Assembly: GCA_903906425.1 (NCBI GenBank) | Contig: CAIVKH010000325.1 | Span: forward strand, 38,920 to 102,919 | DNA from: an uncultured bacterium | GTDB taxonomy: Bacteria; Verrucomicrobiota; Kiritimatiellia; CAIVKH01 | Reading direction: 5' to 3' | DNA: 64,000 nucleotides | Part shown: positions 1 to 64,000 of the stretch, piece after piece | How the letters are laid out: each line of letters opens with the position of its first letter | How positions within the stretch are numbered: the stretch's first letter is position 1 | Made by a program: the position numbers and the translations under genes | Notes under the pieces: generated by a model | Databases searched by the model: none | What the model saw: only the letters and a program-made list of their open reading frames with translations | What the model was told of the DNA's origin: nothing

Positions 1-845
1 GCGGGCGAAGTGCGGGATTTCAGGCTGGCGATCGCCTGGCCCAAATTCAGCGCCCGCCACACCGCCAGGTCCTGTTCTTCCTCTTTCAATTCTTGAACCA
101 ACTCGCGGGCCTGGTCACGCAATCCGGCCGAAGAATTCAGCCGGGCCAGCAATACTGCCGTGCGCTGCACGCGGCCCGAAGCCACATGTATGGCTTCCTG
201 CCTCAAATTCTCTCCCACCCGCTTGAGCAACTCCACATCCTTGGCCTCGACAGCCGTGCGCACGTCGCGAATCGCGTCATGCAGCAGCGCGGCAAAATCG
301 GCGATCTTTTTCTGCGCGGCATCCTCGTCGCGCTGACAGGAAGCGACGAGCGCATGGTAGTTCAACGGCTCCCGCGGAATCAACGCCGCCGGCGTGCGCG
401 GCTCGCTGGAAAGCACATTGTCCAGCAAAGCCTGCAACGCCTCATAGTCGGACGGCTTGCGGACGATTTCATCCACACCCGCTTCAAGCGCCTGCTCGCG
501 CTCCGTTGCTGACCCCCCTGCCGAAAAAATCACGATGGGCACCCGCGGCTCCGGATAGTGCCGCTCCTTCTCGCGGATCGCCCTGACCGTTGTGAGCGCC
601 ACGGGCAACGGAGAACGCAGATTCAGAAGGATCGCGTCATAGTCGCGCACCAGAAAGGCCCGCAGAACATCCTCCGCCGTCCTGACCACGTCGCACGCAT
701 AATTGTTTTGCAGCAGCGCTTCGCGATACACCGCGCCGTCCGTCGTGTTGTCGTCGGCCACCATCAGATAGGCCTTCTCGAGACGCCTGTCTCCAGTCAC
801 GATCTCGATATCATCCGGTGGCAGCTGGTCAATTCTTGCCGGCAT
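1..845 (-). CDS. Response-regulator receiver protein with Hpt-like C-terminal region (3' end outside window)
   Basis: Reverse-strand translation from ATG at 845: MPARIDQLPPDDIEIVTGDRRLEKAYLMVADDNTTDGAVYREALLQNNYACDVVRTAEDVLRAFLVRDYDAILLNLR...IVIFSAGG..EAGVDEIVRKPSDYEALQALL, receiver-like; the later part (YHALVASCQRDEDAAQKKIADFAALLHDAIRDVRTAVEAKDVELLKRVGENLRQEA) is Hpt-like. Not in the ORF track because it has no stop in the window. Confidence 0.7.
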   Translation of the reverse strand, partial: MPARIDQLPPDDIEIVTGDRRLEKAYLMVADDNTTDGAVYREALLQNNYACDVVRTAEDVLRAFLVRDYDAILLNLRSPLPVALTTVRAIREKERHYPEPRVPIVIFSAGGSATEREQALEAGVDEIVRKPSDYEALQALLDNVLSSEPRTPAALIPREPLNYHALVASCQRDEDAAQKKIADFAALLHDAIRDVRTAVEAKDVELLKRVGENLRQEAIHVASGRVQRTAVLLARLNSSAGLRDQARELVQELKEEEQDLAVWRALNLGQAIASLKSRTSP

Positions 846-933
846 ACATGCTCTTTCCAATCGGACGCCAGTTGACGCGTCCGCCCATTCTTTTGCCGCC
901 GCCATTCCCCCGCGTCAAGCTTGATACCGGAAT

Positions 934-980
934 TTCCAATCATTGGAAATTCCGGCGGCGCAGACTTCCAATGATTGGAA
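934..980. repeat. Paired-dyad element, copy 1 (TTCCAATSATTGGAA x2, centres 941 and 973)
   Basis: TTCCAATCATTGGAA 934-948 and TTCCAATGATTGGAA 966-980; 17-bp spacer. Confidence 0.97.
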
Positions 981-1123
981 AAATCGGAGGCCCGCCGCGA
1001 GTGCGGCCGGCCGGCGGCCACACCAAAGCGCCTGAGTGCGGCACGCAATGCCCGCGGTAATTTTCGGAACCGGCATTGACACACTTTGACCGCTTCGCCT
1101 ATGGTCGGCACCGCTTTGATCTC

Positions 1124-1201
<78 letters not shown>

Positions 1202-1270
1202 ACCTTCCCCCTTTGTTTGCAGGCCTTTCCTCGCAGTCCGCCGCTTCTCTCACTAATGATAGGAAACGCC

Positions 1271-1290
1271 GGTGGACATTCCGGTGGACA
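1271..1290 (+). promoter_or_regulatory. Candidate integrase arm-type sites (two GGTGGACA), left end
   Basis: GGTGGACATTCCGGTGGACA; a matching pair at 10950-10968 near the right att. Confidence 0.55.
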
Positions 1291-1360
1291 CTTTTTGCGG
1301 GAAATATCGAGTCGTCGGCTCAAATAACCTGAAATTCTGCGGGGGAAAACGGCTGCTGAA

Positions 1361-1410
1361 GGGCAACGAACGAGGTCGGTTCACGCTCTAGCCAACTGAG
1401 CGAATTGCCC
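1361..1410 (-). other. tRNA-like 50-nt segment containing an inverted copy of the tRNA-Val 5' half
   Basis: Reverse complement GGGCAATTCGCTCAGTTGGCTAGAGCGTGAACCGACCTCGTTCGTTGCCC; 27/28 identity of 1384-1411 to the reverse complement of 1123-1150; GGGCAA/TTGCCC termini pair. Confidence 0.55.
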
Positions 1411-1411
1411 G

Positions 1412-1852
1412 TCACTTTTGAAACAGAGATGGCTCTGCCAACTTCGCTTGAGCCAGAAGGCTTCGGAAAAGGTGCTCATCCATGAAGGGTGCCCACTGCC
1501 CATATTTCTTGATTACGCCACGTTTCGTGTAAACGAGATGCCAGTACGGCATCCAGATTGCTCGTTCCTTCCCGTGTCGGGCGACGATGACCAAAAACGG
1601 ATAAAATTTCACCCTTCGCCCTTTGGCATCTCTCCAAGTCTGCGTACGTCGTGGATTGAAGGCATGGAGAACGGTGCATTTGGACTTCGTCGCTCCAAGT
1701 CCAAATGGGAAGTCGAGCTTGAGCGAGAAGCCACCACCGCACAACACGCAACGTCCGACCTTTCCCTTGGCAATTGCTCGAAGAGAATCGAAAAGTTGTG
1801 CGGCTGAAGCTCTGTGCTTCTTGCTGCACTCAAAGTATCGCTTGGTAGCCAT
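1412..1852 (-). CDS. Hypothetical protein (island)
   Basis: 146-aa ORF with a CVLCGG pair, downstream of integrase on the same strand. Confidence 0.55.
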   Translation of the reverse strand: MATKRYFECSKKHRASAAQLFDSLRAIAKGKVGRCVLCGGGFSLKLDFPFGLGATKSKCTVLHAFNPRRTQTWRDAKGRRVKFYPFLVIVARHGKERAIWMPYWHLVYTKRGVIKKYGQWAPFMDEHLFRSLLAQAKLAEPSLFQK

Positions 1853-1978
1853 GACGGAATTGCGAGGGAGCCTATGCCAGTCCCCTCCAAGTGAAAACCG
1901 TTTTCCCTTTGGGCGGGTGCCCTGCGGCTCGTGATGCGTAGGTTTGTCCGAAACGACAATTCCGATTCCCGTATCGCT

Positions 1979-3085
1979 TCAGTTCTTTCCGAAGTTTGAA
2001 ACGAGGCTCGCAATCTTGCTCATCGCTTCCTGATGAGCGGTATCAACAGGATGGATGTAGCGGTCAGTCGTCGTGATTTTCGTATGCCCCATCAACTGAC
2101 GAATGATGCTTTGGTTCGTTGAAGAAGCCGCTTGTGCGGTTCCAAACCAGTGTCGCAAATCGTATGGCTTGAAATTCGTGATGCCTGCTTTTGCACCCCA
2201 ACGGCTGAAACGGCTTGTTAAAATTCTTTTGGCGTAGGGCGTCCCGTCATCGTTGACGAACACATGTGTAGTTTTCGGATGAAGCGAACGCTCTTCTTCG
2301 ATGATGGCTTGTGCTTCTTTCGACAAAACGGCGGAACGGTTCTGATGCGAACGCATCAATTTCTCCGCCTTGGGATGGTCCACTTTCAATCGGACGACGC
2401 CGTTCTGTTCTTTGATGATGTCAGCCCACCGAAGATTTTTGAATTCCTGCGGACGCAATCCCGTCAGGAGCAGGAATCGGATTTGGCGTGAAACGTCGTC
2501 AGGAACGACGGCGAGAATTTTTTGAATTTCTTCTGCCGACAAAACTCGTGTCGGTCTCGGGATGTTGGGCGACGTTGGAAATCTGCGGAACGGTAGCGTG
2601 CAAAGTTCGTTCTCTTCGCCCCAACGCAAAAACGTTTTGATGTGGCGGAGCGGTTCGTGTCCGCATCCCCGCTTGTTTTGTTTCGATGCCCAGATTTTGA
2701 AACTGTCTATAGTCAGGCGGGAGATTTCCGAAATCATCTTCGCACCGACGAATTCGAGGAACAGGTTCACGTAGTGTTTTCTGACCTGATACGTGCTGTC
2801 GCTGCGATTTTCTCTGACCCATTCCAAATGAATATGGGCGAGTTCTTCGACCCGCAGGTCTTTGCCGCCGTTCGGACTCACTACTTGAGATGTCTCGACT
2901 TGGCTCAAGGCGATTTCGCCTTTGCTCAATTTCTTTTCGAGGTCGTCCAATAGCTCAAGTGCCTCTTTGCGACTTTTCCCAAGCGGAAAATTCTTTCGCA
3001 CTCCGTCCTGTTGGATTTTGACGTAGTAGATTCCCGAAAACGGATGACGGGTTATGCCCTCTGTTTCGATGTTCTCGCCGCCCAC
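1979..3085 (-). CDS. Tyrosine-type site-specific recombinase / phage-family integrase
   Basis: 368 aa; LLLTGLRPQEFKNLRW, YDLRHWFGTAQAASSTNQSIIRQLMGHTKITTTDRYIH (R..HxxR..H..Y signature); adjacent to att. Confidence 0.93.
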   Translation of the reverse strand: MGGENIETEGITRHPFSGIYYVKIQQDGVRKNFPLGKSRKEALELLDDLEKKLSKGEIALSQVETSQVVSPNGGKDLRVEELAHIHLEWVRENRSDSTYQVRKHYVNLFLEFVGAKMISEISRLTIDSFKIWASKQNKRGCGHEPLRHIKTFLRWGEENELCTLPFRRFPTSPNIPRPTRVLSAEEIQKILAVVPDDVSRQIRFLLLTGLRPQEFKNLRWADIIKEQNGVVRLKVDHPKAEKLMRSHQNRSAVLSKEAQAIIEEERSLHPKTTHVFVNDDGTPYAKRILTSRFSRWGAKAGITNFKPYDLRHWFGTAQAASSTNQSIIRQLMGHTKITTTDRYIHPVDTAHQEAMSKIASLVSNFGKN

Positions 3086-3286
3086 AAGTCATCAGGAATG
3101 AATCGGGCAGACCTAACGGCGGCGTATTCGTTGGCATCCAAGAAGCCACTGAAGAATGCGTCATTCGACGTTGCGGTGGTGCTTTCCCCGAAATCGGAAA
3201 AGGCAACGAGCGAACGTCACAAATCCTGTCGGGACGGTTATGGAATTCGGCGGGATGGCAGTCATGTCCAATTGGTGCTGCCCTGA
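3011..3286 (+). pseudogene. Probable 5'-truncated paralog of the 5514-6077 protein
   Basis: TGYALCFDVLAAHKSSGMNRADLTAAYSLASKKPLKNASFDVAVVLSPKSEKATSERHKSCRDGYGIRRDGSHVQLVLP aligns with the C-terminus of 5514-6077; its 5' part overlaps the integrase start. Confidence 0.6.
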
Positions 3287-3298
3287 TGGGTGAACGCC

Positions 3299-3421
3299 AT
3301 GACGGTTCACATTTATCATTGCCCCATGTGCGGAAATGAAATCGAAGTCACCATGGCTCAAGCCTACAAATGTCCAAGCTGTGGGCATCGGATGTATTAC
3401 CGAACGAGCCGAACCAAGTAG
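3299..3421 (+). CDS. Small zinc-ribbon protein (40 aa)
   Basis: MTVHIYHCPMCGNEIEVTMAQAYKCPSCGHRMYYRTSRTK*; two CPxC knuckles; below the ORF track length limit. Confidence 0.55.
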   Translation: MTVHIYHCPMCGNEIEVTMAQAYKCPSCGHRMYYRTSRTK

Positions 3422-3705
3422 GCGGTTGGTGCCTTGGATGGAATTGGGGGAGGCGATCCTTGCGGTGTTCGACAAAAAGAGCCGCAGTCGCCTCCACCTT
3501 TATCTGCCGCCGTCAAAAGTTCCATCGAAACAGGCGAAGAAAATCTTCAATGAACGTCTCGAACGCCTGCAAGAAATTCTCCTAACGACATCGAGTGGCA
3601 AAACTGTCGCCGCAGCTCTCAATTGGAAAGATTCGCCATCGGCGATGCAGGCCGAGGACGACGTAATCCTCCTGCTCGTCGCTACGATTTGCTATTTGCG
3701 TTTGG

Positions 3706-4254
3706 GTGCATGGCATCCTGATTCACGTTTATGCCCACAAACAGGGCTGGGATATTATTAAAGAAGTCGTGGACGTTGGATCGGGGAGCAAGGGCAGGAA
3801 CGAACGTCAGGGGCTAGACGACCTGTTTACGCTCGCTCATCAGCGGAAGATGGATTTGGTCTTGTTTTGGGCCTTGGACAGATTCAGCCGAGAGGGTTCA
3901 AGGCAGACGATTGCCTATCTGTCGCAATTGGAAAGCATGGGCGTTGGTTTCCATTCATTCAGCGAACCGTATTTGTCCACCTTGGGCGTATTCAGCGATT
4001 GCATCATTGCCTTGCTGTCTGCATTGGCGAAACAGGAACGGATTCGGATTGGAGAGCGAACGAAGGCGGGTTTGGAGAGGGCCAAGGCGAACGGCAAGCG
4101 TTTGGGCAGGCCGTCAACGGCAGATGTTCGCAGCCAAGAGGCCAAGCGATTGAAAAGTGACGGGCTGAACTTGCGGGAAGTTGGCGAACGCATGGGTGTC
4201 AGTCGCAGCCGAGTGCATCAATTGTTGACGACAAGACAACCCAAAACGGTTTAA
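3706..4254 (+). pseudogene. Serine recombinase (resolvase/invertase family) lacking the catalytic-Ser segment
   Basis: YAHKQGWDIIKEVVDVGSGSKGRNERQGLDDLF...DLVLFWALDRFSREG...LAKQERIRIGERTKAGLERAKANGKRLGRP plus C-terminal HTH; upstream in-frame RFAICVWVHG replaces the usual (R)xAIYxRVSTxxQ. Confidence 0.8.
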
Positions 4255-4670
4255 TGAGTTTGCTTGAACAATTCAGCAAGCGGGGCCTTGTCTGTTTTCC
4301 ATAATGCCACATCGGATTCGGTCAGTTCGTAAGACTCGCCTTCGACAACAACGGACTGTTTTTTCTCCCCATCCATTGGTGAAATGGAAATCTTGAAATT
4401 CGGTGCGACTTGCCCCGCAGGATTCATGTCCGTTCGCTTCTTATATTCGGCAAACGTTAAGAATACTTCGTTTCCCGCTTCCAGAATCTTCATCTTGCCG
4501 TCAGCCCTATCAATGACGTTGATAGCGAACCTTGTGACGGTTTGCTTCGATTGCCCCTCGATGCGTCCACCTTCCGACATATTGCGGTGAAACTTGACGT
4601 AGGGGCCAACAAGACGAAGGCGATATTCCTTCTCATCCTGCAAACAAATGAATGTGGGGTGATTGTTCAT
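4251..4670 (-). CDS. Hypothetical protein (island)
   Basis: ORF within 4251-4739; likely start MNNHPTFICLQDEKEYRLRL at 4670. Confidence 0.5.
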   Translation of the reverse strand: MNNHPTFICLQDEKEYRLRLVGPYVKFHRNMSEGGRIEGQSKQTVTRFAINVIDRADGKMKILEAGNEVFLTFAEYKKRTDMNPAGQVAPNFKISISPMDGEKKQSVVVEGESYELTESDVALWKTDKAPLAELFKQTH

Positions 4671-4680
4671 TGTTCGTCCT

Positions 4681-5418
4681 TCAAATATCCACACGCCGTC
4701 CAGATTGCAGCACCGTCGCCATCCGTTCAACCAATTCACAATTCTTGCAGTCGTCCCGTGCTAGCGGCGGATTCGGTGAATCAAAAATCTCACGTGCCTG
4801 TTTTAACAGCGGCGGAATAATTTCGGGCTGCAATTCGACGGGAACAATTTGTGGATGAAAACGCATTGCGAATCCGTCGTCATTCGCCAGCGCCGGAATG
4901 TCGTCGGGGCCGATGTCGGTGATCGGTTCATAATAAATCAGGGCGAGACGTTTCACTTTCTCCATGCCGAGCTTTTCAGCGATTCGGGCGTAGGCATTCA
5001 ATTGCAATTCGTACATCGGCTTGAGGGCGTCCTGACCATCTGTATGCCTCGATGTTTTGTAATCGAGAATGAAAAGTCCCACTCGTGAGCGGATTATTTC
5101 GTCGGGCACTCCAGTCAGAAGTATGCGGAAGTCGCTTTCAATTGATTGAAAAGTCGAATGATGAAGACCGCTGATGGGATCGCCGCTGATGCCGTCGTTT
5201 TCGAGCCAAGCGGGGAGATGGCCGCTGCGATTGCGGGTCAAGTGGGTGATTTTTTTGGAATACGAATCAATGCTGGAAAAGATTCCGGGGAAGACCGCAT
5301 ACGGTGTCTTGAAATTCATTTTCGCCTGAAGCCAGAAACAGCGGGGGCAGGCGTCGGGGAGGGCCAAACTGCCTAGATGTTTGGCGGAGATTCGCAGCGG
5401 TGACGGATTCATTTTCAT
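4681..5418 (-). CDS. PD-(D/E)XK superfamily nuclease (Cas4/RecB-like)
   Basis: ACPRCF near N-term, LLTGVPDEI...LFILDYKTSRHTDGQDA..MYELQLNAYARIAEKLG, C-terminal DDCKNCEL; matches PD..(D/E)xK and QxxxY motifs with a possible Fe-S cysteine set. Confidence 0.78.
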   Translation of the reverse strand: MKMNPSPLRISAKHLGSLALPDACPRCFWLQAKMNFKTPYAVFPGIFSSIDSYSKKITHLTRNRSGHLPAWLENDGISGDPISGLHHSTFQSIESDFRILLTGVPDEIIRSRVGLFILDYKTSRHTDGQDALKPMYELQLNAYARIAEKLGMEKVKRLALIYYEPITDIGPDDIPALANDDGFAMRFHPQIVPVELQPEIIPPLLKQAREIFDSPNPPLARDDCKNCELVERMATVLQSGRRVDI

Positions 5419-5513
5419 GGATTGTCACTGGGTCAGGTGTGCAATCCACGCAAGTGGAAACGATGCGATTATCGCAGCTTTTGTCGCTCAACAACGGACA
5501 CTTGCTGATTCAA

Positions 5514-6077
5514 TTATGGCATCACAATCTGCACAATCTCATTAGTTTTGCGGATACCGTATCCCTCACGACATGACGAGTGGCGTTTGCTCGTTGGCTC
5601 CTCTGATTTGGGCGATAGCACCACGTGGATGTCGAATTCAGCGTTTTTTAAGGGCTTATGCGTTTCGTTTGCGTATTCCGTTATCAAAGTCGTGCGATTG
5701 ATGCCATGCGGGTGACTGGCGAGAATGTCCCATGCCAAGGCATATCCTGATCCGGCCCGAAACGGATTGTTGGCATGACGGCGATATTTCGATGTCGTGA
5801 ATGTTTTCGATGAAGTGGTTTTCTTCGCAATTGGCTCGGCTGCCTTGATCACTTTCGTGGGCGTCTCTTCGTCGCTCTCCTTCATCAAGGCATCGAATTC
5901 ATTCCAGCTGAGCTTTCTGCCATAGGTGTGGTCTTTGGACACCCATTCAATCTTCCCCTTTGACACCTTAAGCGTTCCAAACACGGTCCCATTCTTCTTC
6001 ACCTTGAATTCGATGTCAGCATTTCCCAGTTCCCGTTCTGGTATGTTGAAAATCACCTTGTGTTGAGCCATGACCAT
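5514..6077 (-). CDS. Conserved hypothetical island protein
   Basis: MAQHKVIFNIPERELGNADIEFKVKKNGTVFGTLKVSKGKIEWVSKDHTYGRKLSWNEFDALM; C-terminus paralogous to 3011-3286. Confidence 0.65.
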   Translation of the reverse strand: MVMAQHKVIFNIPERELGNADIEFKVKKNGTVFGTLKVSKGKIEWVSKDHTYGRKLSWNEFDALMKESDEETPTKVIKAAEPIAKKTTSSKTFTTSKYRRHANNPFRAGSGYALAWDILASHPHGINRTTLITEYANETHKPLKNAEFDIHVVLSPKSEEPTSKRHSSCREGYGIRKTNEIVQIVMP

Positions 6078-6107
6078 TCTCCTTCTTTTAGTTCGAGTGT
6101 TCCTTTT

Positions 6108-6596
6108 TCACATTTGTTCCGCCTGCGACTGATACCCCTCATACCACTTCGACTTGAACATCGGGTTGACCCGTGGATCGGTCAGTTTTTTGTAGAGGTC
6201 GAGTTTCGTGTTCACGAAATCGAGCAACAGGTCGTCCACTTCCTTGAAGAATTTGTAGCGTTTGTTTTCGACGCTGTTGTCGCCGTGCATGAAATCCCGC
6301 AGGCCCGCATTTTGGTTGAGGCGTTCCTGCATCCGTTCGATGTCCACCTTGTCATCTTCGGTCAGATTCGTTCCGTAGGTGTCATTCAGCACTTTAATGA
6401 TGTGGCTCAAGAAGTCTCGTGCATCATCCTGTGGCTGCGGGGTGTCAGTTCCCATCGGCGGAAGGGTGCTGTCCTTTTTCGTCAGCGAAATCGAGCCGCT
6501 GGCTTGTCTTCGTTCATATAAGAACCTTTCTTCGTTTTTACTACATTCACCATCCCAGATACTTACACAGCATTCAAGCAAATAGTGATGCAACAC
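6108..6596 (-). pseudogene. C-terminal remnant resembling the type I restriction subunit HsdR
   Basis: DFLSHIIKVLNDTYGTNLTEDDKVDIERMQERLNQNAGLRDFMHGDNSVENKRYKFFKEVDDLLLDFVNTKLDLYKKLTDP resembles the HsdR C-terminal helical region; no helicase or nuclease motif upstream. Confidence 0.6.
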
Positions 6597-6885
6597 GTTG
6601 AATATGCGACTGTTGTAAATCTGTAGTGGCTATTGGCGGAGATTCCCTGTCGAGTGGCAGGAACGGAACGGCAGGCTGCTTGAGAATGGACCGTCAATGG
6701 GCTTCGAGGTCTGATGGGGCGGACAAATCGAGTTCGCCGCTTCCGCTTGGGCGATGTCCAATTCTTTTCAGAGTGGGGAATTCCCCCGAACAATTTGCAG
6801 TGGCGGGAGGGATGCCCAATTGAGCCAACTAGGATCTTGATGGACGGGCACGAGCAGTCAGACCCTAGCTGCGGAACAAAGACAA

Positions 6886-7659
6886 CTACATCTTCGTCTT
6901 GATGAATTTGATATCTGTCCGGAACTGCTGAATACAATCGTAGTCCGAGGTGTTCAAATCCATTCCCCTTCCGTTGATTGAAATTAGTGCATCAACGCTG
7001 TCCGATGTATCCATGCTCATCACCATTTTGGCGAATGCCGGGAAACGGTCATAGTATTCGCACAATCTGTCCAGTGTATCGTTCATTGAGTCTGGCCCTC
7101 TTTGTGCATAAACAGTCTGTATTACCACCCATTTCGCCCAGTCGAGTTCGGACCATGAACACCCGTGATTTCTCATTCGCTGGTGAATGTTTGAGACCAA
7201 CCTGCTTCCTTCGGTAGATGCCATAAGTTTCTCGAAGGACTTTTGCTCTCGGACATCTTTGCTTGAGGCAGAGGCACCCGCCATATTGGGACTATTTTCC
7301 ACCGTATCGCTGACGGAATGCTCAAGATGACTTTTGGAGCGGATTAGCAGAATAACGCAAACGACGGCAATTATAATTGCCACTATGCTAATCACCGTTG
7401 CTAATTGATAAGAAGATTGCGGTTCAGGAGCAGTCGCTTTGGTTGGCGATCTAGGTATTTCAATAGGTGCGTCACAATGCGGACAGTGAAACTGCGTATA
7501 AACCCTCATGGCGTGTTCGTAATCGCCAATTGGAATGGTCACAATCTTCTTGCAACTGTAGCAGGAGAACTTTTTCTCTGTTTCGAGACTTGAACCGCAG
7601 TATCGGCAAACCTTCGCTTCATCCTGAATCAATTCGGCACAATATTTGCACTTTGTCAT
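6886..7659 (-). CDS. Zinc-ribbon transmembrane protein
   Basis: MTKCKYCAELIQDEAKVCRYCGSSLE..CYSCKK..CPHCDAP followed by TM segment VISIVAIIIAVVCVILLI. Confidence 0.65.
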   Translation of the reverse strand: MTKCKYCAELIQDEAKVCRYCGSSLETEKKFSCYSCKKIVTIPIGDYEHAMRVYTQFHCPHCDAPIEIPRSPTKATAPEPQSSYQLATVISIVAIIIAVVCVILLIRSKSHLEHSVSDTVENSPNMAGASASSKDVREQKSFEKLMASTEGSRLVSNIHQRMRNHGCSWSELDWAKWVVIQTVYAQRGPDSMNDTLDRLCEYYDRFPAFAKMVMSMDTSDSVDALISINGRGMDLNTSDYDCIQQFRTDIKFIKTKM

Positions 7660-7671
7660 CGGATAGCGGCC

Positions 7672-9216
7672 TCAATAAACGACCCAAAGTCCTGTATCTT
7701 CGTCAAAGTGAACCCTGTATGTGCGAACCTGAAAGTTTCCGATGGCCGCACCACCCCCGATGGTCATTTCTCTCATGGCATCTGTTGTTCCCTGCTGATT
7801 AGCATTCAGCCTAGTTGCGGCATTCATTGCGTCCTGCTTCGTCTTGTATGCGCCGTAAAACCCACCATAGCGTTGTTTGAGGTATGTCGCCCGGTCTTGT
7901 GTCGCCTGTTGCTCCTGTCTCAATTGTTCCTTACCTCTGTTGATTGAAACTGCACGTTCTCGCTCCATTTCGGCGGCATTCGCAAGATCGGTGTCGCTAT
8001 CTACCGGCACGGCAAGAAAGGCGTACATACTTTTGCAACTGTCATCAATTGCTACTGCAACTTTGCCGTCATGTCGCTGCATTTCCTTCATTTGCAATAT
8101 GGTTTTGTCACCTATTTTCAAGAAACTGCTTTGTCTGCGTATAGCTGTAGGATAGGCATCCTCCAGAAGCAGACGGTTAAGCCGTTGCAATTCGTCTCCA
8201 GACGGATTGCTTGTCAACAATTGGAGGGTTTCATTCCTAAGCCTGATGTTTCCAAATCGTGTAGAATCATAAATGGTCTTAGTCTGAATGATATTTGCAA
8301 TATCTTCCAAAAGTGCAATTTCACGATTTATCGGTGTGTTAAGACGCTTCACTTCGTCGTTCGCTGACGGTATCTTTATACCATACGTCTGTCCTAACCT
8401 CTTATCATATAACCACCATGTATTACCCTCTTTTCTTACTATATTTGGATACACTTTGCTTTCGACATATGGAATTAACTTGCGATCAACTACGCATCGT
8501 CCGTCATTGGATAGGTGTTCATAGAGAAATGCGGACAAGGGATTGGTCTTCATGGCAAGTTGATTTACAAAAGAGTTTATGTCCGAGACGTTGTTAAAGC
8601 TGAATAACATCCCTGATCCGGTTTTGTCATTGATGGGGTTGCAAAACGATGCCGTTTGTTCCCATTTCCAATCCCAGTCGCCGTCTTGACCACAGGCTGC
8701 TGCAAACCACTTGATCATGTCTTCGTTCACGAGTTGTTGTCCCATGCTATAACGAACGGCAACAATTGTGTGCTTCTGATTAAAGTAGGTAATAAAATAA
8801 TTAGTGTTCTGAGTTTCAGCCCATCGAAATTTGTCATAAGATAACAAATCAGCCCGAGATGAACGTACCGACATGAACGGATCACCGAATATACGCTTAG
8901 GATAACCTTCCCCTTTGCCCAGATAATCGGCAATAAAAGTGCCATTCGTGCCCGATGATGAATCAATTGGATTCCTGCCAGAGTAATTGCGGGTAGTGCC
9001 TGCCGCAAGACGCCTTGTCACATTCGCTTTTATTGCCATCCATTGTGCGCTGTTGGGCTGGACCTTTATCACGGATGACTCGATTGGCGTGTCTTGTGTT
9101 TTGGGGGATATCGCAGTTTGCGGTGGAGGAGAAGTGACTTCCTGCGGAGCCGCCTTCACTTCTTCACAAAATGGCCACAAACTGAATATGATTATTGACC
9201 ACAGGATTTTATTCAT
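7672..9216 (-). CDS. Predicted secreted hypothetical protein
   Basis: 514-aa ORF with N-terminal signal peptide MNKILWSIIIFSLWPFCEEVKAAPQ. Confidence 0.7.
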   Translation of the reverse strand: MNKILWSIIIFSLWPFCEEVKAAPQEVTSPPPQTAISPKTQDTPIESSVIKVQPNSAQWMAIKANVTRRLAAGTTRNYSGRNPIDSSSGTNGTFIADYLGKGEGYPKRIFGDPFMSVRSSRADLLSYDKFRWAETQNTNYFITYFNQKHTIVAVRYSMGQQLVNEDMIKWFAAACGQDGDWDWKWEQTASFCNPINDKTGSGMLFSFNNVSDINSFVNQLAMKTNPLSAFLYEHLSNDGRCVVDRKLIPYVESKVYPNIVRKEGNTWWLYDKRLGQTYGIKIPSANDEVKRLNTPINREIALLEDIANIIQTKTIYDSTRFGNIRLRNETLQLLTSNPSGDELQRLNRLLLEDAYPTAIRRQSSFLKIGDKTILQMKEMQRHDGKVAVAIDDSCKSMYAFLAVPVDSDTDLANAAEMERERAVSINRGKEQLRQEQQATQDRATYLKQRYGGFYGAYKTKQDAMNAATRLNANQQGTTDAMREMTIGGGAAIGNFQVRTYRVHFDEDTGLWVVY

Positions 9217-9265
9217 CTTGCTTTGCTCTCATTTGAATTAGCGATGTGTAATGAGACTCTCATCA

Positions 9266-9349
9266 TCATGTCGCTTTCATGCCGACAACTTTTTCGTCTG
9301 CCGCAATATGGTTGTGGCAGTACGGGCACTCAAATTTGATGTCGGCCAT
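9266..9349 (-). pseudogene. Truncated zinc-ribbon ORF (27 aa)
   Basis: MADIKFECPYCHNHIAADEKVVGMKAT*; resembles N-terminus of the 12184-12573 protein. Confidence 0.5.
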
Positions 9350-9884
9350 GTTTCACCTCTGCTCGTTCAGCGGTCAGATTCATGTTTACCATTTGACCCC
9401 CCGCCTGCCGATTTGATTTTTTGCGCTTGCTGCGACGTTGATGAACCGACGCAAGGGACAAACGCATTCTCTGGCACAGGTATGCCCATGTCATGCCCCC
9501 GAAGTGAAAACCGTTTTCCGCCTCAAGGGATGCCTTGCGACTAGTGCGACGAGCTTTTGTTTTTAACGGGACTCCCGAAACGAAAAATCCCACTCACGGA
9601 TCAAGGGATGCCTTTTGCTTTTGACGAATTTTGGATTTCGCAGCGGAAGGGTTCCCACGGCCCTGAATGAAGTGGCCCAAGAATTATTGTTTCAGCAGTG
9701 GCAAAGTCAGGCGTTCAGGATGTCCCAATCCTCGCTCGTCCTGCGTCGGAGGATGAGGTGTTCGATGGGGCAGCTAAACAATTTGTCGCCATTGAGATTC
9801 ACGGCGTCGTGGCGGATCGGCCCAAAATCTTGCGACGGACGCAGTCGGATGTAATCTTACTGGTAAGAATAACAGGAGAATACC

Positions 9885-10199
9885 GTGGAAGCATTGGCAA
9901 CAACACGCATGTCCTCAAAGGGGCAGGTCGTAATACCGGAGGACATCCGCAACCGAATGGGACTGCGGACAGGCAACCAGTTCGTCGTGGTGGGCAGGAA
10001 AGATGTGGTGATTTTGAAAAGCATCCAGCCGCCCTCGATGGATGAATTTGACAGCCTGATTCAGGAAACCCGGAGGCAGGCTCGTCGGGCTGGTATGAAG
10101 CCGACGGCGATTTCAAAAGCGATTCATTGTGCTCGGACGAATTCAGACGATGGCAAAAGTTGTTCGCAGTCGACTGCGGAACGGAAGCAGAAGTCGTAA
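9885..10199 (+). CDS. AbrB/MazE/SpoVT-type DNA-binding antitoxin (apparently orphan)
   Basis: TTRMSSKGQVVIPEDIRNRMGLRTGNQFVVVGRKDVVILKSI; no PIN-type toxin ORF follows. Confidence 0.8.
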   Translation: MEALATTRMSSKGQVVIPEDIRNRMGLRTGNQFVVVGRKDVVILKSIQPPSMDEFDSLIQETRRQARRAGMKPTAISKAIHCARTNSDDGKSCSQSTAERKQKS

Positions 10200-10258
10200 A
10201 TGTTGTTTGATGTAAAAGAAAAATTCCCAAAATGGGAACATCGGGGTATATTGACGTA

Positions 10259-10552
10259 ATGAGAGTGATTGCCCGTTCAACGCTGCGAAAGTTCTGGGAG
10301 CGACATCCAGATGCGGAGCAGCCTTTGCGTGCATGGCATTCAGAAGCGGAAAAAGCTGAATGGCGGATTCCGGGGGACATCGAGCGGGATTATCCATCGG
10401 CCAGCATCGTGGGCGGAAATCGTGTTGTGTTCAACGTCTGCGGGAACAAGTACCGGCTTGTGGTGAAGGTGCTGTATGCGTTCGGTGTGGCGTATATCCG
10501 TTTCATTGGCAAACACGGCGATTATGACAGGATAGATGTGGAGACGATCTGA
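10259..10552 (+). CDS. higB: HigB family toxin (mRNA interferase-like)
   Basis: MRVIARSTLRKFWERHPDAEQPLRAWHSEAEKAEWRIPGDIERDYPSASIVGGNRVVFNVCGNKYRLVVKVLYAFGVAYIRFIGKHGDYDRIDVETI. Confidence 0.87.
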   Translation: MRVIARSTLRKFWERHPDAEQPLRAWHSEAEKAEWRIPGDIERDYPSASIVGGNRVVFNVCGNKYRLVVKVLYAFGVAYIRFIGKHGDYDRIDVETI

Positions 10553-10905
10553 TGAAAATTCAACCGATCAAGAGCGAACGGGATCACGAACTGGCGTTGA
10601 AGGAAATTGACCGTCTGTCGGACTCAAAACCGAATACGGCAAACGGCGATTTACTGGAATTGTGGGTGCTATTGGTGGAAGCCTACGAAGCCAAACATCA
10701 CGCCATTCCGCCGCCCGATCCGATTGAGGCGATTAAATTCCGCATGGAACAGATGGGGCTATCCAACACGGATCTTGCTGAATATCTGGGCGGCAAGAAT
10801 CGAGTATCCGAAGTCATGGGCCGCAAACGAAGCCTGTCGGTGAACATGATGAGGCGGTTGCACAAGGAATTGCATATTCCGGCAGATTCGCTGTTGGCGG
10901 TCTGA
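10552..10905 (+). CDS. higA: HigA family HTH antitoxin
   Basis: PDPIEAIKFRMEQMGLSNTDLAEYLGGKNRVSEVMGRKRSLSVNMMRRLHKELHIPADSLL; start overlaps the higB stop. Confidence 0.87.
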   Translation: MKIQPIKSERDHELALKEIDRLSDSKPNTANGDLLELWVLLVEAYEAKHHAIPPPDPIEAIKFRMEQMGLSNTDLAEYLGGKNRVSEVMGRKRSLSVNMMRRLHKELHIPADSLLAV

Positions 10906-10949
10906 TTGTGCGGCTTTGTTCAGAAAAACGTCCATGTTTTCAGTGTTCC

Positions 10950-10968
10950 GGTGGACATAAAGTGGACA
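10950..10968 (+). promoter_or_regulatory. Candidate integrase arm-type sites, right end
   Basis: GGTGGACATAAAGTGGACA; same octamer family as 1271-1290. Confidence 0.5.
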
Positions 10969-11086
10969 CTTTCGACTCTTTTCCCGCTTTTCTCGCTTGT
11001 GTTGTTGATTTTAACGTCCGTCGCAACTGACTAAAAGGCATTGGATTCTGCGATAAATTGGCGATTCCAAACACTAGCCCGGTGCT

Positions 11087-11133
11087 CTTGACATGGAAGA
11101 GGTCACAGGTTCAAGTCCTGTATTGCCCACCAG
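11087..11133 (+). repeat. Right att direct repeat (partial tRNA-Val 3' copy)
   Basis: CTTGACATGGAAGAGGTCACAGGTTCAAGTCCTGTATTGCCCACCAG. Confidence 0.92.
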
Positions 11134-11288
11134 CCCAATACTTCAATTTTCCTAAAGAATTCTGCTGTTTTTGGCGTGTCCGTCATTCGGGGCTTTTGCG
11201 CCAGTTTGGTTGGCAATAGGTTTTCGCCGCCAGCCACCTTCCCAACTGAAAATGGACTTTCGTTGAGCGGGGCGGGTTCCGGTTTTCG

Positions 11289-11597
11289 TCAAGCTGCGGC
11301 ACGGTGGACGTCCGAGTCAGCCGGGTGCAGTTCTTCGCCAATCCACTCTTTGCCATCCCATGAAAACCACCACTGCCCTTCGTTGAATTCAATACCTGCC
11401 AAGCGTGGATATTTCAGGACAACGTGATGCCACGGATGAGCATTGGCAGCGATGAAGGGTGCCTTGTTATGCGACACGAAAACACGGATGTCAGGAGAGC
11501 CGTCGCATCTGTATGAAACAAATACGGGCTGCTTCACTTTCTGTGCCAACAGATCATCGGACAGACTTGCCGTGATGATCTTCTGTTTCGGGTTCAT
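11289..11597 (-). CDS. Hypothetical protein
   Basis: 102-aa ORF MNPKQKIITASLSDDLLAQKVKQPVFVSYRCDGSPDIRVFVSHNKAPFIAANAHPWHHVVLKYPRLAGIEFNEGQWWFSWDGKEWIGEEL. Confidence 0.5.
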   Translation of the reverse strand: MNPKQKIITASLSDDLLAQKVKQPVFVSYRCDGSPDIRVFVSHNKAPFIAANAHPWHHVVLKYPRLAGIEFNEGQWWFSWDGKEWIGEELHPADSDVHRAAA

Positions 11598-11709
11598 GCC
11601 AGAAGTTTATCCAAAATATTCAACATAGCGAGCATGATAAAAGGCACAGACTGAAATTCATCACAGCTGCATTGCCGCAGCGATGAATTTGAAAACCATT
11701 GGGGGTGAA

Positions 11710-11946
11710 CTACGGCGAAAAAACATGCGGTTCGGGAATCACGTCCGCTTCGGCTGATGAGCGTCTTTGGCGCAGAACTTGCGTCATTTCAGGTAAGTCG
11801 GAGATGCGATAATCATTGCCGTCCAACTTGACCCATTCCCCATCCGTCACCATGACGGGTTTCTTGCCGTGCTCCGCCCAATATGCCTCAACGTAATCTT
11901 CAAGGATCGCTTCGGCGTTCACTTCACATGACGATGTTGTTCTCAT
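11710..11946 (-). CDS. Hypothetical protein
   Basis: 78-aa ORF; weak evidence. Confidence 0.35.
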   Translation of the reverse strand: MRTTSSCEVNAEAILEDYVEAYWAEHGKKPVMVTDGEWVKLDGNDYRISDLPEMTQVLRQRRSSAEADVIPEPHVFSP

Positions 11947-12183
11947 GGCTACATCCCATCCTGTCGGGTGAACATTAGCCCGTTTTTCAAGTCCGACAAT
12001 CGTGTTTCGTTCCCACAGGCAGGCGATGCGTCGGATCCTTCTAATTGATTAAATTCGGCGTTTGTTCGTCACTTGGTGTGATTTTGTGACGGGAAACCTT
12101 TGGTTCGAAAAAGACTCGTCAGCGATCAGTCTTGTGCCTGCTCAATTCATCAGGCATAATTCCGCGCAGAGGGAAGAACGATC

Positions 12184-12573
12184 ATGATGGACATTGAATT
12201 CAATTGCCCTAGGTGCAAAGAACGCATCGTTTCTGACGAAAGCATTATTGGCAGAGAAGCGAATTGCCCTCATTGCAATTCGGCCATATTCATCAAAGAC
12301 GTCTCCACGGTTTTGATGGCGGACAGAAAATTGTGCATCTCCTGCAAGGCCGATATCCCGAAGGACAGCATAAATTGTCCCACATGCGGAGTATCGCAGT
12401 CGGCCAAACAAAAGCCTGCGGAATCGGATCTGAAAAGATGCATGACCTGCGGTGCCCACATCGACAGCGATGCAGTCATTTGCCCCAAATGCAAAACACG
12501 TCAGTCGAAGAAAGCCACGCCAGACGCTTCGCACCCGCCTCCTCGCAGCCATGAGTCCAGCATGGGTTTTTGA
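12184..12573 (+). CDS. Multi zinc-ribbon protein
   Basis: MMDIEFNCPRCKERIVSDESIIGREANCPHC...CISCKADIPKDSINCPTCG...CMTCGAHIDSDAVICPKCK. Confidence 0.7.
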   Translation: MMDIEFNCPRCKERIVSDESIIGREANCPHCNSAIFIKDVSTVLMADRKLCISCKADIPKDSINCPTCGVSQSAKQKPAESDLKRCMTCGAHIDSDAVICPKCKTRQSKKATPDASHPPPRSHESSMGF

Positions 12574-12756
12574 GGTCATCTAGTTCAGGCATTTCTTTAC
12601 TGAATGACCTTGGCGGCAATGACGGGAGGTGCAACGCAGCCCCAAAACCGATTGGGTGCCCTGAGCGACTCAATATGAGTATTTCATCAGGGACATGCCC
12701 GTGAAACAAACTACCAGCCCCGCATTGATCTGATGAGGAGCTTGCTCTCAGAAAAT

Positions 12757-12803
12757 TTCCAATGATTGGAAATTCACGCTGCGCAAAGTTCCAATCATTG
12801 GAA
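12757..12803. repeat. Paired-dyad element, copy 2
   Basis: Dyads centred 12764 and 12796 (32 bp apart). Confidence 0.97.
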
Positions 12804-12966
12804 AGGATCGGACGGCGCAAGCGCTCATACGACGCAAACCAGATCCAGCATGGCGCAAAAGGCTTCTTTCGTCCAGGGACGTTCCTGACTAGATTCGGAC
12901 TTTGCGGGCGAAGAAGATGCCGGCAATTATGGTTTGTCCCGGAAATGAAAGAGTGAACACGATGCC

Positions 12967-14223
12967 ATGAAGAGACTTTTCCTGCAACTCATCGCGCTTT
13001 GCTGCGCGGCCTGTGCGCGGGCTGGCGAACTTACCGACTGGCCGCGATGGCGCGGGCCGCATGACGATGGTTGTGCTCAGGCGGGTCTGTATCCGACTTC
13101 ATGGAGCGCGACATCGAACATCCTTTGGAAAACACCCCTTCCAGGCCGCGGCTGTTCGACTCCGATTGTGTGGAAGCAGCATATCTACGTGACCGCGCCC
13201 GTGGAGGGCAAAGACGCACTCCTCGCACTTGATGCGGACGGGATGATTTTATGGCAGGCAACGTTCGGCGCGGAAAACCCCGGCAAACATCGCAACGGAT
13301 CCGGCGCCAATCCATCACCGGTTACAGATGGCGACGGCGTCTTTGTCTATTTCAAGAGCGGCACGCTGGCCGCTGTGGAATTCGACGGCAAGGTTCGCTG
13401 GCAAACCAATCTGCAGGAACGCTGGGGGAAGGTCGTTCTTTACTGGGACATTGGTAACTCGCCGGCGCTTACCGAAAAAGACGTGGTCATCGCGGTGATG
13501 CATGGTGGCGATTCTTACCTCGTTGCCTTCAACCAGCACACCGGAGCGGTCCATTGGAAGGTCGCACGCAACTACAAGACGCCGCTCGAAGGCGATCATA
13601 GTTACACCACGCCGCTCGTCATCCGGCACAATGGCGCCGAGGCGCTGCTCGTCCTCGGCGGCGAGCACCTGACCATCCACGCCGCCGCGGACGGGAAAGT
13701 GCTGTGGTCCTGCGGCGACTTCAATCCCAAGGCCAAAAGCAACTGGCCGCCCGTCGCCTCGCCCGTGCTCGATGGTGACCTCGCGCTTGTGCCTTATGGC
13801 CGCGGCGGGTCTCTTCACGCGATCCGGCTTGCCGGCGAAGGCGACGTGACCGCGACGGGCCGCGCCTGGCAACGGGAGGTGCCCGCGTCGTTTTGCCCGA
13901 CGCCTGCCATCGCCGCAGGCCGCCTCTACAGCGTCAGCGACCGCGGTGAAATCATGTGCGTCGCAACCAGGACGGGACAGACGGAGTGGAGCGGCAGGCT
14001 GCCGGAAAACATGAACCATTATTATTCCTCGCCGCTGCTCGCCGATGGCAAACTCTACTGCGTCCGCGAAGACGGGGCCGTGTTCGTCGTGCGCGCCGGC
14101 GGCACGTTCGAGGTGCTCGCAGAAATTCCGCTTGGCGAGCGCATGATTGCCTCGCCGGTTCCGACCGCCAATCGCCTGCTGCTGCGAGGAGAAAAGAACC
14201 TTCTCTGTGTCGGCGCAAAGTGA
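12967..14223 (+). CDS. PQQ-binding-like beta-propeller repeat protein
   Basis: DWPRWRGPHDDG, LLALDADGMILWQ, TPSLVI-type propeller repeats; paralog of 49781-51016. Confidence 0.85.
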   Translation: MKRLFLQLIALCCAACARAGELTDWPRWRGPHDDGCAQAGLYPTSWSATSNILWKTPLPGRGCSTPIVWKQHIYVTAPVEGKDALLALDADGMILWQATFGAENPGKHRNGSGANPSPVTDGDGVFVYFKSGTLAAVEFDGKVRWQTNLQERWGKVVLYWDIGNSPALTEKDVVIAVMHGGDSYLVAFNQHTGAVHWKVARNYKTPLEGDHSYTTPLVIRHNGAEALLVLGGEHLTIHAAADGKVLWSCGDFNPKAKSNWPPVASPVLDGDLALVPYGRGGSLHAIRLAGEGDVTATGRAWQREVPASFCPTPAIAAGRLYSVSDRGEIMCVATRTGQTEWSGRLPENMNHYYSSPLLADGKLYCVREDGAVFVVRAGGTFEVLAEIPLGERMIASPVPTANRLLLRGEKNLLCVGAK

Positions 14224-14336
14224 GCCTTCGCATTCGGGAAATCAGGGCAAGGCAAGTCTGCCGATTTTGAACGGTGGTAACTTTTGCTTGTCGCTTCTTT
14301 TGTTGCAGGTAGCCTCCACGGAAGAAGGCGGCGGTT

Positions 14337-15758
14337 TTGATGAATGTTGGTTCACAAAAATTATGGCTGGCGCGTGCTCGTAGCGTGATGTGGCACATCA
14401 ACGCGGGCTGGTGGCTGCATTTTTTCCTGCTGCCGGCGCTCGTGATCGCCGCCGGTTGCTCGGCGCTGATCCTCATCGCCCGCAGCCACGGCTGGGCTTC
14501 GCGGCCCTTCGTCATCGCGGCCGCCGCCTTGATCTTTCTCGCCGCGCTGGCGGTGCGACGGGTTGCGCGTAGAAAATTCTTCCGGCTCGACGACGCTCTC
14601 GTCCGCATCGAATCGAACGCGCGGTTGAACAACCGCCTAACGTGTGCCCGCGCGGCCGTCGGCGAGTGGCCGGAATTTGACGCGAACGCTGGCGCGGGAC
14701 TGCGCTGGAATTTTCGCCGCATTCTGATTCCGCTCGCCGCCGCCGCAATTTGCCTCGCCGGTTCCGCGCTCGTTCCGATTCGTTCTGCCGCCGATGCCGC
14801 GTCGCACGAAATTCAGGAACCATCGGCGTGGACGCAAACGCAGCAGTGGATGGACTCGCTCAAGCAGGATGAAGTCGTCCAGCCGAAAGACCTCGACGCA
14901 ATCAAGGACCAGCTCGACGCGCTACGGCGGCAGCCGAAAGATCAGTGGTATGGCCACAACAGCCTCGAAGCCGGCGACCAGCTCCGCGACCAGACGCAGC
15001 AGGGTATTCAGGAACTCGACCGTAATCTTGAGCTCGCCGATTCCGCGCTGAGCCAGTTGATGCAGGCCGCCGAAGAACAGGCCGGCGCGCTTGGAAAAGA
15101 CGGCAAGGAGCAGAACGGCGCAAACGGAAAATCCGGCGACGGGAAAAATGGCGAAAGCAAAACCGGCAACGGCCTCGACAAGCAGACGCAGGAGGCGCTG
15201 CAGAAACAAATGGAGAAAGTGATCGCCGGACTGAAATCCGGATCGCTCAAGCTCGACCCGAAGACGATGCAGCAGCTTTCGAAAATTGATCCGTCGAAGC
15301 TGAAGATGATCGATCCGAAGCAGCTCAAGGAATGCAAGGCGAAGCTCTCGAAATGCAGCAGCGCGTGCAAAAATTGTACGCTTGGCAAGGGCGGCAAAGA
15401 CGCGCAATTCGCCGTCCTTGTCGAAGCGATGGCGCACGGAAATTCGACGTGTAACAAACCCGGCGCGGGCGGTCCCGGCGGCGGCGGCCCACCGGCGCAG
15501 CTCACATTCAGCAAGACCGAGGAAAAAGCGAAGCTCGATGGTCAGGAAGGCGTATCAAGTTCGAGCATGGCGGACGCCGCGATCGGCGATACCGTCGGCG
15601 TCATCAACTCCGCGCACAAAGTGGATCAATCCGAATTCAAAGGCTTGCAGTCTGGCGGCGCGGCGCAGGCCGGCGGCGCGGGCGAAGCCGTCTGGAAAAC
15701 CGAGGTCTTGCCAGAAGAGCAGGCCGCACTGGAGCGATATTTCAGCGAGAAGAAATGA
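14337..15758 (+). CDS. Membrane-anchored protein with Gln/Lys/Gly-rich low-complexity region (MoxR/VWA operon)
   Basis: Two N-terminal TM segments then a charged low-complexity region; immediately upstream of MoxR. Confidence 0.65.
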   Translation: MMNVGSQKLWLARARSVMWHINAGWWLHFFLLPALVIAAGCSALILIARSHGWASRPFVIAAAALIFLAALAVRRVARRKFFRLDDALVRIESNARLNNRLTCARAAVGEWPEFDANAGAGLRWNFRRILIPLAAAAICLAGSALVPIRSAADAASHEIQEPSAWTQTQQWMDSLKQDEVVQPKDLDAIKDQLDALRRQPKDQWYGHNSLEAGDQLRDQTQQGIQELDRNLELADSALSQLMQAAEEQAGALGKDGKEQNGANGKSGDGKNGESKTGNGLDKQTQEALQKQMEKVIAGLKSGSLKLDPKTMQQLSKIDPSKLKMIDPKQLKECKAKLSKCSSACKNCTLGKGGKDAQFAVLVEAMAHGNSTCNKPGAGGPGGGGPPAQLTFSKTEEKAKLDGQEGVSSSSMADAAIGDTVGVINSAHKVDQSEFKGLQSGGAAQAGGAGEAVWKTEVLPEEQAALERYFSEKK

Positions 15759-15767
15759 CCGGAAACC

Positions 15768-16790
15768 GTGGATCAAACGATGCAAAACTTACCGAGTGAA
15801 AACGAAATTGCCGCCGCCGGACAAAAACTGAAGCTGCTGCGCGACGCGCTGAACAACGTGCTCTTCGGGCAGGAGGAATTGATTGATCAGGTGATCACCG
15901 GATTGCTCGCGCGCGGGCATATTTTGCTCGAAGGGTTGCCGGGCCTCGGCAAAACGGAACTGGTGAAGGCGCTCGGCAAGGCGCTGCTGCTCGAAGCGCG
16001 GCGAATTCAATTCACGCCGGATTTGCTGCCGGGCGACATCACCGGAAATCCGATGTTGCAGGAAGTCGATGGCAAGCGCGTTTTCGTTTTTCAAAAAGGC
16101 CCGCTGTTCGCGAACCTCGTTTTGGCCGACGAAATCAACCGCGCGTCGCCGAAGACGCAATCAGCGATGCTCGAAGCGATGCAGGAGCGGCGCGTGTCGG
16201 CGATGGGCGAAGGCCACATGCTGCCCGATCCGTTTTTCGTGCTCGCGACGCAAAATCCGATTGAACTCGAAGGCACGTATCCGCTGCCCGAGGCGCAGCT
16301 CGACCGTTTTCTTTTCAAGCTGAACGTTCAGCCGGGCGGCGTCGCGGTTCTGGAACGTATCGTGAAAAATCGCCGCATCGGCATCGAGCCGGACGTTCCG
16401 CGCGTGTGGTCGCGCGAGGAACTCGTCGGCGTGATTGATCTCGCGGCGCGAATTTACATGCCCGACGTGGTCGCCAACTACATCGCGCGCCTCGTCGCCG
16501 CGACGCATCCGGGCCAGTCGAACGCGGCCAAGCTCGTGAAATACGGCGCGAGTCCGCGCGCGGCCATCGGCCTCGCCGCCGCCGCGAAGGCGCGCGCGCT
16601 TTTGAACGCGCGGATGAACGCGAGCTTCGAGGATGTTCAGTCCGCTGCGGTTCCGGTTCTGCAACACCGCATCGTGCTCGACTACCAGGCGCGCCTCGAA
16701 GGCCAGACCGGCGCGCTCGTCGTCGCCGCGCTCGTCGCCGAAATTCCGATGCAGAATCGGGAATTGCCCGCGACAGTGGAGACGCGATGA
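15768..16790 (+). CDS. MoxR family AAA ATPase
   Basis: LLEGLPGLGKTELVKALGKAL (Walker A), VLADEINRASPKTQSAMLEAMQE (Walker B), ATQNPIELEGTYPLPEAQLDRFLFKL. Confidence 0.96.
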   Translation: MDQTMQNLPSENEIAAAGQKLKLLRDALNNVLFGQEELIDQVITGLLARGHILLEGLPGLGKTELVKALGKALLLEARRIQFTPDLLPGDITGNPMLQEVDGKRVFVFQKGPLFANLVLADEINRASPKTQSAMLEAMQERRVSAMGEGHMLPDPFFVLATQNPIELEGTYPLPEAQLDRFLFKLNVQPGGVAVLERIVKNRRIGIEPDVPRVWSREELVGVIDLAARIYMPDVVANYIARLVAATHPGQSNAAKLVKYGASPRAAIGLAAAAKARALLNARMNASFEDVQSAAVPVLQHRIVLDYQARLEGQTGALVVAALVAEIPMQNRELPATVETR

Positions 16791-18589
16791 ATTTCCAATC
16801 ATTGGAAATTTGCGGGCGCGTGATTTCCAATCATTGGAAACAATCGCAAATTTTACTCATCATCGCGATGGCCGCGCTCGCTTCCGCGAATGCGTCCGCC
16901 GCCGGCCTCCACACGCCGGTCAACAACATCGATCCTCGCAGCGGAATTTCGATCTATGTGGATTCGCCGTTCGACAAGCTTCCACTGTGCGGGTTCGCGC
17001 CGGTTCGGCTCGTCGTGCGGAACGACTCGGCGAAGCGCCACTCGTGGGATTTTGTGTTCATCAGTTCGTCCATGTACGACCAGCGGCAGACGTTCCGGTC
17101 GGGCACGACGGTGGATGTTGATGCGAAGGCGGAACGAATCGTTGAGGTGATGGTGCCGCTGATTCCCTCGCCGACCGGCTACGCATATCCGCAACTCACG
17201 ACGCACGTGTCGGGCTACGGCTGCGAAGGAAACTCGATGGCGATGTGGTCCGCCGGCGGCTACGCGGCGGCCGCATCGACCGAGGCGACATTCGCGATGT
17301 CCGATTCGCTGGCTCTGACAACGTGGAGTTTGCTCGAAACAAAATTGCGCGGCGGCAGTTCGTCGGCCGGCGCAGCGCCGGCCGGCCGGGACATTCCCGG
17401 CTTTCGCTTCGATGCTGCCGCCGCTCCCGGCGATTATCGCGGCTGGCTCGGCTGCGATTCCGTCTGGCTCAGCGAGGATGACTGGCAGAGCTTCGACACG
17501 ATCAAGCGGCAGGCGCTGCTCGACTGGACCAAACTTGGAGGCCGTCTGCACGTCTGCCACAGCGGCGCCGCGCCATCTGCGCTCGCAGATCTCTCCACCG
17601 GCGATGAGACCTTGGGCCTCGGAGTGGTCCTCCGCACGTCGCACGCCAACGCATCGCGACTCGCGGATGAAATCGTGCGGACGATCCGCAAGGAGCAAAG
17701 CCTGCTGCGCACGATCAACAACGGCTTCACGTCAACTTGGCCGCTGCGAAAAGGCGTGCCGGAAATCGTCGTCCACTCGACGCTCATTTTGCTTTTCGTT
17801 TTCGGATTCGCCGTGCTGATCGGCCCGGTGAATTTGTTCGCCCTCGCAAAAAAGAAAATGCACATGCACCTTTTTTGGACGACGCCTGCGCTCTCGATCA
17901 TCGCCAGCGTCGTGCTGGGTCTCGTCATCATTTTACAGGACGGTTTCGGCGGCCGCGGCAACCGCTTCACCGCCGTCTATCTCGATCACGTCGCTCACAA
18001 ATCGTTCGTCGCGCAGGAACAGATCAGCCGCACCGGCGTCCTGCTTTCGCGCACGATTCCGCTGCACGAGCCGTGCTTCATCACCGCCGTCAATACGGAC
18101 GCCGGTTTCATGCATCGCTCGCGCAGCTACGAGCTTGTCGGCGGCACGCTCTCCGGCGACTGGTTCTCGAGCCGCACCGTCCAGGGCCAGCTTCTCTACG
18201 CCGCGCAATCTAGCCGCGCCCGCGTCGAAATCGGCACCGCCGCCGGCGCGCCCGCAGTCATCTCCGGCATTGGAGCGACCCTCGCAGAAATTTATTACCG
18301 CGACGAGAAGGGGAAAATCTGGCGCGCGGAAAATCTCAAGCAGGGCGAGCGAGTGCAGATGAAATCCGCAGCCGAAAGCCAGTTCAAAGAATGGTGGCGG
18401 CATCAAACCGGGACCGCCGACGCCGTTCTGGCCGCGCGCCTCAACGCCCAGCCCGACCAAGACAACTTCTTCTTCGCGACCGCCACCGGCAACACCGAGC
18501 AGATCATCCCGACGCTTCCTGCGATCAAATGGAAGCAGGACGCGCTCCTCTATTTCGGCCCCGTCGCGGCCATCGGGGGCGGAAAATGA
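16787..18589 (+). CDS. Membrane/secreted hypothetical protein of the MoxR operon
   Basis: 600-aa ORF; starts in ATGA overlap with MoxR stop; N-terminus encoded by paired-dyad copy 3; TM near VVHSTLILLFVFGFAVLIGPVNLFALAKKK. Confidence 0.7.
   Translation: MNFQSLEICGRVISNHWKQSQILLIIAMAALASANASAAGLHTPVNNIDPRSGISIYVDSPFDKLPLCGFAPVRLVVRNDSAKRHSWDFVFISSSMYDQRQTFRSGTTVDVDAKAERIVEVMVPLIPSPTGYAYPQLTTHVSGYGCEGNSMAMWSAGGYAAAASTEATFAMSDSLALTTWSLLETKLRGGSSSAGAAPAGRDIPGFRFDAAAAPGDYRGWLGCDSVWLSEDDWQSFDTIKRQALLDWTKLGGRLHVCHSGAAPSALADLSTGDETLGLGVVLRTSHANASRLADEIVRTIRKEQSLLRTINNGFTSTWPLRKGVPEIVVHSTLILLFVFGFAVLIGPVNLFALAKKKMHMHLFWTTPALSIIASVVLGLVIILQDGFGGRGNRFTAVYLDHVAHKSFVAQEQISRTGVLLSRTIPLHEPCFITAVNTDAGFMHRSRSYELVGGTLSGDWFSSRTVQGQLLYAAQSSRARVEIGTAAGAPAVISGIGATLAEIYYRDEKGKIWRAENLKQGERVQMKSAAESQFKEWWRHQTGTADAVLAARLNAQPDQDNFFFATATGNTEQIIPTLPAIKWKQDALLYFGPVAAIGGGK
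16793..16839. repeat. Paired-dyad element, copy 3 (inside 5' end of the 16787 ORF)
   Basis: Dyads centred 16800 and 16832. Confidence 0.97.
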
Positions 18590-18600
18590 ATTCCGAACTT

Positions 18601-18647
18601 TTCCAATCATTGGAAATTCCGGCCGCGCAAACTTCCAATCATTGGAA
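18601..18647. repeat. Paired-dyad element, copy 4
   Basis: Dyads centred 18608 and 18640. Confidence 0.97.
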
Positions 18648-18668
18648 CCCAGGTTTCAGGTCTTCGCC

Positions 18669-19676
18669 ATGAGTGACGCACTCGTCCAGGTTCGCAATTT
18701 GTTTCGCAGTTTCGGCGACGTGCGCGCGGTACAGGGGCTTTCGTTTGAAATTCCGCGAGGGCAGGTTTGCGGCTTTATCGGCGCGAACGGCGCGGGCAAA
18801 ACTACGACGATGCGGATGATGGTCACGCTCGATCTGCCGGACGCGGGTGAAATATTCATCGACGGGAATGATGTCGTGCAGCAGCCGATGGAAGTCCGTA
18901 AACGCATCGGATGGATGCCCGATTCGTACGGCGCGTATGACTACATGACCGTTTTCGAATATCTCGATTTCTATGCGCGGGCCTTCGGCTACAAGGGCGC
19001 GTCACGCCGCGACCGCGTGAAGGAAGTGATGGATTTCACCGACCTCACGGAACTCGCCGAGCGCCCGATGAACAAGCTTTCGAAGGGCATGGGCCAGCGG
19101 CTTTGCCTCGGCCGCACGCTGCTGCACGATCCCGACGTGCTCATCCTCGACGAACCCGCCGCCGGCCTCGATCCGAAGGCGCGCGTCGAATTCAAACACC
19201 TCGTGCGGTTGCTCGCGGAGCAGGGCAAGACGATGTTCATCAGCTCGCATATTCTCAGCGAGCTTGAGGAAATGTGCGATTCGCTGCTCTTCATTGATCA
19301 GGGCAAACTCGTCCATCACGGTTCCGCTGAACATTTGAAACGTAGCAACGGAAGCACCGCCGTTGTCGTAGTTGAATCCGCCAGCGATCCCGCGGCCGTC
19401 GTGCGCTGGGTCGAGATGAATCCCGGCGTCGAACTCATCGAGGCGACCAAGCGCGGTGCACGGATAAAACTTGAGGAAGGCACGGACGAGCAGATCGCGT
19501 GGATTTTGAAGAAGCTGATCACCGACGGAATTTCCGTAACCGAATTCCGCCGCGAACAACTCAAACTCGAAGACGCATTCGTCAATATGCTGAAGAACGG
19601 AAGCGCTGCGAGAATCGCCGCGCAACCGCCGCCGCTGCCGCCAGACGCAATTTCGAAAATCGGGTCTGACACCTGA
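18669..19676 (+). CDS. ABC transporter ATP-binding protein
   Basis: GFIGANGAGKTTTMRMM (Walker A), LSKGMGQRLCLGRTLLHDPDVLILDEPAAGLDP (signature/Walker B); start taken at MSDALVQVRNLF. Confidence 0.93.
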   Translation: MSDALVQVRNLFRSFGDVRAVQGLSFEIPRGQVCGFIGANGAGKTTTMRMMVTLDLPDAGEIFIDGNDVVQQPMEVRKRIGWMPDSYGAYDYMTVFEYLDFYARAFGYKGASRRDRVKEVMDFTDLTELAERPMNKLSKGMGQRLCLGRTLLHDPDVLILDEPAAGLDPKARVEFKHLVRLLAEQGKTMFISSHILSELEEMCDSLLFIDQGKLVHHGSAEHLKRSNGSTAVVVVESASDPAAVVRWVEMNPGVELIEATKRGARIKLEEGTDEQIAWILKKLITDGISVTEFRREQLKLEDAFVNMLKNGSAARIAAQPPPLPPDAISKIGSDT

Positions 19677-19684
19677 AACATGAA

Positions 19685-21082
19685 ATGAACCTCGCTCTCA
19701 CATCCGACCTCCTCAGCCCGATGCTCGTCAAAGAGCTTCGGCAAGGCATCAAGTCGAAGGGCTTCATGTTTGCCTTTCTGCTGATGCAAGGCCTGATGGT
19801 TTTTTGCGTGCTGATGTATCTCACCGCGGTCGTCAGCGAACATGACGCGTCATCATTCAACACGCTTTTCTGGTTCTGCCTCGGCGCGACGCTCATCGTC
19901 ATCACGCCGCTGCGCGCGATGGGCGCGCTGAACCAGGAAATCAAAAGTAACACGATCGAACTGATTTTCTTAACGCGGCTCGGCGCGTGGCGGATCGTCG
20001 CCGGCAAATGGCTCGCGCTTTTCTGGCAGGCTTTGCTGCTCACCAGTGGCGCCCTGCCGTATTTGATTTTCCGCTACTATTTCGGCGGCGTGAACATCGC
20101 CGACGACTTGCTGGTTCTTTTTTACATGCTCCTTGGCTCCGCCGTCCTGACCGCCGTCGGCGTCTGCCTGTCGGCCTTTTCGCTATGGCTGCGCGCCTTC
20201 GTCGTCGTCGGCGTGATCATTCTTTCGGTCAGCCTTATTGCGATGTCCGTCCGTTCCAGCCTCGGCGGGCCGTTCGCCGGGACACCGCCCATGGATCTCT
20301 TCTGGGCGTCCGTTCTCGCCCTGATCCGCGCCGTGCTCATCGTGCTGCTCGCCATCGCATGGGGCGCGAGCCGCATCGCGCCGCCCGCGGAAAATTTCGC
20401 AATCTGGAAACGCCTTCTCTCTGTGGCAATCATCGCGCTGCTGGCCGTCACACACATTATGGATGAAACCATGCTTCTGCTATCCGGCCTCGTCATCGTG
20501 ATTCCGATGTGCTCCGACGCACTTGGCGAACTGCCGCGATTCATCCCGTCAATTTATATTCCGTTCGCCCGCCGCGGCTTTTTCGGCAGACTCGCCGGCG
20601 CCCTGCTTTATCCAGGTTGGCCGGCTGGGGTTTTCTTCACGCTCATCCTCTGTGGAATTTTCAGCCTCATCGCGTTCACGGGCAGGATCGCGCTGAACGA
20701 TCACAAAATCGCGATGTTCGCCGCGCTGCCCGGCGCGCTGCTGTTCCCTCTCGCGCTCGTCCTGACATTCAAACCGCGCACGGAAAAAGTCATGAAGGGC
20801 TACCTCGCTTTTCAAATCGCATTCATCGTCCTCACCATTGTCGGCGGCATTCTTCACGACGAATTCAGCAGCATCTCGCTCATCCCGCTCACCTTCTTTC
20901 CGCCGTGCGCATTCATCCTGAACCTCGTCGAGCAACGCGAAGCCGCCGACTGGATCGCGCTCACCGCGTGCGTCAGCGTATTGAGCCTGAGCCTGCTGCT
21001 GATCCGCATGAGGCCGGTCTTCGCCAAAATCCGCGAACTCGAACGCGCCGCGGCCGGACCGCCGCAGCAAAAGTTCCAATGA
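19685..21082 (+). CDS. ABC transporter permease (multi-TM)
   Basis: Multiple TM segments, follows ATPase; stop codon TGA at 21080-21082 lies inside the first dyad of copy 5. Confidence 0.8.
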   Translation: MNLALTSDLLSPMLVKELRQGIKSKGFMFAFLLMQGLMVFCVLMYLTAVVSEHDASSFNTLFWFCLGATLIVITPLRAMGALNQEIKSNTIELIFLTRLGAWRIVAGKWLALFWQALLLTSGALPYLIFRYYFGGVNIADDLLVLFYMLLGSAVLTAVGVCLSAFSLWLRAFVVVGVIILSVSLIAMSVRSSLGGPFAGTPPMDLFWASVLALIRAVLIVLLAIAWGASRIAPPAENFAIWKRLLSVAIIALLAVTHIMDETMLLLSGLVIVIPMCSDALGELPRFIPSIYIPFARRGFFGRLAGALLYPGWPAGVFFTLILCGIFSLIAFTGRIALNDHKIAMFAALPGALLFPLALVLTFKPRTEKVMKGYLAFQIAFIVLTIVGGILHDEFSSISLIPLTFFPPCAFILNLVEQREAADWIALTACVSVLSLSLLLIRMRPVFAKIRELERAAAGPPQQKFQ

Positions 21083-21120
21083 TTGGAAATTTCTCGCCCT
21101 GCAACTTCCAATCATTGGAA
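21074..21120. repeat. Paired-dyad element, copy 5 (supplies stop of 19685 CDS)
   Basis: Dyads centred 21081 and 21113. Confidence 0.97.
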
Positions 21121-21140
21121 AACACTAAAATATCTTCCCG

Positions 21141-22436
21141 ATGAACGCCGCCGACATCAGCGATTTTCTGAATCCGGTTCTGGTGAAGGAACTGCGGCAG
21201 GGCATGAAATCGCGCGTCTTCGCGATCGCCTTCATGCTGATGCAGGGCCTTGCTGCCCTCTGCGTGGCGATCCAGGTTCTTTCGGCAGAACAATCCCGCG
21301 ACACCCTCGCGATCACCGTCATTTTCTGGATTTGCGTCGGCGCGCCGCTGCTGATTCTGCTGCCGCTCCGCTCCATCGGAGCGATCTACAACGAGCACCG
21401 ACAAAATACTTTTTCGCTCATCCTGCTCACGCGCCTCACGCCGTGGCGGATCGTCCTCGGCAAATGGATATCGCTCATGTCGCAGGCATTTCTCATCGCG
21501 TGCGCGATTTTGCCGTATGCCGTGCTGCGCTATTACCTCGGCGGCGTGAACATCGCACTCGACCTGCTCATCCTCGCGCTCATCGTCAGCACCTGCGCAT
21601 TTCTCTGCGCGGGCGGTCTGCTGATCTCCACCGTCAAACATCCGTGGCGCGCCGTCGGAATCGGCACGGCGCTGCTCGTTGTTTTTTCTCCGCTCGGCAT
21701 CGCCGTCGTGCTGCCGCTGGGCCTGCTAATTTACGGAATGTCCGGCCGGCCCGGCCTGATCCCCGCGCAGCTTTTTCTCGCCGCCGGCGCGCTGCTGCAC
21801 TTCACCGCCTGCCGCTACGCCGACACGCGATTCAACCAGAGAACCGACGGCCGCATCGCCGCGTTCATCTCGCTGGCGCTTCTCATCGCGTGCATCCAGG
21901 GCGCCGCAAAACTGCCTGCCGTCTATTGCGCGTTGCCGATCACGGTTCCGCCCGCTGCCGCATTCTTCCATCGCATCATCGCACTCGCGTTTCCGCGCGT
22001 AGACGGGCGAAAGCTCCTTTTCATTTCGCTCTCCGCATTTTCTCTGCTCGTACTCGCCATGACACTTGTGAGTCCGCTGCCCGGGCCGGGGTCGCTTTAT
22101 TTTTTTGCCACACTCACGACCGCCTGCGCGCTGCTGTGGCTTTGCATGTTTCGGATCTGGGACGCGCCGAGCGTTCACTATTTCGTCGTATTCATCATCG
22201 CGCTCGTCTGCATGACCGTCCTCTTCACGACTTCCGACAACCTCGCGGCGATCCCGACGATCTTCCAAATGCTCCCGCTATCATCCTTCATGCTCTGCGC
22301 CCTCGACAAAGCCGACGCCGCCTATCTCCACATCAACCTCGCCATCGCCGCGCTGTCGCTCATCGCCCTCGCACGCGTCGCACTTGCGCCAGCCCGCGCG
22401 AACCGGAAAGATTCGATCCATGCAACCGTGGCCTGA
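21141..22436 (+). CDS. ABC transporter permease (multi-TM), paralog of preceding gene
   Basis: DFLNPVLVKELRQGMKSRVFAIAFMLMQGLAAL parallels DLLSPMLVKELRQGIKSKGFMFAFLLMQGLMVF of 19685. Confidence 0.8.
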   Translation: MNAADISDFLNPVLVKELRQGMKSRVFAIAFMLMQGLAALCVAIQVLSAEQSRDTLAITVIFWICVGAPLLILLPLRSIGAIYNEHRQNTFSLILLTRLTPWRIVLGKWISLMSQAFLIACAILPYAVLRYYLGGVNIALDLLILALIVSTCAFLCAGGLLISTVKHPWRAVGIGTALLVVFSPLGIAVVLPLGLLIYGMSGRPGLIPAQLFLAAGALLHFTACRYADTRFNQRTDGRIAAFISLALLIACIQGAAKLPAVYCALPITVPPAAAFFHRIIALAFPRVDGRKLLFISLSAFSLLVLAMTLVSPLPGPGSLYFFATLTTACALLWLCMFRIWDAPSVHYFVVFIIALVCMTVLFTTSDNLAAIPTIFQMLPLSSFMLCALDKADAAYLHINLAIAALSLIALARVALAPARANRKDSIHATVA

Positions 22437-23355
22437 CAACGACCGGTGGCGCGAAGTTCGCGCGAGCGCGCGCAAGGCCGCATCGCACCTGCGCCTGCCG
22501 TTCCACCGCCAGACCTGGCGCGGCACCGTCGGCAACTGGATGGGCGCCGGCACCGGCAGCTCGATTGATTTTCAGGACCACCGCCCGTACCTGCCCGGCG
22601 ACGACCCGCGCTACATCGACTGGCAGGCCTACGCCCGCACCGGCAACTACATCATGAAACTTTACCGCGAAGAAGTTTCCCCGCGCCTCGACCTCGTCCT
22701 CGACGCCAGCGCCTCGATGTTCCTCTCGCCCGAAAAACAAACGCGCTCGCTCGAACTTTTTTATTTCTGCGTCGAATCCGCCGCCCGCGCCGCCGCATCG
22801 CTGCGCACATTTCTCATCCGCGGCGAAACCGTCCAGATCGTCACCACCGACGCGATCCAATCCGGCGCGATCACCGCAAACTTCCAATCATTGGAAAACA
22901 CGAACACGCAAACTTCCAATGATTGGAAAAAATCCGTAACGCGGACACTCCTGTCCGCGCCATCGTTCGCAAAAGTCCCCTTCCGCCCCGGCTCCATGCG
23001 CGTCTGCATTTCCGATCTGTTGTTTCCCGGCGAACCCGAAGCGATGATCGCGCCGCTCGCCGCCGCGCGCGGACGCGGCCTCGTGCTCGCGCCGTACGAC
23101 GCGAGCGAGGCGAAACTCGAATGGGACGGCAACGTCGAATTCGTCGAATGCGAAACTTTCGCGCAGCGAATCCAACGCGTGGACATCGGCCTGCGCGAGC
23201 GCTATGACGTGGCCTACAAACGCCACTTCGATCTTTGGCGCGACGCCACCCGCCGCTACGGCATCACCTTCGCCCGCGTCCCCGCCGAATCTGATTTGAT
23301 CGTCGCCCTTCGCGCCCACGCCCTGCCGGAAGGAGCGGCCGAAGTGTGGACCTGA
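22420..23355 (+). CDS. DUF58 domain protein
   Basis: GSSIDFQDHRPYLPGDDPRYIDWQAYARTGNYIMKLYREEVSPRLDLVLDASASM; contains paired-dyad copy 6 in frame. Confidence 0.88.
   Translation: MQPWPDNDRWREVRASARKAASHLRLPFHRQTWRGTVGNWMGAGTGSSIDFQDHRPYLPGDDPRYIDWQAYARTGNYIMKLYREEVSPRLDLVLDASASMFLSPEKQTRSLELFYFCVESAARAAASLRTFLIRGETVQIVTTDAIQSGAITANFQSLENTNTQTSNDWKKSVTRTLLSAPSFAKVPFRPGSMRVCISDLLFPGEPEAMIAPLAAARGRGLVLAPYDASEAKLEWDGNVEFVECETFAQRIQRVDIGLRERYDVAYKRHFDLWRDATRRYGITFARVPAESDLIVALRAHALPEGAAEVWT
22882..22928. repeat. Paired-dyad element, copy 6 (inside DUF58 CDS, in frame)
   Basis: Dyads centred 22889 and 22921; encodes NFQSLENTNTQTSNDWKK. Confidence 0.97.
22940..22959. repeat. Second palindromic repeat inside DUF58 CDS
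   Basis: CGCGGACACTCCTGTCCGCG: GCGGACA/TGTCCGC dyad directly after copy 6. Confidence 0.7.
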
Positions 23356-25133
23356 CCTTCGCCAATCCCCTCGGCCTGCTCGCGCTCGCGGGAATTCCCG
23401 CTGTGCTCGCGATTCATTTCTTCCAGAACAAAACCCGCCGCGTCGAAATCAGCACGATGTTCCTCATCGAAGACCTCACGCGCGAAAGCGTGCGCGGCGG
23501 GATGTGGGAGCGAATCCGCAACTCGCCGCTGCTCTGGCTGCAGTTGCTCGCCGTCCTGCTGCTCACGTGGCTGCTGGTCCAGCCGATGTGGCTGCGATCC
23601 GAATCCGTCCAGCAAGCCATCGTCATCCTCGACAGCTCCGTTTCGATGCGGCCGTTTCTCGACAAAATGAACGCCACGTTGCGGCACGATGTGAACAAGC
23701 TCGCCGGAGCCGCCGCGCGATCCGAATGGACCGTCATCGAATCCGACACCGCGCGCGGCACCGTCTATTCCGGCGGCGAAGCCGGGGAACTTCTCGACGC
23801 CGTCGCGAAGTGGAAGCCGCGCAGCGGCCATCACGACTTCCAGCCGGCATTCCAACTCGCCCGCGATTTGCAGCGAAAGAATGGCGTCATCGTTTTCGTC
23901 AGCAACCGCCGCCCCGAAGGGCTGCCCGCCGGGATGGAACTCCTTGCTGTCGGCGAACCGATCGAGAACTGCGGCTTCGCCGGTGCGCGCGTCGATGTCG
24001 TCAGCAACAAAACCGTCTGGTCTGCGCTGCTGATGAATTACGGAAAATCCGCGCAGCAGCGCCGCTACCACCTTGAAATCGGGAACTCCAAAACGCCCGA
24101 CGAAACCGTCGAACTCGAACCCGGCGGCATCCGCGCCATTCGCGGCGAATGGCCGCGCGGCGCGGCCAAATGCAGACTCGTTCTCGATCCCGGTCGCTTC
24201 GCTCTCGACGACGAAATGCCGCTTGTCCTTCCGCAGTCCAAACAACTCACCGCCGTTTTTTCCGCCTCCGCCGAAACGCAGCCGTTCATTGAGAAAATCG
24301 CCGGAAGCCTCGACGCCGTCACACAGGACACCACCGGCAGTCCCGATCTGACATTCGCATTTCTCCGCGTCGGCATGGCCGCGCTGCCGCAAAATCGCAA
24401 CGGCATATTTTTTCTCTTCGACGAAAAACCGCGCGAATCTCTCCGATCCGGTTTGATCGTCGCAGATCATCATCCGCTCATGAACGGCATCACGTGGCAG
24501 GGACTTCTCACGCGCGACGAGAAAGGAATCACTGCGACAAATTCCGACCGCACACTTTTGTGGCAAGGTTCAACGCCGCTGATTTTCCTCCGCGAATACG
24601 GCCGCACCCATCAACTCGTCTTCAATTTCGACGTTGCCCACGCCAACGTGGACCGTCTCCCCGCATTTGTCCTGCTGATCCGCCGATTCGTCGAAACTCT
24701 GCGCTCCGAGAAAATCGCCTTCGAAGCCCGGAACGTCGAACTCCACCAGCCGCTGGAAATTGCTGCCAAACTTTCAGATGAACCTGTGGAACTCGTCGAA
24801 GGTAGGGCGGTGTCGCCGACACCGCCGAGCGGCGCGCTGGGCCAGCGCGCCCTACCATTACCGCCCGGCATCGCCTCGCTTCGTGCCCCCGACGAGCCGG
24901 GCTTCTTCGAAATCCGGCAGGGCACGAAGAAACTTTTCGAAGGCGCGTCGCATTTCGCCGACACGCGCGAGGCCGACTTCAAGCTGACGAAATCCGAGAA
25001 CACGATCACCGCCCGCGCCCGCGAACTCACGATCCGCAACAGCCAGCGCGATATGATGACACCGCTCTGGCTCGTGTTGCTCGCGGGAACGCTTTTGAGC
25101 GGTTGGGCCGTCGCGGAACGGAGGAGGCGATGA
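23346..25133 (+). CDS. BatA/VWA-domain N-terminal membrane protein
   Basis: FANPLGLLALAGIPAVLAIHFFQNKTRRVEISTMFLIEDL...; VILDSSVSMRPF VWA-like; C-terminal TM. Confidence 0.82.
   Translation: MDLTFANPLGLLALAGIPAVLAIHFFQNKTRRVEISTMFLIEDLTRESVRGGMWERIRNSPLLWLQLLAVLLLTWLLVQPMWLRSESVQQAIVILDSSVSMRPFLDKMNATLRHDVNKLAGAAARSEWTVIESDTARGTVYSGGEAGELLDAVAKWKPRSGHHDFQPAFQLARDLQRKNGVIVFVSNRRPEGLPAGMELLAVGEPIENCGFAGARVDVVSNKTVWSALLMNYGKSAQQRRYHLEIGNSKTPDETVELEPGGIRAIRGEWPRGAAKCRLVLDPGRFALDDEMPLVLPQSKQLTAVFSASAETQPFIEKIAGSLDAVTQDTTGSPDLTFAFLRVGMAALPQNRNGIFFLFDEKPRESLRSGLIVADHHPLMNGITWQGLLTRDEKGITATNSDRTLLWQGSTPLIFLREYGRTHQLVFNFDVAHANVDRLPAFVLLIRRFVETLRSEKIAFEARNVELHQPLEIAAKLSDEPVELVEGRAVSPTPPSGALGQRALPLPPGIASLRAPDEPGFFEIRQGTKKLFEGASHFADTREADFKLTKSENTITARARELTIRNSQRDMMTPLWLVLLAGTLLSGWAVAERRRR
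24801..24856. repeat. GGTAGGGCG...CGCCCTACC palindromic repeat inside CDS
   Basis: GGTAGGGCGGTGTCGCCGACACCGCCGAGCGGCGCGCTGGGCCAGCGCGCCCTACC with terminal and internal inverted repeats; in frame within 23346-25133. Confidence 0.75.
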
Positions 25134-25145
25134 ACGTCCAGCTCA

Positions 25146-25330
25146 TCAGGCCTGAAGGGCCGAGATTTGATAGCCCAGGGCAACGCCCTGAGTCCCCGAA
25201 GAATGAAACATCAAAAGCCCTGAAGGGGCGAAACCCGGAAACCATTCCGCCCCTTCAGGGCTTGAAAATAATCTCGCGCTTTTTACCCAGGGCGTTGCCC
25301 TGGGCTGTCACCTTGAGGCCCCTTCGTGAC
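25146..25330. repeat. Inverted-repeat element (CCCTGAAGGGGCG / GCCCAGGGCAACGCCCTG family)
   Basis: GCCCAGGGCAACGCCCTGAG and AGCCCTGAAGGGGCG mirrored by CGCCCCTTCAGGGCTT and CCCAGGGCGTTGCCCTGGGCTGTCACC. Confidence 0.75.
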
Positions 25331-25360
25331 TTTCGGCAGCTCCAGTTCGATGGCGATGTT

Positions 25361-25407
25361 TTCCAATCATTGGAATTATGCGGCCGCTTGATTTCCAATG
25401 ATTGGAA
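25361..25407. repeat. Paired-dyad element, copy 7
   Basis: Dyads centred 25368 and 25400. Confidence 0.97.
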
Positions 25408-25428
25408 ATTTTCAAAACGGCGGTTGCG

Positions 25429-25605
25429 ATGAAATCCTTCTTGTCCCCAAAGACGACTTGGCGTCGGCTCGTCATAATTGCGGTCATAACGCTGATTGTA
25501 TGCGTCGCCGTCTGGATGATGTTCTTGAATTGCTGTTGTTCGAATTGGGACCTGAGCACTTTCATGGATGCAGTTGACGAAAAGAGGATCGGACATCCTC
25601 CATGA
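25429..25605 (+). CDS. Small single-TM hypothetical protein
   Basis: MKSFLSPKTTWRRLVIIAVITLIVCVAVWMMFLNCCCSNWDLSTFMDAVDEKRIGHPP. Confidence 0.4.
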   Translation: MKSFLSPKTTWRRLVIIAVITLIVCVAVWMMFLNCCCSNWDLSTFMDAVDEKRIGHPP

Positions 25606-28319
25606 TCAACTTCACCTCGCCCGAATGGTTGCTGCTGGTTCCGCTCGCGATTTTTGCGGGGTGGTACTGGCGTCAGCTTCAACTGACGCGACCGCTGCGG
25701 GCGATTTGTCTCGGGCTGGTTTTGTTCCTGTTACTCGGTCCGCAACTTCGCCGGCAAAGTTCGGGACTTGATGTGATCGTGCTTCTCGATCGCTCAGCGT
25801 CGTGCGCGGATTTGGTTGAGCCGCGCGCGGCGGAAATTCAGGCGTTGCTCGAAAAATCGAAGGGCCGGAATGACCGTATTTTCTGGCTCGATTACGCCGA
25901 TCTCGTCCAGCCGCGCGAAGAAAAGACGATGGAAGATTTCACAGGCCGCCGGAATGAAACGCGGCTGAATCTTGCGATCCAGTTTGCGCTCGCTCGCGTG
26001 GATCAAAATCGTGCAACGCGGTTGCTCGCGGTGACCGACGGTTACAGCACGGAACCGCTGAGCGATGCGAATGAGCGATTACAGTCACAAGGCATTGCGC
26101 TCGATTACCGGCTTGTGACGCATCCCGGCGCCGCGGATTTTCGCGTGGCGTCGCTTGATCTTCCGATTCGCGTGCAGCGCGACGAGCCGTTTTTGATCGA
26201 GTCGGAAATCGAAGGCGAAGCGGATGCGACAGTCCCGTTCACAGTTTCGCGCGATGGCGTCGGGCTTGCAAAAGGCAGCGTACAGATTCGCGAGGGACAC
26301 GGGACGATTCGTTACACAGACCGGCTCGCGAGTTCCGGCGCGCATAAATACGAGGTGCGAATTCAGCCGGAGAAAGACGCTTTCCCCGGAAATAATCACG
26401 CGGATCGCTGGATCGAAAGCGTTGGCGGGCCGCGCGTGCTGCTTGTGACCGCATACGACAACGATCCGCTCGGGGCGGCGTTGCGCGGCCAGGGATTCGA
26501 AGTTGAAGTTGAAAACGAGCCGGCGCGTTTGAATGTCGGGCGATTGAGCGGCACGAAGGACGTCGTGTTGAACAATGTGCCGGCGTACGGCGTGCCGCAC
26601 GAATTTCTCGACGCTCTGGATTTCTATGTCCGCGGCCAGGGCGGCGGACTGCTGATGGCGGGCGGAAAATACAGCTTCGGTGCGGGCGGATATTTTCAGT
26701 CGCCTGTTGATCCGCTGCTTCCAGTCTCAATGGAACTCAAACAGGAGCACCGCAAGCTCGCGGTTGCGATGTCCATCGTGCTCGACCGTTCGGGAAGCAT
26801 GTCGTGCGGGGTTCCAGGTGGAGCATCAGGCCTCGTGAAAATGGATCTTGCCGACGAAGGTGCGGCGCGCGCGATTGAACTGCTGGGAAGTTCCGACACG
26901 GTCAGCCTGATTCCGGTGGATACGCAGCCGCACGTGCTCGTTCCGCAAACGCAGCTCGGGGATAACCGGGCGCAAATCGTCAACGCCGCGCGCCGAGTGC
27001 AAAGCCAGGGCGGCGGCATCTACATTCATTCGGGACTGACCACCGCGTGGAACCAGTTGAAGAAATCCGATCGCGGACAGAAACACATCATCCTGTTTGC
27101 CGACGCGAACGACTCGATCCAGGAAGGCGGCGATTACAAATCGCTGCTCGAAAAGATCACGAAGGATGACATCACGGTCAGCGTCATCGGCATGGGCACC
27201 GATCACGATCACGATTCGGAATTCCTGCGGCGGATTTCGGAGTGGGGCAAAGGTCGCATGTTCTTTGCGGAGGCCGGCAACCTGCCGGAGATTTTCGCGC
27301 AGGAAACTGTCGCGGTTTCGCGCTCCGCGTTTCTTGACGAGCCGACGCCGTTTCAAGCCACCGCAAGCTGGCTCGAACTCGCGGCGCGTCCGCTCAACTG
27401 GCTGAAGGCTGTTGACGGCTATAACCTCAGTTATCTCCGCGACGGCGCGACGGCAGCGGCGATTTCGGGCGACGAATACGCGGCGCCGCTCATCGCGTTC
27501 TGGCAGCGCGGACTCGGGCGCGTCGCGGCGGTTTCGTTTCCGCTCGGTGGAAAATATTCGGACAGTGTCCGCGGTTGGAACGGCTACGGCGATCTGAACC
27601 GCACGATGGCGCGATGGCTGATGGGCCGCGATACACCACCGGGTCTCGGTCTACGAACGTCGCGAGTCGGAACGGTGCTGCAAGTTGAATTGCTCTACGA
27701 CAAACGCTGGGAAGAGAAGATCGCGGTACGCGCACCGGAACTGGTCACGGTCGAAGGCGGCGGGAACAAAGTCTTCAATCACGTCTGGCAGCGGCTTGAA
27801 CCGGGACATTACGTCAGCACAATTTCGCTCGACGATGAGCGCTGGCTTCGCGGCGCGATTCAAGTCGGCGATGCGTCGCTGCCGTTCGGTCCGGTGAATG
27901 GCGGCAGTTCCGCCGAGTGGCAATTTGATCGCGCACGGCTGGCCGAATTAAAGCAAGTCAGCGCGCGCAGCGGCGGCGAAGAAAGAGTCGAACTTTCTTC
28001 GATCTGGAAATCGCCGCGGAAAAAGGAATTCGTGGACATCCGACCGCACGGTCTCACGCTTTTCCTGGTGCTGTTTCTGGTCGAGGCGCTGCTGACGCGA
28101 ACAGGCTGGACGATGCCGCGAATCGCCCGCGCAAAAGCAAACCGGCCGGAGCTGATGAAGCCAATCAACGTACAGCAATCAATGCCCGGCACTCAGCATT
28201 CGAAGATCGAGAAGCCGGCGCCAAGAGGTCAGCCATTCGCGCCGCCCAAGCCGCCATCCGGTACAGAACCGGCCAAACGACGCAGCGTGTTTGACCGGGC
28301 GAAACGCGGCGGGGCGTAG
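25602..28319 (+). CDS. VWA-domain / glutamine-amidotransferase-like membrane protein
   Basis: 905 aa; VIVLLDRSASCADLV, VAMSIVLDRSGSMSCG (MIDAS DxSxS), VNNVPAYGVPHEFLDALDFYVRGQGGGLLMAGGKYSFGAGGY. Confidence 0.85.
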   Translation: MINFTSPEWLLLVPLAIFAGWYWRQLQLTRPLRAICLGLVLFLLLGPQLRRQSSGLDVIVLLDRSASCADLVEPRAAEIQALLEKSKGRNDRIFWLDYADLVQPREEKTMEDFTGRRNETRLNLAIQFALARVDQNRATRLLAVTDGYSTEPLSDANERLQSQGIALDYRLVTHPGAADFRVASLDLPIRVQRDEPFLIESEIEGEADATVPFTVSRDGVGLAKGSVQIREGHGTIRYTDRLASSGAHKYEVRIQPEKDAFPGNNHADRWIESVGGPRVLLVTAYDNDPLGAALRGQGFEVEVENEPARLNVGRLSGTKDVVLNNVPAYGVPHEFLDALDFYVRGQGGGLLMAGGKYSFGAGGYFQSPVDPLLPVSMELKQEHRKLAVAMSIVLDRSGSMSCGVPGGASGLVKMDLADEGAARAIELLGSSDTVSLIPVDTQPHVLVPQTQLGDNRAQIVNAARRVQSQGGGIYIHSGLTTAWNQLKKSDRGQKHIILFADANDSIQEGGDYKSLLEKITKDDITVSVIGMGTDHDHDSEFLRRISEWGKGRMFFAEAGNLPEIFAQETVAVSRSAFLDEPTPFQATASWLELAARPLNWLKAVDGYNLSYLRDGATAAAISGDEYAAPLIAFWQRGLGRVAAVSFPLGGKYSDSVRGWNGYGDLNRTMARWLMGRDTPPGLGLRTSRVGTVLQVELLYDKRWEEKIAVRAPELVTVEGGGNKVFNHVWQRLEPGHYVSTISLDDERWLRGAIQVGDASLPFGPVNGGSSAEWQFDRARLAELKQVSARSGGEERVELSSIWKSPRKKEFVDIRPHGLTLFLVLFLVEALLTRTGWTMPRIARAKANRPELMKPINVQQSMPGTQHSKIEKPAPRGQPFAPPKPPSGTEPAKRRSVFDRAKRGGA

Positions 28320-28390
28320 CTACGGCTGCTGGCTTGCGCCCGGCGAAGTGAATGTCTAGTTTCCGCGAACTTTCAACCAAACTGGAAAAT

Positions 28391-29569
28391 ATGACCGAAC
28401 ATTTTTCAACCAGACTTTCAGTGGCCGGATTCTCTTTCGCCGCGGCGGGAATGCTCGCGCTGTCAGGCTGCAGCGAAAAACGCGAACAGGCGACGCAACC
28501 GGAAGCAAAGCCGGTCGCGCAGGCGGCTGCGCCGGCGATCAAGCAGCCGCCGAGCGTGGTGGCGAAGCCGGAAGATAAGCCGTCGAAGGTGAGTTCGCTG
28601 GCGGCGTATTACCACTTCGACGAAGCGGACGGCGCGGCGGCGGCGGATTCATCGGGCGGCGATCATGCCGGGCGGCTCAACGGCGGCGTGACGGCGGGCA
28701 TTGAAGGAATGGTCAAACTCGCCGCGGAGTTCAGCCGCTCGCGCGACGGGCAGATCACGGTTTTGAAGCCGCTGAATTTCACCGCGAATACCGCGACGAT
28801 CGTGGCGTGGGTGAAGCGACATGGGCCGCAGAGTCCAAACGCCGCGGTTGTTTTCTGCCGCGGTGGCGACACGGTAGCCGGGCTGCTTTTCGGGGCGGCA
28901 AGCGAATTGAGCTACGCGTGGGGCAGCGAACAGACAACTGCGGAGTGGCGGTCCGGACTTGCGCCGCCTGATGGCGTGTGGACGTTCGTCGCGCTGGTGG
29001 TCGAGCCGGCGAAGGCAACGATGTATCTAGGAATTCCCGGCGGGCCGTTGCGCTCCTGCGAGCATGTCGCCGCGCATGAACCGGTGGAATTCAGCAGCGC
29101 GCTGACGATTGGCCGCGATCCGATTCTCGGCAGCGGCTTCGATGGCAGTCTCGATGAACTCGGCATCTGGAAAAATTCGATGTCGCGAGAGGAGATCGAA
29201 AGACTTTTTGCCGTCGGCCAGAAACTCGCCGCAGCCGCGCGCGCGGGCGGCGGAGCCGCCACCGCTACGGTGTCGGCCGAAAACCACGGTGCATCGCAGC
29301 AACCGAGAAATTCCGCCGGCTGGAGCGATCCGGAATTCAACAGGGCGGTCGCGCTTTACAACGACGCGCAGTCTGCCTACATAAGTTTTTTGAACACGCG
29401 GCAAAACCCCGCGGTGCTCAAGCGCATCCAGGACAACATGGGCGTTTGTGTTGATACCTTTGAACGTTGCAAGAAGCACGCGCCAGCGGGGCTTGACATG
29501 CAGGAATACATCGACCGCTGCAACAAACTCACATTTCAGGTCCAGGGCACCCGGCAACTTAGCCCGTAG
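28391..29569 (+). CDS. LamG-like (concanavalin A-like) lipoprotein
   Basis: Lipobox LALSGC; YYHFDEADGAAAADSSGGDHAGRLNGGV..., FDGSLDELGIWKNSMSREEIERLF typical of LamG; shares C-terminal domain with 43785-44465. Confidence 0.8.
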   Translation: MTEHFSTRLSVAGFSFAAAGMLALSGCSEKREQATQPEAKPVAQAAAPAIKQPPSVVAKPEDKPSKVSSLAAYYHFDEADGAAAADSSGGDHAGRLNGGVTAGIEGMVKLAAEFSRSRDGQITVLKPLNFTANTATIVAWVKRHGPQSPNAAVVFCRGGDTVAGLLFGAASELSYAWGSEQTTAEWRSGLAPPDGVWTFVALVVEPAKATMYLGIPGGPLRSCEHVAAHEPVEFSSALTIGRDPILGSGFDGSLDELGIWKNSMSREEIERLFAVGQKLAAAARAGGGAATATVSAENHGASQQPRNSAGWSDPEFNRAVALYNDAQSAYISFLNTRQNPAVLKRIQDNMGVCVDTFERCKKHAPAGLDMQEYIDRCNKLTFQVQGTRQLSP

Positions 29570-29719
29570 TCTCGTTTCACGCGGCGGAGTTCCAGCACTT
29601 CCGTTGAAGGTTCCGGATCCTTGCCCGGAACGCGACGGCTATTTCGTCATTGATGACCAAGTGCCGGAGGGAGCTTCGCGGCATTTGCCACGGCGGATTT
29701 TTTCGCTAGAGTCCGCCGC

Positions 29720-30214
29720 ATGAAATTTCGCCAGTCCGAAACGAAAATCATGCCACGCGCCGCGATGCTCGCCGAACGCGAGCGGTTGAGGAGAACCGGA
29801 AAGAAAGTCGTTTTCACAAACGGCTGCTTCGACATCGTCCACGCCGGCCATGCGTCGACGATGGCTTTCGCGAAGCAGCAGGGCGATTTCTTGATCGTCG
29901 GATTGAACAGCGACGCATCGGTGCGCCGGCTCAAGGGGGACAAGCGGCCGGTTGTTGCCGAACGGCACCGCGCTGCGCTCATCGCCGCGTTCGAGTCCGT
30001 GGATTACGTCGTGCTCTTCGACGAAACCGAAGTGGACACGCTCGTCGGCGAACTGAAGCCGGACGTTCTTGTGAAGGGAATGGATTGCGCTGGAAATATC
30101 GTCGGCCGTGAACATGTCGAAGTCTACGGCGGCAAAGTCGTCGCCGCTCCGTTCGTCGAAGGACTTTCGACGAGCAACATCATCGCGAAGATTCTCGACG
30201 CGTACAAAAGTTGA
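29720..30214 (+). CDS. rfaE2: D-glycero-beta-D-manno-heptose 1-phosphate adenylyltransferase
   Basis: KKVVFTNGCFDIVHAGHASTMAFAKQQGDFLIVGLNSDASVRRLKGDKRPVVAERHRAALIAAFESVDYVVLFDE. Confidence 0.9.
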   Translation: MKFRQSETKIMPRAAMLAERERLRRTGKKVVFTNGCFDIVHAGHASTMAFAKQQGDFLIVGLNSDASVRRLKGDKRPVVAERHRAALIAAFESVDYVVLFDETEVDTLVGELKPDVLVKGMDCAGNIVGREHVEVYGGKVVAAPFVEGLSTSNIIAKILDAYKS

Positions 30215-30217
30215 TCG

Positions 30218-31321
30218 CTACTTCGCCAGCGCGCGGAACAAATGGAGAAGGAAGTCGCGGTTGTCTATCGAAACGTAGCGCATCGTGCCGCCCATGCGGC
30301 TGAAGGTTTTGTTGTAGCGCAGATAGTAATCCGGGTTGTCTTGCGGCGGTTCGCCTTTCGTCCAGTCCCACGATGATTTCGCGAGGTCGGCGACGACGAT
30401 GAAGTGGTTCTGAATCCGTTCGCCGCGCTGGATCGCGACGTTCTGCGTGATCGAAAGCGATTTCTCGTAAACCATCGGCGACATGACGGCGGAGCCGAGC
30501 GAGATGTACACGCCGTCGGTCAGCCGGCTGACGGATTCGGCGAAGGTGAGGAAGTCGCGCTCGGCGGCGCGGCCGAGGCAGGCGCAACGATTCATCGGAT
30601 GATTGTAAATGATGTCATGACCGATCATCGGGTGACCGGTGAGCGGAATTTTTTTCGCGAACGCCGCAGCCTGCACGCTGAAATTCTTGTGACGGTGCGG
30701 CACGGAGAATTTTCCGGCGGGCAGTTTGAATTCCTTGACGATGGCGAGCATGTCGGCAGCGGCGGCGGCGCGCTCGGGATTTGAATCGAGCTCGCGTTTC
30801 ACTTCGTCGCGGAGCTGATCCTGCGACGGAATTTCGAGGCCTTCGTTTGTGATGAATGCGCCGAGCGATTCGCCGTAGCCGAGACCGTTGCATGCGCCGA
30901 CGTTGAGCGCGAGGTTGATGTTGAATCCGGTTTCCTGCCAGTTGCCGAATTGCCCGCGCGAAACGTAATGCGCCACATCTTCGCCGCTCTGTCCCTGAAA
31001 CGCGAATTCCCAATCGTGAATGATGCCCGCGCCGTTCGTGGCAAGATGCGTGAGCCATCCGTCGTTGATGAGCCGGATGAGCACCGGCGCGAGTCCGTTC
31101 TTGATAGTGTGTGCGCCGAACGAAAGCATCACGGGTCGACCAGCTTTCCGCGCGCGGACGATTCGTTCCACAAGTTCCGCCATCAGGCGCTGTGCCGGTT
31201 CGAAAATCGCGCGCGGCTCATCGGCGGCGGAAACGCGGATGGTTTCGAAGACGAGTTTGTTTTTCCGCTGCGCGAGCGGAAGCATCTGGACTTTTGTACG
31301 GTCAAATTTCGGATATGGCAT
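30218..31321 (-). CDS. Conserved hypothetical, possibly deoxyhypusine-synthase-like
   Basis: HLATNGAGIIHDWEFAFQGQSGEDVAHYVSRGQFGNWQETGFNINLAL; start taken at MPYPKFDRTKVQ. Confidence 0.6.
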   Translation of the reverse strand: MPYPKFDRTKVQMLPLAQRKNKLVFETIRVSAADEPRAIFEPAQRLMAELVERIVRARKAGRPVMLSFGAHTIKNGLAPVLIRLINDGWLTHLATNGAGIIHDWEFAFQGQSGEDVAHYVSRGQFGNWQETGFNINLALNVGACNGLGYGESLGAFITNEGLEIPSQDQLRDEVKRELDSNPERAAAAADMLAIVKEFKLPAGKFSVPHRHKNFSVQAAAFAKKIPLTGHPMIGHDIIYNHPMNRCACLGRAAERDFLTFAESVSRLTDGVYISLGSAVMSPMVYEKSLSITQNVAIQRGERIQNHFIVVADLAKSSWDWTKGEPPQDNPDYYLRYNKTFSRMGGTMRYVSIDNRDFLLHLFRALAK

Positions 31322-31425
31322 GGCGCGCAGAATACGCCGCGCGCTGAAATTACCGAAAACAAAAAAATCCAAATGTCCGCGATCTTCGGGTAGAAGTCCG
31401 GTTGAGAAGGTTCTGCGAGGAATAG

Positions 31426-32271
31426 ATGGGCGAAAATCTGGAAGATCGTATCGAGAGGATTCAGCGGTGGGTGATGTTCGCGCTGGCCGCCACAACGCCT
31501 TTTGCGTGCTGGCTGGTGTGGCATGGCCGGTTGCTTGCCGGACGCGGGCCGACGATGGGATGGATCATCTTCGTGCCGATTGCATTTGTTGACGCGACGC
31601 TGGCCGGGTTGTTCGCGTTGATCGCCTACCCCGGTTCGGCGCGCAGATTTTTCGTGAAGAATCCCATCATCTCCCGCTCGTACCAACTGCCCGCCGACAT
31701 GCTGTCGTGGTCGCAAGCGACCGAGAAACGGATGAGATCGCTGGGGTTCACTTTGCGAATCTCCCCGGTTTCGGGCGACATTGAATTCACACGCTTCAAG
31801 GATGGAATGGCGGGGTTTCTCAACCTGACGTTCGAGGGCCTGCTGACGTTCAACGCCACCACGATGCCGCCGGTCGCGGAGATTTCGATCAGCCTGAAGG
31901 ACACACTGGTTTTCGATTCGTCGGAATCGCGGCATCTCGAAATGATGGCCGATTTCATCGCCGGCCAGCGCGATGATTTACCGATCCGCGTCTATCCCGC
32001 CTTGGTCAGCTCATCGGTTCTCGGTCTTTTCATCGCGATACTTTTTCTTGCGCTGCATCCCGTCTGGCCCGCTGCGCCGTTGTGGATTTCGGAACGTCTC
32101 TCGGTCATCTCGGCGGGATGCGCTGCGATCGGACTTTTCCAGATGTTCTCGAAACGGCAGCAGCAGTTCATCGGATTCACCAACGGATTCCTCTGCGTAT
32201 TCTGCGGGGCCGCCCTGTGGCTGGCCTTCATGGCCGTTCTGGCTGTGTCGCGCATGGCGGCAATGCGCTGA
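31426..32271 (+). CDS. Membrane hypothetical protein
   Basis: 281 aa with N- and C-terminal TM pairs. Confidence 0.65.
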   Translation: MGENLEDRIERIQRWVMFALAATTPFACWLVWHGRLLAGRGPTMGWIIFVPIAFVDATLAGLFALIAYPGSARRFFVKNPIISRSYQLPADMLSWSQATEKRMRSLGFTLRISPVSGDIEFTRFKDGMAGFLNLTFEGLLTFNATTMPPVAEISISLKDTLVFDSSESRHLEMMADFIAGQRDDLPIRVYPALVSSSVLGLFIAILFLALHPVWPAAPLWISERLSVISAGCAAIGLFQMFSKRQQQFIGFTNGFLCVFCGAALWLAFMAVLAVSRMAAMR

Positions 32272-32313
32272 CAGCGAAACATCGTGTGTCCGCCTCCCGA
32301 TCGCAGTGTCAAC

Positions 32314-32361
32314 TTCCAATGATTGGAAATTTCCGCAGCCGGTCTTTTCCAATCATTGGAA
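32314..32361. repeat. Paired-dyad element, copy 8 (33-bp spacing)
   Basis: Dyads centred 32321 and 32354. Confidence 0.97.
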
Positions 32362-32382
32362 AGTTTGCAGAGCGCCGCCGGG

Positions 32383-33195
32383 TCACTTCGCCGTTTGCGA
32401 TGCGAGATATTCGGAGATGGTCAGGAAGCGGCAGCCTTGACCGCGAAGATAAAGGACCGCCTTTTTGAAATTTTCGAAACGGGCGTCGTCCCACTGATTC
32501 GGGTGGCCCTGAACGGCGACGTACGGCAGCGTGGCGCGCTTCTTTTCGAAATCTTCTTTTACCTTGTCGGGATTCGGCACGAAGAGCGGAACTTCGAGAT
32601 TCATCAGCCGCTGGATGACGACCTTGTCGGTCTTGACGCCCTTCGGCGCGTCATAAAACCACACGGCCTTGATCTGCGGAAACTGTTTCAGCGCCTCGTA
32701 GGTCGTTCCGTCGAGATGCGTCGAGTGCGGCCCGAATGCGGCCATGTCCACTCCGAGCTTCTCCTTCACGAGCGCGATTGATTTCTCAAACATCGCGGCC
32801 TGGTCTTCGACGGTGCCGCCTTCATTTTCCGCCTTCCGCGTTCCGACTTTCATCGCATCGGGAATGCCGCGGCTATAGTAACCGTGGTCCCAGATTTCGA
32901 TGCAGCCGCTCGCGACGCGCTGCTTGATCCAGTTGCAATAAGCGGGGCAGTCACCTTCGAGCGAGTCGGCGAGGATGCCGAGCGATGCATGGATCTTTTC
33001 GGCTTCGAGAAAATCCACCAGTTTCTGCCAGCGCGCCGAGACCGTCACGTTGTCGCCTTTTTGGCGCACGAGATCGTCGAGCTTGAGCATCACCACCGGC
33101 GCGGGCGCGGAATCTTTTTCAGCGGACACGGCAAATTGAACCGCCGCGCCGGCGAGCGCCGCAGCGAAAAACCATCGGAGATTTTTTCTTTTCAT
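32383..33195 (-). CDS. Polysaccharide-deacetylase-like protein
   Basis: VVMLKLDDLV, IEIWDHGYYSRG, AFGPHSTHLDGTTYEAL, VQGHPNQWDD; start taken at MKRKNLRWFF. Confidence 0.75.
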   Translation of the reverse strand: MKRKNLRWFFAAALAGAAVQFAVSAEKDSAPAPVVMLKLDDLVRQKGDNVTVSARWQKLVDFLEAEKIHASLGILADSLEGDCPAYCNWIKQRVASGCIEIWDHGYYSRGIPDAMKVGTRKAENEGGTVEDQAAMFEKSIALVKEKLGVDMAAFGPHSTHLDGTTYEALKQFPQIKAVWFYDAPKGVKTDKVVIQRLMNLEVPLFVPNPDKVKEDFEKKRATLPYVAVQGHPNQWDDARFENFKKAVLYLRGQGCRFLTISEYLASQTAK

Positions 33196-33224
33196 GCGGC
33201 GCAGAATATCACCCGCCCGCAAAC

Positions 33225-33271
33225 TTCCAATGATTGGAAATTCCGATCGCGCATTTTTCCAATGATTGGAA
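33225..33271. repeat. Paired-dyad element, copy 9
   Basis: Dyads centred 33232 and 33264. Confidence 0.97.
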
Positions 33272-33368
33272 GTTCGCAAATCGGCTCGATTCGATGCGGC
33301 GGATCGGATAAAAGAATTCGTGTCGGAGCGCGGGACAATTTCACGGCTTCAAAAGGTGGAGGACGGCA

Positions 33369-35147
33369 ATGAAAAAGTTTGTGGCGTTTTTTGCGATCAT
33401 GCTTACAGCCGGTGTCGCGCAGGCGACCATTGATCTGACGAATTCGGCCTTCTTCATTTCGCACGGACTCACGCCGGACAGGGATGTGACCATCAACGGA
33501 GACACCGGCTTTCTCGCGCATTACACGGGGCTGAACCATCCGGCGGCGCTGAAGAAATATTGTTTTGTGCTGCGGGGCAGCCCGTACAGCCAGGGCTATC
33601 AGGCGGCCGCGCTGTGGCCCGCCGCGACGCACGAGATGCTGACGCTGTTCATGAGGCGCGTGGCGCTCAGCGAGTTCGAATCAATCGGAATTTCGCCGCC
33701 ACCGGGCAGCCCGGCGGAGGACCGGCTCTGGCAGTGGATTTATTCGACGGCACTCGGCTACGCGAAACAGACGGAGCCCATCCTGCCGGCGAGCCTCACC
33801 GACGAATTCCGCGGCGTGGCCGACGGCGTGCGCGCGGCGGGCTACACGGATGTCGGCTACGACGACGTGCTGATGCTCAATCAGGGGTTGGACGGAATCT
33901 TCTTCATTCTCGCCGAACTGCTCGGAAGAGTGCCGGATCAGAAGGCGAACGCGAAGGCCGTCGCGAGTTTCAAGGCGCTGGTGCAGAAAACGCCCGAACT
34001 GAAATCCGCGGTGGAATTTCGCGGCGACCGCGTGTTCATCCGCGGCATCCAGCCCGACACGATCAAGCCGCCGCGTTTCGGCTGCAACGAATTCGTCATC
34101 GGCGGCGCGGCGACGGCGACCGGCGAAACTTTTCACGGCCGCGATTTCATGTTCAACACCGCCGATGTTTATCAGAAATATGTCTCGGTCATGATTCATC
34201 TGCCGACCGCGACGGGCGCGCGGGCCTTCGCATCCATCGCGCCGCCCTCATTTGTCGGACAGACCACCGGCATCAACATTGACGGCGTTTCCGTCGGGCA
34301 GGACATCTGCCAGGGCGCGGCCTACGGAACGAACGTCGCGTTCGGCTGCCTGCTGATTGCGCGGCGGGTGCTGGAATATTCGGCGAACGTGCGCGATGCC
34401 GTCACCGTCGTGCGCAGTTCGCCGCGCGGCGTGCCGTGGAAATTCATCGTGGCCGGCAGCGTGGCCGATCCGGAATACGGCTGCGGCGCGGTGCTCGACG
34501 CGTTCGCCAATTCGCCCGGCTACAACGGCCCGAACTGCCTGCCCGCCTGGCAGCAAAATAACTTGCGGCGCGAGATCGCGCTGCTGGGCAACGGCGACAT
34601 GCCGGTGAACGGCATCATGGTTCGCAGCGCAAAGTGGATCATGCCGCAGCAATTCGTGGGCATCGGCCGCACGCTCCAGATTCCGAATCCGTTTTTCCCG
34701 GACCTGCCGCGATGGAATATCGGAATTTATTTTCCGGACCAGATCGAGACCGATGACAACATCGTCGCGGCGGCCAATCACTTCATCATTCCGCGCGCCC
34801 GCTTCAGCCAGTTTGATCCGGTCGTGTGGGCGCTCTACGGCCCGACCGGCGCGCTCGCCGACAGCGTGTGGCGCTACGAAACGATGCTGTATTCGATCCT
34901 CGGCCACCGCGGCGCGATCCAATATTTCGGCGCCGATCCGGAAATACCCGCCGAAGGCTCCGCCGGCTGGCTCATTGATTTTCTCAACACGAGCCGCTGC
35001 GATTATTATCACGGCGGCGTGGTCGTCGAGGGCCACCACGCGATCATGAACAATTCGACGCGCACGATCAAAGCGCTGTTCGGCCACATGAGCGATCCGT
35101 GGGTCGGCGCGGACCTGGCCGTCTTCGTGAAATTTTTCACGCCGTAG
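33369..35147 (+). CDS. C45-type autoproteolytic acyltransferase / phospholipase B-like Ntn hydrolase
   Basis: 592 aa, signal peptide; RFGCNEFVIGGAATATGETFHGRDFMFN... ; VGQTTGINIDGVSVGQDICQGAAYGTNVAFGCLLIARRVLE. Confidence 0.68.
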   Translation: MKKFVAFFAIMLTAGVAQATIDLTNSAFFISHGLTPDRDVTINGDTGFLAHYTGLNHPAALKKYCFVLRGSPYSQGYQAAALWPAATHEMLTLFMRRVALSEFESIGISPPPGSPAEDRLWQWIYSTALGYAKQTEPILPASLTDEFRGVADGVRAAGYTDVGYDDVLMLNQGLDGIFFILAELLGRVPDQKANAKAVASFKALVQKTPELKSAVEFRGDRVFIRGIQPDTIKPPRFGCNEFVIGGAATATGETFHGRDFMFNTADVYQKYVSVMIHLPTATGARAFASIAPPSFVGQTTGINIDGVSVGQDICQGAAYGTNVAFGCLLIARRVLEYSANVRDAVTVVRSSPRGVPWKFIVAGSVADPEYGCGAVLDAFANSPGYNGPNCLPAWQQNNLRREIALLGNGDMPVNGIMVRSAKWIMPQQFVGIGRTLQIPNPFFPDLPRWNIGIYFPDQIETDDNIVAAANHFIIPRARFSQFDPVVWALYGPTGALADSVWRYETMLYSILGHRGAIQYFGADPEIPAEGSAGWLIDFLNTSRCDYYHGGVVVEGHHAIMNNSTRTIKALFGHMSDPWVGADLAVFVKFFTP

Positions 35148-35173
35148 CGCCGCCGCTCGCGCCGCGCGGTGGC

Positions 35174-35220
35174 TTCCAATGATTGGAAACTGGCGCGGCG
35201 CAAACTTCCAATCATTGGAA
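35174..35220. repeat. Paired-dyad element, copy 10
   Basis: Dyads centred 35181 and 35213. Confidence 0.97.
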
Positions 35221-35315
35221 AATCTTTGCGCCGGCCGGTGTTTTTGCGTCGTTTCTCCGGCGCGGCCCTGCTATTGTCACTGCACTTTTGCTGATTGTTT
35301 CTAAGGAACACGCCC

Positions 35316-38300
35316 ATGAAAAAGACATGTGAACTGCCGTCCGGTTTCGTGCGGGTCCTCGCCGCGCTTTTTTTCTGTCTAGCCTTCACGTTGCAGGCGC
35401 AGACGCCGACGGTGGTGCGGATCATGCCGGTGGGCGATTCGATCACGGATGGGTCGTCCTACAGTTCGCCGGGCAATGGCGGGCCGGGGGGCGGCTACCG
35501 GCGGCCGCTGTGGCTGAGCCTGACGAATGCGGGTTATAATGTGGATTATGTGGGGCTGCTGACGATCAATCCGGCCACGGATGTGCCGATGCCGACGCAT
35601 CACGAGGGGCACAGCGGGTGGAAGATTGATCAGATTTATTCGAACATGGTCAATGCGGTGTTCGGGAATACGGAGGACCCGGATGTGTTGCTGATCATGA
35701 TCGGGACAAATGATTTCGGCGGCGGCTACGATGTGAATAATGCGACGAACCGGATTAATCAACTGATCGGGTTGGTGACGACGCGGTGGCCATATTGCAA
35801 GGTGATCGTGGCGAGTCTGACGCGGCGGGGGGCCCCGTATGAGGCGAACATCCAGACGAATTTCAACAATTCGCTGCCGGGGATTGTCTCGAATTATCAG
35901 GCGGTGGGGAAGCAGGTCTATTTTACGGACATGCACAGCGCGGTGCCGTTGTCGGATTTTCCGGACAGTCTGCATCCGAATACGAACGGGTATGTGAAGA
36001 TGGCGACGAACTGGTTCCCGGCGATTACGAATGTGATCAGTCCGCAGGGGACGACGAATGCGCCGGAGATCAAGCGGCTGTCCATTTCGTCCGGGTTCAC
36101 AAATGTGTACGTGACGTTCAGCAAGCCGGTGGATGATGCGACGGCGACGAACATCGACAATTATTTCATTAATGGCGGATTGACAATTCTGGGCGCGTCG
36201 CTGGAGCCGGTGAACAAACGCGACCTGATACTGACAACGACGCCGATGGCGCTTCATACATTCTACACATTGATCATCACGGGGGTCGTGGATCGGACGG
36301 CGTCGGCGACGATGATTGACATCACAATCACGAATTTCCAGACATACGGCGCGTCGGTGCGCGGGGTGTATAACAACGTGCCGGAGGCGGGGGATTACCG
36401 GCTGGTGTATTCGCTGAACATTCCGAATGCGCCGAATTACTCGGTTGGCATCACCTATGACACCGATCTTCATGCCTGTGCGTCTAACTTTACGCGGGTG
36501 GCGTATTACCTGGAAGTGCAGCCGGCGGGCGGTGCGCTGGATTATGCGTGGGTTTCATTCGATGCGATGACGACGAATATCACGCAGATCGGGGTGCCGA
36601 CGTTTGGAAGCGGAGCGAATTTTCAGATGACCATCACGAACATGAATGTGCTGTCGAGCATGCCGAGCATCCTGAATGGCACGAACATGACCGGGGGTAA
36701 TATCGAGTTTTGGCCCAGCAATTATACGCAGGTCAATGCGGCGGGTGTGCCGAATGCCAGCGCTGCGAATTACGACTGGGGAGATCAGGAGTCCACCAGC
36801 GGCAACTACGGTTCCATGCAGGTCCACAATCACGATGCGAGCCAGACGATTTTCGCGTTTAATGATTGGAACAAAGGAGTCAATACCGATCTGGGCATCG
36901 GTAATGATCCGACAAACGCAGCAACGACGGATTGGACGTTCGCCAACAACGGAAGCGCCTACACCGTCAAAGTGTTGCAGGTTTTTGCGAAGCTCGCCAG
37001 CAACACGCCTCCGCTGATCACGAGTTCTTATGGGCTGAGCTATTCGACCGCGCAAATCAATTTCAGCATCCCTGTCGCCGATGATGCGACGGATGTCACG
37101 TTCTATGCCGTCGGCGGTTTGTCGGTCTCGAATGTCGTGATTGATACGGTGACGCGCCAGACCGTGACGCTCGTGACCTCGATGCAGACGGCCGGTGTGA
37201 CGTACACGGCGGTGGTCAATAATGTGCATGACCGCGCGTCCAGCAACTCGGCCGTCATCGTGACGAACACGCTGGCGACATTCCAGGGGCCGGCGGTGAA
37301 TGGAGCGTTCAACAATGTGCTGGATGCGACGAATTATAGCATCGTGTACTCGCTGAACATTTCTAATGGGGCGGCGTACAACACGACGGGCGTGCCCTAT
37401 GATCTGGATTTGCACAACTACATCGGCGCGTACAGCCGCATCGCGTATTACATGGAATTGCAGACGGCGACGGGCCTGCCGAGTTACATCTGGGTTGCGC
37501 TGGATCCGTTCACGACAAATGCCGCGCTGCTCGGCGTGCCGGCGAAATCCGGCAGCCCGATCTTCCAGCAATACGTGAGCAACATGACCGTGCAGTCGAG
37601 CGTTGCGGGCATCGTGCAGGGCAACGGCATAACGACGGGCAACATGGAGTTCTGGCCGTGGGACTATACGGCGAACAACACCAATAACATTCCTGGCGCG
37701 TCGAATACGGCGTTCGACTGGGGCGATTCATGCTCGTCGAATGCTGGTGGTCACGCCTGCATGCAGATCCATAATTACAGTGCCAGTCAGACCCTGTTCG
37801 CCTTCAACAACTGGGGTGCGGCAGCCGGTGGCACCACGGCCGTTGGTATCGGAAAGGATCCGAACTTGGCCCGCGCGAATTACAATCCCGATTGGACGTT
37901 TGCGGCCAACGCAACTAATTATATTGTGAAAACGCTTCAAGTTTACGCGCTGCCCGTCTCCAATGTCGCGCCGTCCATCATCAGCGTTATTCCTCAGTCG
38001 TTCAGCAACGTGATGATGTCGTTTAGCAAGCCGCTCGATGACGGTTCGATTGTGCTGACGAATTTCTCGATTGGCGGTTTGACTGTGCTAAGCGCGACGC
38101 TCGATCCCGTGACCAAGACGCGCGTTGCGTTGATCACGTCGCCGCAGACGCCGAGCATGTTGTACACCTCCGTTGTCAGCAACGTGCGTGACCGCACGGC
38201 GAGCGCTGCGCCGATTGCGCCGAATTCATCGGTCACGTTCCGCGCGCTTCCCGTCAATGGCGTGTATAACAATGTGCCGGAGGCAGTGAATTACAATCTG

Positions 38301-41300
38301 GTTTATTCGCTGAACATTCCGGCCGTCGCCAGTTATGCCGCGAATGGCGCGTCCTATGACGTGGACGCGCACACCAACGTGGGCACATTCAGTCGCATCG
38401 CCTACTACCTCGAATTACAACCGAGCAACGGTCCCGTGAATTTTGTGTGGGTGTCGCTTGATCCATTTTCAACCGATGCCGGGAAGATCGGCATCCCCAC
38501 CACGGCCAGCGGCGCGTTGTTCCAGCAAAATGTGACGAACATGACCGTCATTTCAAGTGTGACGAACATCGTTCAGGGAGCGGGCATCGCAACGGGCAAC
38601 ATGGAATTCTGGCCGTGGAGTTATGGTCAGAACAACACCAATCACATTCCGAACGCGAGCAGCAACACATTCGACTGGGGCGATGCGGTGACAATTGGTG
38701 CCGGTGCCTACGGCTCCATGCAGTTTCATAATTACGGTGCAAGCCAGGTGTTGTTCGGCTTCAACAACTGGGGCGGCGGTGGCAACAACATTGATGTCGG
38801 CATGGGCAACAACACGACAACGGTTGATGCCGACTGGACGCACACGTATAACGCGACAGGATTCAGCGTAAAGGTGCTGCAAGTTTTCACGCTGCCGTCG
38901 TCCAATTCGCCGCCGCTCATCGCAGGCGCATTCGGGCAGCTCGGCTTCAGTAATGTGGTGGTTACATTCAACAAAGCGCTCGATGACAGTGCCGCGGCCA
39001 TGACGAACTTCACACTGAGTGGCGGAGTGACGGTGCTGAGCGCCGTGCTCGATCCCGTCTCGAAAGCAAGAATCACGCTGGCGACCACACCGCAGCTTCC
39101 GTTCACAGTTTACACGGTCACGGTCAACAACCTTAGGGACCGCACGACCGACTACCTGCAAATCGCGCCGAACTCGACGATACAATTCCGCACCGTTGCG
39201 GGAATCGGGGCGTTGGCCAACGTGCCGGAAGCGGCCAGCTATCAGCTTGTTTATTCAATCAGCCTGCCGGCGGCCGCGCAGTATGCGAACTCCGCTTTCT
39301 ACGACGTGGATCTGCGAAATCAGGTTACGAATTTTACGCGCGTGGCCTATTATCTTGAGCTTCAAACGAACAGCGGCCCGGTGAGTTTCGCTTGGACGGC
39401 ATTCGACGCACCCACGAACAATATCAACGCCATCGGGATTCCCACGGTGACCAGCGGTGCCATTCTCCAGCAGCCGGTCACAAACATGACGGTCATAAGC
39501 AGCGTTGCAAATATCGTTAGCGGAACGAACATGTCGGGCGGCAACGTCGAATTCTGGCCCAGCAACTATGGCGCGTCCAATGCGATGAACGTCGCAAATG
39601 CCTCCAGCAACAATTATGATTGGGGTGACGTTCGTACCGGAGGCAACTACGGCTCGATGCAGGTTCACAACCATGACGCCAATCTTGGAGTGTCAACGGG
39701 ACAGGTCATATGGGCCTTCAATCACTGGGGCGGCGCAGGTGGCAACGACGATATTGGAATTGGAAACAATCCAGGCAGTATCCCGAATACCGACTGGACG
39801 TTTGCCAACAACGCGCCGACGTTCACGGCGCGCGTCTTGCAAGTCTATGCGCTGAGCACGACCAATCTACCGCCCGTTGTGATTGATATCAGCGGTCAAC
39901 CCGGCTTGAGCAATGTTGTCATTCAATTCAGCAAACCTCTCGCCGATACTGCAGCCACACTGACGAACTTCACCATCTCAGGATTGACGATTGTCGCAGC
40001 ATCGCTGGACGTGACAACGAGGACTCGTGTCACGCTGACGACGTCGCCGCAAGCTGCGGAGACATTTTACACGCTGACGATTACCGGCGGGATTCAAGAT
40101 CGTACGGCAGGGAGTCTGCCGCTTTCCGGTGGGCCGTCCTACAATTTCATGTCAGCTCCCCGAAGCGGTGTGTACAACAACATCGCCGAAGCGGCCGGTT
40201 ACACACTTGTCTATTCCTTGAATGTCTCGACAACAGGCAACTGGAGCGCATCAACGCCGCCGTATTCGGTTGACAATCACTTTGGCGTCACGAACTTCAC
40301 GCGCATCGGCTATTATCTCGAACTTCAAAAAGCCGGAGTGTCGCCAAGTTTTGTGTGGGCGACAATGGATCCGTTCACGTTGGATACCGGGAAAATTGGC
40401 GTGCCGACGACCAATACGCTGGCTCTCTTCCAGCAACCCGTCACGAATCTGAGCGTCTTCTCGAGTGTATATGGCGTGCTAAGCGGAACGAACATGAGCG
40501 GCGGTAACATCGAGTTCTGGCCGAATGCCTATGTCACGACGAACAACGCGGGCGTGCCGAACGCCAGCGGGGCCACATTTGATTGGGGCGATCAGCCGAC
40601 TGCGGGCAACTATGGCTCGATGCAAATTCACAATAGCGGCGCAAGCCAGGTGGTGTTCGCATTCAACAACTGGGGAACAGCCAACATTTTCGACATCGGC
40701 ATCGGAAATAACGTCATCAATCCGAATCCCGACTGGACGGGTGTGAACAATGCCGGTGTGTACACGTCGCGCGTGCTGCAAGTTTATGTGCTGCCCGTGC
40801 CGGACTTCACGCCTCCTTCGATTCTCAGCGCCGTCGCAACGTCGGATCGCACACGCGCCCTCGTGACATTCAGTGAACCGCTGGCCGATTCTGCTGCCAA
40901 TCCTGCAAATTTCTCCATTAACAACGGCATTGTCGTATCTGCCGCCGTAATGAGCAACAATCTCCGCCAGATCTCGTTGATGGTGAGCGAACTCACTGTG
41001 AACACACCCTACACGCTGACCGCCGTTGGCAACATTTGCGACCGGTCGCCAAACGCGAACGCAATTCCGATTGGAACATCCGTTGCGATCATAGTGCCGG
41101 GAGTCGCCGCGCAGATTCTGGCGAATGTGCCCGAGGCGACGAACTTCGTGCCGGTGCTCACGCTCAATATTCCAGGCCCGGTTCCCAACTGGAACGTCAG
41201 CGGAACCGCCTATGTTCTCGACAACCGCACACTCATTGGTTCGTTCTCGCGCGTCGCATACTACATGGAGCTTGCAACGAACAATGGCCCGACCAACTGG

Positions 41301-43523
41301 GTTTATGTTTCGTTCGATCCGGTCACCAACGACGCACGAAAGATCGGTGTTCCCGACATGACTGTCGGCGCATGGTTCCAGCAGCGTATCACGAATGCGA
41401 ACATCTATTCCAGCATGACGAACATCACAACAGGCGTGTTCAGCAACGGCTGCAACATAGAATTCTGGCCATTCGACTACACTGGTGCCACGACCACACT
41501 CATACCAACAGGCAGCGGCAGCTACGACTGGAACGACACGATCAGCTACACGTATGGCACCGGCGGCCACGGCTCCATGCAAATCCACAACTACTCGGCT
41601 TCAAACGTCCTGTTCGCGCTCGACGCGTGGGGCGGGAATCAAACCGGCAACATGAGCATCGGTATCGGCAGCAGACCCACGGGCGACCCCGACTGGACGT
41701 TTGCCGCCAATGCCGCAAACTTCACCACGAAGAACCTGTATGTTCTCGTTCAGCTTGCGAACGACACCAACGTTCCGGTCGTTACAAAGGCAAACGGCGG
41801 GACGACGTGGTCGAATGTCTATGTCTCATTCAGCAAGCCCTTGCGCGATTCATCTGCGGCCGTGACGAATTTTGCGATTGCTGGCGGTCTCTCCGTTCTC
41901 AATGCGACGCTGATGCCGAGCTACCGCGACATCATGTTGACGACATCGCCGCAAACGCCCGGCCAGACCTACAACGTCACGATCAACAACGTTCGCGACC
42001 GCTCGCCGAACATCAACCTGATTTCGAACAACACGGTTGCCACATTCACGGCCTTCACAAACTCGCTGCCGTTCATGCTCGTGGCCGAAAGCACGAACTA
42101 CACGCTGGCTTACAAACTGACGCTGCCCGGAGCGTGCCCGAACTACAACGCAACCGGCGTCGTGTACGACGTGGACATGCGCCCCTTCATCACGCAGTCG
42201 TTCAACCGCGTGGCCTATTGCATGGAACTGGCCACGAACGCCGGGCCGACCAACTGGGTCTATGCCTCGATGGACCAGTTCACGACCAACACCAACCGCA
42301 TCGGCGTGCCCGTCCTTGGCATCGGCGCGGGCTTCCAGCAAAAGGTGAATAATCTCAACGTCACGTCGAGCCTCGCGAGCATCGTGTTCACGAACAGCGC
42401 CAGCGGCAACATTGAATTCTATCCGTTCGATTACCTCGTCGGCACAAACGTGGCAATTCCTACAGGAAGTTTCACGAACTTCGATTGGAACGACAGCTAC
42501 TCGACCGCCGGACAGTACGGATCAATGCAGGTTCACAACTACAGCGCAATCATCGGCGATGGCACCACCGGTCAGGTTCTCATGGCATTCAACCGATGGG
42601 GTGGCGGACAGTCCGGTAACACCGACATAGGCATCGGCAGCAATCTGACAGGCACAAACGCTGACTGGAAATTCTCAGGCAATGGACCGAATTACACCAC
42701 GAAGAATCTGTACATCCTCGTACAACTCACCAACGCCGCCGCCGCGCCGCCGCCGTCAACCAATGTCATCGCGCCGGTGATCTTGTTGAACCCGATTTCG
42801 CGCACCAACCTGCTCAACAGCACCAACAGCATCGGCGCGCTCGCAGCGGGAACGAGCCCGGTCTATCAGTGGCGCAAGGGCGGCGCGCCGATGGCCGGTC
42901 AGACCAATTCCTGGCTCGTGTTCAACAACGCGCAGCTCACCAACGCCGGCAACTATGATGTCATCGCGATGAATTCAGCCGGTGCCGCCACCAGTCTCGT
43001 CGCAACGCTGATCATCAACCGCCTGCCCGTTGCCGGACTGCCGGTGCTTTTCGGCACGATGCAAAACACGCCCCTCGAGATCGGCGCGTCGAACATCCTG
43101 GTTGCCGCAAGCGACCCGGACGGCGACGTGGTGGGCCTTTCGAGCGCCGGCGCGGCGTTCGTGACCTTCACGAACATTGTCATCACATACTATCCGCCCA
43201 TCGACTTTGCCGGCGGCGACAGCTTCGCCTACGTGCTCAGCGACTCGCGCGGCGGCTTCGCCACCGGCCTGGTCAACGTCACCGTGATGACGAATCACAC
43301 GCCGCTGGTCGTCGTGCCGCCCGGCTTCTCCAACGGCCATTTCCGCATCGGCTTCTCCGGCGTTTCCAACGGCACCTACACGATCCGTTTCACCGACAAT
43401 CTGATGACCAACGAGTGGCAGATCCTCACGAACATGCCTGCGGACGCGGCCGGCAGCTTCAACTTCACCGACCCCGCCGTGCCGCAGCCGGCCAACCGTT
43501 TCTACAACGCCAGCCCGCCGTGA
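35316..43523 (+). CDS. Giant secreted multidomain protein: SGNH/GDSL hydrolase + 7 tandem (Ig-like + jelly-roll-like) modules + Ig-like and cadherin-like C-terminus
   Basis: GDSITDG, GTNDFGGG, DSLHPNTNGY (GDSL); repeats of NVPEAxxYxLVYSLNIP ... EFWPSNY ... GSMQVHNHxASQxxFAFNxW ... DWTF ... FSKPLxDxAAxxTNF; QWRKGGAPMAGQTNSWLVFNNAQLTNAGNYDVIAMNSAGA. Confidence 0.9.
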   Translation: MKKTCELPSGFVRVLAALFFCLAFTLQAQTPTVVRIMPVGDSITDGSSYSSPGNGGPGGGYRRPLWLSLTNAGYNVDYVGLLTINPATDVPMPTHHEGHSGWKIDQIYSNMVNAVFGNTEDPDVLLIMIGTNDFGGGYDVNNATNRINQLIGLVTTRWPYCKVIVASLTRRGAPYEANIQTNFNNSLPGIVSNYQAVGKQVYFTDMHSAVPLSDFPDSLHPNTNGYVKMATNWFPAITNVISPQGTTNAPEIKRLSISSGFTNVYVTFSKPVDDATATNIDNYFINGGLTILGASLEPVNKRDLILTTTPMALHTFYTLIITGVVDRTASATMIDITITNFQTYGASVRGVYNNVPEAGDYRLVYSLNIPNAPNYSVGITYDTDLHACASNFTRVAYYLEVQPAGGALDYAWVSFDAMTTNITQIGVPTFGSGANFQMTITNMNVLSSMPSILNGTNMTGGNIEFWPSNYTQVNAAGVPNASAANYDWGDQESTSGNYGSMQVHNHDASQTIFAFNDWNKGVNTDLGIGNDPTNAATTDWTFANNGSAYTVKVLQVFAKLASNTPPLITSSYGLSYSTAQINFSIPVADDATDVTFYAVGGLSVSNVVIDTVTRQTVTLVTSMQTAGVTYTAVVNNVHDRASSNSAVIVTNTLATFQGPAVNGAFNNVLDATNYSIVYSLNISNGAAYNTTGVPYDLDLHNYIGAYSRIAYYMELQTATGLPSYIWVALDPFTTNAALLGVPAKSGSPIFQQYVSNMTVQSSVAGIVQGNGITTGNMEFWPWDYTANNTNNIPGASNTAFDWGDSCSSNAGGHACMQIHNYSASQTLFAFNNWGAAAGGTTAVGIGKDPNLARANYNPDWTFAANATNYIVKTLQVYALPVSNVAPSIISVIPQSFSNVMMSFSKPLDDGSIVLTNFSIGGLTVLSATLDPVTKTRVALITSPQTPSMLYTSVVSNVRDRTASAAPIAPNSSVTFRALPVNGVYNNVPEAVNYNLVYSLNIPAVASYAANGASYDVDAHTNVGTFSRIAYYLELQPSNGPVNFVWVSLDPFSTDAGKIGIPTTASGALFQQNVTNMTVISSVTNIVQGAGIATGNMEFWPWSYGQNNTNHIPNASSNTFDWGDAVTIGAGAYGSMQFHNYGASQVLFGFNNWGGGGNNIDVGMGNNTTTVDADWTHTYNATGFSVKVLQVFTLPSSNSPPLIAGAFGQLGFSNVVVTFNKALDDSAAAMTNFTLSGGVTVLSAVLDPVSKARITLATTPQLPFTVYTVTVNNLRDRTTDYLQIAPNSTIQFRTVAGIGALANVPEAASYQLVYSISLPAAAQYANSAFYDVDLRNQVTNFTRVAYYLELQTNSGPVSFAWTAFDAPTNNINAIGIPTVTSGAILQQPVTNMTVISSVANIVSGTNMSGGNVEFWPSNYGASNAMNVANASSNNYDWGDVRTGGNYGSMQVHNHDANLGVSTGQVIWAFNHWGGAGGNDDIGIGNNPGSIPNTDWTFANNAPTFTARVLQVYALSTTNLPPVVIDISGQPGLSNVVIQFSKPLADTAATLTNFTISGLTIVAASLDVTTRTRVTLTTSPQAAETFYTLTITGGIQDRTAGSLPLSGGPSYNFMSAPRSGVYNNIAEAAGYTLVYSLNVSTTGNWSASTPPYSVDNHFGVTNFTRIGYYLELQKAGVSPSFVWATMDPFTLDTGKIGVPTTNTLALFQQPVTNLSVFSSVYGVLSGTNMSGGNIEFWPNAYVTTNNAGVPNASGATFDWGDQPTAGNYGSMQIHNSGASQVVFAFNNWGTANIFDIGIGNNVINPNPDWTGVNNAGVYTSRVLQVYVLPVPDFTPPSILSAVATSDRTRALVTFSEPLADSAANPANFSINNGIVVSAAVMSNNLRQISLMVSELTVNTPYTLTAVGNICDRSPNANAIPIGTSVAIIVPGVAAQILANVPEATNFVPVLTLNIPGPVPNWNVSGTAYVLDNRTLIGSFSRVAYYMELATNNGPTNWVYVSFDPVTNDARKIGVPDMTVGAWFQQRITNANIYSSMTNITTGVFSNGCNIEFWPFDYTGATTTLIPTGSGSYDWNDTISYTYGTGGHGSMQIHNYSASNVLFALDAWGGNQTGNMSIGIGSRPTGDPDWTFAANAANFTTKNLYVLVQLANDTNVPVVTKANGGTTWSNVYVSFSKPLRDSSAAVTNFAIAGGLSVLNATLMPSYRDIMLTTSPQTPGQTYNVTINNVRDRSPNINLISNNTVATFTAFTNSLPFMLVAESTNYTLAYKLTLPGACPNYNATGVVYDVDMRPFITQSFNRVAYCMELATNAGPTNWVYASMDQFTTNTNRIGVPVLGIGAGFQQKVNNLNVTSSLASIVFTNSASGNIEFYPFDYLVGTNVAIPTGSFTNFDWNDSYSTAGQYGSMQVHNYSAIIGDGTTGQVLMAFNRWGGGQSGNTDIGIGSNLTGTNADWKFSGNGPNYTTKNLYILVQLTNAAAAPPPSTNVIAPVILLNPISRTNLLNSTNSIGALAAGTSPVYQWRKGGAPMAGQTNSWLVFNNAQLTNAGNYDVIAMNSAGAATSLVATLIINRLPVAGLPVLFGTMQNTPLEIGASNILVAASDPDGDVVGLSSAGAAFVTFTNIVITYYPPIDFAGGDSFAYVLSDSRGGFATGLVNVTVMTNHTPLVVVPPGFSNGHFRIGFSGVSNGTYTIRFTDNLMTNEWQILTNMPADAAGSFNFTDPAVPQPANRFYNASPP
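36060..42735 (+). repeat. Seven-fold intragenic repeat, period about 950 bp
   Basis: NVPEA-type motif starts near 36361, 37312, 38269, 39219, 40179, 41126, 42079. Confidence 0.9.
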
Positions 43524-43553
43524 GCCGGCGCCCCGCGCGCCGCGCCCGGTGGG

Positions 43554-43600
43554 TTCCAATGACTGGAAATTTGCGCCGCCGTTTTTTCCAATCATTGGAA
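43554..43600. repeat. Paired-dyad element, copy 11 (first dyad with one mismatch)
   Basis: TTCCAATGACTGGAA 43554-43568; TTCCAATCATTGGAA 43586-43600. Confidence 0.95.
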
Positions 43601-43784
43601 GTTCCGGTCTGACCGGCCGTACCCGCCCCGGGAGCCGCGGCGGGCGGGATTGGCAGGGGCTGGAAATGGAAGTGCGTAATCTTCGAACCCCGCTTGAAAC
43701 GCGCCGATGTGTCGTGTATCCATTTCGCCCTTTTGGCGCGCGGGGAATCCCGAACCGGACATCCTGCGCGCAAAATTCTCTCCA

Positions 43785-44465
43785 ATGAGCATGAATAAAT
43801 TTCTCGGCTGGCTCTTTTGTTTGTCGTGCGCGATGACCGCGGCGCGGGCGCTGGAGTTGTATCCGGTGTCGTTCACGCTGCACGCGCCGGATGCAAATGC
43901 GGTCGCGGTGACGGGCGAGTTCAACGACTGGAGCACGAACGCGCTGATGATGAAAAAATCGGCCGCCGGCGACTGGTGGGTCAACGCGCGGCTGCCCGCG
44001 GGTGTTTACGGCTACAAGTTCGTGAAGGACGGCAAGTGGATTTTCGATCCGGCGCAGCCGAAGCGGAAATTTGTCGGTCAGCTCGAAAATTCGCGGCTGA
44101 TCGTGCCGGTGGAAGAACAGTGGATGCTCGCGTCGGCGGCGGGCGGCAAAATTTCCGGCGCGCCCGCGGGCGAGCCTGCCGCGACGAGCGCGCAGCCGCG
44201 CAAGCCCGTTGCGCCGTGGGACGCCGTCGCCTACAAACAGATCGCGATGCAATACAACGAGGCGATGAGTTCCTATCAGCAATTTCTCCAGACGCGCGCA
44301 AATCCTGCGACGCTCAAAACCATCGAGGACTCCCTGCGCGATTGCGTCGCGGCGATCGAGAAGTGCAAGGATTCCGCGCCAGCCGGCGTCAACACCGATG
44401 CCTTGCTGACTGAATGCAACAGGCTGATTTTCGACATCCACATGACGATGCAAGCGAGGCGATGA
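43785..44465 (+). CDS. CBM48/AMPK1-glycogen-binding-like domain protein
   Basis: VSFTLHAPDANAVAVTGEFNDWSTNALMMKKSAAGDWWVNARLPAGVYGYKFVKDGKWIFDP; C-terminal domain shared with 28391-29569. Confidence 0.8.
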   Translation: MSMNKFLGWLFCLSCAMTAARALELYPVSFTLHAPDANAVAVTGEFNDWSTNALMMKKSAAGDWWVNARLPAGVYGYKFVKDGKWIFDPAQPKRKFVGQLENSRLIVPVEEQWMLASAAGGKISGAPAGEPAATSAQPRKPVAPWDAVAYKQIAMQYNEAMSSYQQFLQTRANPATLKTIEDSLRDCVAAIEKCKDSAPAGVNTDALLTECNRLIFDIHMTMQARR

Positions 44466-44466
44466 A

Positions 44467-45756
44467 ATGAAACGAACCATGATTCTTGTGTGCGCGGCGC
44501 TCGTGATGGCCGCGGCGGCGAACGCGTACGACGCGACAAACGTTCCGGCGGTCGAATGCCACGCGCGCGGCGGACTGCCGAATTTCCTCGCGAAGGCTCA
44601 GGGTGACGGCGAAATCCGCGTCGGCTATCTCGGCGGCAGCATCACCGCGCAGGAAGGCTGGCGGGTCAAATCGCTCGCGTGGTTCAAAAAGAATTTTCCG
44701 ACGGCGAAGTTTTCCGAAATCAATGCGGCCATCGGCGGCACCGGCTCCGACCTCGGCGCGTTCCGCGTGCAGCACGACGTTCTCGATCACAAGCCCGATC
44801 TGCTCTTCGTCGAATTCGCCGTGAATGACGGCGGCGCTTCGCCGGAGCGGATTCATCAGTCAATGGAAGGCATCGTGCGGCAGACGTGGAAGGCCGATCC
44901 GAACACCGACATTTGTTTCGTGTACACGCTCGCGCAAAATCAGCTTGCCGAGCTCGACAAAGGGTTTTTCCAGCGGTCCGCCAGCGCGATGGAAATTCTC
45001 GCCGATCACTACGCGATTCCGACGATCCACATGGGCGTCGAAGTCGCGAAGCTCACGCGCGAGGGCAAGGTGATTTTCAAGGGCGAAGAGCCGAAGACAA
45101 AACCGCCACCGGATGCGCCGATAGTTTTTTCGACAGACGGCGTGCATCCGTTGATCTGGAGCGGTCACGAACTTTATTTGCAGGCCATCGTCCGCTCGAT
45201 GGAGCCGATCCGCACCGCATCGGGCAAGCCCGCGCCGCACAAGTTCGACGCACCGCTGCGCGCGGACAACTGGGAAAATGCAAAGATGATCCCGCTGCGG
45301 CAGGACATGCTCTCGGGGAAATGGGAGAAGCTGGATTCGACAAAAGGCATGGGGAAGAATTTCGGCAATCGCATGGGCGATGTCTGGAAGGCCTGCGAAC
45401 CGGGCGCGGCGCTCACGTTCTCCTTCAACGGAACCTATGCCGCGCTCTACGACGTGATGGGGCCGGACAGTGGAATCGTCGGCATCAAAGTTGACGACAA
45501 TCCGGAAAAGAACGCGACGCGCATTGACGGCTATTGCGTTTATCCGCGTATCCAGAAGCTCGACGTCGGAACCGTGCTGGCCGGACAGCATCGCGTGGCG
45601 ATCACACTGAAACCCGACGTGCCGGACAAACGAAAAATCCTCTTCGAAAAAAATCGCGATGACTTCGACAAGCATCCGGACAAATACAAGGACAACGCCT
45701 GGTACGCCTCCGCGATCTTCCTGCTCGGCGATCTGACCGGCAGCGGCGCGAAGTAG
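44467..45756 (+). CDS. SGNH/GDSL hydrolase family protein
   Basis: RVGYLGGSITAQEGWR, AAIGGTGSDLGAFR, FVEFAVNDGG, DGVHPLIWSGHELY. Confidence 0.85.
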   Translation: MKRTMILVCAALVMAAAANAYDATNVPAVECHARGGLPNFLAKAQGDGEIRVGYLGGSITAQEGWRVKSLAWFKKNFPTAKFSEINAAIGGTGSDLGAFRVQHDVLDHKPDLLFVEFAVNDGGASPERIHQSMEGIVRQTWKADPNTDICFVYTLAQNQLAELDKGFFQRSASAMEILADHYAIPTIHMGVEVAKLTREGKVIFKGEEPKTKPPPDAPIVFSTDGVHPLIWSGHELYLQAIVRSMEPIRTASGKPAPHKFDAPLRADNWENAKMIPLRQDMLSGKWEKLDSTKGMGKNFGNRMGDVWKACEPGAALTFSFNGTYAALYDVMGPDSGIVGIKVDDNPEKNATRIDGYCVYPRIQKLDVGTVLAGQHRVAITLKPDVPDKRKILFEKNRDDFDKHPDKYKDNAWYASAIFLLGDLTGSGAK

Positions 45757-45762
45757 GACCCG

Positions 45763-47124
45763 TCAGCGCAGGCCAAATTCGTTCAGCTTGCGGTGCAGCG
45801 TCCGGCGGCTGATGCCGAGTTCGATGGCCGCTTTCGTGACGTTGCCTTTGTGCAACTCCAGCGCGCGCACCGTGAGCTGCCGCTCGGCGTCGTTGATCGA
45901 CAGCGCGCCGCCCTTCACCGGGCTCAGCGTGACGCGGGCTGCTCCGCCGGTATTCTCGCGGATGTTCACCGGCAGATCGCGGACGGTGAGCTTGTCGCTG
46001 CGCGCAAGCACGACCATCCGCTCGGCCGCGGTGATCAGCTCGCGAACGTTGCCCGGCCACGAATAGGCCGTCAGCAGCTCCATCGCGTCGGGCGTGACGC
46101 TTTCGATCTTCTTCGCGTTCTCCGCGGCGAATTCGGCCAGGTAGTGCCGGATCAAAAGCGGAATATCGCCGGCGCGCTCGCGCAGCGGCGGCAGGCGGAT
46201 CGTCACGACATCGAGCCGGAAGAAAAGGTCCTGGCGGAATTTTCCCTGCGCGACCATCTGCTGGAGATCGCGGTTCGTCGCTGCGATCAACCGCACGTCA
46301 ACGCCAATCGTTTCGCTTCCGCCGACGCGCTCGAAACTGCGCTCGCCCAGCACGCGAAGAATTTTCACCTGCGTCGCCGGGCTGATCTCGCCGATCTCGT
46401 CGAGGAACAGCGTACCGCCGTCGGCCAGCTCGAAACGTCCGCGCCGCCGCTCGGCCGCGCCGGTGAATGCGCCCTTCTCGTGGCCAAAGAGTTCGCTTTC
46501 CAAAAGCGTTTCCGACAGCGCGGCGCAGTGGACCGCGACGAACGGCGACTTCGCGCGCGGGCTAAGCCGGTGGATCGCATGCGCGACGAGTTCCTTGCCC
46601 GTGCCGCTTTCGCCGGTGATCATCACCGTCGCACGCGACGGCGCGACCTGCCTGATCGTGTCATAAACCTCCTGCATCGCCAGCGACGTGCCGACGAAAC
46701 TTTCGAGGCCGAACTTCTTGTTGAGCTGTTCGTGCAGGTCGCGGTTTTCCGTTTCGACCTCGCGCGAACGCAGCGCGCGCTGGAGGAGCATTTCGAGCCG
46801 GTCGAGGTTGATCGGCTTGGTCATGAAGTCATACGCCCCGCGCTTCATCGCCTCGACCGCCAGCTCGATGGAGCCGAACGCGGTGAGCATGATCACGACC
46901 GGCTGCGGCGTGCGCGCGAGGATGCGTTGCAGCAGCGTAAGCCCGTCCATGCCCGGCATCCGCACGTCGCTGAGCACGACATCGAAATGCTGGCTGCCGA
47001 CGAGCTCCAGCGCCTTCGCGCCATTATCCGCGAGCTGCACGTCATACGCCCGCTGCAACGCCCGCGCGAGTCCCTCGCGCGCGTTCTTTTCGTCGTCAAC
47101 AATCAATATCGAAGGTTTTTTCAT
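45763..47124 (-). CDS. Sigma-54-dependent NtrC-family response regulator
   Basis: ILIVDDEKNAREGL receiver; GESGTGKELVAHAIH, ELFGHEKGAFTGA, GGTLFLDEIGE; C-terminal Fis-type HTH. Confidence 0.97.
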   Translation of the reverse strand: MKKPSILIVDDEKNAREGLARALQRAYDVQLADNGAKALELVGSQHFDVVLSDVRMPGMDGLTLLQRILARTPQPVVIMLTAFGSIELAVEAMKRGAYDFMTKPINLDRLEMLLQRALRSREVETENRDLHEQLNKKFGLESFVGTSLAMQEVYDTIRQVAPSRATVMITGESGTGKELVAHAIHRLSPRAKSPFVAVHCAALSETLLESELFGHEKGAFTGAAERRRGRFELADGGTLFLDEIGEISPATQVKILRVLGERSFERVGGSETIGVDVRLIAATNRDLQQMVAQGKFRQDLFFRLDVVTIRLPPLRERAGDIPLLIRHYLAEFAAENAKKIESVTPDAMELLTAYSWPGNVRELITAAERMVVLARSDKLTVRDLPVNIRENTGGAARVTLSPVKGGALSINDAERQLTVRALELHKGNVTKAAIELGISRRTLHRKLNEFGLR

Positions 47125-47239
47125 GCGATTCGGACCGGGACTATAGCGGGGCGCTCACGCGTTGACCACCGCTGATCGATGAACACTCTGCTTGCCCGCG
47201 CAGCATCGGCCCGGCTATTTGTCGGCAAAGGTTCTTACG

Positions 47240-47530
47240 ATGCTGAAGATCCGGGACATCATTTGGAAAATGCAGTTCATTGAGAAGCTCGCGGTCAAAC
47301 ACGGCGTCACGACGGATGAAGTCGAGGGCGTCATCTTCGGACGACCGCATATTCTTCGCGTCCGGCGGGGTCACGTGAAGGGCGAGGATGTTTATGAAGC
47401 ATTCGGAAAAACTTTGGCAGGCCGCCATCTCGTTGTATTTTTCATCAACAAACCGGGTGGCGCGCTGCCGATTTCGGCGCGGGACATGACGGACGCGGAA
47501 AGACGATATTATGAAAACCATAAAATCTAA
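47240..47530 (+). CDS. BrnT-family-like toxin
   Basis: WKMQFIEKLAVKHGVTTDEVEGVIFGRPHILRVRRGHVKGEDVYEAFGKTLAGRHLVVFFINKPGGALPISARDMTDAERRYYENHK. Confidence 0.75.
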   Translation: MLKIRDIIWKMQFIEKLAVKHGVTTDEVEGVIFGRPHILRVRRGHVKGEDVYEAFGKTLAGRHLVVFFINKPGGALPISARDMTDAERRYYENHKI

Positions 47531-47780
47531 AAAAGACAGGCTCCCCGACGAATTTGCAACCGCGGAAGCAGCCGGCGAATTCTGGGACACTCACGATTCG
47601 ACCGAATATCTCGCCGACATGGAACCGGTCAAAGCGGATGTCCGGCTCGAACGTCGCATCTTCGAAATCGAAGTCGAAGCGGATGTCATTGACGCGCTTC
47701 GCAAGCGTGCGACCAAGGAACACAGGCCCGCATCACGGCTCGCTAACGACCTGTTGCGCCGCGAACTGGTTCATGCGTGA
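47511..47780 (+). CDS. BrnA/CopG-type antitoxin
   Basis: LPDEFATAEAAGEFWDTHDSTEY... ; overlaps toxin 3' end by 20 bp. Confidence 0.75.
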   Translation: MKTIKSKKDRLPDEFATAEAAGEFWDTHDSTEYLADMEPVKADVRLERRIFEIEVEADVIDALRKRATKEHRPASRLANDLLRRELVHA

Positions 47781-47798
47781 TCTCGCTCCACAGCGAAC

Positions 47799-48035
47799 AT
47801 GAAAACGATCAGAGAACACGACCGGGTGGTGCTGACAGCGAACATTCCCGCCGAGGGTTTGGAAGCCGGTGACGTCGGCACGGTCGTTCATGTTTACAAT
47901 GACGGGCACGCCTACGAAGTTGAATTCGTCACCCTCGACGGGCACACCGCCGCCGTCGTCACGCTGGAGTTGAATCATGTTCGCGGCGTCAACCGTCGCG
48001 AGATGACGCACGCACGCGAGCTTGCCGCCGCGTAA
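47799..48035 (+). CDS. DUF4926-like protein
   Basis: EHDRVVLTANIPAEGLEAGDVGTVVHVYNDGHAYEVEFVTLDGHTAAVVTLELNHVR. Confidence 0.75.
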   Translation: MKTIREHDRVVLTANIPAEGLEAGDVGTVVHVYNDGHAYEVEFVTLDGHTAAVVTLELNHVRGVNRREMTHARELAAA

Positions 48036-48058
48036 CGAAACCCGCGAGGTTGCACGTC

Positions 48059-48139
48059 CTACGTCCGCTGCAACGCCCGCACGAGTCCCTCCCGCGCGTT
48101 CTTTTCGTCGTCAACGATGAGGATGGTGGGTTTTTTCAT
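48059..48139 (-). pseudogene. Truncated duplicate of the response-regulator N-terminus (26 aa)
   Basis: MKKPTILIVDDEKNAREGLVRALQRT*; near-identical to MKKPSILIVDDEKNAREGLARALQRA of the 45763-47124 CDS. Confidence 0.85.
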
Positions 48140-48163
48140 GGGAGAAAGTGTAGGAAATGATCT

Positions 48164-48574
48164 TCACGTATCAGCGCATTCTCGGAACTCAATCGGACAA
48201 TCTTCACAGGTCAACCCGTCGGCATCATTCAGTGAAATCTTCCCCGCAATTGACTTCTTAACAGGATCAAAATGTCCGAAGAAATTCACGGCACCAGATG
48301 ATGATTTGAAGTGTATATCTAGGGTTTTCCAGAGAACTGTCGCAACGCCACCACAGCATTTCCCGCAATACGGAGTGTGAGCATGCACAGTCATATCCCC
48401 TGTGAATGTGTCCTGCTCCAACTTCGGGTTTGGCGTTTCATCGAAGTTAAAAAAGATCGCAGCCTTGTGATGGCGCGGAAAGATTCCGAGCCTTCTACCC
48501 AGAAAAACTTTCACTCCGCCTAGGGTCTTTTTGGGAATCATTCTAAATTGCCTTGAAAGATGATCAATACCCAC
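48164..48574 (-). CDS. Hypothetical protein
   Basis: 136-aa ORF with cysteine pairs (CGKCC, CEDC). Confidence 0.45.
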   Translation of the reverse strand: MGIDHLSRQFRMIPKKTLGGVKVFLGRRLGIFPRHHKAAIFFNFDETPNPKLEQDTFTGDMTVHAHTPYCGKCCGGVATVLWKTLDIHFKSSSGAVNFFGHFDPVKKSIAGKISLNDADGLTCEDCPIEFRECADT

Positions 48575-48753
48575 CCGTTCTGATCTTCTTTGCCGTCAAC
48601 ATAACACCGCAATGAATCGGGAGGTTGGTTTGTAGTGCGCGACGTGAGTCGCGCGCGAAGCGGAACGTTCCGTTTTGCAGTCCATATAAGGGCGCGGCGC
48701 TCATTCCTATTTCATATCTCATATCTCATATTTCAAATTTCAAAATTCAGATT

Positions 48754-48800
48754 TTCCAATGATTGGAAAAATGCAGGGCGATGATTTCCAATGATTGGAA
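48754..48800. repeat. Paired-dyad element, copy 12
   Basis: Dyads centred 48761 and 48793. Confidence 0.97.
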
Positions 48801-48804
48801 ATGT

Positions 48805-49146
48805 TCATGGCGCTGCGGCGGGTTTCGCGTCGAGGTGCAGGGTGCAGTGGCCGAAGGTGAGGGTGCGGGAGCCGGGGTTGGGGTTGTAGGCGGGGGCGAT
48901 TTTGTAGAGGCGGCCGCGGCCGGCGGTGATCAGGCCGGCGTTTTTCAGATTCTGAATTTGTTTCGAGCAGTTCGAGTTTGAGCAGTGGATGAGCGGGGCA
49001 AGATCGGGCACGCCGTAGCCTTCGCCATCGGCGAGGACGGTCAGGATCGCGAGGCGCATGGGGTGCGCGAGCGCGGTCATCAGGGTTCCGCGGTGGGGCA
49101 GCGGGAATCCCGGCTGGATCTGCGTTGGCGATGGGGCGCTGTTCAT
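48805..49146 (-). CDS. ArsR-like winged-helix transcriptional regulator
   Basis: LMTALAHPMRLAILTVLADGEGYGVPDLAPLIHCSNSNCSKQIQNLKNAGLITAGRGRLYKI. Confidence 0.75.
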   Translation of the reverse strand: MNSAPSPTQIQPGFPLPHRGTLMTALAHPMRLAILTVLADGEGYGVPDLAPLIHCSNSNCSKQIQNLKNAGLITAGRGRLYKIAPAYNPNPGSRTLTFGHCTLHLDAKPAAAP

Positions 49147-49214
49147 TTTGATCTCCTCGAATTGATCTGTTCAGGTCCTGCTTTCTTCATTTTACGGCCT
49201 AATTTCGACATTTT

Positions 49215-49469
49215 CGCCGCGGAAGCGAGAATTTCTCGGCAGGAAGTTATCGTTTCCAGGCATTGACGCTTCATTTCTTGACATTAGAAAATCAACTTCG
49301 AGCATTGAGAAGTCATCTCTCGATATTGATTTTCTTTCTCAAGGCATTGTGATCGTGTCTCTCGGCTTGGAGACTTCATTTTCGGGCAGTATTTTATCAG
49401 CTCCAGCCTTGTAACTTTCAGCTCAAGGCATGGAGTAATCGTCTCTCGGCATCGAATAATCATCATCCG
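49215..49469 (-). repeat. Degenerate 21-bp tandem repeat (minisatellite)
   Basis: Reverse strand: CGGATGATGATTATTCGATGC CGAGAGACGATTACTCCATGC CTTGAGCTGAAAGTTACAAGG CTGGAGCTGATAAAATACTGC CCGAAAATGAAGTCTCCAAGC CGAGAGACACGATCACAATGC CTTGAGAAAGAAAATCAATAT CGAGAGATGACTTCTCAATGC ... Confidence 0.85.
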
Positions 49470-49780
49470 GCTTGGAATTCGGACATTCCGGTGGTGATTT
49501 CGGGTGTTCGACCGTTGCCGGATCATCCGCCATCCGCGAATTCGGCGCTTCAAGCGCCGGCTTCTGAAATCTGAAATCTGACTTCTCATTTCCCTTCCGT
49601 GGTCTTTGCACTCAGGAGGCGGATGCGGCGAGCGTCGCGCGCGTCCATTTCGCCGTCAGTGATCAGTGTCGAAGAGTTCCTCATATGATCTCGTCAGCGA
49701 ATATAGCGGGGAGGCCTTCGATTGACCATAGTGGAGCGCAACGGCCGGTCATGGCTTCGCAAGACTGGTCGGCGCGGGCT

Positions 49781-51016
49781 CTATTTTTCTTCGATCCGAT
49801 AGAGGGCTTTGTCGGTGCGGATGAAAAGGGCGTCGCGGCTGACGGCGGGGCTGGCCATGATCCGTTCGTGAAGTTCGTTCGTCGCGGCAGCCTCGAAAGT
49901 GCGGCCGGCTTTGACGACGGTCGTTTTGCCTTCCTCGCTGCAAAAATAAATCCGCCCGCTGGCGATGATGGGCGAGGCGGAGAAGTTCCCGGTGAAGCGC
50001 TGCTCCCAGATGACCGTGCCGGTTTTCGCGTCGAGACACGTTGCGGAGCTGTTGTCGCTGACGACATAGAGTTCGTCGCCGGCGAGCAGCGGCGATGGTT
50101 TGAGCGGCATCTTTTTGTCGCACTTCCACGCGACCTGCGAGGCGTCGAGCGTGCCGTGGCCGCCGAGGCGGACGGCCCAGAGTTCCGGCTTCATGAATCC
50201 GGTGTCGATATAAACCAGACCGTGGCCGGCAACGGGCCGCGGCGTGTTCGAGAAGCCGGGCATGCGGATTTTCCAGATTTCTTTTCCGGTCATCGGCTCG
50301 TAGGCATAGGCCCAGTGCGCGCCGGGAATGATGAGCTGGTCCTGCCCGTCAACGTTGACGGCCAGCGGAACGCAAAACGCCTTGCGGGTGTCGGCGGCGC
50401 AGTTGAGGTCGCCGGAGCGCGGAGTTTTCCACGCGATCTTTCCGGTGTCCTTGTCGAGCGCGGCGACGTACTGGACGTTCGTGCCGTCGCAGGGGATCAC
50501 GAGCAGGTTCTTGTAAATCGCCGGCGAGCTGCCCGGGCCGACCATGTGGTCGAGCTGCAATTCGGTGTTGCGCCACAAAATTTTTCCGGTGCCGGTGTCG
50601 AGGCAGGCGGTGCCGGTGGTTCCGAAATTCACATAGACGCGGCCCTCCTCGATGACCGGCGTCGGCGAGGCGTGGCTGTTCTTGTTTTGGATGACCATAG
50701 GTTTTTCGCGCCGGAAAATTTCAACATCATGCAGCAATTTGCCGCTGGATTTTTCAACGCACAGCGCCCGCAGAGAAAGATTGCTGTCCGTCGCGGTCGT
50801 CATCCAAATTTGATCGCCCCAGATGACCGGCGATGACCAGCCCGTGCCGGGCAGCTCGGTGCGCCACGCGATGTGATTCGTCGGGTCCCACGTGAGCGGA
50901 AGCTTCGCCTCGTCGGCGTGGCCCTGGCCGTCCGGCCCGCGGAATTGCGGCCAGTTGTCGGTCGCGCGGGCGGAAGCGGCGGCGAAAAAAAGACAGGCAA
51001 ACAAAAATGATTTCAT
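49781..51016 (-). CDS. PQQ-binding-like beta-propeller repeat protein
   Basis: NWPQFRGPDGQGHADEAKLPLTWDPTNHIAWRTELPGTGWSSPVIWGDQIW...; signal peptide. Confidence 0.88.
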   Translation of the reverse strand: MKSFLFACLFFAAASARATDNWPQFRGPDGQGHADEAKLPLTWDPTNHIAWRTELPGTGWSSPVIWGDQIWMTTATDSNLSLRALCVEKSSGKLLHDVEIFRREKPMVIQNKNSHASPTPVIEEGRVYVNFGTTGTACLDTGTGKILWRNTELQLDHMVGPGSSPAIYKNLLVIPCDGTNVQYVAALDKDTGKIAWKTPRSGDLNCAADTRKAFCVPLAVNVDGQDQLIIPGAHWAYAYEPMTGKEIWKIRMPGFSNTPRPVAGHGLVYIDTGFMKPELWAVRLGGHGTLDASQVAWKCDKKMPLKPSPLLAGDELYVVSDNSSATCLDAKTGTVIWEQRFTGNFSASPIIASGRIYFCSEEGKTTVVKAGRTFEAAATNELHERIMASPAVSRDALFIRTDKALYRIEEK

Positions 51017-51089
51017 GGATTCCTCGCGCGTAGAATTCGCCGCATTGGTTCGAAACTTCCACGCGCGATTTTTATGCGCGCGGCGAATC

Positions 51090-51136
51090 TTCTAATGATT
51101 GGAACTTTGCGCGCGCGGGATTTCCAATCATTGGAA
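51090..51136. repeat. Paired-dyad element, copy 13 (first dyad TTCTAATGATTGGAA)
   Basis: Dyads centred 51097 and 51129. Confidence 0.95.
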
Positions 51137-51181
51137 ACTCCGATGGTGGTCAGGAGCGCGCGCTTGAAAGGAACGTGAAGT

Positions 51182-53215
51182 GTGAATCTGATTCTGGCTT
51201 TTCTGGGGTTCAGTTTTTTTGCGACGAACGCGCCGGTGGCGCCGAAACCGCCGGCGACGGCGCTGACGTATCCTGATTTGATCCGGCGCGTGACGGACCT
51301 CGAACAGCTCGCGGTGCTGCCGGTGAAGGGCGAGACGTGCGCGCAGTGGTCGAGCTATGACCGCAAAAGCAAGTTCGATGAGGCGACGGGGAAATATGTG
51401 GACTGGTTCGCCAACGGCGACGGCAAAGGTTTCATCCGCGAGGAAAATGGCAAGCAGGTGATGGCGGAAATGAACGGGCCGGGCTGTATCTGGCGCACGT
51501 GGTCGGCCACGCCGGAGAAGGGCCACGTCCGTATTTTTCTCGATGGCGCGGAGCAGCCGGCGATTGATCTTTCGTTCGCGGATTATTTCGGCTCCGGCGG
51601 GCTCGTCGGTTTCCCGGCGCTGATTTACAAGACCGCGGCGAACGGTTTCAACTGCCGCATTCCGATTCCGTATCAGAAGTCTTGCAAGATCGTGGCCGAT
51701 CAGGGATGGGGAAATTATTTTCAGTTCACCTACACGACGTTTCCGGCCGGAACCATCGTGCCAACATTCACGCGAAAATTCATCGGCCAGTATTTTGCGG
51801 AGTTGCAGGATCTGGACGCGAAGATGGGCGCGGGGCTGGGCGATAATCCGTCGCCGCCCGAAGGCAAAGAAAAGACGATCGCGAAAACGATCACGGTCCA
51901 GCCGCACGAGACGGTTTGCGTTGCGAAGATTGACGGGCCCCGCGCGATTACCAGCTTCAAGGTGAAGCTCGAAACGAACGGGCTGGACGATGTCGAGGCG
52001 GCGCTGCGCGCGGTGACGCTGAATATGAAGTGGGACGGTGAGAGCAAGGCCAGCGTGTGGACGCCGCTCGGCGATTTCTTCGGGACCGGGCCGGGAATCA
52101 ACATCTACAAATCGCTTATGCTCGGAATGACCGCGGACGGATTTTATTCGTATTGGTACATGCCGTTCGAAAAGAGCGGCGCGATCGAGCTGATCAACGA
52201 AGGCGGCGTGCCGGTGAAGCTGGCGTGTGAGATCGCCCACGCGCCGCTCTCGCAGCCCACGGCGCAACTTGGCCGATTCCACGCAAAGTGGCATCGTGAT
52301 GCGTTCCTGCCCGCCGAACCGGAACGCGATATGGATTGGACGATGCTGAAGGCCGCCGGTCGCGGCCGGTTCTGCGGCGTCGCGCTCAACGTGTGGAATC
52401 CGCGCGGCAACTGGTGGGGCGAGGGCGACGAGAAATTCTTCGTGGATGGCGAAAAGTTTCCGTCCACCATCGGCACGGGCTCGGAGGATTACTTCAGCTA
52501 TGCGTGGTCGAGCGCGACGTTGTTTTATCAGGCGCTGCACAACCAGACGCGCAACGACGGCGGCAACCGCGGGCATCTGTCGGTGAACCGCTGGCATGTG
52601 GCCGACAATATTCCGTTCCAGTCGCAGTTCGAGGGCTGCATCGAAAAGTATTTCCTGAACGCGCGACCGACGCTCTACGACTGCGTCGTATATTTTTACC
52701 AGGCCGCGGGAGATTCTGATCCGTACGAGCCGCAGGCGGTTTCCGAACGCATCGGTTTTTATCCGAAACCGGAAATCCAGAAGACCGAGGGCTCGATTGA
52801 AGGCGAGGACCTGCGCGTGATCGAGAAATCCAGCGGCGATACATCGCCGCAGGACATGAATCATTATAAGGGCAAGTGGAGCGATGGGCGGCATCTCTTC
52901 TGGAGTCATGCTCAAGACGGCGGAAAGCTGAAACTCGCCCTGCCGGTGAAGACTTCCGGGCGCTTCGAGATCGTCGCTGCGATGACGAAGGCCAAGGACT
53001 ACGGCATCGTGCAATTCTCGCTCGATGGCGAAAAACTCGGCCAGCCGTTCGATGGTTTCAACGACGAGGTTGCACCATCCGGTGAGATCAAACTCGGCAT
53101 TCGCGAGCTTTCCGCCGGTGAGCACAAGCTCACGCTCGAATTCACTGGCAAAAATCCGGCGGCGTCCGGCTTCTTTGCCGGCCTGGATTATCTGAAGCTC
53201 GTGCCGCAGAAATAG
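51182..53215 (+). CDS. DUF2961-domain protein
   Basis: SSYDRKSKFDEATGKYVDWFANGDGKGFIREENGKQVMAEMNGPGCIWRTWSATPEKGHVRIFLDGAEQPAIDLSF; GTGSEDYFSYAW. Confidence 0.88.
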   Translation: MNLILAFLGFSFFATNAPVAPKPPATALTYPDLIRRVTDLEQLAVLPVKGETCAQWSSYDRKSKFDEATGKYVDWFANGDGKGFIREENGKQVMAEMNGPGCIWRTWSATPEKGHVRIFLDGAEQPAIDLSFADYFGSGGLVGFPALIYKTAANGFNCRIPIPYQKSCKIVADQGWGNYFQFTYTTFPAGTIVPTFTRKFIGQYFAELQDLDAKMGAGLGDNPSPPEGKEKTIAKTITVQPHETVCVAKIDGPRAITSFKVKLETNGLDDVEAALRAVTLNMKWDGESKASVWTPLGDFFGTGPGINIYKSLMLGMTADGFYSYWYMPFEKSGAIELINEGGVPVKLACEIAHAPLSQPTAQLGRFHAKWHRDAFLPAEPERDMDWTMLKAAGRGRFCGVALNVWNPRGNWWGEGDEKFFVDGEKFPSTIGTGSEDYFSYAWSSATLFYQALHNQTRNDGGNRGHLSVNRWHVADNIPFQSQFEGCIEKYFLNARPTLYDCVVYFYQAAGDSDPYEPQAVSERIGFYPKPEIQKTEGSIEGEDLRVIEKSSGDTSPQDMNHYKGKWSDGRHLFWSHAQDGGKLKLALPVKTSGRFEIVAAMTKAKDYGIVQFSLDGEKLGQPFDGFNDEVAPSGEIKLGIRELSAGEHKLTLEFTGKNPAASGFFAGLDYLKLVPQK

Positions 53216-53363
53216 CGACGGCCAACATCTTCCTGCTTGCCCGCCCGGGTTCAACTGATCACTCTGCCGGCTTTTTGCATAATAATGCGAAGTGTGTGAT
53301 AGTAATTGCGGGATAACATCAGAGGGGGAAAGGACGGAATCTGCTAATGGATAGGGCAAGGTA

Positions 53364-55208
53364 TTGAACGAACTTTCTTTGTCAGGCGAAGAACCGGAAT
53401 CGGGAGCTTCGACAGGAAAAGTCTATCACGGATTGGCGGCAGGTGCGCTTGCCGTCGCCTTTGTCGTTGTGCTGGGGCTGTCCCTGCACGTCACGAATTC
53501 GCAGCGGTTGATCGCGCCGGCGGATTTGAATTTTCATCGGGCCGCAGGTCAGGCGGACCGGGCACTCCGCGTTCAGTTTGATTGGATGGATTTCCTGCCG
53601 GCATTCGATCTGGGCGCCGATCATACCGCGACGCTTGAGCTGCCGCGCTTCGAAGATGGCTGCGAGTTGGTGATGATCGGGCGCGAATCGAGCCTGAAAA
53701 ATTCCAGCACGGTTCACCCGCCGGATGTGAAGATCGCCGTGAACGGTCGCGAACTTGGAAATTTCAAGACGAACTTTCCACACTGCTTCAATGGCTGCTC
53801 CGTCCACGGCGCGCGCTTTGTCATTTCCGGAGCGATGCTGAATCTGGCGACCAACACCGTCACGTTCGCAGTCCGCGATTTCGATTTTCTGGGCCGCATG
53901 GTCATTTCGCGCCACCCCGCCCTTGCGCGGGTCACGCGTCTGGCGCTGCCGCTGTTTGCGTGGATGTTTCTGGCTTCGCTGGCGTGGTGGTTTGCCGGCT
54001 CGAACCGGCGATGGATTTTTCCCGTCGCCCTGGTCGTGACATTTTTCGCCGGTTATCACCAGTCGCTGGCGACGATGAAGATCGCGCCGTTCGCGGACTA
54101 TTTCTTTTCCGACCCGGCGGATTTCATCAAGCCCATCGCGCTCGGCGAATACACGTTCGACGTGGCGAAACACCCGCTTTTCCAGCCGGTCGCGCGTCCC
54201 CTGTATTTGCTTTTGAAAATGCTGTTCAGCCAGCCGGGTGCCGAGCCGATGGCCGTGATGTTTTCGCTGGTCGGCGCGTTCAATGTTTTTCTGGCGTGGC
54301 GCATTTTCCGCCGCTGGTTCGCCCGGCCGCTCGCGGCGGCGATGCTCGCCGTGCTTTACGGTTTCACGTTTTCGGTCTGGACGTTTTCATCGCACATCGA
54401 GACGTACATTTTTTCCGCCACCGCCGCGAATCTGTTCCTCCTGGCGATGCTGGGGCGCGACCGCCTGAAGAAATGGGCCGGCATCGCGTTGCAGGTTGCC
54501 GCCGGTTCTTTTGCGGCACTGATGAATCCGCCGCTGCTTGTGCTGAATGCTGTTTCGCTCGTCCGCATGAGGCGGTGCAGCGGAAAGTTTGCGGTGCTTC
54601 GCGAAAGCCTGATTGCCGCGGCCGTGCTCGTCATTTACATGGCAGGCACGCGAATCATCGGCCATTTTTCCGGAGCGATGAACGATTCTGATTCCGCGCC
54701 CAAAGCCGTGGGCGGGCTTGTTGGATCCGAGGCCGCGACATTTCATCACTATGCCAGGAGCGCGAATCTCACGCTCTTTCAGGCCGGCAACATTCTCGCC
54801 GGACAGTGCGTCCACGCCATCGCCGGGCAGACATTTCCGAGCCACTGGTCCGACGGATTGCGCGGAATCGAGCACTTGTGGAAACACGAATGCCTCGGCG
54901 CGCCGGCGGCGCTGGCCGTCGCGGCGCTTTGGGCGGCCGGACTCGCCGGTCTCGCGCTCCAGCGCGAGCGGCGCCGGACATCGCTCGAACTCTTCGCGCT
55001 AGTGCTTCTGCCCTATTTCCTTTTCTTCTGGGCGTTCAACCCTGGCGAGATGTTCCTCTATTCCGCGCCGCTCGTCTCGCTGCTGCTGGCGTGGCTCGGC
55101 CGCGGCTGGGAAAAAATCTTCGCCGGCGCGCGGCTCGAATTTTTTCTGCTGGCGTGCGGCTTTTTTCTGCTGTTGCACAACGCCGCCTGCCTCGCCTCGT
55201 ATCCCTGA
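53364..55208 (+). CDS. Multi-TM membrane protein (possible glycosyltransferase-like)
   Basis: 614 aa, many hydrophobic segments; TTG start assumed by ORF track. Confidence 0.65.
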   Translation: MNELSLSGEEPESGASTGKVYHGLAAGALAVAFVVVLGLSLHVTNSQRLIAPADLNFHRAAGQADRALRVQFDWMDFLPAFDLGADHTATLELPRFEDGCELVMIGRESSLKNSSTVHPPDVKIAVNGRELGNFKTNFPHCFNGCSVHGARFVISGAMLNLATNTVTFAVRDFDFLGRMVISRHPALARVTRLALPLFAWMFLASLAWWFAGSNRRWIFPVALVVTFFAGYHQSLATMKIAPFADYFFSDPADFIKPIALGEYTFDVAKHPLFQPVARPLYLLLKMLFSQPGAEPMAVMFSLVGAFNVFLAWRIFRRWFARPLAAAMLAVLYGFTFSVWTFSSHIETYIFSATAANLFLLAMLGRDRLKKWAGIALQVAAGSFAALMNPPLLVLNAVSLVRMRRCSGKFAVLRESLIAAAVLVIYMAGTRIIGHFSGAMNDSDSAPKAVGGLVGSEAATFHHYARSANLTLFQAGNILAGQCVHAIAGQTFPSHWSDGLRGIEHLWKHECLGAPAALAVAALWAAGLAGLALQRERRRTSLELFALVLLPYFLFFWAFNPGEMFLYSAPLVSLLLAWLGRGWEKIFAGARLEFFLLACGFFLLLHNAACLASYP

Positions 55209-55224
55209 GGGCGCGTTCCGGAGT

Positions 55225-55271
55225 TTCCAATGATTGGAAATTTGCGCGGCCGGATTTTCCAATCATTGGAA
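55225..55271. repeat. Paired-dyad element, copy 14
   Basis: Dyads centred 55232 and 55264. Confidence 0.97.
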
Positions 55272-55416
55272 AAAAACAATGCCGGGGGTGGTTTTTTGGA
55301 CACCGATGGGCGGCATCGGGGGAAGGATGAAAAATCAGTGTGAGATTGACGCGAGGCGGAGAATTTATCATAGGCGACGGTTCAATTGAAATTGGTCTAA
55401 CGAGAAGGAAGATGTC

Positions 55417-55947
55417 ATGAGTGATGAGAAGAAGTGTTGTGATGCGCCCGATTGGGGCTATTCGCTTGGATTTCTGGTGCTGCGCGGCTGGCTGGGCATT
55501 CGTGCCCTGGTGACGGGCCTCGAGAAATACGCGGCGACGATGTCGATTCAAAAACCGCTGGTCGACCCGACCACGGGCATGGAAGACCCGAGCGGCGCGA
55601 TGGTCGAAGTGTCGCAGAAATTCTATTCGATGACGAACTACCACGCGGTTCCCGCGTCGCTGAAAACGAAGTTCGATCTCGAACCGATGCTGCCCAGCCT
55701 GATGACCAAGCCGTTCTATGCGGTCCTTGGCCCGCTGCTGATCATCCTCGGCGTGACGACGCTGCTCGGAATCGGCACGCGCATCTCACTGTTCGTTCAG
55801 GGACTCGTCTATATCATGCTGACGGTCGGCCTGATTCTCATCAACCAGAATGACGGTGTGGCCTGGCTCGGAATTCACGTGGGCCTGATTGCGCTGGCGT
55901 TGACACTGGTGAAACACGATCGGTTGTGCGTATGCAAGAAGTGGTAA
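55417..55947 (+). CDS. DoxX-like membrane protein
   Basis: LGFLVLRGWLGIRALVTGLEKY..., PFYAVLGPLLIILGVTTLLGIGTRISLFVQGLVYIMLTVGLILINQ. Confidence 0.65.
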   Translation: MSDEKKCCDAPDWGYSLGFLVLRGWLGIRALVTGLEKYAATMSIQKPLVDPTTGMEDPSGAMVEVSQKFYSMTNYHAVPASLKTKFDLEPMLPSLMTKPFYAVLGPLLIILGVTTLLGIGTRISLFVQGLVYIMLTVGLILINQNDGVAWLGIHVGLIALALTLVKHDRLCVCKKW

Positions 55948-57308
55948 AATCTGATAATGGCGCGCGCGACGTTTCGCGGCGCGAATTCCTCGCCTCGTCG
56001 GCATTCGCCGCGATGGGGGCGGGTCTGGCGCTGAACGCGAACGCGCAGGCGGCGCCTGCCGCGTCGCCGGCGTCGGACAAATTGCGCGTGGCGCTGATCG
56101 GCTTCGGCGCGGAAGGCCGCGTGCTGCTCGAATCGCTGCTCAAGATTGACATGATCAAGCTCGTCGCGATCGTGGACATCTGGCAATACGCCCGCGACTA
56201 CGGCCAGAAATATCTGGAGAAGCAGGGCGTCAAGGTCAACGCGTACGAAAACTACGAGGACCTGCTCGCGAAGGAAAAGGACCTGCAGGCTGTCGTCGTG
56301 GCCACGCCGGATTTCTGGCACGCGCCCGTGACCAACGCCTGCCTCAAGGCCGGCCTCCACGTCTACTGCGAAAAGATGATGTCCAACACCATCGACGGGG
56401 CAAAATCGATGGTCAAGACGATGCAGGAAACCGGAAAGCTCCTGCAGATCGGACATCAGCGTCGCAGCAACCCGCGCTACATTTTCGCGCTCAACCGCCT
56501 CATTCGCGATGCGAAGATTTGCGGACGGATGACCGCCGCGAACGCGCAGTGGAACCGCGCCGTGGCCGAAGACCTGAACTGGCCGAAGAAGTTCGCGATG
56601 ACCGCGGACCAGCTGAAGAAATACGGCTTCGAGGACATGCACCAGTTCCGCAACTGGCGCTGGTACAAAAAATATGGCGGCGGCCCGCTGTCCGACCTCG
56701 GCGCCCATCAGATCGACATCTTCAACTGGTGGTTCGGCATTTCCCCCGCGAACGTCATCGCGGCCGGCGGTCTCGACTACTACAAGGATCGCGACTGGTT
56801 CGACAACGCGATGGTCATTTACGAGTACCATCTGCCCGAGGGAACGGCCCGCGCGTTCTACCAGGTTCAGACGACCACCAGCGCCGGCGGCGGCTATTTC
56901 GAATACTTCATGGGCACGCAAGGCTCGCTGAAGATCTCGGAAAACCCGCGCCTCACCGCTGTGTTCCGCGAACCGAGCGCCCCGCAGTGGGACGACCTCA
57001 TCAACAAGAACTATCTGAAACAAAAGGCTGCCGCCACCGACGTCGTCAAAGTGGACGTCCGCGAAAGCAAGCCGCCGGATGAGTTCGACATCCCGGTCAC
57101 CTTCAGCAAGCTGATCCACCAGCCCCACCTTGAGAACTTCTTCAAGGCGGTGCTCACGGCCAGCCTTGAGGAAAAGAACCCGAAGAAAGTCAAACTGAAC
57201 TGCCCCGCGGACGAAGCCTTCCACAGCGAAGTCGTCATCTTCAAGGCCATCGAAGCCATCAACGCCAAGAAGATGGTCGAGATGACCCCCGCGGATTTTG
57301 AAGTCTAA
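55926..57308 (+). CDS. Gfo/Idh/MocA family oxidoreductase with Tat signal
   Basis: SRREFLASSAFAAMGAGLALNANA; RVALIGFGAEGRVLLESLLK; VVVATPDFWHAPVTNACLKAGLHVYCEKMM. Confidence 0.92.
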   Translation: MRMQEVVKSDNGARDVSRREFLASSAFAAMGAGLALNANAQAAPAASPASDKLRVALIGFGAEGRVLLESLLKIDMIKLVAIVDIWQYARDYGQKYLEKQGVKVNAYENYEDLLAKEKDLQAVVVATPDFWHAPVTNACLKAGLHVYCEKMMSNTIDGAKSMVKTMQETGKLLQIGHQRRSNPRYIFALNRLIRDAKICGRMTAANAQWNRAVAEDLNWPKKFAMTADQLKKYGFEDMHQFRNWRWYKKYGGGPLSDLGAHQIDIFNWWFGISPANVIAAGGLDYYKDRDWFDNAMVIYEYHLPEGTARAFYQVQTTTSAGGGYFEYFMGTQGSLKISENPRLTAVFREPSAPQWDDLINKNYLKQKAAATDVVKVDVRESKPPDEFDIPVTFSKLIHQPHLENFFKAVLTASLEEKNPKKVKLNCPADEAFHSEVVIFKAIEAINAKKMVEMTPADFEV

Positions 57309-57335
57309 CCAAAAGGGAACAGCAGGAGAAAGAAT

Positions 57336-57980
57336 ATGAAGAGCATCTACGCAATTGGAATGATCGCCGCCATCGTTGGCGCGACTGTCGCAGTGGCCGA
57401 ACCGCTGAAGACGGAGTATCCGAAACCGATGTTTGTCGGCACCCCTGTGCCGATCAAGCTTCCGAACATGGAGCCGCCGCGCCAGCCCAAGCCGTGGGAA
57501 TTTGATCTTCCCGCCGGCTGCAAAAACCTGGCCGAAAAGAAGACCGTGACTGGCAGCGACAGCTCGCCGCTGCTCGGCTCGCTCGACCTGATCACCGACG
57601 GCGACAAATCGGCCGAGGAAGGCTCCTATGTCGAAATCGCCGGCGGCAAGCAGTGGGTCCAGATTGACCTCGGCAAGACCTCCGAAATCTACGCCCTCCT
57701 GGTGTGGCACTACCACCTCCAGCAGCGCGCCTACAAAGGCGTCGTCGTCCAGATCTCCGACGACAAGGATTTCATCAAGGACGTCAAGACCGTCTTCAAT
57801 AACGACGTTGACAATGCCGTCGGCCAGGGCGTCGGCAAAGACTTCGCCTACATCGAGACCAACTACGGCAAGCTGATCGACGCCAAGGGCACCAAAGGTC
57901 GCTACATCCGCCTGTGGAGCAATGGCAACACGGCGAATGGCATGAACCACTACATCGAAGTGGAAGCCTGGGGCAAATAA
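57336..57980 (+). CDS. Discoidin (F5/8 type C)-like secreted protein
   Basis: LDLITDGDKSAEEGSYVEIAGGKQWVQIDLGKTSEIYALLVWHYH...GRYIRLWSNG. Confidence 0.7.
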   Translation: MKSIYAIGMIAAIVGATVAVAEPLKTEYPKPMFVGTPVPIKLPNMEPPRQPKPWEFDLPAGCKNLAEKKTVTGSDSSPLLGSLDLITDGDKSAEEGSYVEIAGGKQWVQIDLGKTSEIYALLVWHYHLQQRAYKGVVVQISDDKDFIKDVKTVFNNDVDNAVGQGVGKDFAYIETNYGKLIDAKGTKGRYIRLWSNGNTANGMNHYIEVEAWGK

Positions 57981-58003
57981 TCTGCCCTCCTGATCCGGCA
58001 GCG

Positions 58004-58039
58004 AACGCCGTCCCGCCCGTGCGGGGCGGCGTTTTTTTT
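58004..58039 (+). terminator. Rho-independent terminator
   Basis: AACGCCGTCCCGC-CCGT-GCGGGGCGGCGTT followed by T run, just after the 57336-57980 stop. Confidence 0.85.
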
Positions 58040-58060
58040 GCATTCCCCTCCGCCGCCCCT

Positions 58061-58108
58061 TTCCAATGATTGGAAAACATCGCCCGCGCAAACTTCCAAC
58101 CATTGGAA
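58061..58108. repeat. Paired-dyad element, copy 15 (33-bp spacing; second dyad TTCCAACCATTGGAA)
   Basis: Dyads centred 58068 and 58101. Confidence 0.95.
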
Positions 58109-58303
58109 AAGATGGAGGGCGGGGGTTACACCCCGCCGTAACCCCTTCCGACGGGCCGGCGCTTTCGCGCAAGGAAGATTGGCGATCCGAATCGCCACCG
58201 GCGCGGGTGTAACCGCGCCCTTGTCACCACGGCGTTGGCATCGGGGACGGCAGGAGTGCCCCTCTTGCCATAAACGACAAAGCAGTGTTGTTTCGCCGGC
58301 AGG

Positions 58304-58562
58304 TGATTTTGCCTATGACCAAACAAACGTTGTTTCGATATATGCGGATTTCGTCAACGGCCAAAACAACGCATTTTTGCCGTGTGCATATTTCAGCACT
58401 GACCAAAACAACGCATTTTTGCCGTGTGCATATTTCAGCACTGACCAAAACAACGTGTTTTTGATGTATGCATATTTCAGCACTGACCAAAACAACGTGT
58501 TTTTGATGTATGCGGATTTCAGCACTGGCCAAAACAACGTTTTTTGGCTGTGTGCAGGTATC
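58304..58562 (+). repeat. 42-bp tandem repeat (about 6 units)
   Basis: Unit CTGACCAAAACAACGCATTTTTGCCGTGTGCATATTTCAGCA; six 14-residue units when read in frame (YFSTDQNNAFLPCA). Confidence 0.9.
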
Positions 58563-58634
58563 AGCAAGGCCCCCAAACCATCGTTGCGGATGCCTGACAC
58601 AATTTGAGCGACTTTCCGCTTCGTTTGGTGTTGG

Positions 58635-61427
58635 TCAGGGCGTGTTGTAGCCGATGACAAAGATGCTGCGAATGGGCGGTATGGTCAGCTTGAGGCGCGT
58701 GACCGGTTCGCCGTGTTCCGTGACGGGCGCGGCTTCCAAGGCCCGGATGCCGCCGGTGTGCGGGTCCCAGCATTCGAGCCGCAGCTTGCCGCGCAGCTGT
58801 ACGTCGGCGGAGGCTTCGATGCCGCTGGCGTTGGAGAAGAAATAGACCTCGGCGCCTGGCACGCTGCGGTGCAGGCAGGCGAGTTCGCGGTTGCCGCCTT
58901 CGTAGGCGTCGGGATCGCTCTTGAGTTTGCCGTCATAGTTGTGCAGCGAGCGGTAGGTGCGCGGAATATCGGTCGCATTCGTCAGGCGCACATCGGGCGC
59001 GAAGCCGAGTCCGTCGAGCGCCTGCAGCAACGTCTTCTCGTCCGGCTTCGGAACAAGAATTCCTTTGCCGCCCGGGCCGAACATCTCGGCCGCAAGTTTC
59101 CGCACCTCGGCGTCGCGGCCGAATTCCGCGGACTGTTCCGGCAGGCAGGTGGTCGCAATGACGCGGCCGCCGGCGGCGAGGAAGTCGCGCGCTTTTTGGA
59201 GATTGCCGACGCGGATGGTGCGGCACGCCGGCAAAATCAGCACGCGATAGCGCTCCCAGTTGTTGGTGTTGGCGAGGACGAATTCGCGATCCTCGATGCG
59301 GCAGCGCTCGTCCACGATGTCGGGATGAAGGAAGGTGAAGTCGCGGCGCAACTCGCCGGTCAGCAGGCGCGAGAGTTCATAGTAGTCGCTGCCCGGAATC
59401 GGGTCCTTGCCGTGCGTGAACGGCAGAAGGCCCACGTAATTGCGCGCGGCGAGATCGTCCATCGGGTAGAGCACGCCGATGTCGGAGACGTGCCGGCCGG
59501 CGCGCAGCAGCGATTCGCAGCGCGCGGCCCACTGGTTGTAGCGCGGCAGTTCGGCGCTATAGGCCGGATTGCGCCACGAAATTTCCGGCACGATGCGCAT
59601 CTTGGCGGGGTCCCACCAGGTGCCGTGCGGCAGCAGATAGTTGATGCCGCGCGCATACATTTCCATGCCGGCGCGATAGAGCATGTTCGAATCGTTCGGC
59701 ATCTGCTGGTGGAAATTGCCGTAGATTTCGCAGACGACCCGCTCGCGGTCGAAGTTGTACGCGGCCGACGCCGGAATCTTGAAGCCATCAATGCCGTGAT
59801 CGAAGTAGTGGATGTAATCGGTCAGCGGCGCGCCCTGATATTTGTACCAGAGGATGGTGTCGCCGGCCGACTGGAGCGGGTTCGCGCGATAGGCCGCGGC
59901 CGGATGGCCGGAACAGATCATGTTGTGCTTGTCGCACCATGCTTGCACGGCGCGCGGATAACCCTCGGCGAGCAGCTCGTTGCGAAGGCTGTACAGGCTT
60001 GCACGCGCGGCGGCGGTGTCGGGCCCGATGTCCTCCCACAGCGCGGGATAGAGCGCCTCCGGCGAGCGGCCGAACCGCGCGCTGAATTTTTCGTTGAACG
60101 CGGGCGTCCACATCAGGCAGTCGGGGACATGATAGGTCGAGAGGTCGTCGTAGAACGTCATGCGGACGGTCGAACCAAAGTGTGCGGGGAATTTCTGCGC
60201 GAAGCGGTCGTAGGTCAGCGCGATGAATTTCTGCATCGCCTGCGGATCCAGATAATCCACGAATCTCTTCGCCGGGGCCGTGGCACAGACGAAGGCTTGC
60301 ACCTCCCAGCGGCTGGCGGGCGCGGCCCAGCGTACCGCGGCGGTTGTCGAGCCTTCGACCTTGTGCTCGGCGATGCGCTTGCCGTCAATCCACGTCACCA
60401 CGCTGCCACCATCCACGACGAGCCGCACGTCGTAGGCGCGGTCTTTTTCGAACGGAAACGATACGCTCTCGAGCGTCTTGTAGCCGCCGTGCCGGACGTG
60501 CGGACGGATCGCTTTTGAGTGGGCGTTGAACTGCCAGAAGATCAGGTCGTTTTCATCCTTCACGCCGAACGCGAGCGCCGCCGCCGTGCGCACGATGGCG
60601 AGCCGGCTTTCGATGGTGAATTTCGTCGGCAGCTTCAAATTTTTCGCCGACATCGAAAGGCAGCCGGTCGCGTGCAGGCCATCCTTCTCGACGTGAGATG
60701 CGCCCGGCGCATCCCAACTATTTTTTTCTTTGCCGTCGAATTTGTCCTCGAACAGCACCTTGCCGTCGCCGTCGAGCACGCGGAAATATTCGTAGCGGCC
60801 CTCCTCTTCCGGCGGCTGCCGGAAGCCCGCGCTGCCGCCAATGCCAGCTGCCGTCGCTGCGTCGAACTTCGCCTCCGCCGTCACCACGCGCCGCTCGTCG
60901 CTCTCGATATTCCTGGCGACGACGCTCATCACCGTACCCGACGGCACTGCGACGACCGCCTCGGCCGGGCCCTGGACGGTCGCGACGGAGCGCGCGAGAT
61001 ATTTCATCAGGTCGTTCGGATAAAGTTCCGCCATTTGTTTGCCCGCCGTGCCGGAGGGGAAATCGCAGTCGTCGTAGAACACGACCGTCATGCCGAGTTC
61101 CTTCGCGGTGTCGAGGATGCAGCCATACATCTCGAAATATTCGTCGGTGAGATAAGCCGGCTCTGTCGGCGGCTTCATGTTGAAAAGCGTCAGCGGCGCG
61201 ACGCCGCCGAAGCCATCGTGATCGCGCATCTGAAGCAATTGCTCGCGGATCTCCGCCTTGGAAAGTTTGCCGTTCAACCACCAGAGCGTCGTCGTGCCGG
61301 CGCTTTTGGGCGGCGTCACGAAGCTTTCGCGCAAGGTGTCGATGTCCGGTCGCTTTGCATCAGCCGCGCGCAGCGCGACGAGCGGAGCCAGCAGCAGGAC
61401 GGTGATGAGTGTGAGCGTCTGTTTCAT
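58635..61427 (-). CDS. Large secreted glycoside hydrolase-like protein (GH106-like, family uncertain)
   Basis: 930 aa; TTTLWWLNGKLSKAEIREQLLQMRDHDGFGGVAPLTLF...YGCILDTAKELGMTVVFYDDCDFPSGTAGKQMAELYP. Confidence 0.7.
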   Translation of the reverse strand: MKQTLTLITVLLLAPLVALRAADAKRPDIDTLRESFVTPPKSAGTTTLWWLNGKLSKAEIREQLLQMRDHDGFGGVAPLTLFNMKPPTEPAYLTDEYFEMYGCILDTAKELGMTVVFYDDCDFPSGTAGKQMAELYPNDLMKYLARSVATVQGPAEAVVAVPSGTVMSVVARNIESDERRVVTAEAKFDAATAAGIGGSAGFRQPPEEEGRYEYFRVLDGDGKVLFEDKFDGKEKNSWDAPGASHVEKDGLHATGCLSMSAKNLKLPTKFTIESRLAIVRTAAALAFGVKDENDLIFWQFNAHSKAIRPHVRHGGYKTLESVSFPFEKDRAYDVRLVVDGGSVVTWIDGKRIAEHKVEGSTTAAVRWAAPASRWEVQAFVCATAPAKRFVDYLDPQAMQKFIALTYDRFAQKFPAHFGSTVRMTFYDDLSTYHVPDCLMWTPAFNEKFSARFGRSPEALYPALWEDIGPDTAAARASLYSLRNELLAEGYPRAVQAWCDKHNMICSGHPAAAYRANPLQSAGDTILWYKYQGAPLTDYIHYFDHGIDGFKIPASAAYNFDRERVVCEIYGNFHQQMPNDSNMLYRAGMEMYARGINYLLPHGTWWDPAKMRIVPEISWRNPAYSAELPRYNQWAARCESLLRAGRHVSDIGVLYPMDDLAARNYVGLLPFTHGKDPIPGSDYYELSRLLTGELRRDFTFLHPDIVDERCRIEDREFVLANTNNWERYRVLILPACRTIRVGNLQKARDFLAAGGRVIATTCLPEQSAEFGRDAEVRKLAAEMFGPGGKGILVPKPDEKTLLQALDGLGFAPDVRLTNATDIPRTYRSLHNYDGKLKSDPDAYEGGNRELACLHRSVPGAEVYFFSNASGIEASADVQLRGKLRLECWDPHTGGIRALEAAPVTEHGEPVTRLKLTIPPIRSIFVIGYNTP

Positions 61428-61453
61428 GTTTGCATCTTTCGTTGCTCGATCAC

Positions 61454-61500
61454 TTCCAATGATTGGAAATCTGCGGCGCGCAAAGTTCCAATGATTGGAA
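61454..61500. repeat. Paired-dyad element, copy 16
   Basis: Dyads centred 61461 and 61493. Confidence 0.97.
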
Positions 61501-61791
61501 AAAGCGAGATGCCGGCAAGCATGAGGATGGACGATTTGCGAAACCGAGTTCGTCGAGTTGAAATCATTCGGGACTCCATTATTTCATCATTCATCTGGGC
61601 GGAACGGCGATGCGGGCCGTCAGTGGCAATTTCCCCACCTGACAACATGACCGCATGGAACACCACGAAATAGTCGCACGATACCCGACATCGCTCAGCA
61701 CAAATCTTCCCTGCGGCACGGGCCGTCGCCGTCAGGCCGCGACGATAAATGGAGCCGCTTGCGCCCCGCAAGAACCACGCGAATGCGCAAT

Positions 61792-61838
61792 TTCCAATGA
61801 TTGGAAAATCCGCGCGCGAAAGTTTCCAATGATTGGAA
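61792..61838. repeat. Paired-dyad element, copy 17
   Basis: Dyads centred 61799 and 61831. Confidence 0.97.
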
Positions 61839-61928
61839 AATATAGGTGGAAATCAGCCGGTCCCGGATGTACGAAGGCCGGTGGTTTTGAGACGCGATGA
61901 GTTCAAGTCAAAAGGAGTCAAAAAGACG

Positions 61929-62963
<1,035 letters not shown>

Positions 62964-62992
62964 GCCGCAAGACAAATTCAGGAGAAATGATC

Positions 62993-64000
62993 ATGGCAAA
63001 GAAACCAATGCGCATCGGCATCGTTGGCTACGGATTCATGGGCCGCGCCCACTCCAACGCGTACAAACAGGTCAGCCAGTTCTTCGATCTTCCGTACGTT
63101 CCCGTGCTGCAGGCCGCGTGCGCGCGCAACGAGGAAAACATCAAAAAATTCGCGACGAACTGGGGCTACAACTCGATCGAAACCGACTGGAAGAAGCTCG
63201 TCACGCGCGATGACATTGATGTGATTGATATCTGCACGCCGAACATCAACCACGCCGAGATCGCCATCGCCGCCGCGAAGAACGGCAAGGCGATCCTCTG
63301 CGAAAAGCCGCTTGCGATGAACGCGGCCGAAGCGAAGAAAATGGTCGCTGCGGTCGAGAAGGCGAAAGTCCCGAACATGGTTTGGTACAACTACCGCCGC
63401 GTTCCCGCCGTCACGCTCGCCAAGCAGTTCATCGACGAAGGCAAGCTCGGGAAGATCTTCCACTACCGCGCAAAATTTTTGCAGGACTGGACGATCAGTG
63501 CGGATCTTCCGCAAGGCGGCGCAGGACTCTGGCGCCTCGATGTGAAGGCCGCGGGCAGCGGCGTCACAGGCGACTTGCTCGCGCACTGCATTGACACCGC
63601 GATGTGGCTCAACGGCCCGATCGCAACCGTCACCGCGACGACCGAAACGTTCATCAAAGAACGCAAACACGTGCTCACCGGCAAAGTCGAAAAAGTCGGC
63701 ATCGACGACGCAAGCCTGTTCCTCGCGCGATTCAAAAATGGGTCGCTCGCGACGTTCGAGTCCACCCGATATGCGCGCGGCCACAAGGCGCTGTACACGC
63801 TTGAAATCAACGGCGAGCACGCCTCGATCATTTGGGATCTCCACGACCTGCACCGCCTGTCGTACTTCGATCATCGCGACGAAGGCCGCACGCGCGGCTG
63901 GCGTTCGATCCACGTCACCGACGGCGATCATCCGTACATGGGCAAGTGGTGGGTGCCCGGCCTGCAGATCGGCTACGAGCACAGCTTCACGCATCAGGTC
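62993..64000 (+). CDS. Gfo/Idh/MocA family oxidoreductase (3' end outside window)
   Basis: [24 protein letters not shown]...[34 protein letters not shown]; upstream CAGGAG. Confidence 0.93.

Follow-up and report, generated by a model that had tools for sequence, protein, structure and literature searches.

Described systems of repeated palindromes

In enterobacteria, BIME/REP sites are intergenic palindromes that are bound by chromosome-acting proteins. REPIN/REP doublets are short, mostly extragenic palindromes that occur in hundreds to thousands of copies per genome without target duplication (PMC3116915). DNA-uptake sequences of Haemophilus and Neisseria are likewise found in thousands of near-invariant copies at fairly even spacing (PMC7811141, PMC1939737), while Rickettsia palindromic elements are about 150 bp long, carry a conserved peptide, and lie within genes in nearly half of the cases (reviewed in PMC10969869).

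The paired dyad described here has something in common with each of these. Like REPIN/REP doublets with their RAYT, it is a high-copy, mostly extragenic palindrome doublet with a looser spacer and no target duplication, but it differs in its fixed phasing of 31-33 bp, triples at the same step, even genomic spacing, a general lack of flanking RAYT genes, and palindromes with no apparent orientation rule. Like uptake sequences, it is near-invariant, present in thousands of copies, fairly evenly distributed, and enriched outside genes with some copies in frame, yet it is a 47-bp palindromic pair with only about 5% of copies in genes. It resembles the Rickettsia elements as palindromic DNA that sits in frame in unrelated genes and adds peptide, but those are longer than its 47 bp, several of its frames are read, and again about 5% of copies are in genes. 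From the enterobacterial BIME/REP sites it is set apart by an unrelated sequence, strict spacing, and a binding protein that is here only putative. No paper describing the dyad motif turned up in the literature that was searched.

A paired dyad in frame within a DUF58 gene

The window, a 64-kb stretch of DNA from the 6.66-Mb genome of an uncultured member of the class Kiritimatiellia, contains a DUF58 reading frame at 22420-23355 (+; 311 aa; PF01882, E=2.3e-15). This frame stays open across dyad 1, TTCCAATCATTGGAA (22882-22896), and dyad 2, TTCCAATGATTGGAA (22914-22928), where it encodes NFQSLENTNTQTSNDWKK, and also through a further palindrome, GCGGACACTCCTGTCCGC (22941-22958), read as SVTRTLLSAP; NFQSLENTNTQTSNDWK is a segment of the same protein. 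A preliminary description had traced the frame through copy 6 of the element and then this second dyad, and its residues were correct. The gene overlaps both neighbouring genes, so that it lies in an operon with no intergenic room, and the nearest empty gap of at least 40 nt is 6.7 kb distant. The features of the locus are as follows.

22882-22928, no strand: paired-dyad element, copy 6 of 17 in the window, dyads 32 nt apart start to start
22897-22913: 17-nt spacer of this element, between dyad 1 and dyad 2
22870-22923, + strand: 54 nt missing from all 18 homologues, residues 151-168 by alignment
22941-22958, no strand: perfect 7-bp dyad GCGGACACTCCTGTCCGC, a single occurrence in the genome, not part of the element

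Eighteen DUF58 homologues, at about 30-51% identity, were retrieved from 347 searched genomes of the class, and in the alignment all 18 lack 18 residues at exactly the position of the element. Between two alignment anchors the DUF58 protein has 74 residues versus 56-60 in the homologues, and subtracting 18 aa leaves a loop of the same length as in the closest homologues, the SVTRTLLSA stretch included. The edges of the 54-nt segment are ambiguous by several nucleotides; the alignment sets the right edge before Trp169, a family-invariant residue encoded by the TGG of dyad 2. An AlphaFold2 model, with pLDDT below 50 for residues 162-177 between a helix (151-160) and a strand (193-197), places the element region in a low-confidence linker between two structured segments. 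The comparison with homologues supports a lineage-specific, 54-nt (18 aa) net in-frame insertion in a variable linker of the DUF58 protein, the age and exact edges of which cannot be set at the identity of about one half that the nearest homologues show. Insertion between two structured segments, as proposed earlier, is supported by the 18 additional residues relative to 18 of 18 homologues and by the low-pLDDT linker, and the alignment of orthologues suggested as a check gave a difference of 18 aa precisely there, where some 20-30 had been anticipated.

The same proposal had counted the second palindrome as inserted. It is present in the sequence, but it has 1 match in the 6.66-Mb genome and 1 in the window at up to 2 mismatches, and at least one match is found in 38% of shuffled windows. 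Since it is single in the genome, is often matched in shuffles, and belongs to a stretch whose length is common to the homologues, the second palindrome is judged a product of chance in GC-rich coding sequence and not an inserted element.

Geometry and conservation of the element family

At up to 2 mismatches the window holds 34 dyads, versus 0.12 expected, arranged as 17 pairs. In addition to the DUF58 copy, these are:

934-980: element, left flank of the tRNA-Val island
12757-12803: element, right flank of the tRNA-Val island
16793-16839: element
18601-18647: element
21074-21120: element upstream of the DUF58 copy, overlapping the stop codon of gene 19685-21082 (KFQ*)
25361-25407: element downstream of the DUF58 copy, in gap 25133-25602
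32314-32361: element with 33-nt spacing
33225-33271: element
35174-35220: element
43554-43600: element with one mismatch
48754-48800: element
51090-51136: element with one mismatch
55225-55271: element
58061-58108: element with 33-nt spacing and one mismatch
61454-61500: element
61792-61838: element, 338 nt from the preceding one

Other features of the window include a single reading frame of 8.2 kb (35316-43523) whose internal repeats measure about 950 nt, a tandem array of 42-nt units (58316-58566), and, in the gap downstream of a BatA-like gene, an Acido-Lenti-1 RNA (RF01687; 25148-25192, -) scoring 37.5 against a gathering threshold of 37. Rfam returned no match at the DUF58 element.

Exact copies in the whole genome number 2,777 for the dyad and 1,024 for the pair. 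Cluster, spacing, and position statistics were taken from a 690-kb sample, about 10% of this one draft genome (5.4% contamination). The 15-bp consensus is TTCCAAT(C/G)ATTGGAA, and dyads with up to 2 mismatches form 158 pairs, 18 triples, and 7 quadruples in the sample; with only 14 singles, the doublet is the basic unit. The step between dyads is 32 bp (192 cases) or 33 bp (23), which, like the 20-23 and 29-33 bp found elsewhere, is close to an integral number of helical turns. The centre base is G or C in 407 of 412 dyads. When pairs are oriented, 1.3% of dyad positions depart from the consensus versus 37% of positions in the 17-nt spacer, with the 1.3% being a lower bound because dyads were gathered at up to 2 mismatches and decay is understated. 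Within the first 444 kb there are 199 exact dyads, 54 with one mismatch, and 7 with two, with no decaying tail. Conservation fades about 7 nt outside the element, and in the sample no covariation of the flanking arms was detected beyond the dyad, and a hairpin that extends past it was rejected on this ground.

Distribution along the chromosome

Genes were called with a custom codon-score finder (coding fraction 0.86), which makes positions close to gene starts approximate. Only 9 of 183 elements (about 5%) lie well inside genes versus 71% of random positions, which also sets the family apart from a Rickettsia palindromic element, for which insertion into genes is frequent. Among gaps of 100-249 nt an element occurs in 14 of 19 convergent, 30 of 59 tandem, and 11 of 25 divergent ones.

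Could the pair be a transcription terminator or mRNA-end hairpin? It folds on one strand as a 15-bp stem (-20.6 kcal/mol, z -8) that might end or stabilise transcripts, and in tandem gaps elements lie closer to the upstream stop codon. However, among divergent gaps 100-600 nt long, where transcripts do not end, 44-55% carry an element; orientation relative to genes shows no preference (25:24), complementary centres are not preferred, and there are in-frame copies inside genes. We regard this explanation as very improbable, and a strand-specific intrinsic terminator at transcript 3' ends was rejected on the divergent-gap copies and the 25:24 orientation. Because the arms do not covary and centres are complementary in only 80 of 151 pairs, nothing indicates a strand hairpin as the conserved unit.

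The elements are also evenly spaced. Distances between them average 3.4 kb with a CV of 0.50 for all elements; when each gap contributes a single element it is 0.55 versus 0.81 +/- 0.08 under a null of 2000 random-gap draws that kept gap type and length class, and 0 of the 2000 simulations were as low. Distances below 1 kb number 2 of 161 (joined contigs) versus 40 under a Poisson null, and the pair at 61454-61500 and 61792-61838 is the sole one less than 500 nt apart in the sample. The nearest other element is a median of 2.8 kb from in-gene copies versus 1.1 kb from random gene-interior points (P=0.005), and these copies thus fill vacancies in the spacing; for the DUF58 copy the adjacent elements are 1.8 and 2.5 kb away.

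The window's longest stretch without an element, 980-12757, corresponds to a 9.9-kb island integrated at tRNA-Val (1155-11136), which has no paired dyad inside. A 50-nt duplication of the tRNA-Val 3' end marks its ends (1155-1204 and 11087-11136), its GC content is 0.50 versus 0.59, and it encodes a tyrosine integrase (1979-3085) and a PD-(D/E)XK nuclease-like protein (4681-5418). Elsewhere, region L102-L103 (G000 C8:1-40000) has 2 elements in 40 kb versus about 11 expected, and is possibly acquired or a contaminant contig.

The nine in-gene copies include those in a GH106 enzyme, Ffh, PlsY, NuoM, a PabB-PabC fusion, and a UDP-glucose-dehydrogenase-like (UGDH-like) protein. Domain limits place three of the copies (GH106, PabB-PabC, and NuoM) in linkers or at domain ends, and PlsY has about 7 residues more than a solved homologue. 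For Ffh and the UGDH-like protein, alignment with solved homologues shows the residues encoded by the element to be in register; since these two copies add no length, insertion is not the sole way into genes. From the alignment, the UGDH-like protein (L128:8818-10149, -) seems to have its usual catalytic Cys motif replaced.

A high-copy, near-invariant, fairly evenly spaced motif with a non-coding bias recalls the Haemophilus and Neisseria sequences (PMC7811141, PMC1939737), and would be expected if transforming DNA bearing the dyad were preferentially taken up and recombined as a form of self-recognition. In-register copies such as those of Ffh and the UGDH-like protein could then arise by substitution; the foreign island at tRNA-Val is free of elements, and ComEC is present. 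Known uptake sequences are, however, non-palindromic words, 65% (Haemophilus) or 35% (Neisseria) of which are in reading frames (PMC1939737) versus about 5% here, and point mutation is an unlikely source of a paired motif with 28 positions. ComEC was found in 14 of 14 genomes tried, dyad-free relatives included, and so fails to discriminate dyad genomes. An uptake sequence is therefore a rather unlikely explanation, though one that keeps real probability.

Dyads in other genomes and the question of copying

The dyad is present in 72 of the 347 genomes of the class in a patchy pattern; outside the class, no dyad pair was found in a 390-genome sample of the phylum, and named matches to the dyad are mostly Kiritimatiellae assemblies. 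Other families have a step of 29-33 bp, to which family f26 and related assemblies add a second of 20-23 bp; intermediate values are almost absent, and the two ranges are near 3 and 2 helical turns.

A triple array with 31+31 spacing is found at the leader of four copies of a beta-lactamase-like gene in genomes G046, G035 (two), and G029 of families f17 and f21. The four arrays are identical at 38-42 of 42 dyad positions. Their spacers are alike at 5-8 of 32 positions in four of six pairs, which is chance level for these comparisons between genera, at 18 of 32 between G046 and G029, and at 26 of 32 between the two G035 copies. Shared descent and joint transfer of gene and array are both possible; in either case, the dyads and their step have been kept and most spacers have not. 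An empty-site comparison of orthologous loci in G127 and G140 met very repetitive arrays and strongly diverged flanks.

G035 (4.8 Mb, same class) is rich in Y1_Tnp, with at least 150 matches. One of its Y1_Tnp genes (L192:12962-14011) is bracketed by triple dyad arrays at 12520-12597 and 14880-14957, both followed by a TGGCAC-like sequence. These two arrays suggested sigma-54 enhancer sites, a candidate rejected since a strict match within 250 nt occurs in only 1 of 13 clusters in f17 and 1 of 183 in the present genome.

Other genomes of the same family, f1, have 0-23 exact dyads, so selection alone is no explanation. Copying of elements must also occur, because a spacer consensus exists, similar spacer pairs are in excess, and dyad counts in the family range from 0 to 2,777. 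Such a burst is what a REPIN-like selfish element would produce if a transposase (RAYT or other) copied a palindrome doublet in trans and the copies piled up where harmless, with rare in-frame insertions being tolerated. The doublet unit with few singles, the intergenic bias, the common spacer consensus, the lack of target duplication, and the 54-nt insertion in the DUF58 gene all agree with this, and REPIN spacers are also less conserved than REPs (PMC3116915). The expected transposase association is nevertheless not general. Three of the genome's four Y1_Tnp matches have no dyad pair in the flanks present (one is on a 2.6-kb contig) and the fourth (L114) has one 1.1 kb away; flanking dyads are likewise not general at 30 Y1_Tnp loci in 14 other genomes, with exceptions in G035, and in G021, which has 34 dyads, Y1 is not matched. 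RAYT/REPIN machinery was rejected on these grounds. The step is moreover fixed at about three turns instead of being variable, an inverted-orientation rule is not apparent even though the pair can fold, and neither even distribution with mutual exclusion nor the in-register Ffh and UGDH-like copies are accounted for. A REPIN-like origin thus seems unlikely, yet of real probability and more credible than an uptake sequence.

Among 155 pairs, no target-site duplication exceeded shuffles at any offset or length, which counts against a transposon or MITE that duplicates its target in short flanking direct repeats. The mobility of the elements that the preliminary description had drawn from the DUF58 copy was consequently not borne out: target-site duplications are missing, Y1 transposase genes generally lack flanking dyads, and the Ffh and UGDH-like copies are in register without added residues.

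A proposed phased double site for a putative DNA-binding protein

The reading we prefer, with a probability of about one half, is that a putative dimeric protein recognises the element in double-stranded DNA as a phased double site that marks the chromosome. Each 15-bp dyad would be bound by one dimer, and the two (sometimes three or four) dimers would bind cooperatively on the same helix face, three turns apart. Binding of dimers to double-stranded DNA is suggested by the near-integral helical spacing, the G/C centre, the invariant dyads, the lack of arm covariation, and the indifference to strand. The even spacing and mutual exclusion of elements point to a role at the kilobase scale.

The sites would mark the chromosome about every 3.4 kb, and would be maintained by selection both for the dyads and for their spacing at long range. 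For this reason the role is likely to be chromosome-scale, as in nucleoid architecture or other genome-wide recognition, and not the regulation of single genes. Sites would usually be accommodated in intergenic gaps; in the DUF58 operon, which lacks intergenic space, the copy would have entered the gene by a 54-nt in-frame insertion into a variable surface linker.

More tentatively, and with clearly less than even odds, the elements may represent a new kind of chromosome mark. Phased double dyads would then be placed roughly every 3.4 kb, exclude one another within about 1 kb, be bound cooperatively by one putative protein, and be needed genome-wide so strongly that vacancies in gene-dense regions are filled inside reading frames, including that of the housekeeping gene ffh. 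Fixed geometry together with even spacing does suggest a protein-recognised chromosome mark and not ordinary repeat DNA. If the regular spacing holds genome-wide, this would be a near-invariant, evenly spaced, two-dimer recognition site on a bacterial chromosome, with about one site for every three genes and copies inside genes where intergenic room is lacking. A little-studied class would thereby gain a tractable model of how a chromosome is organised, or recognised as self, through specific sequences. In-frame copies such as that of the DUF58 gene would show such a site reshaping proteins.
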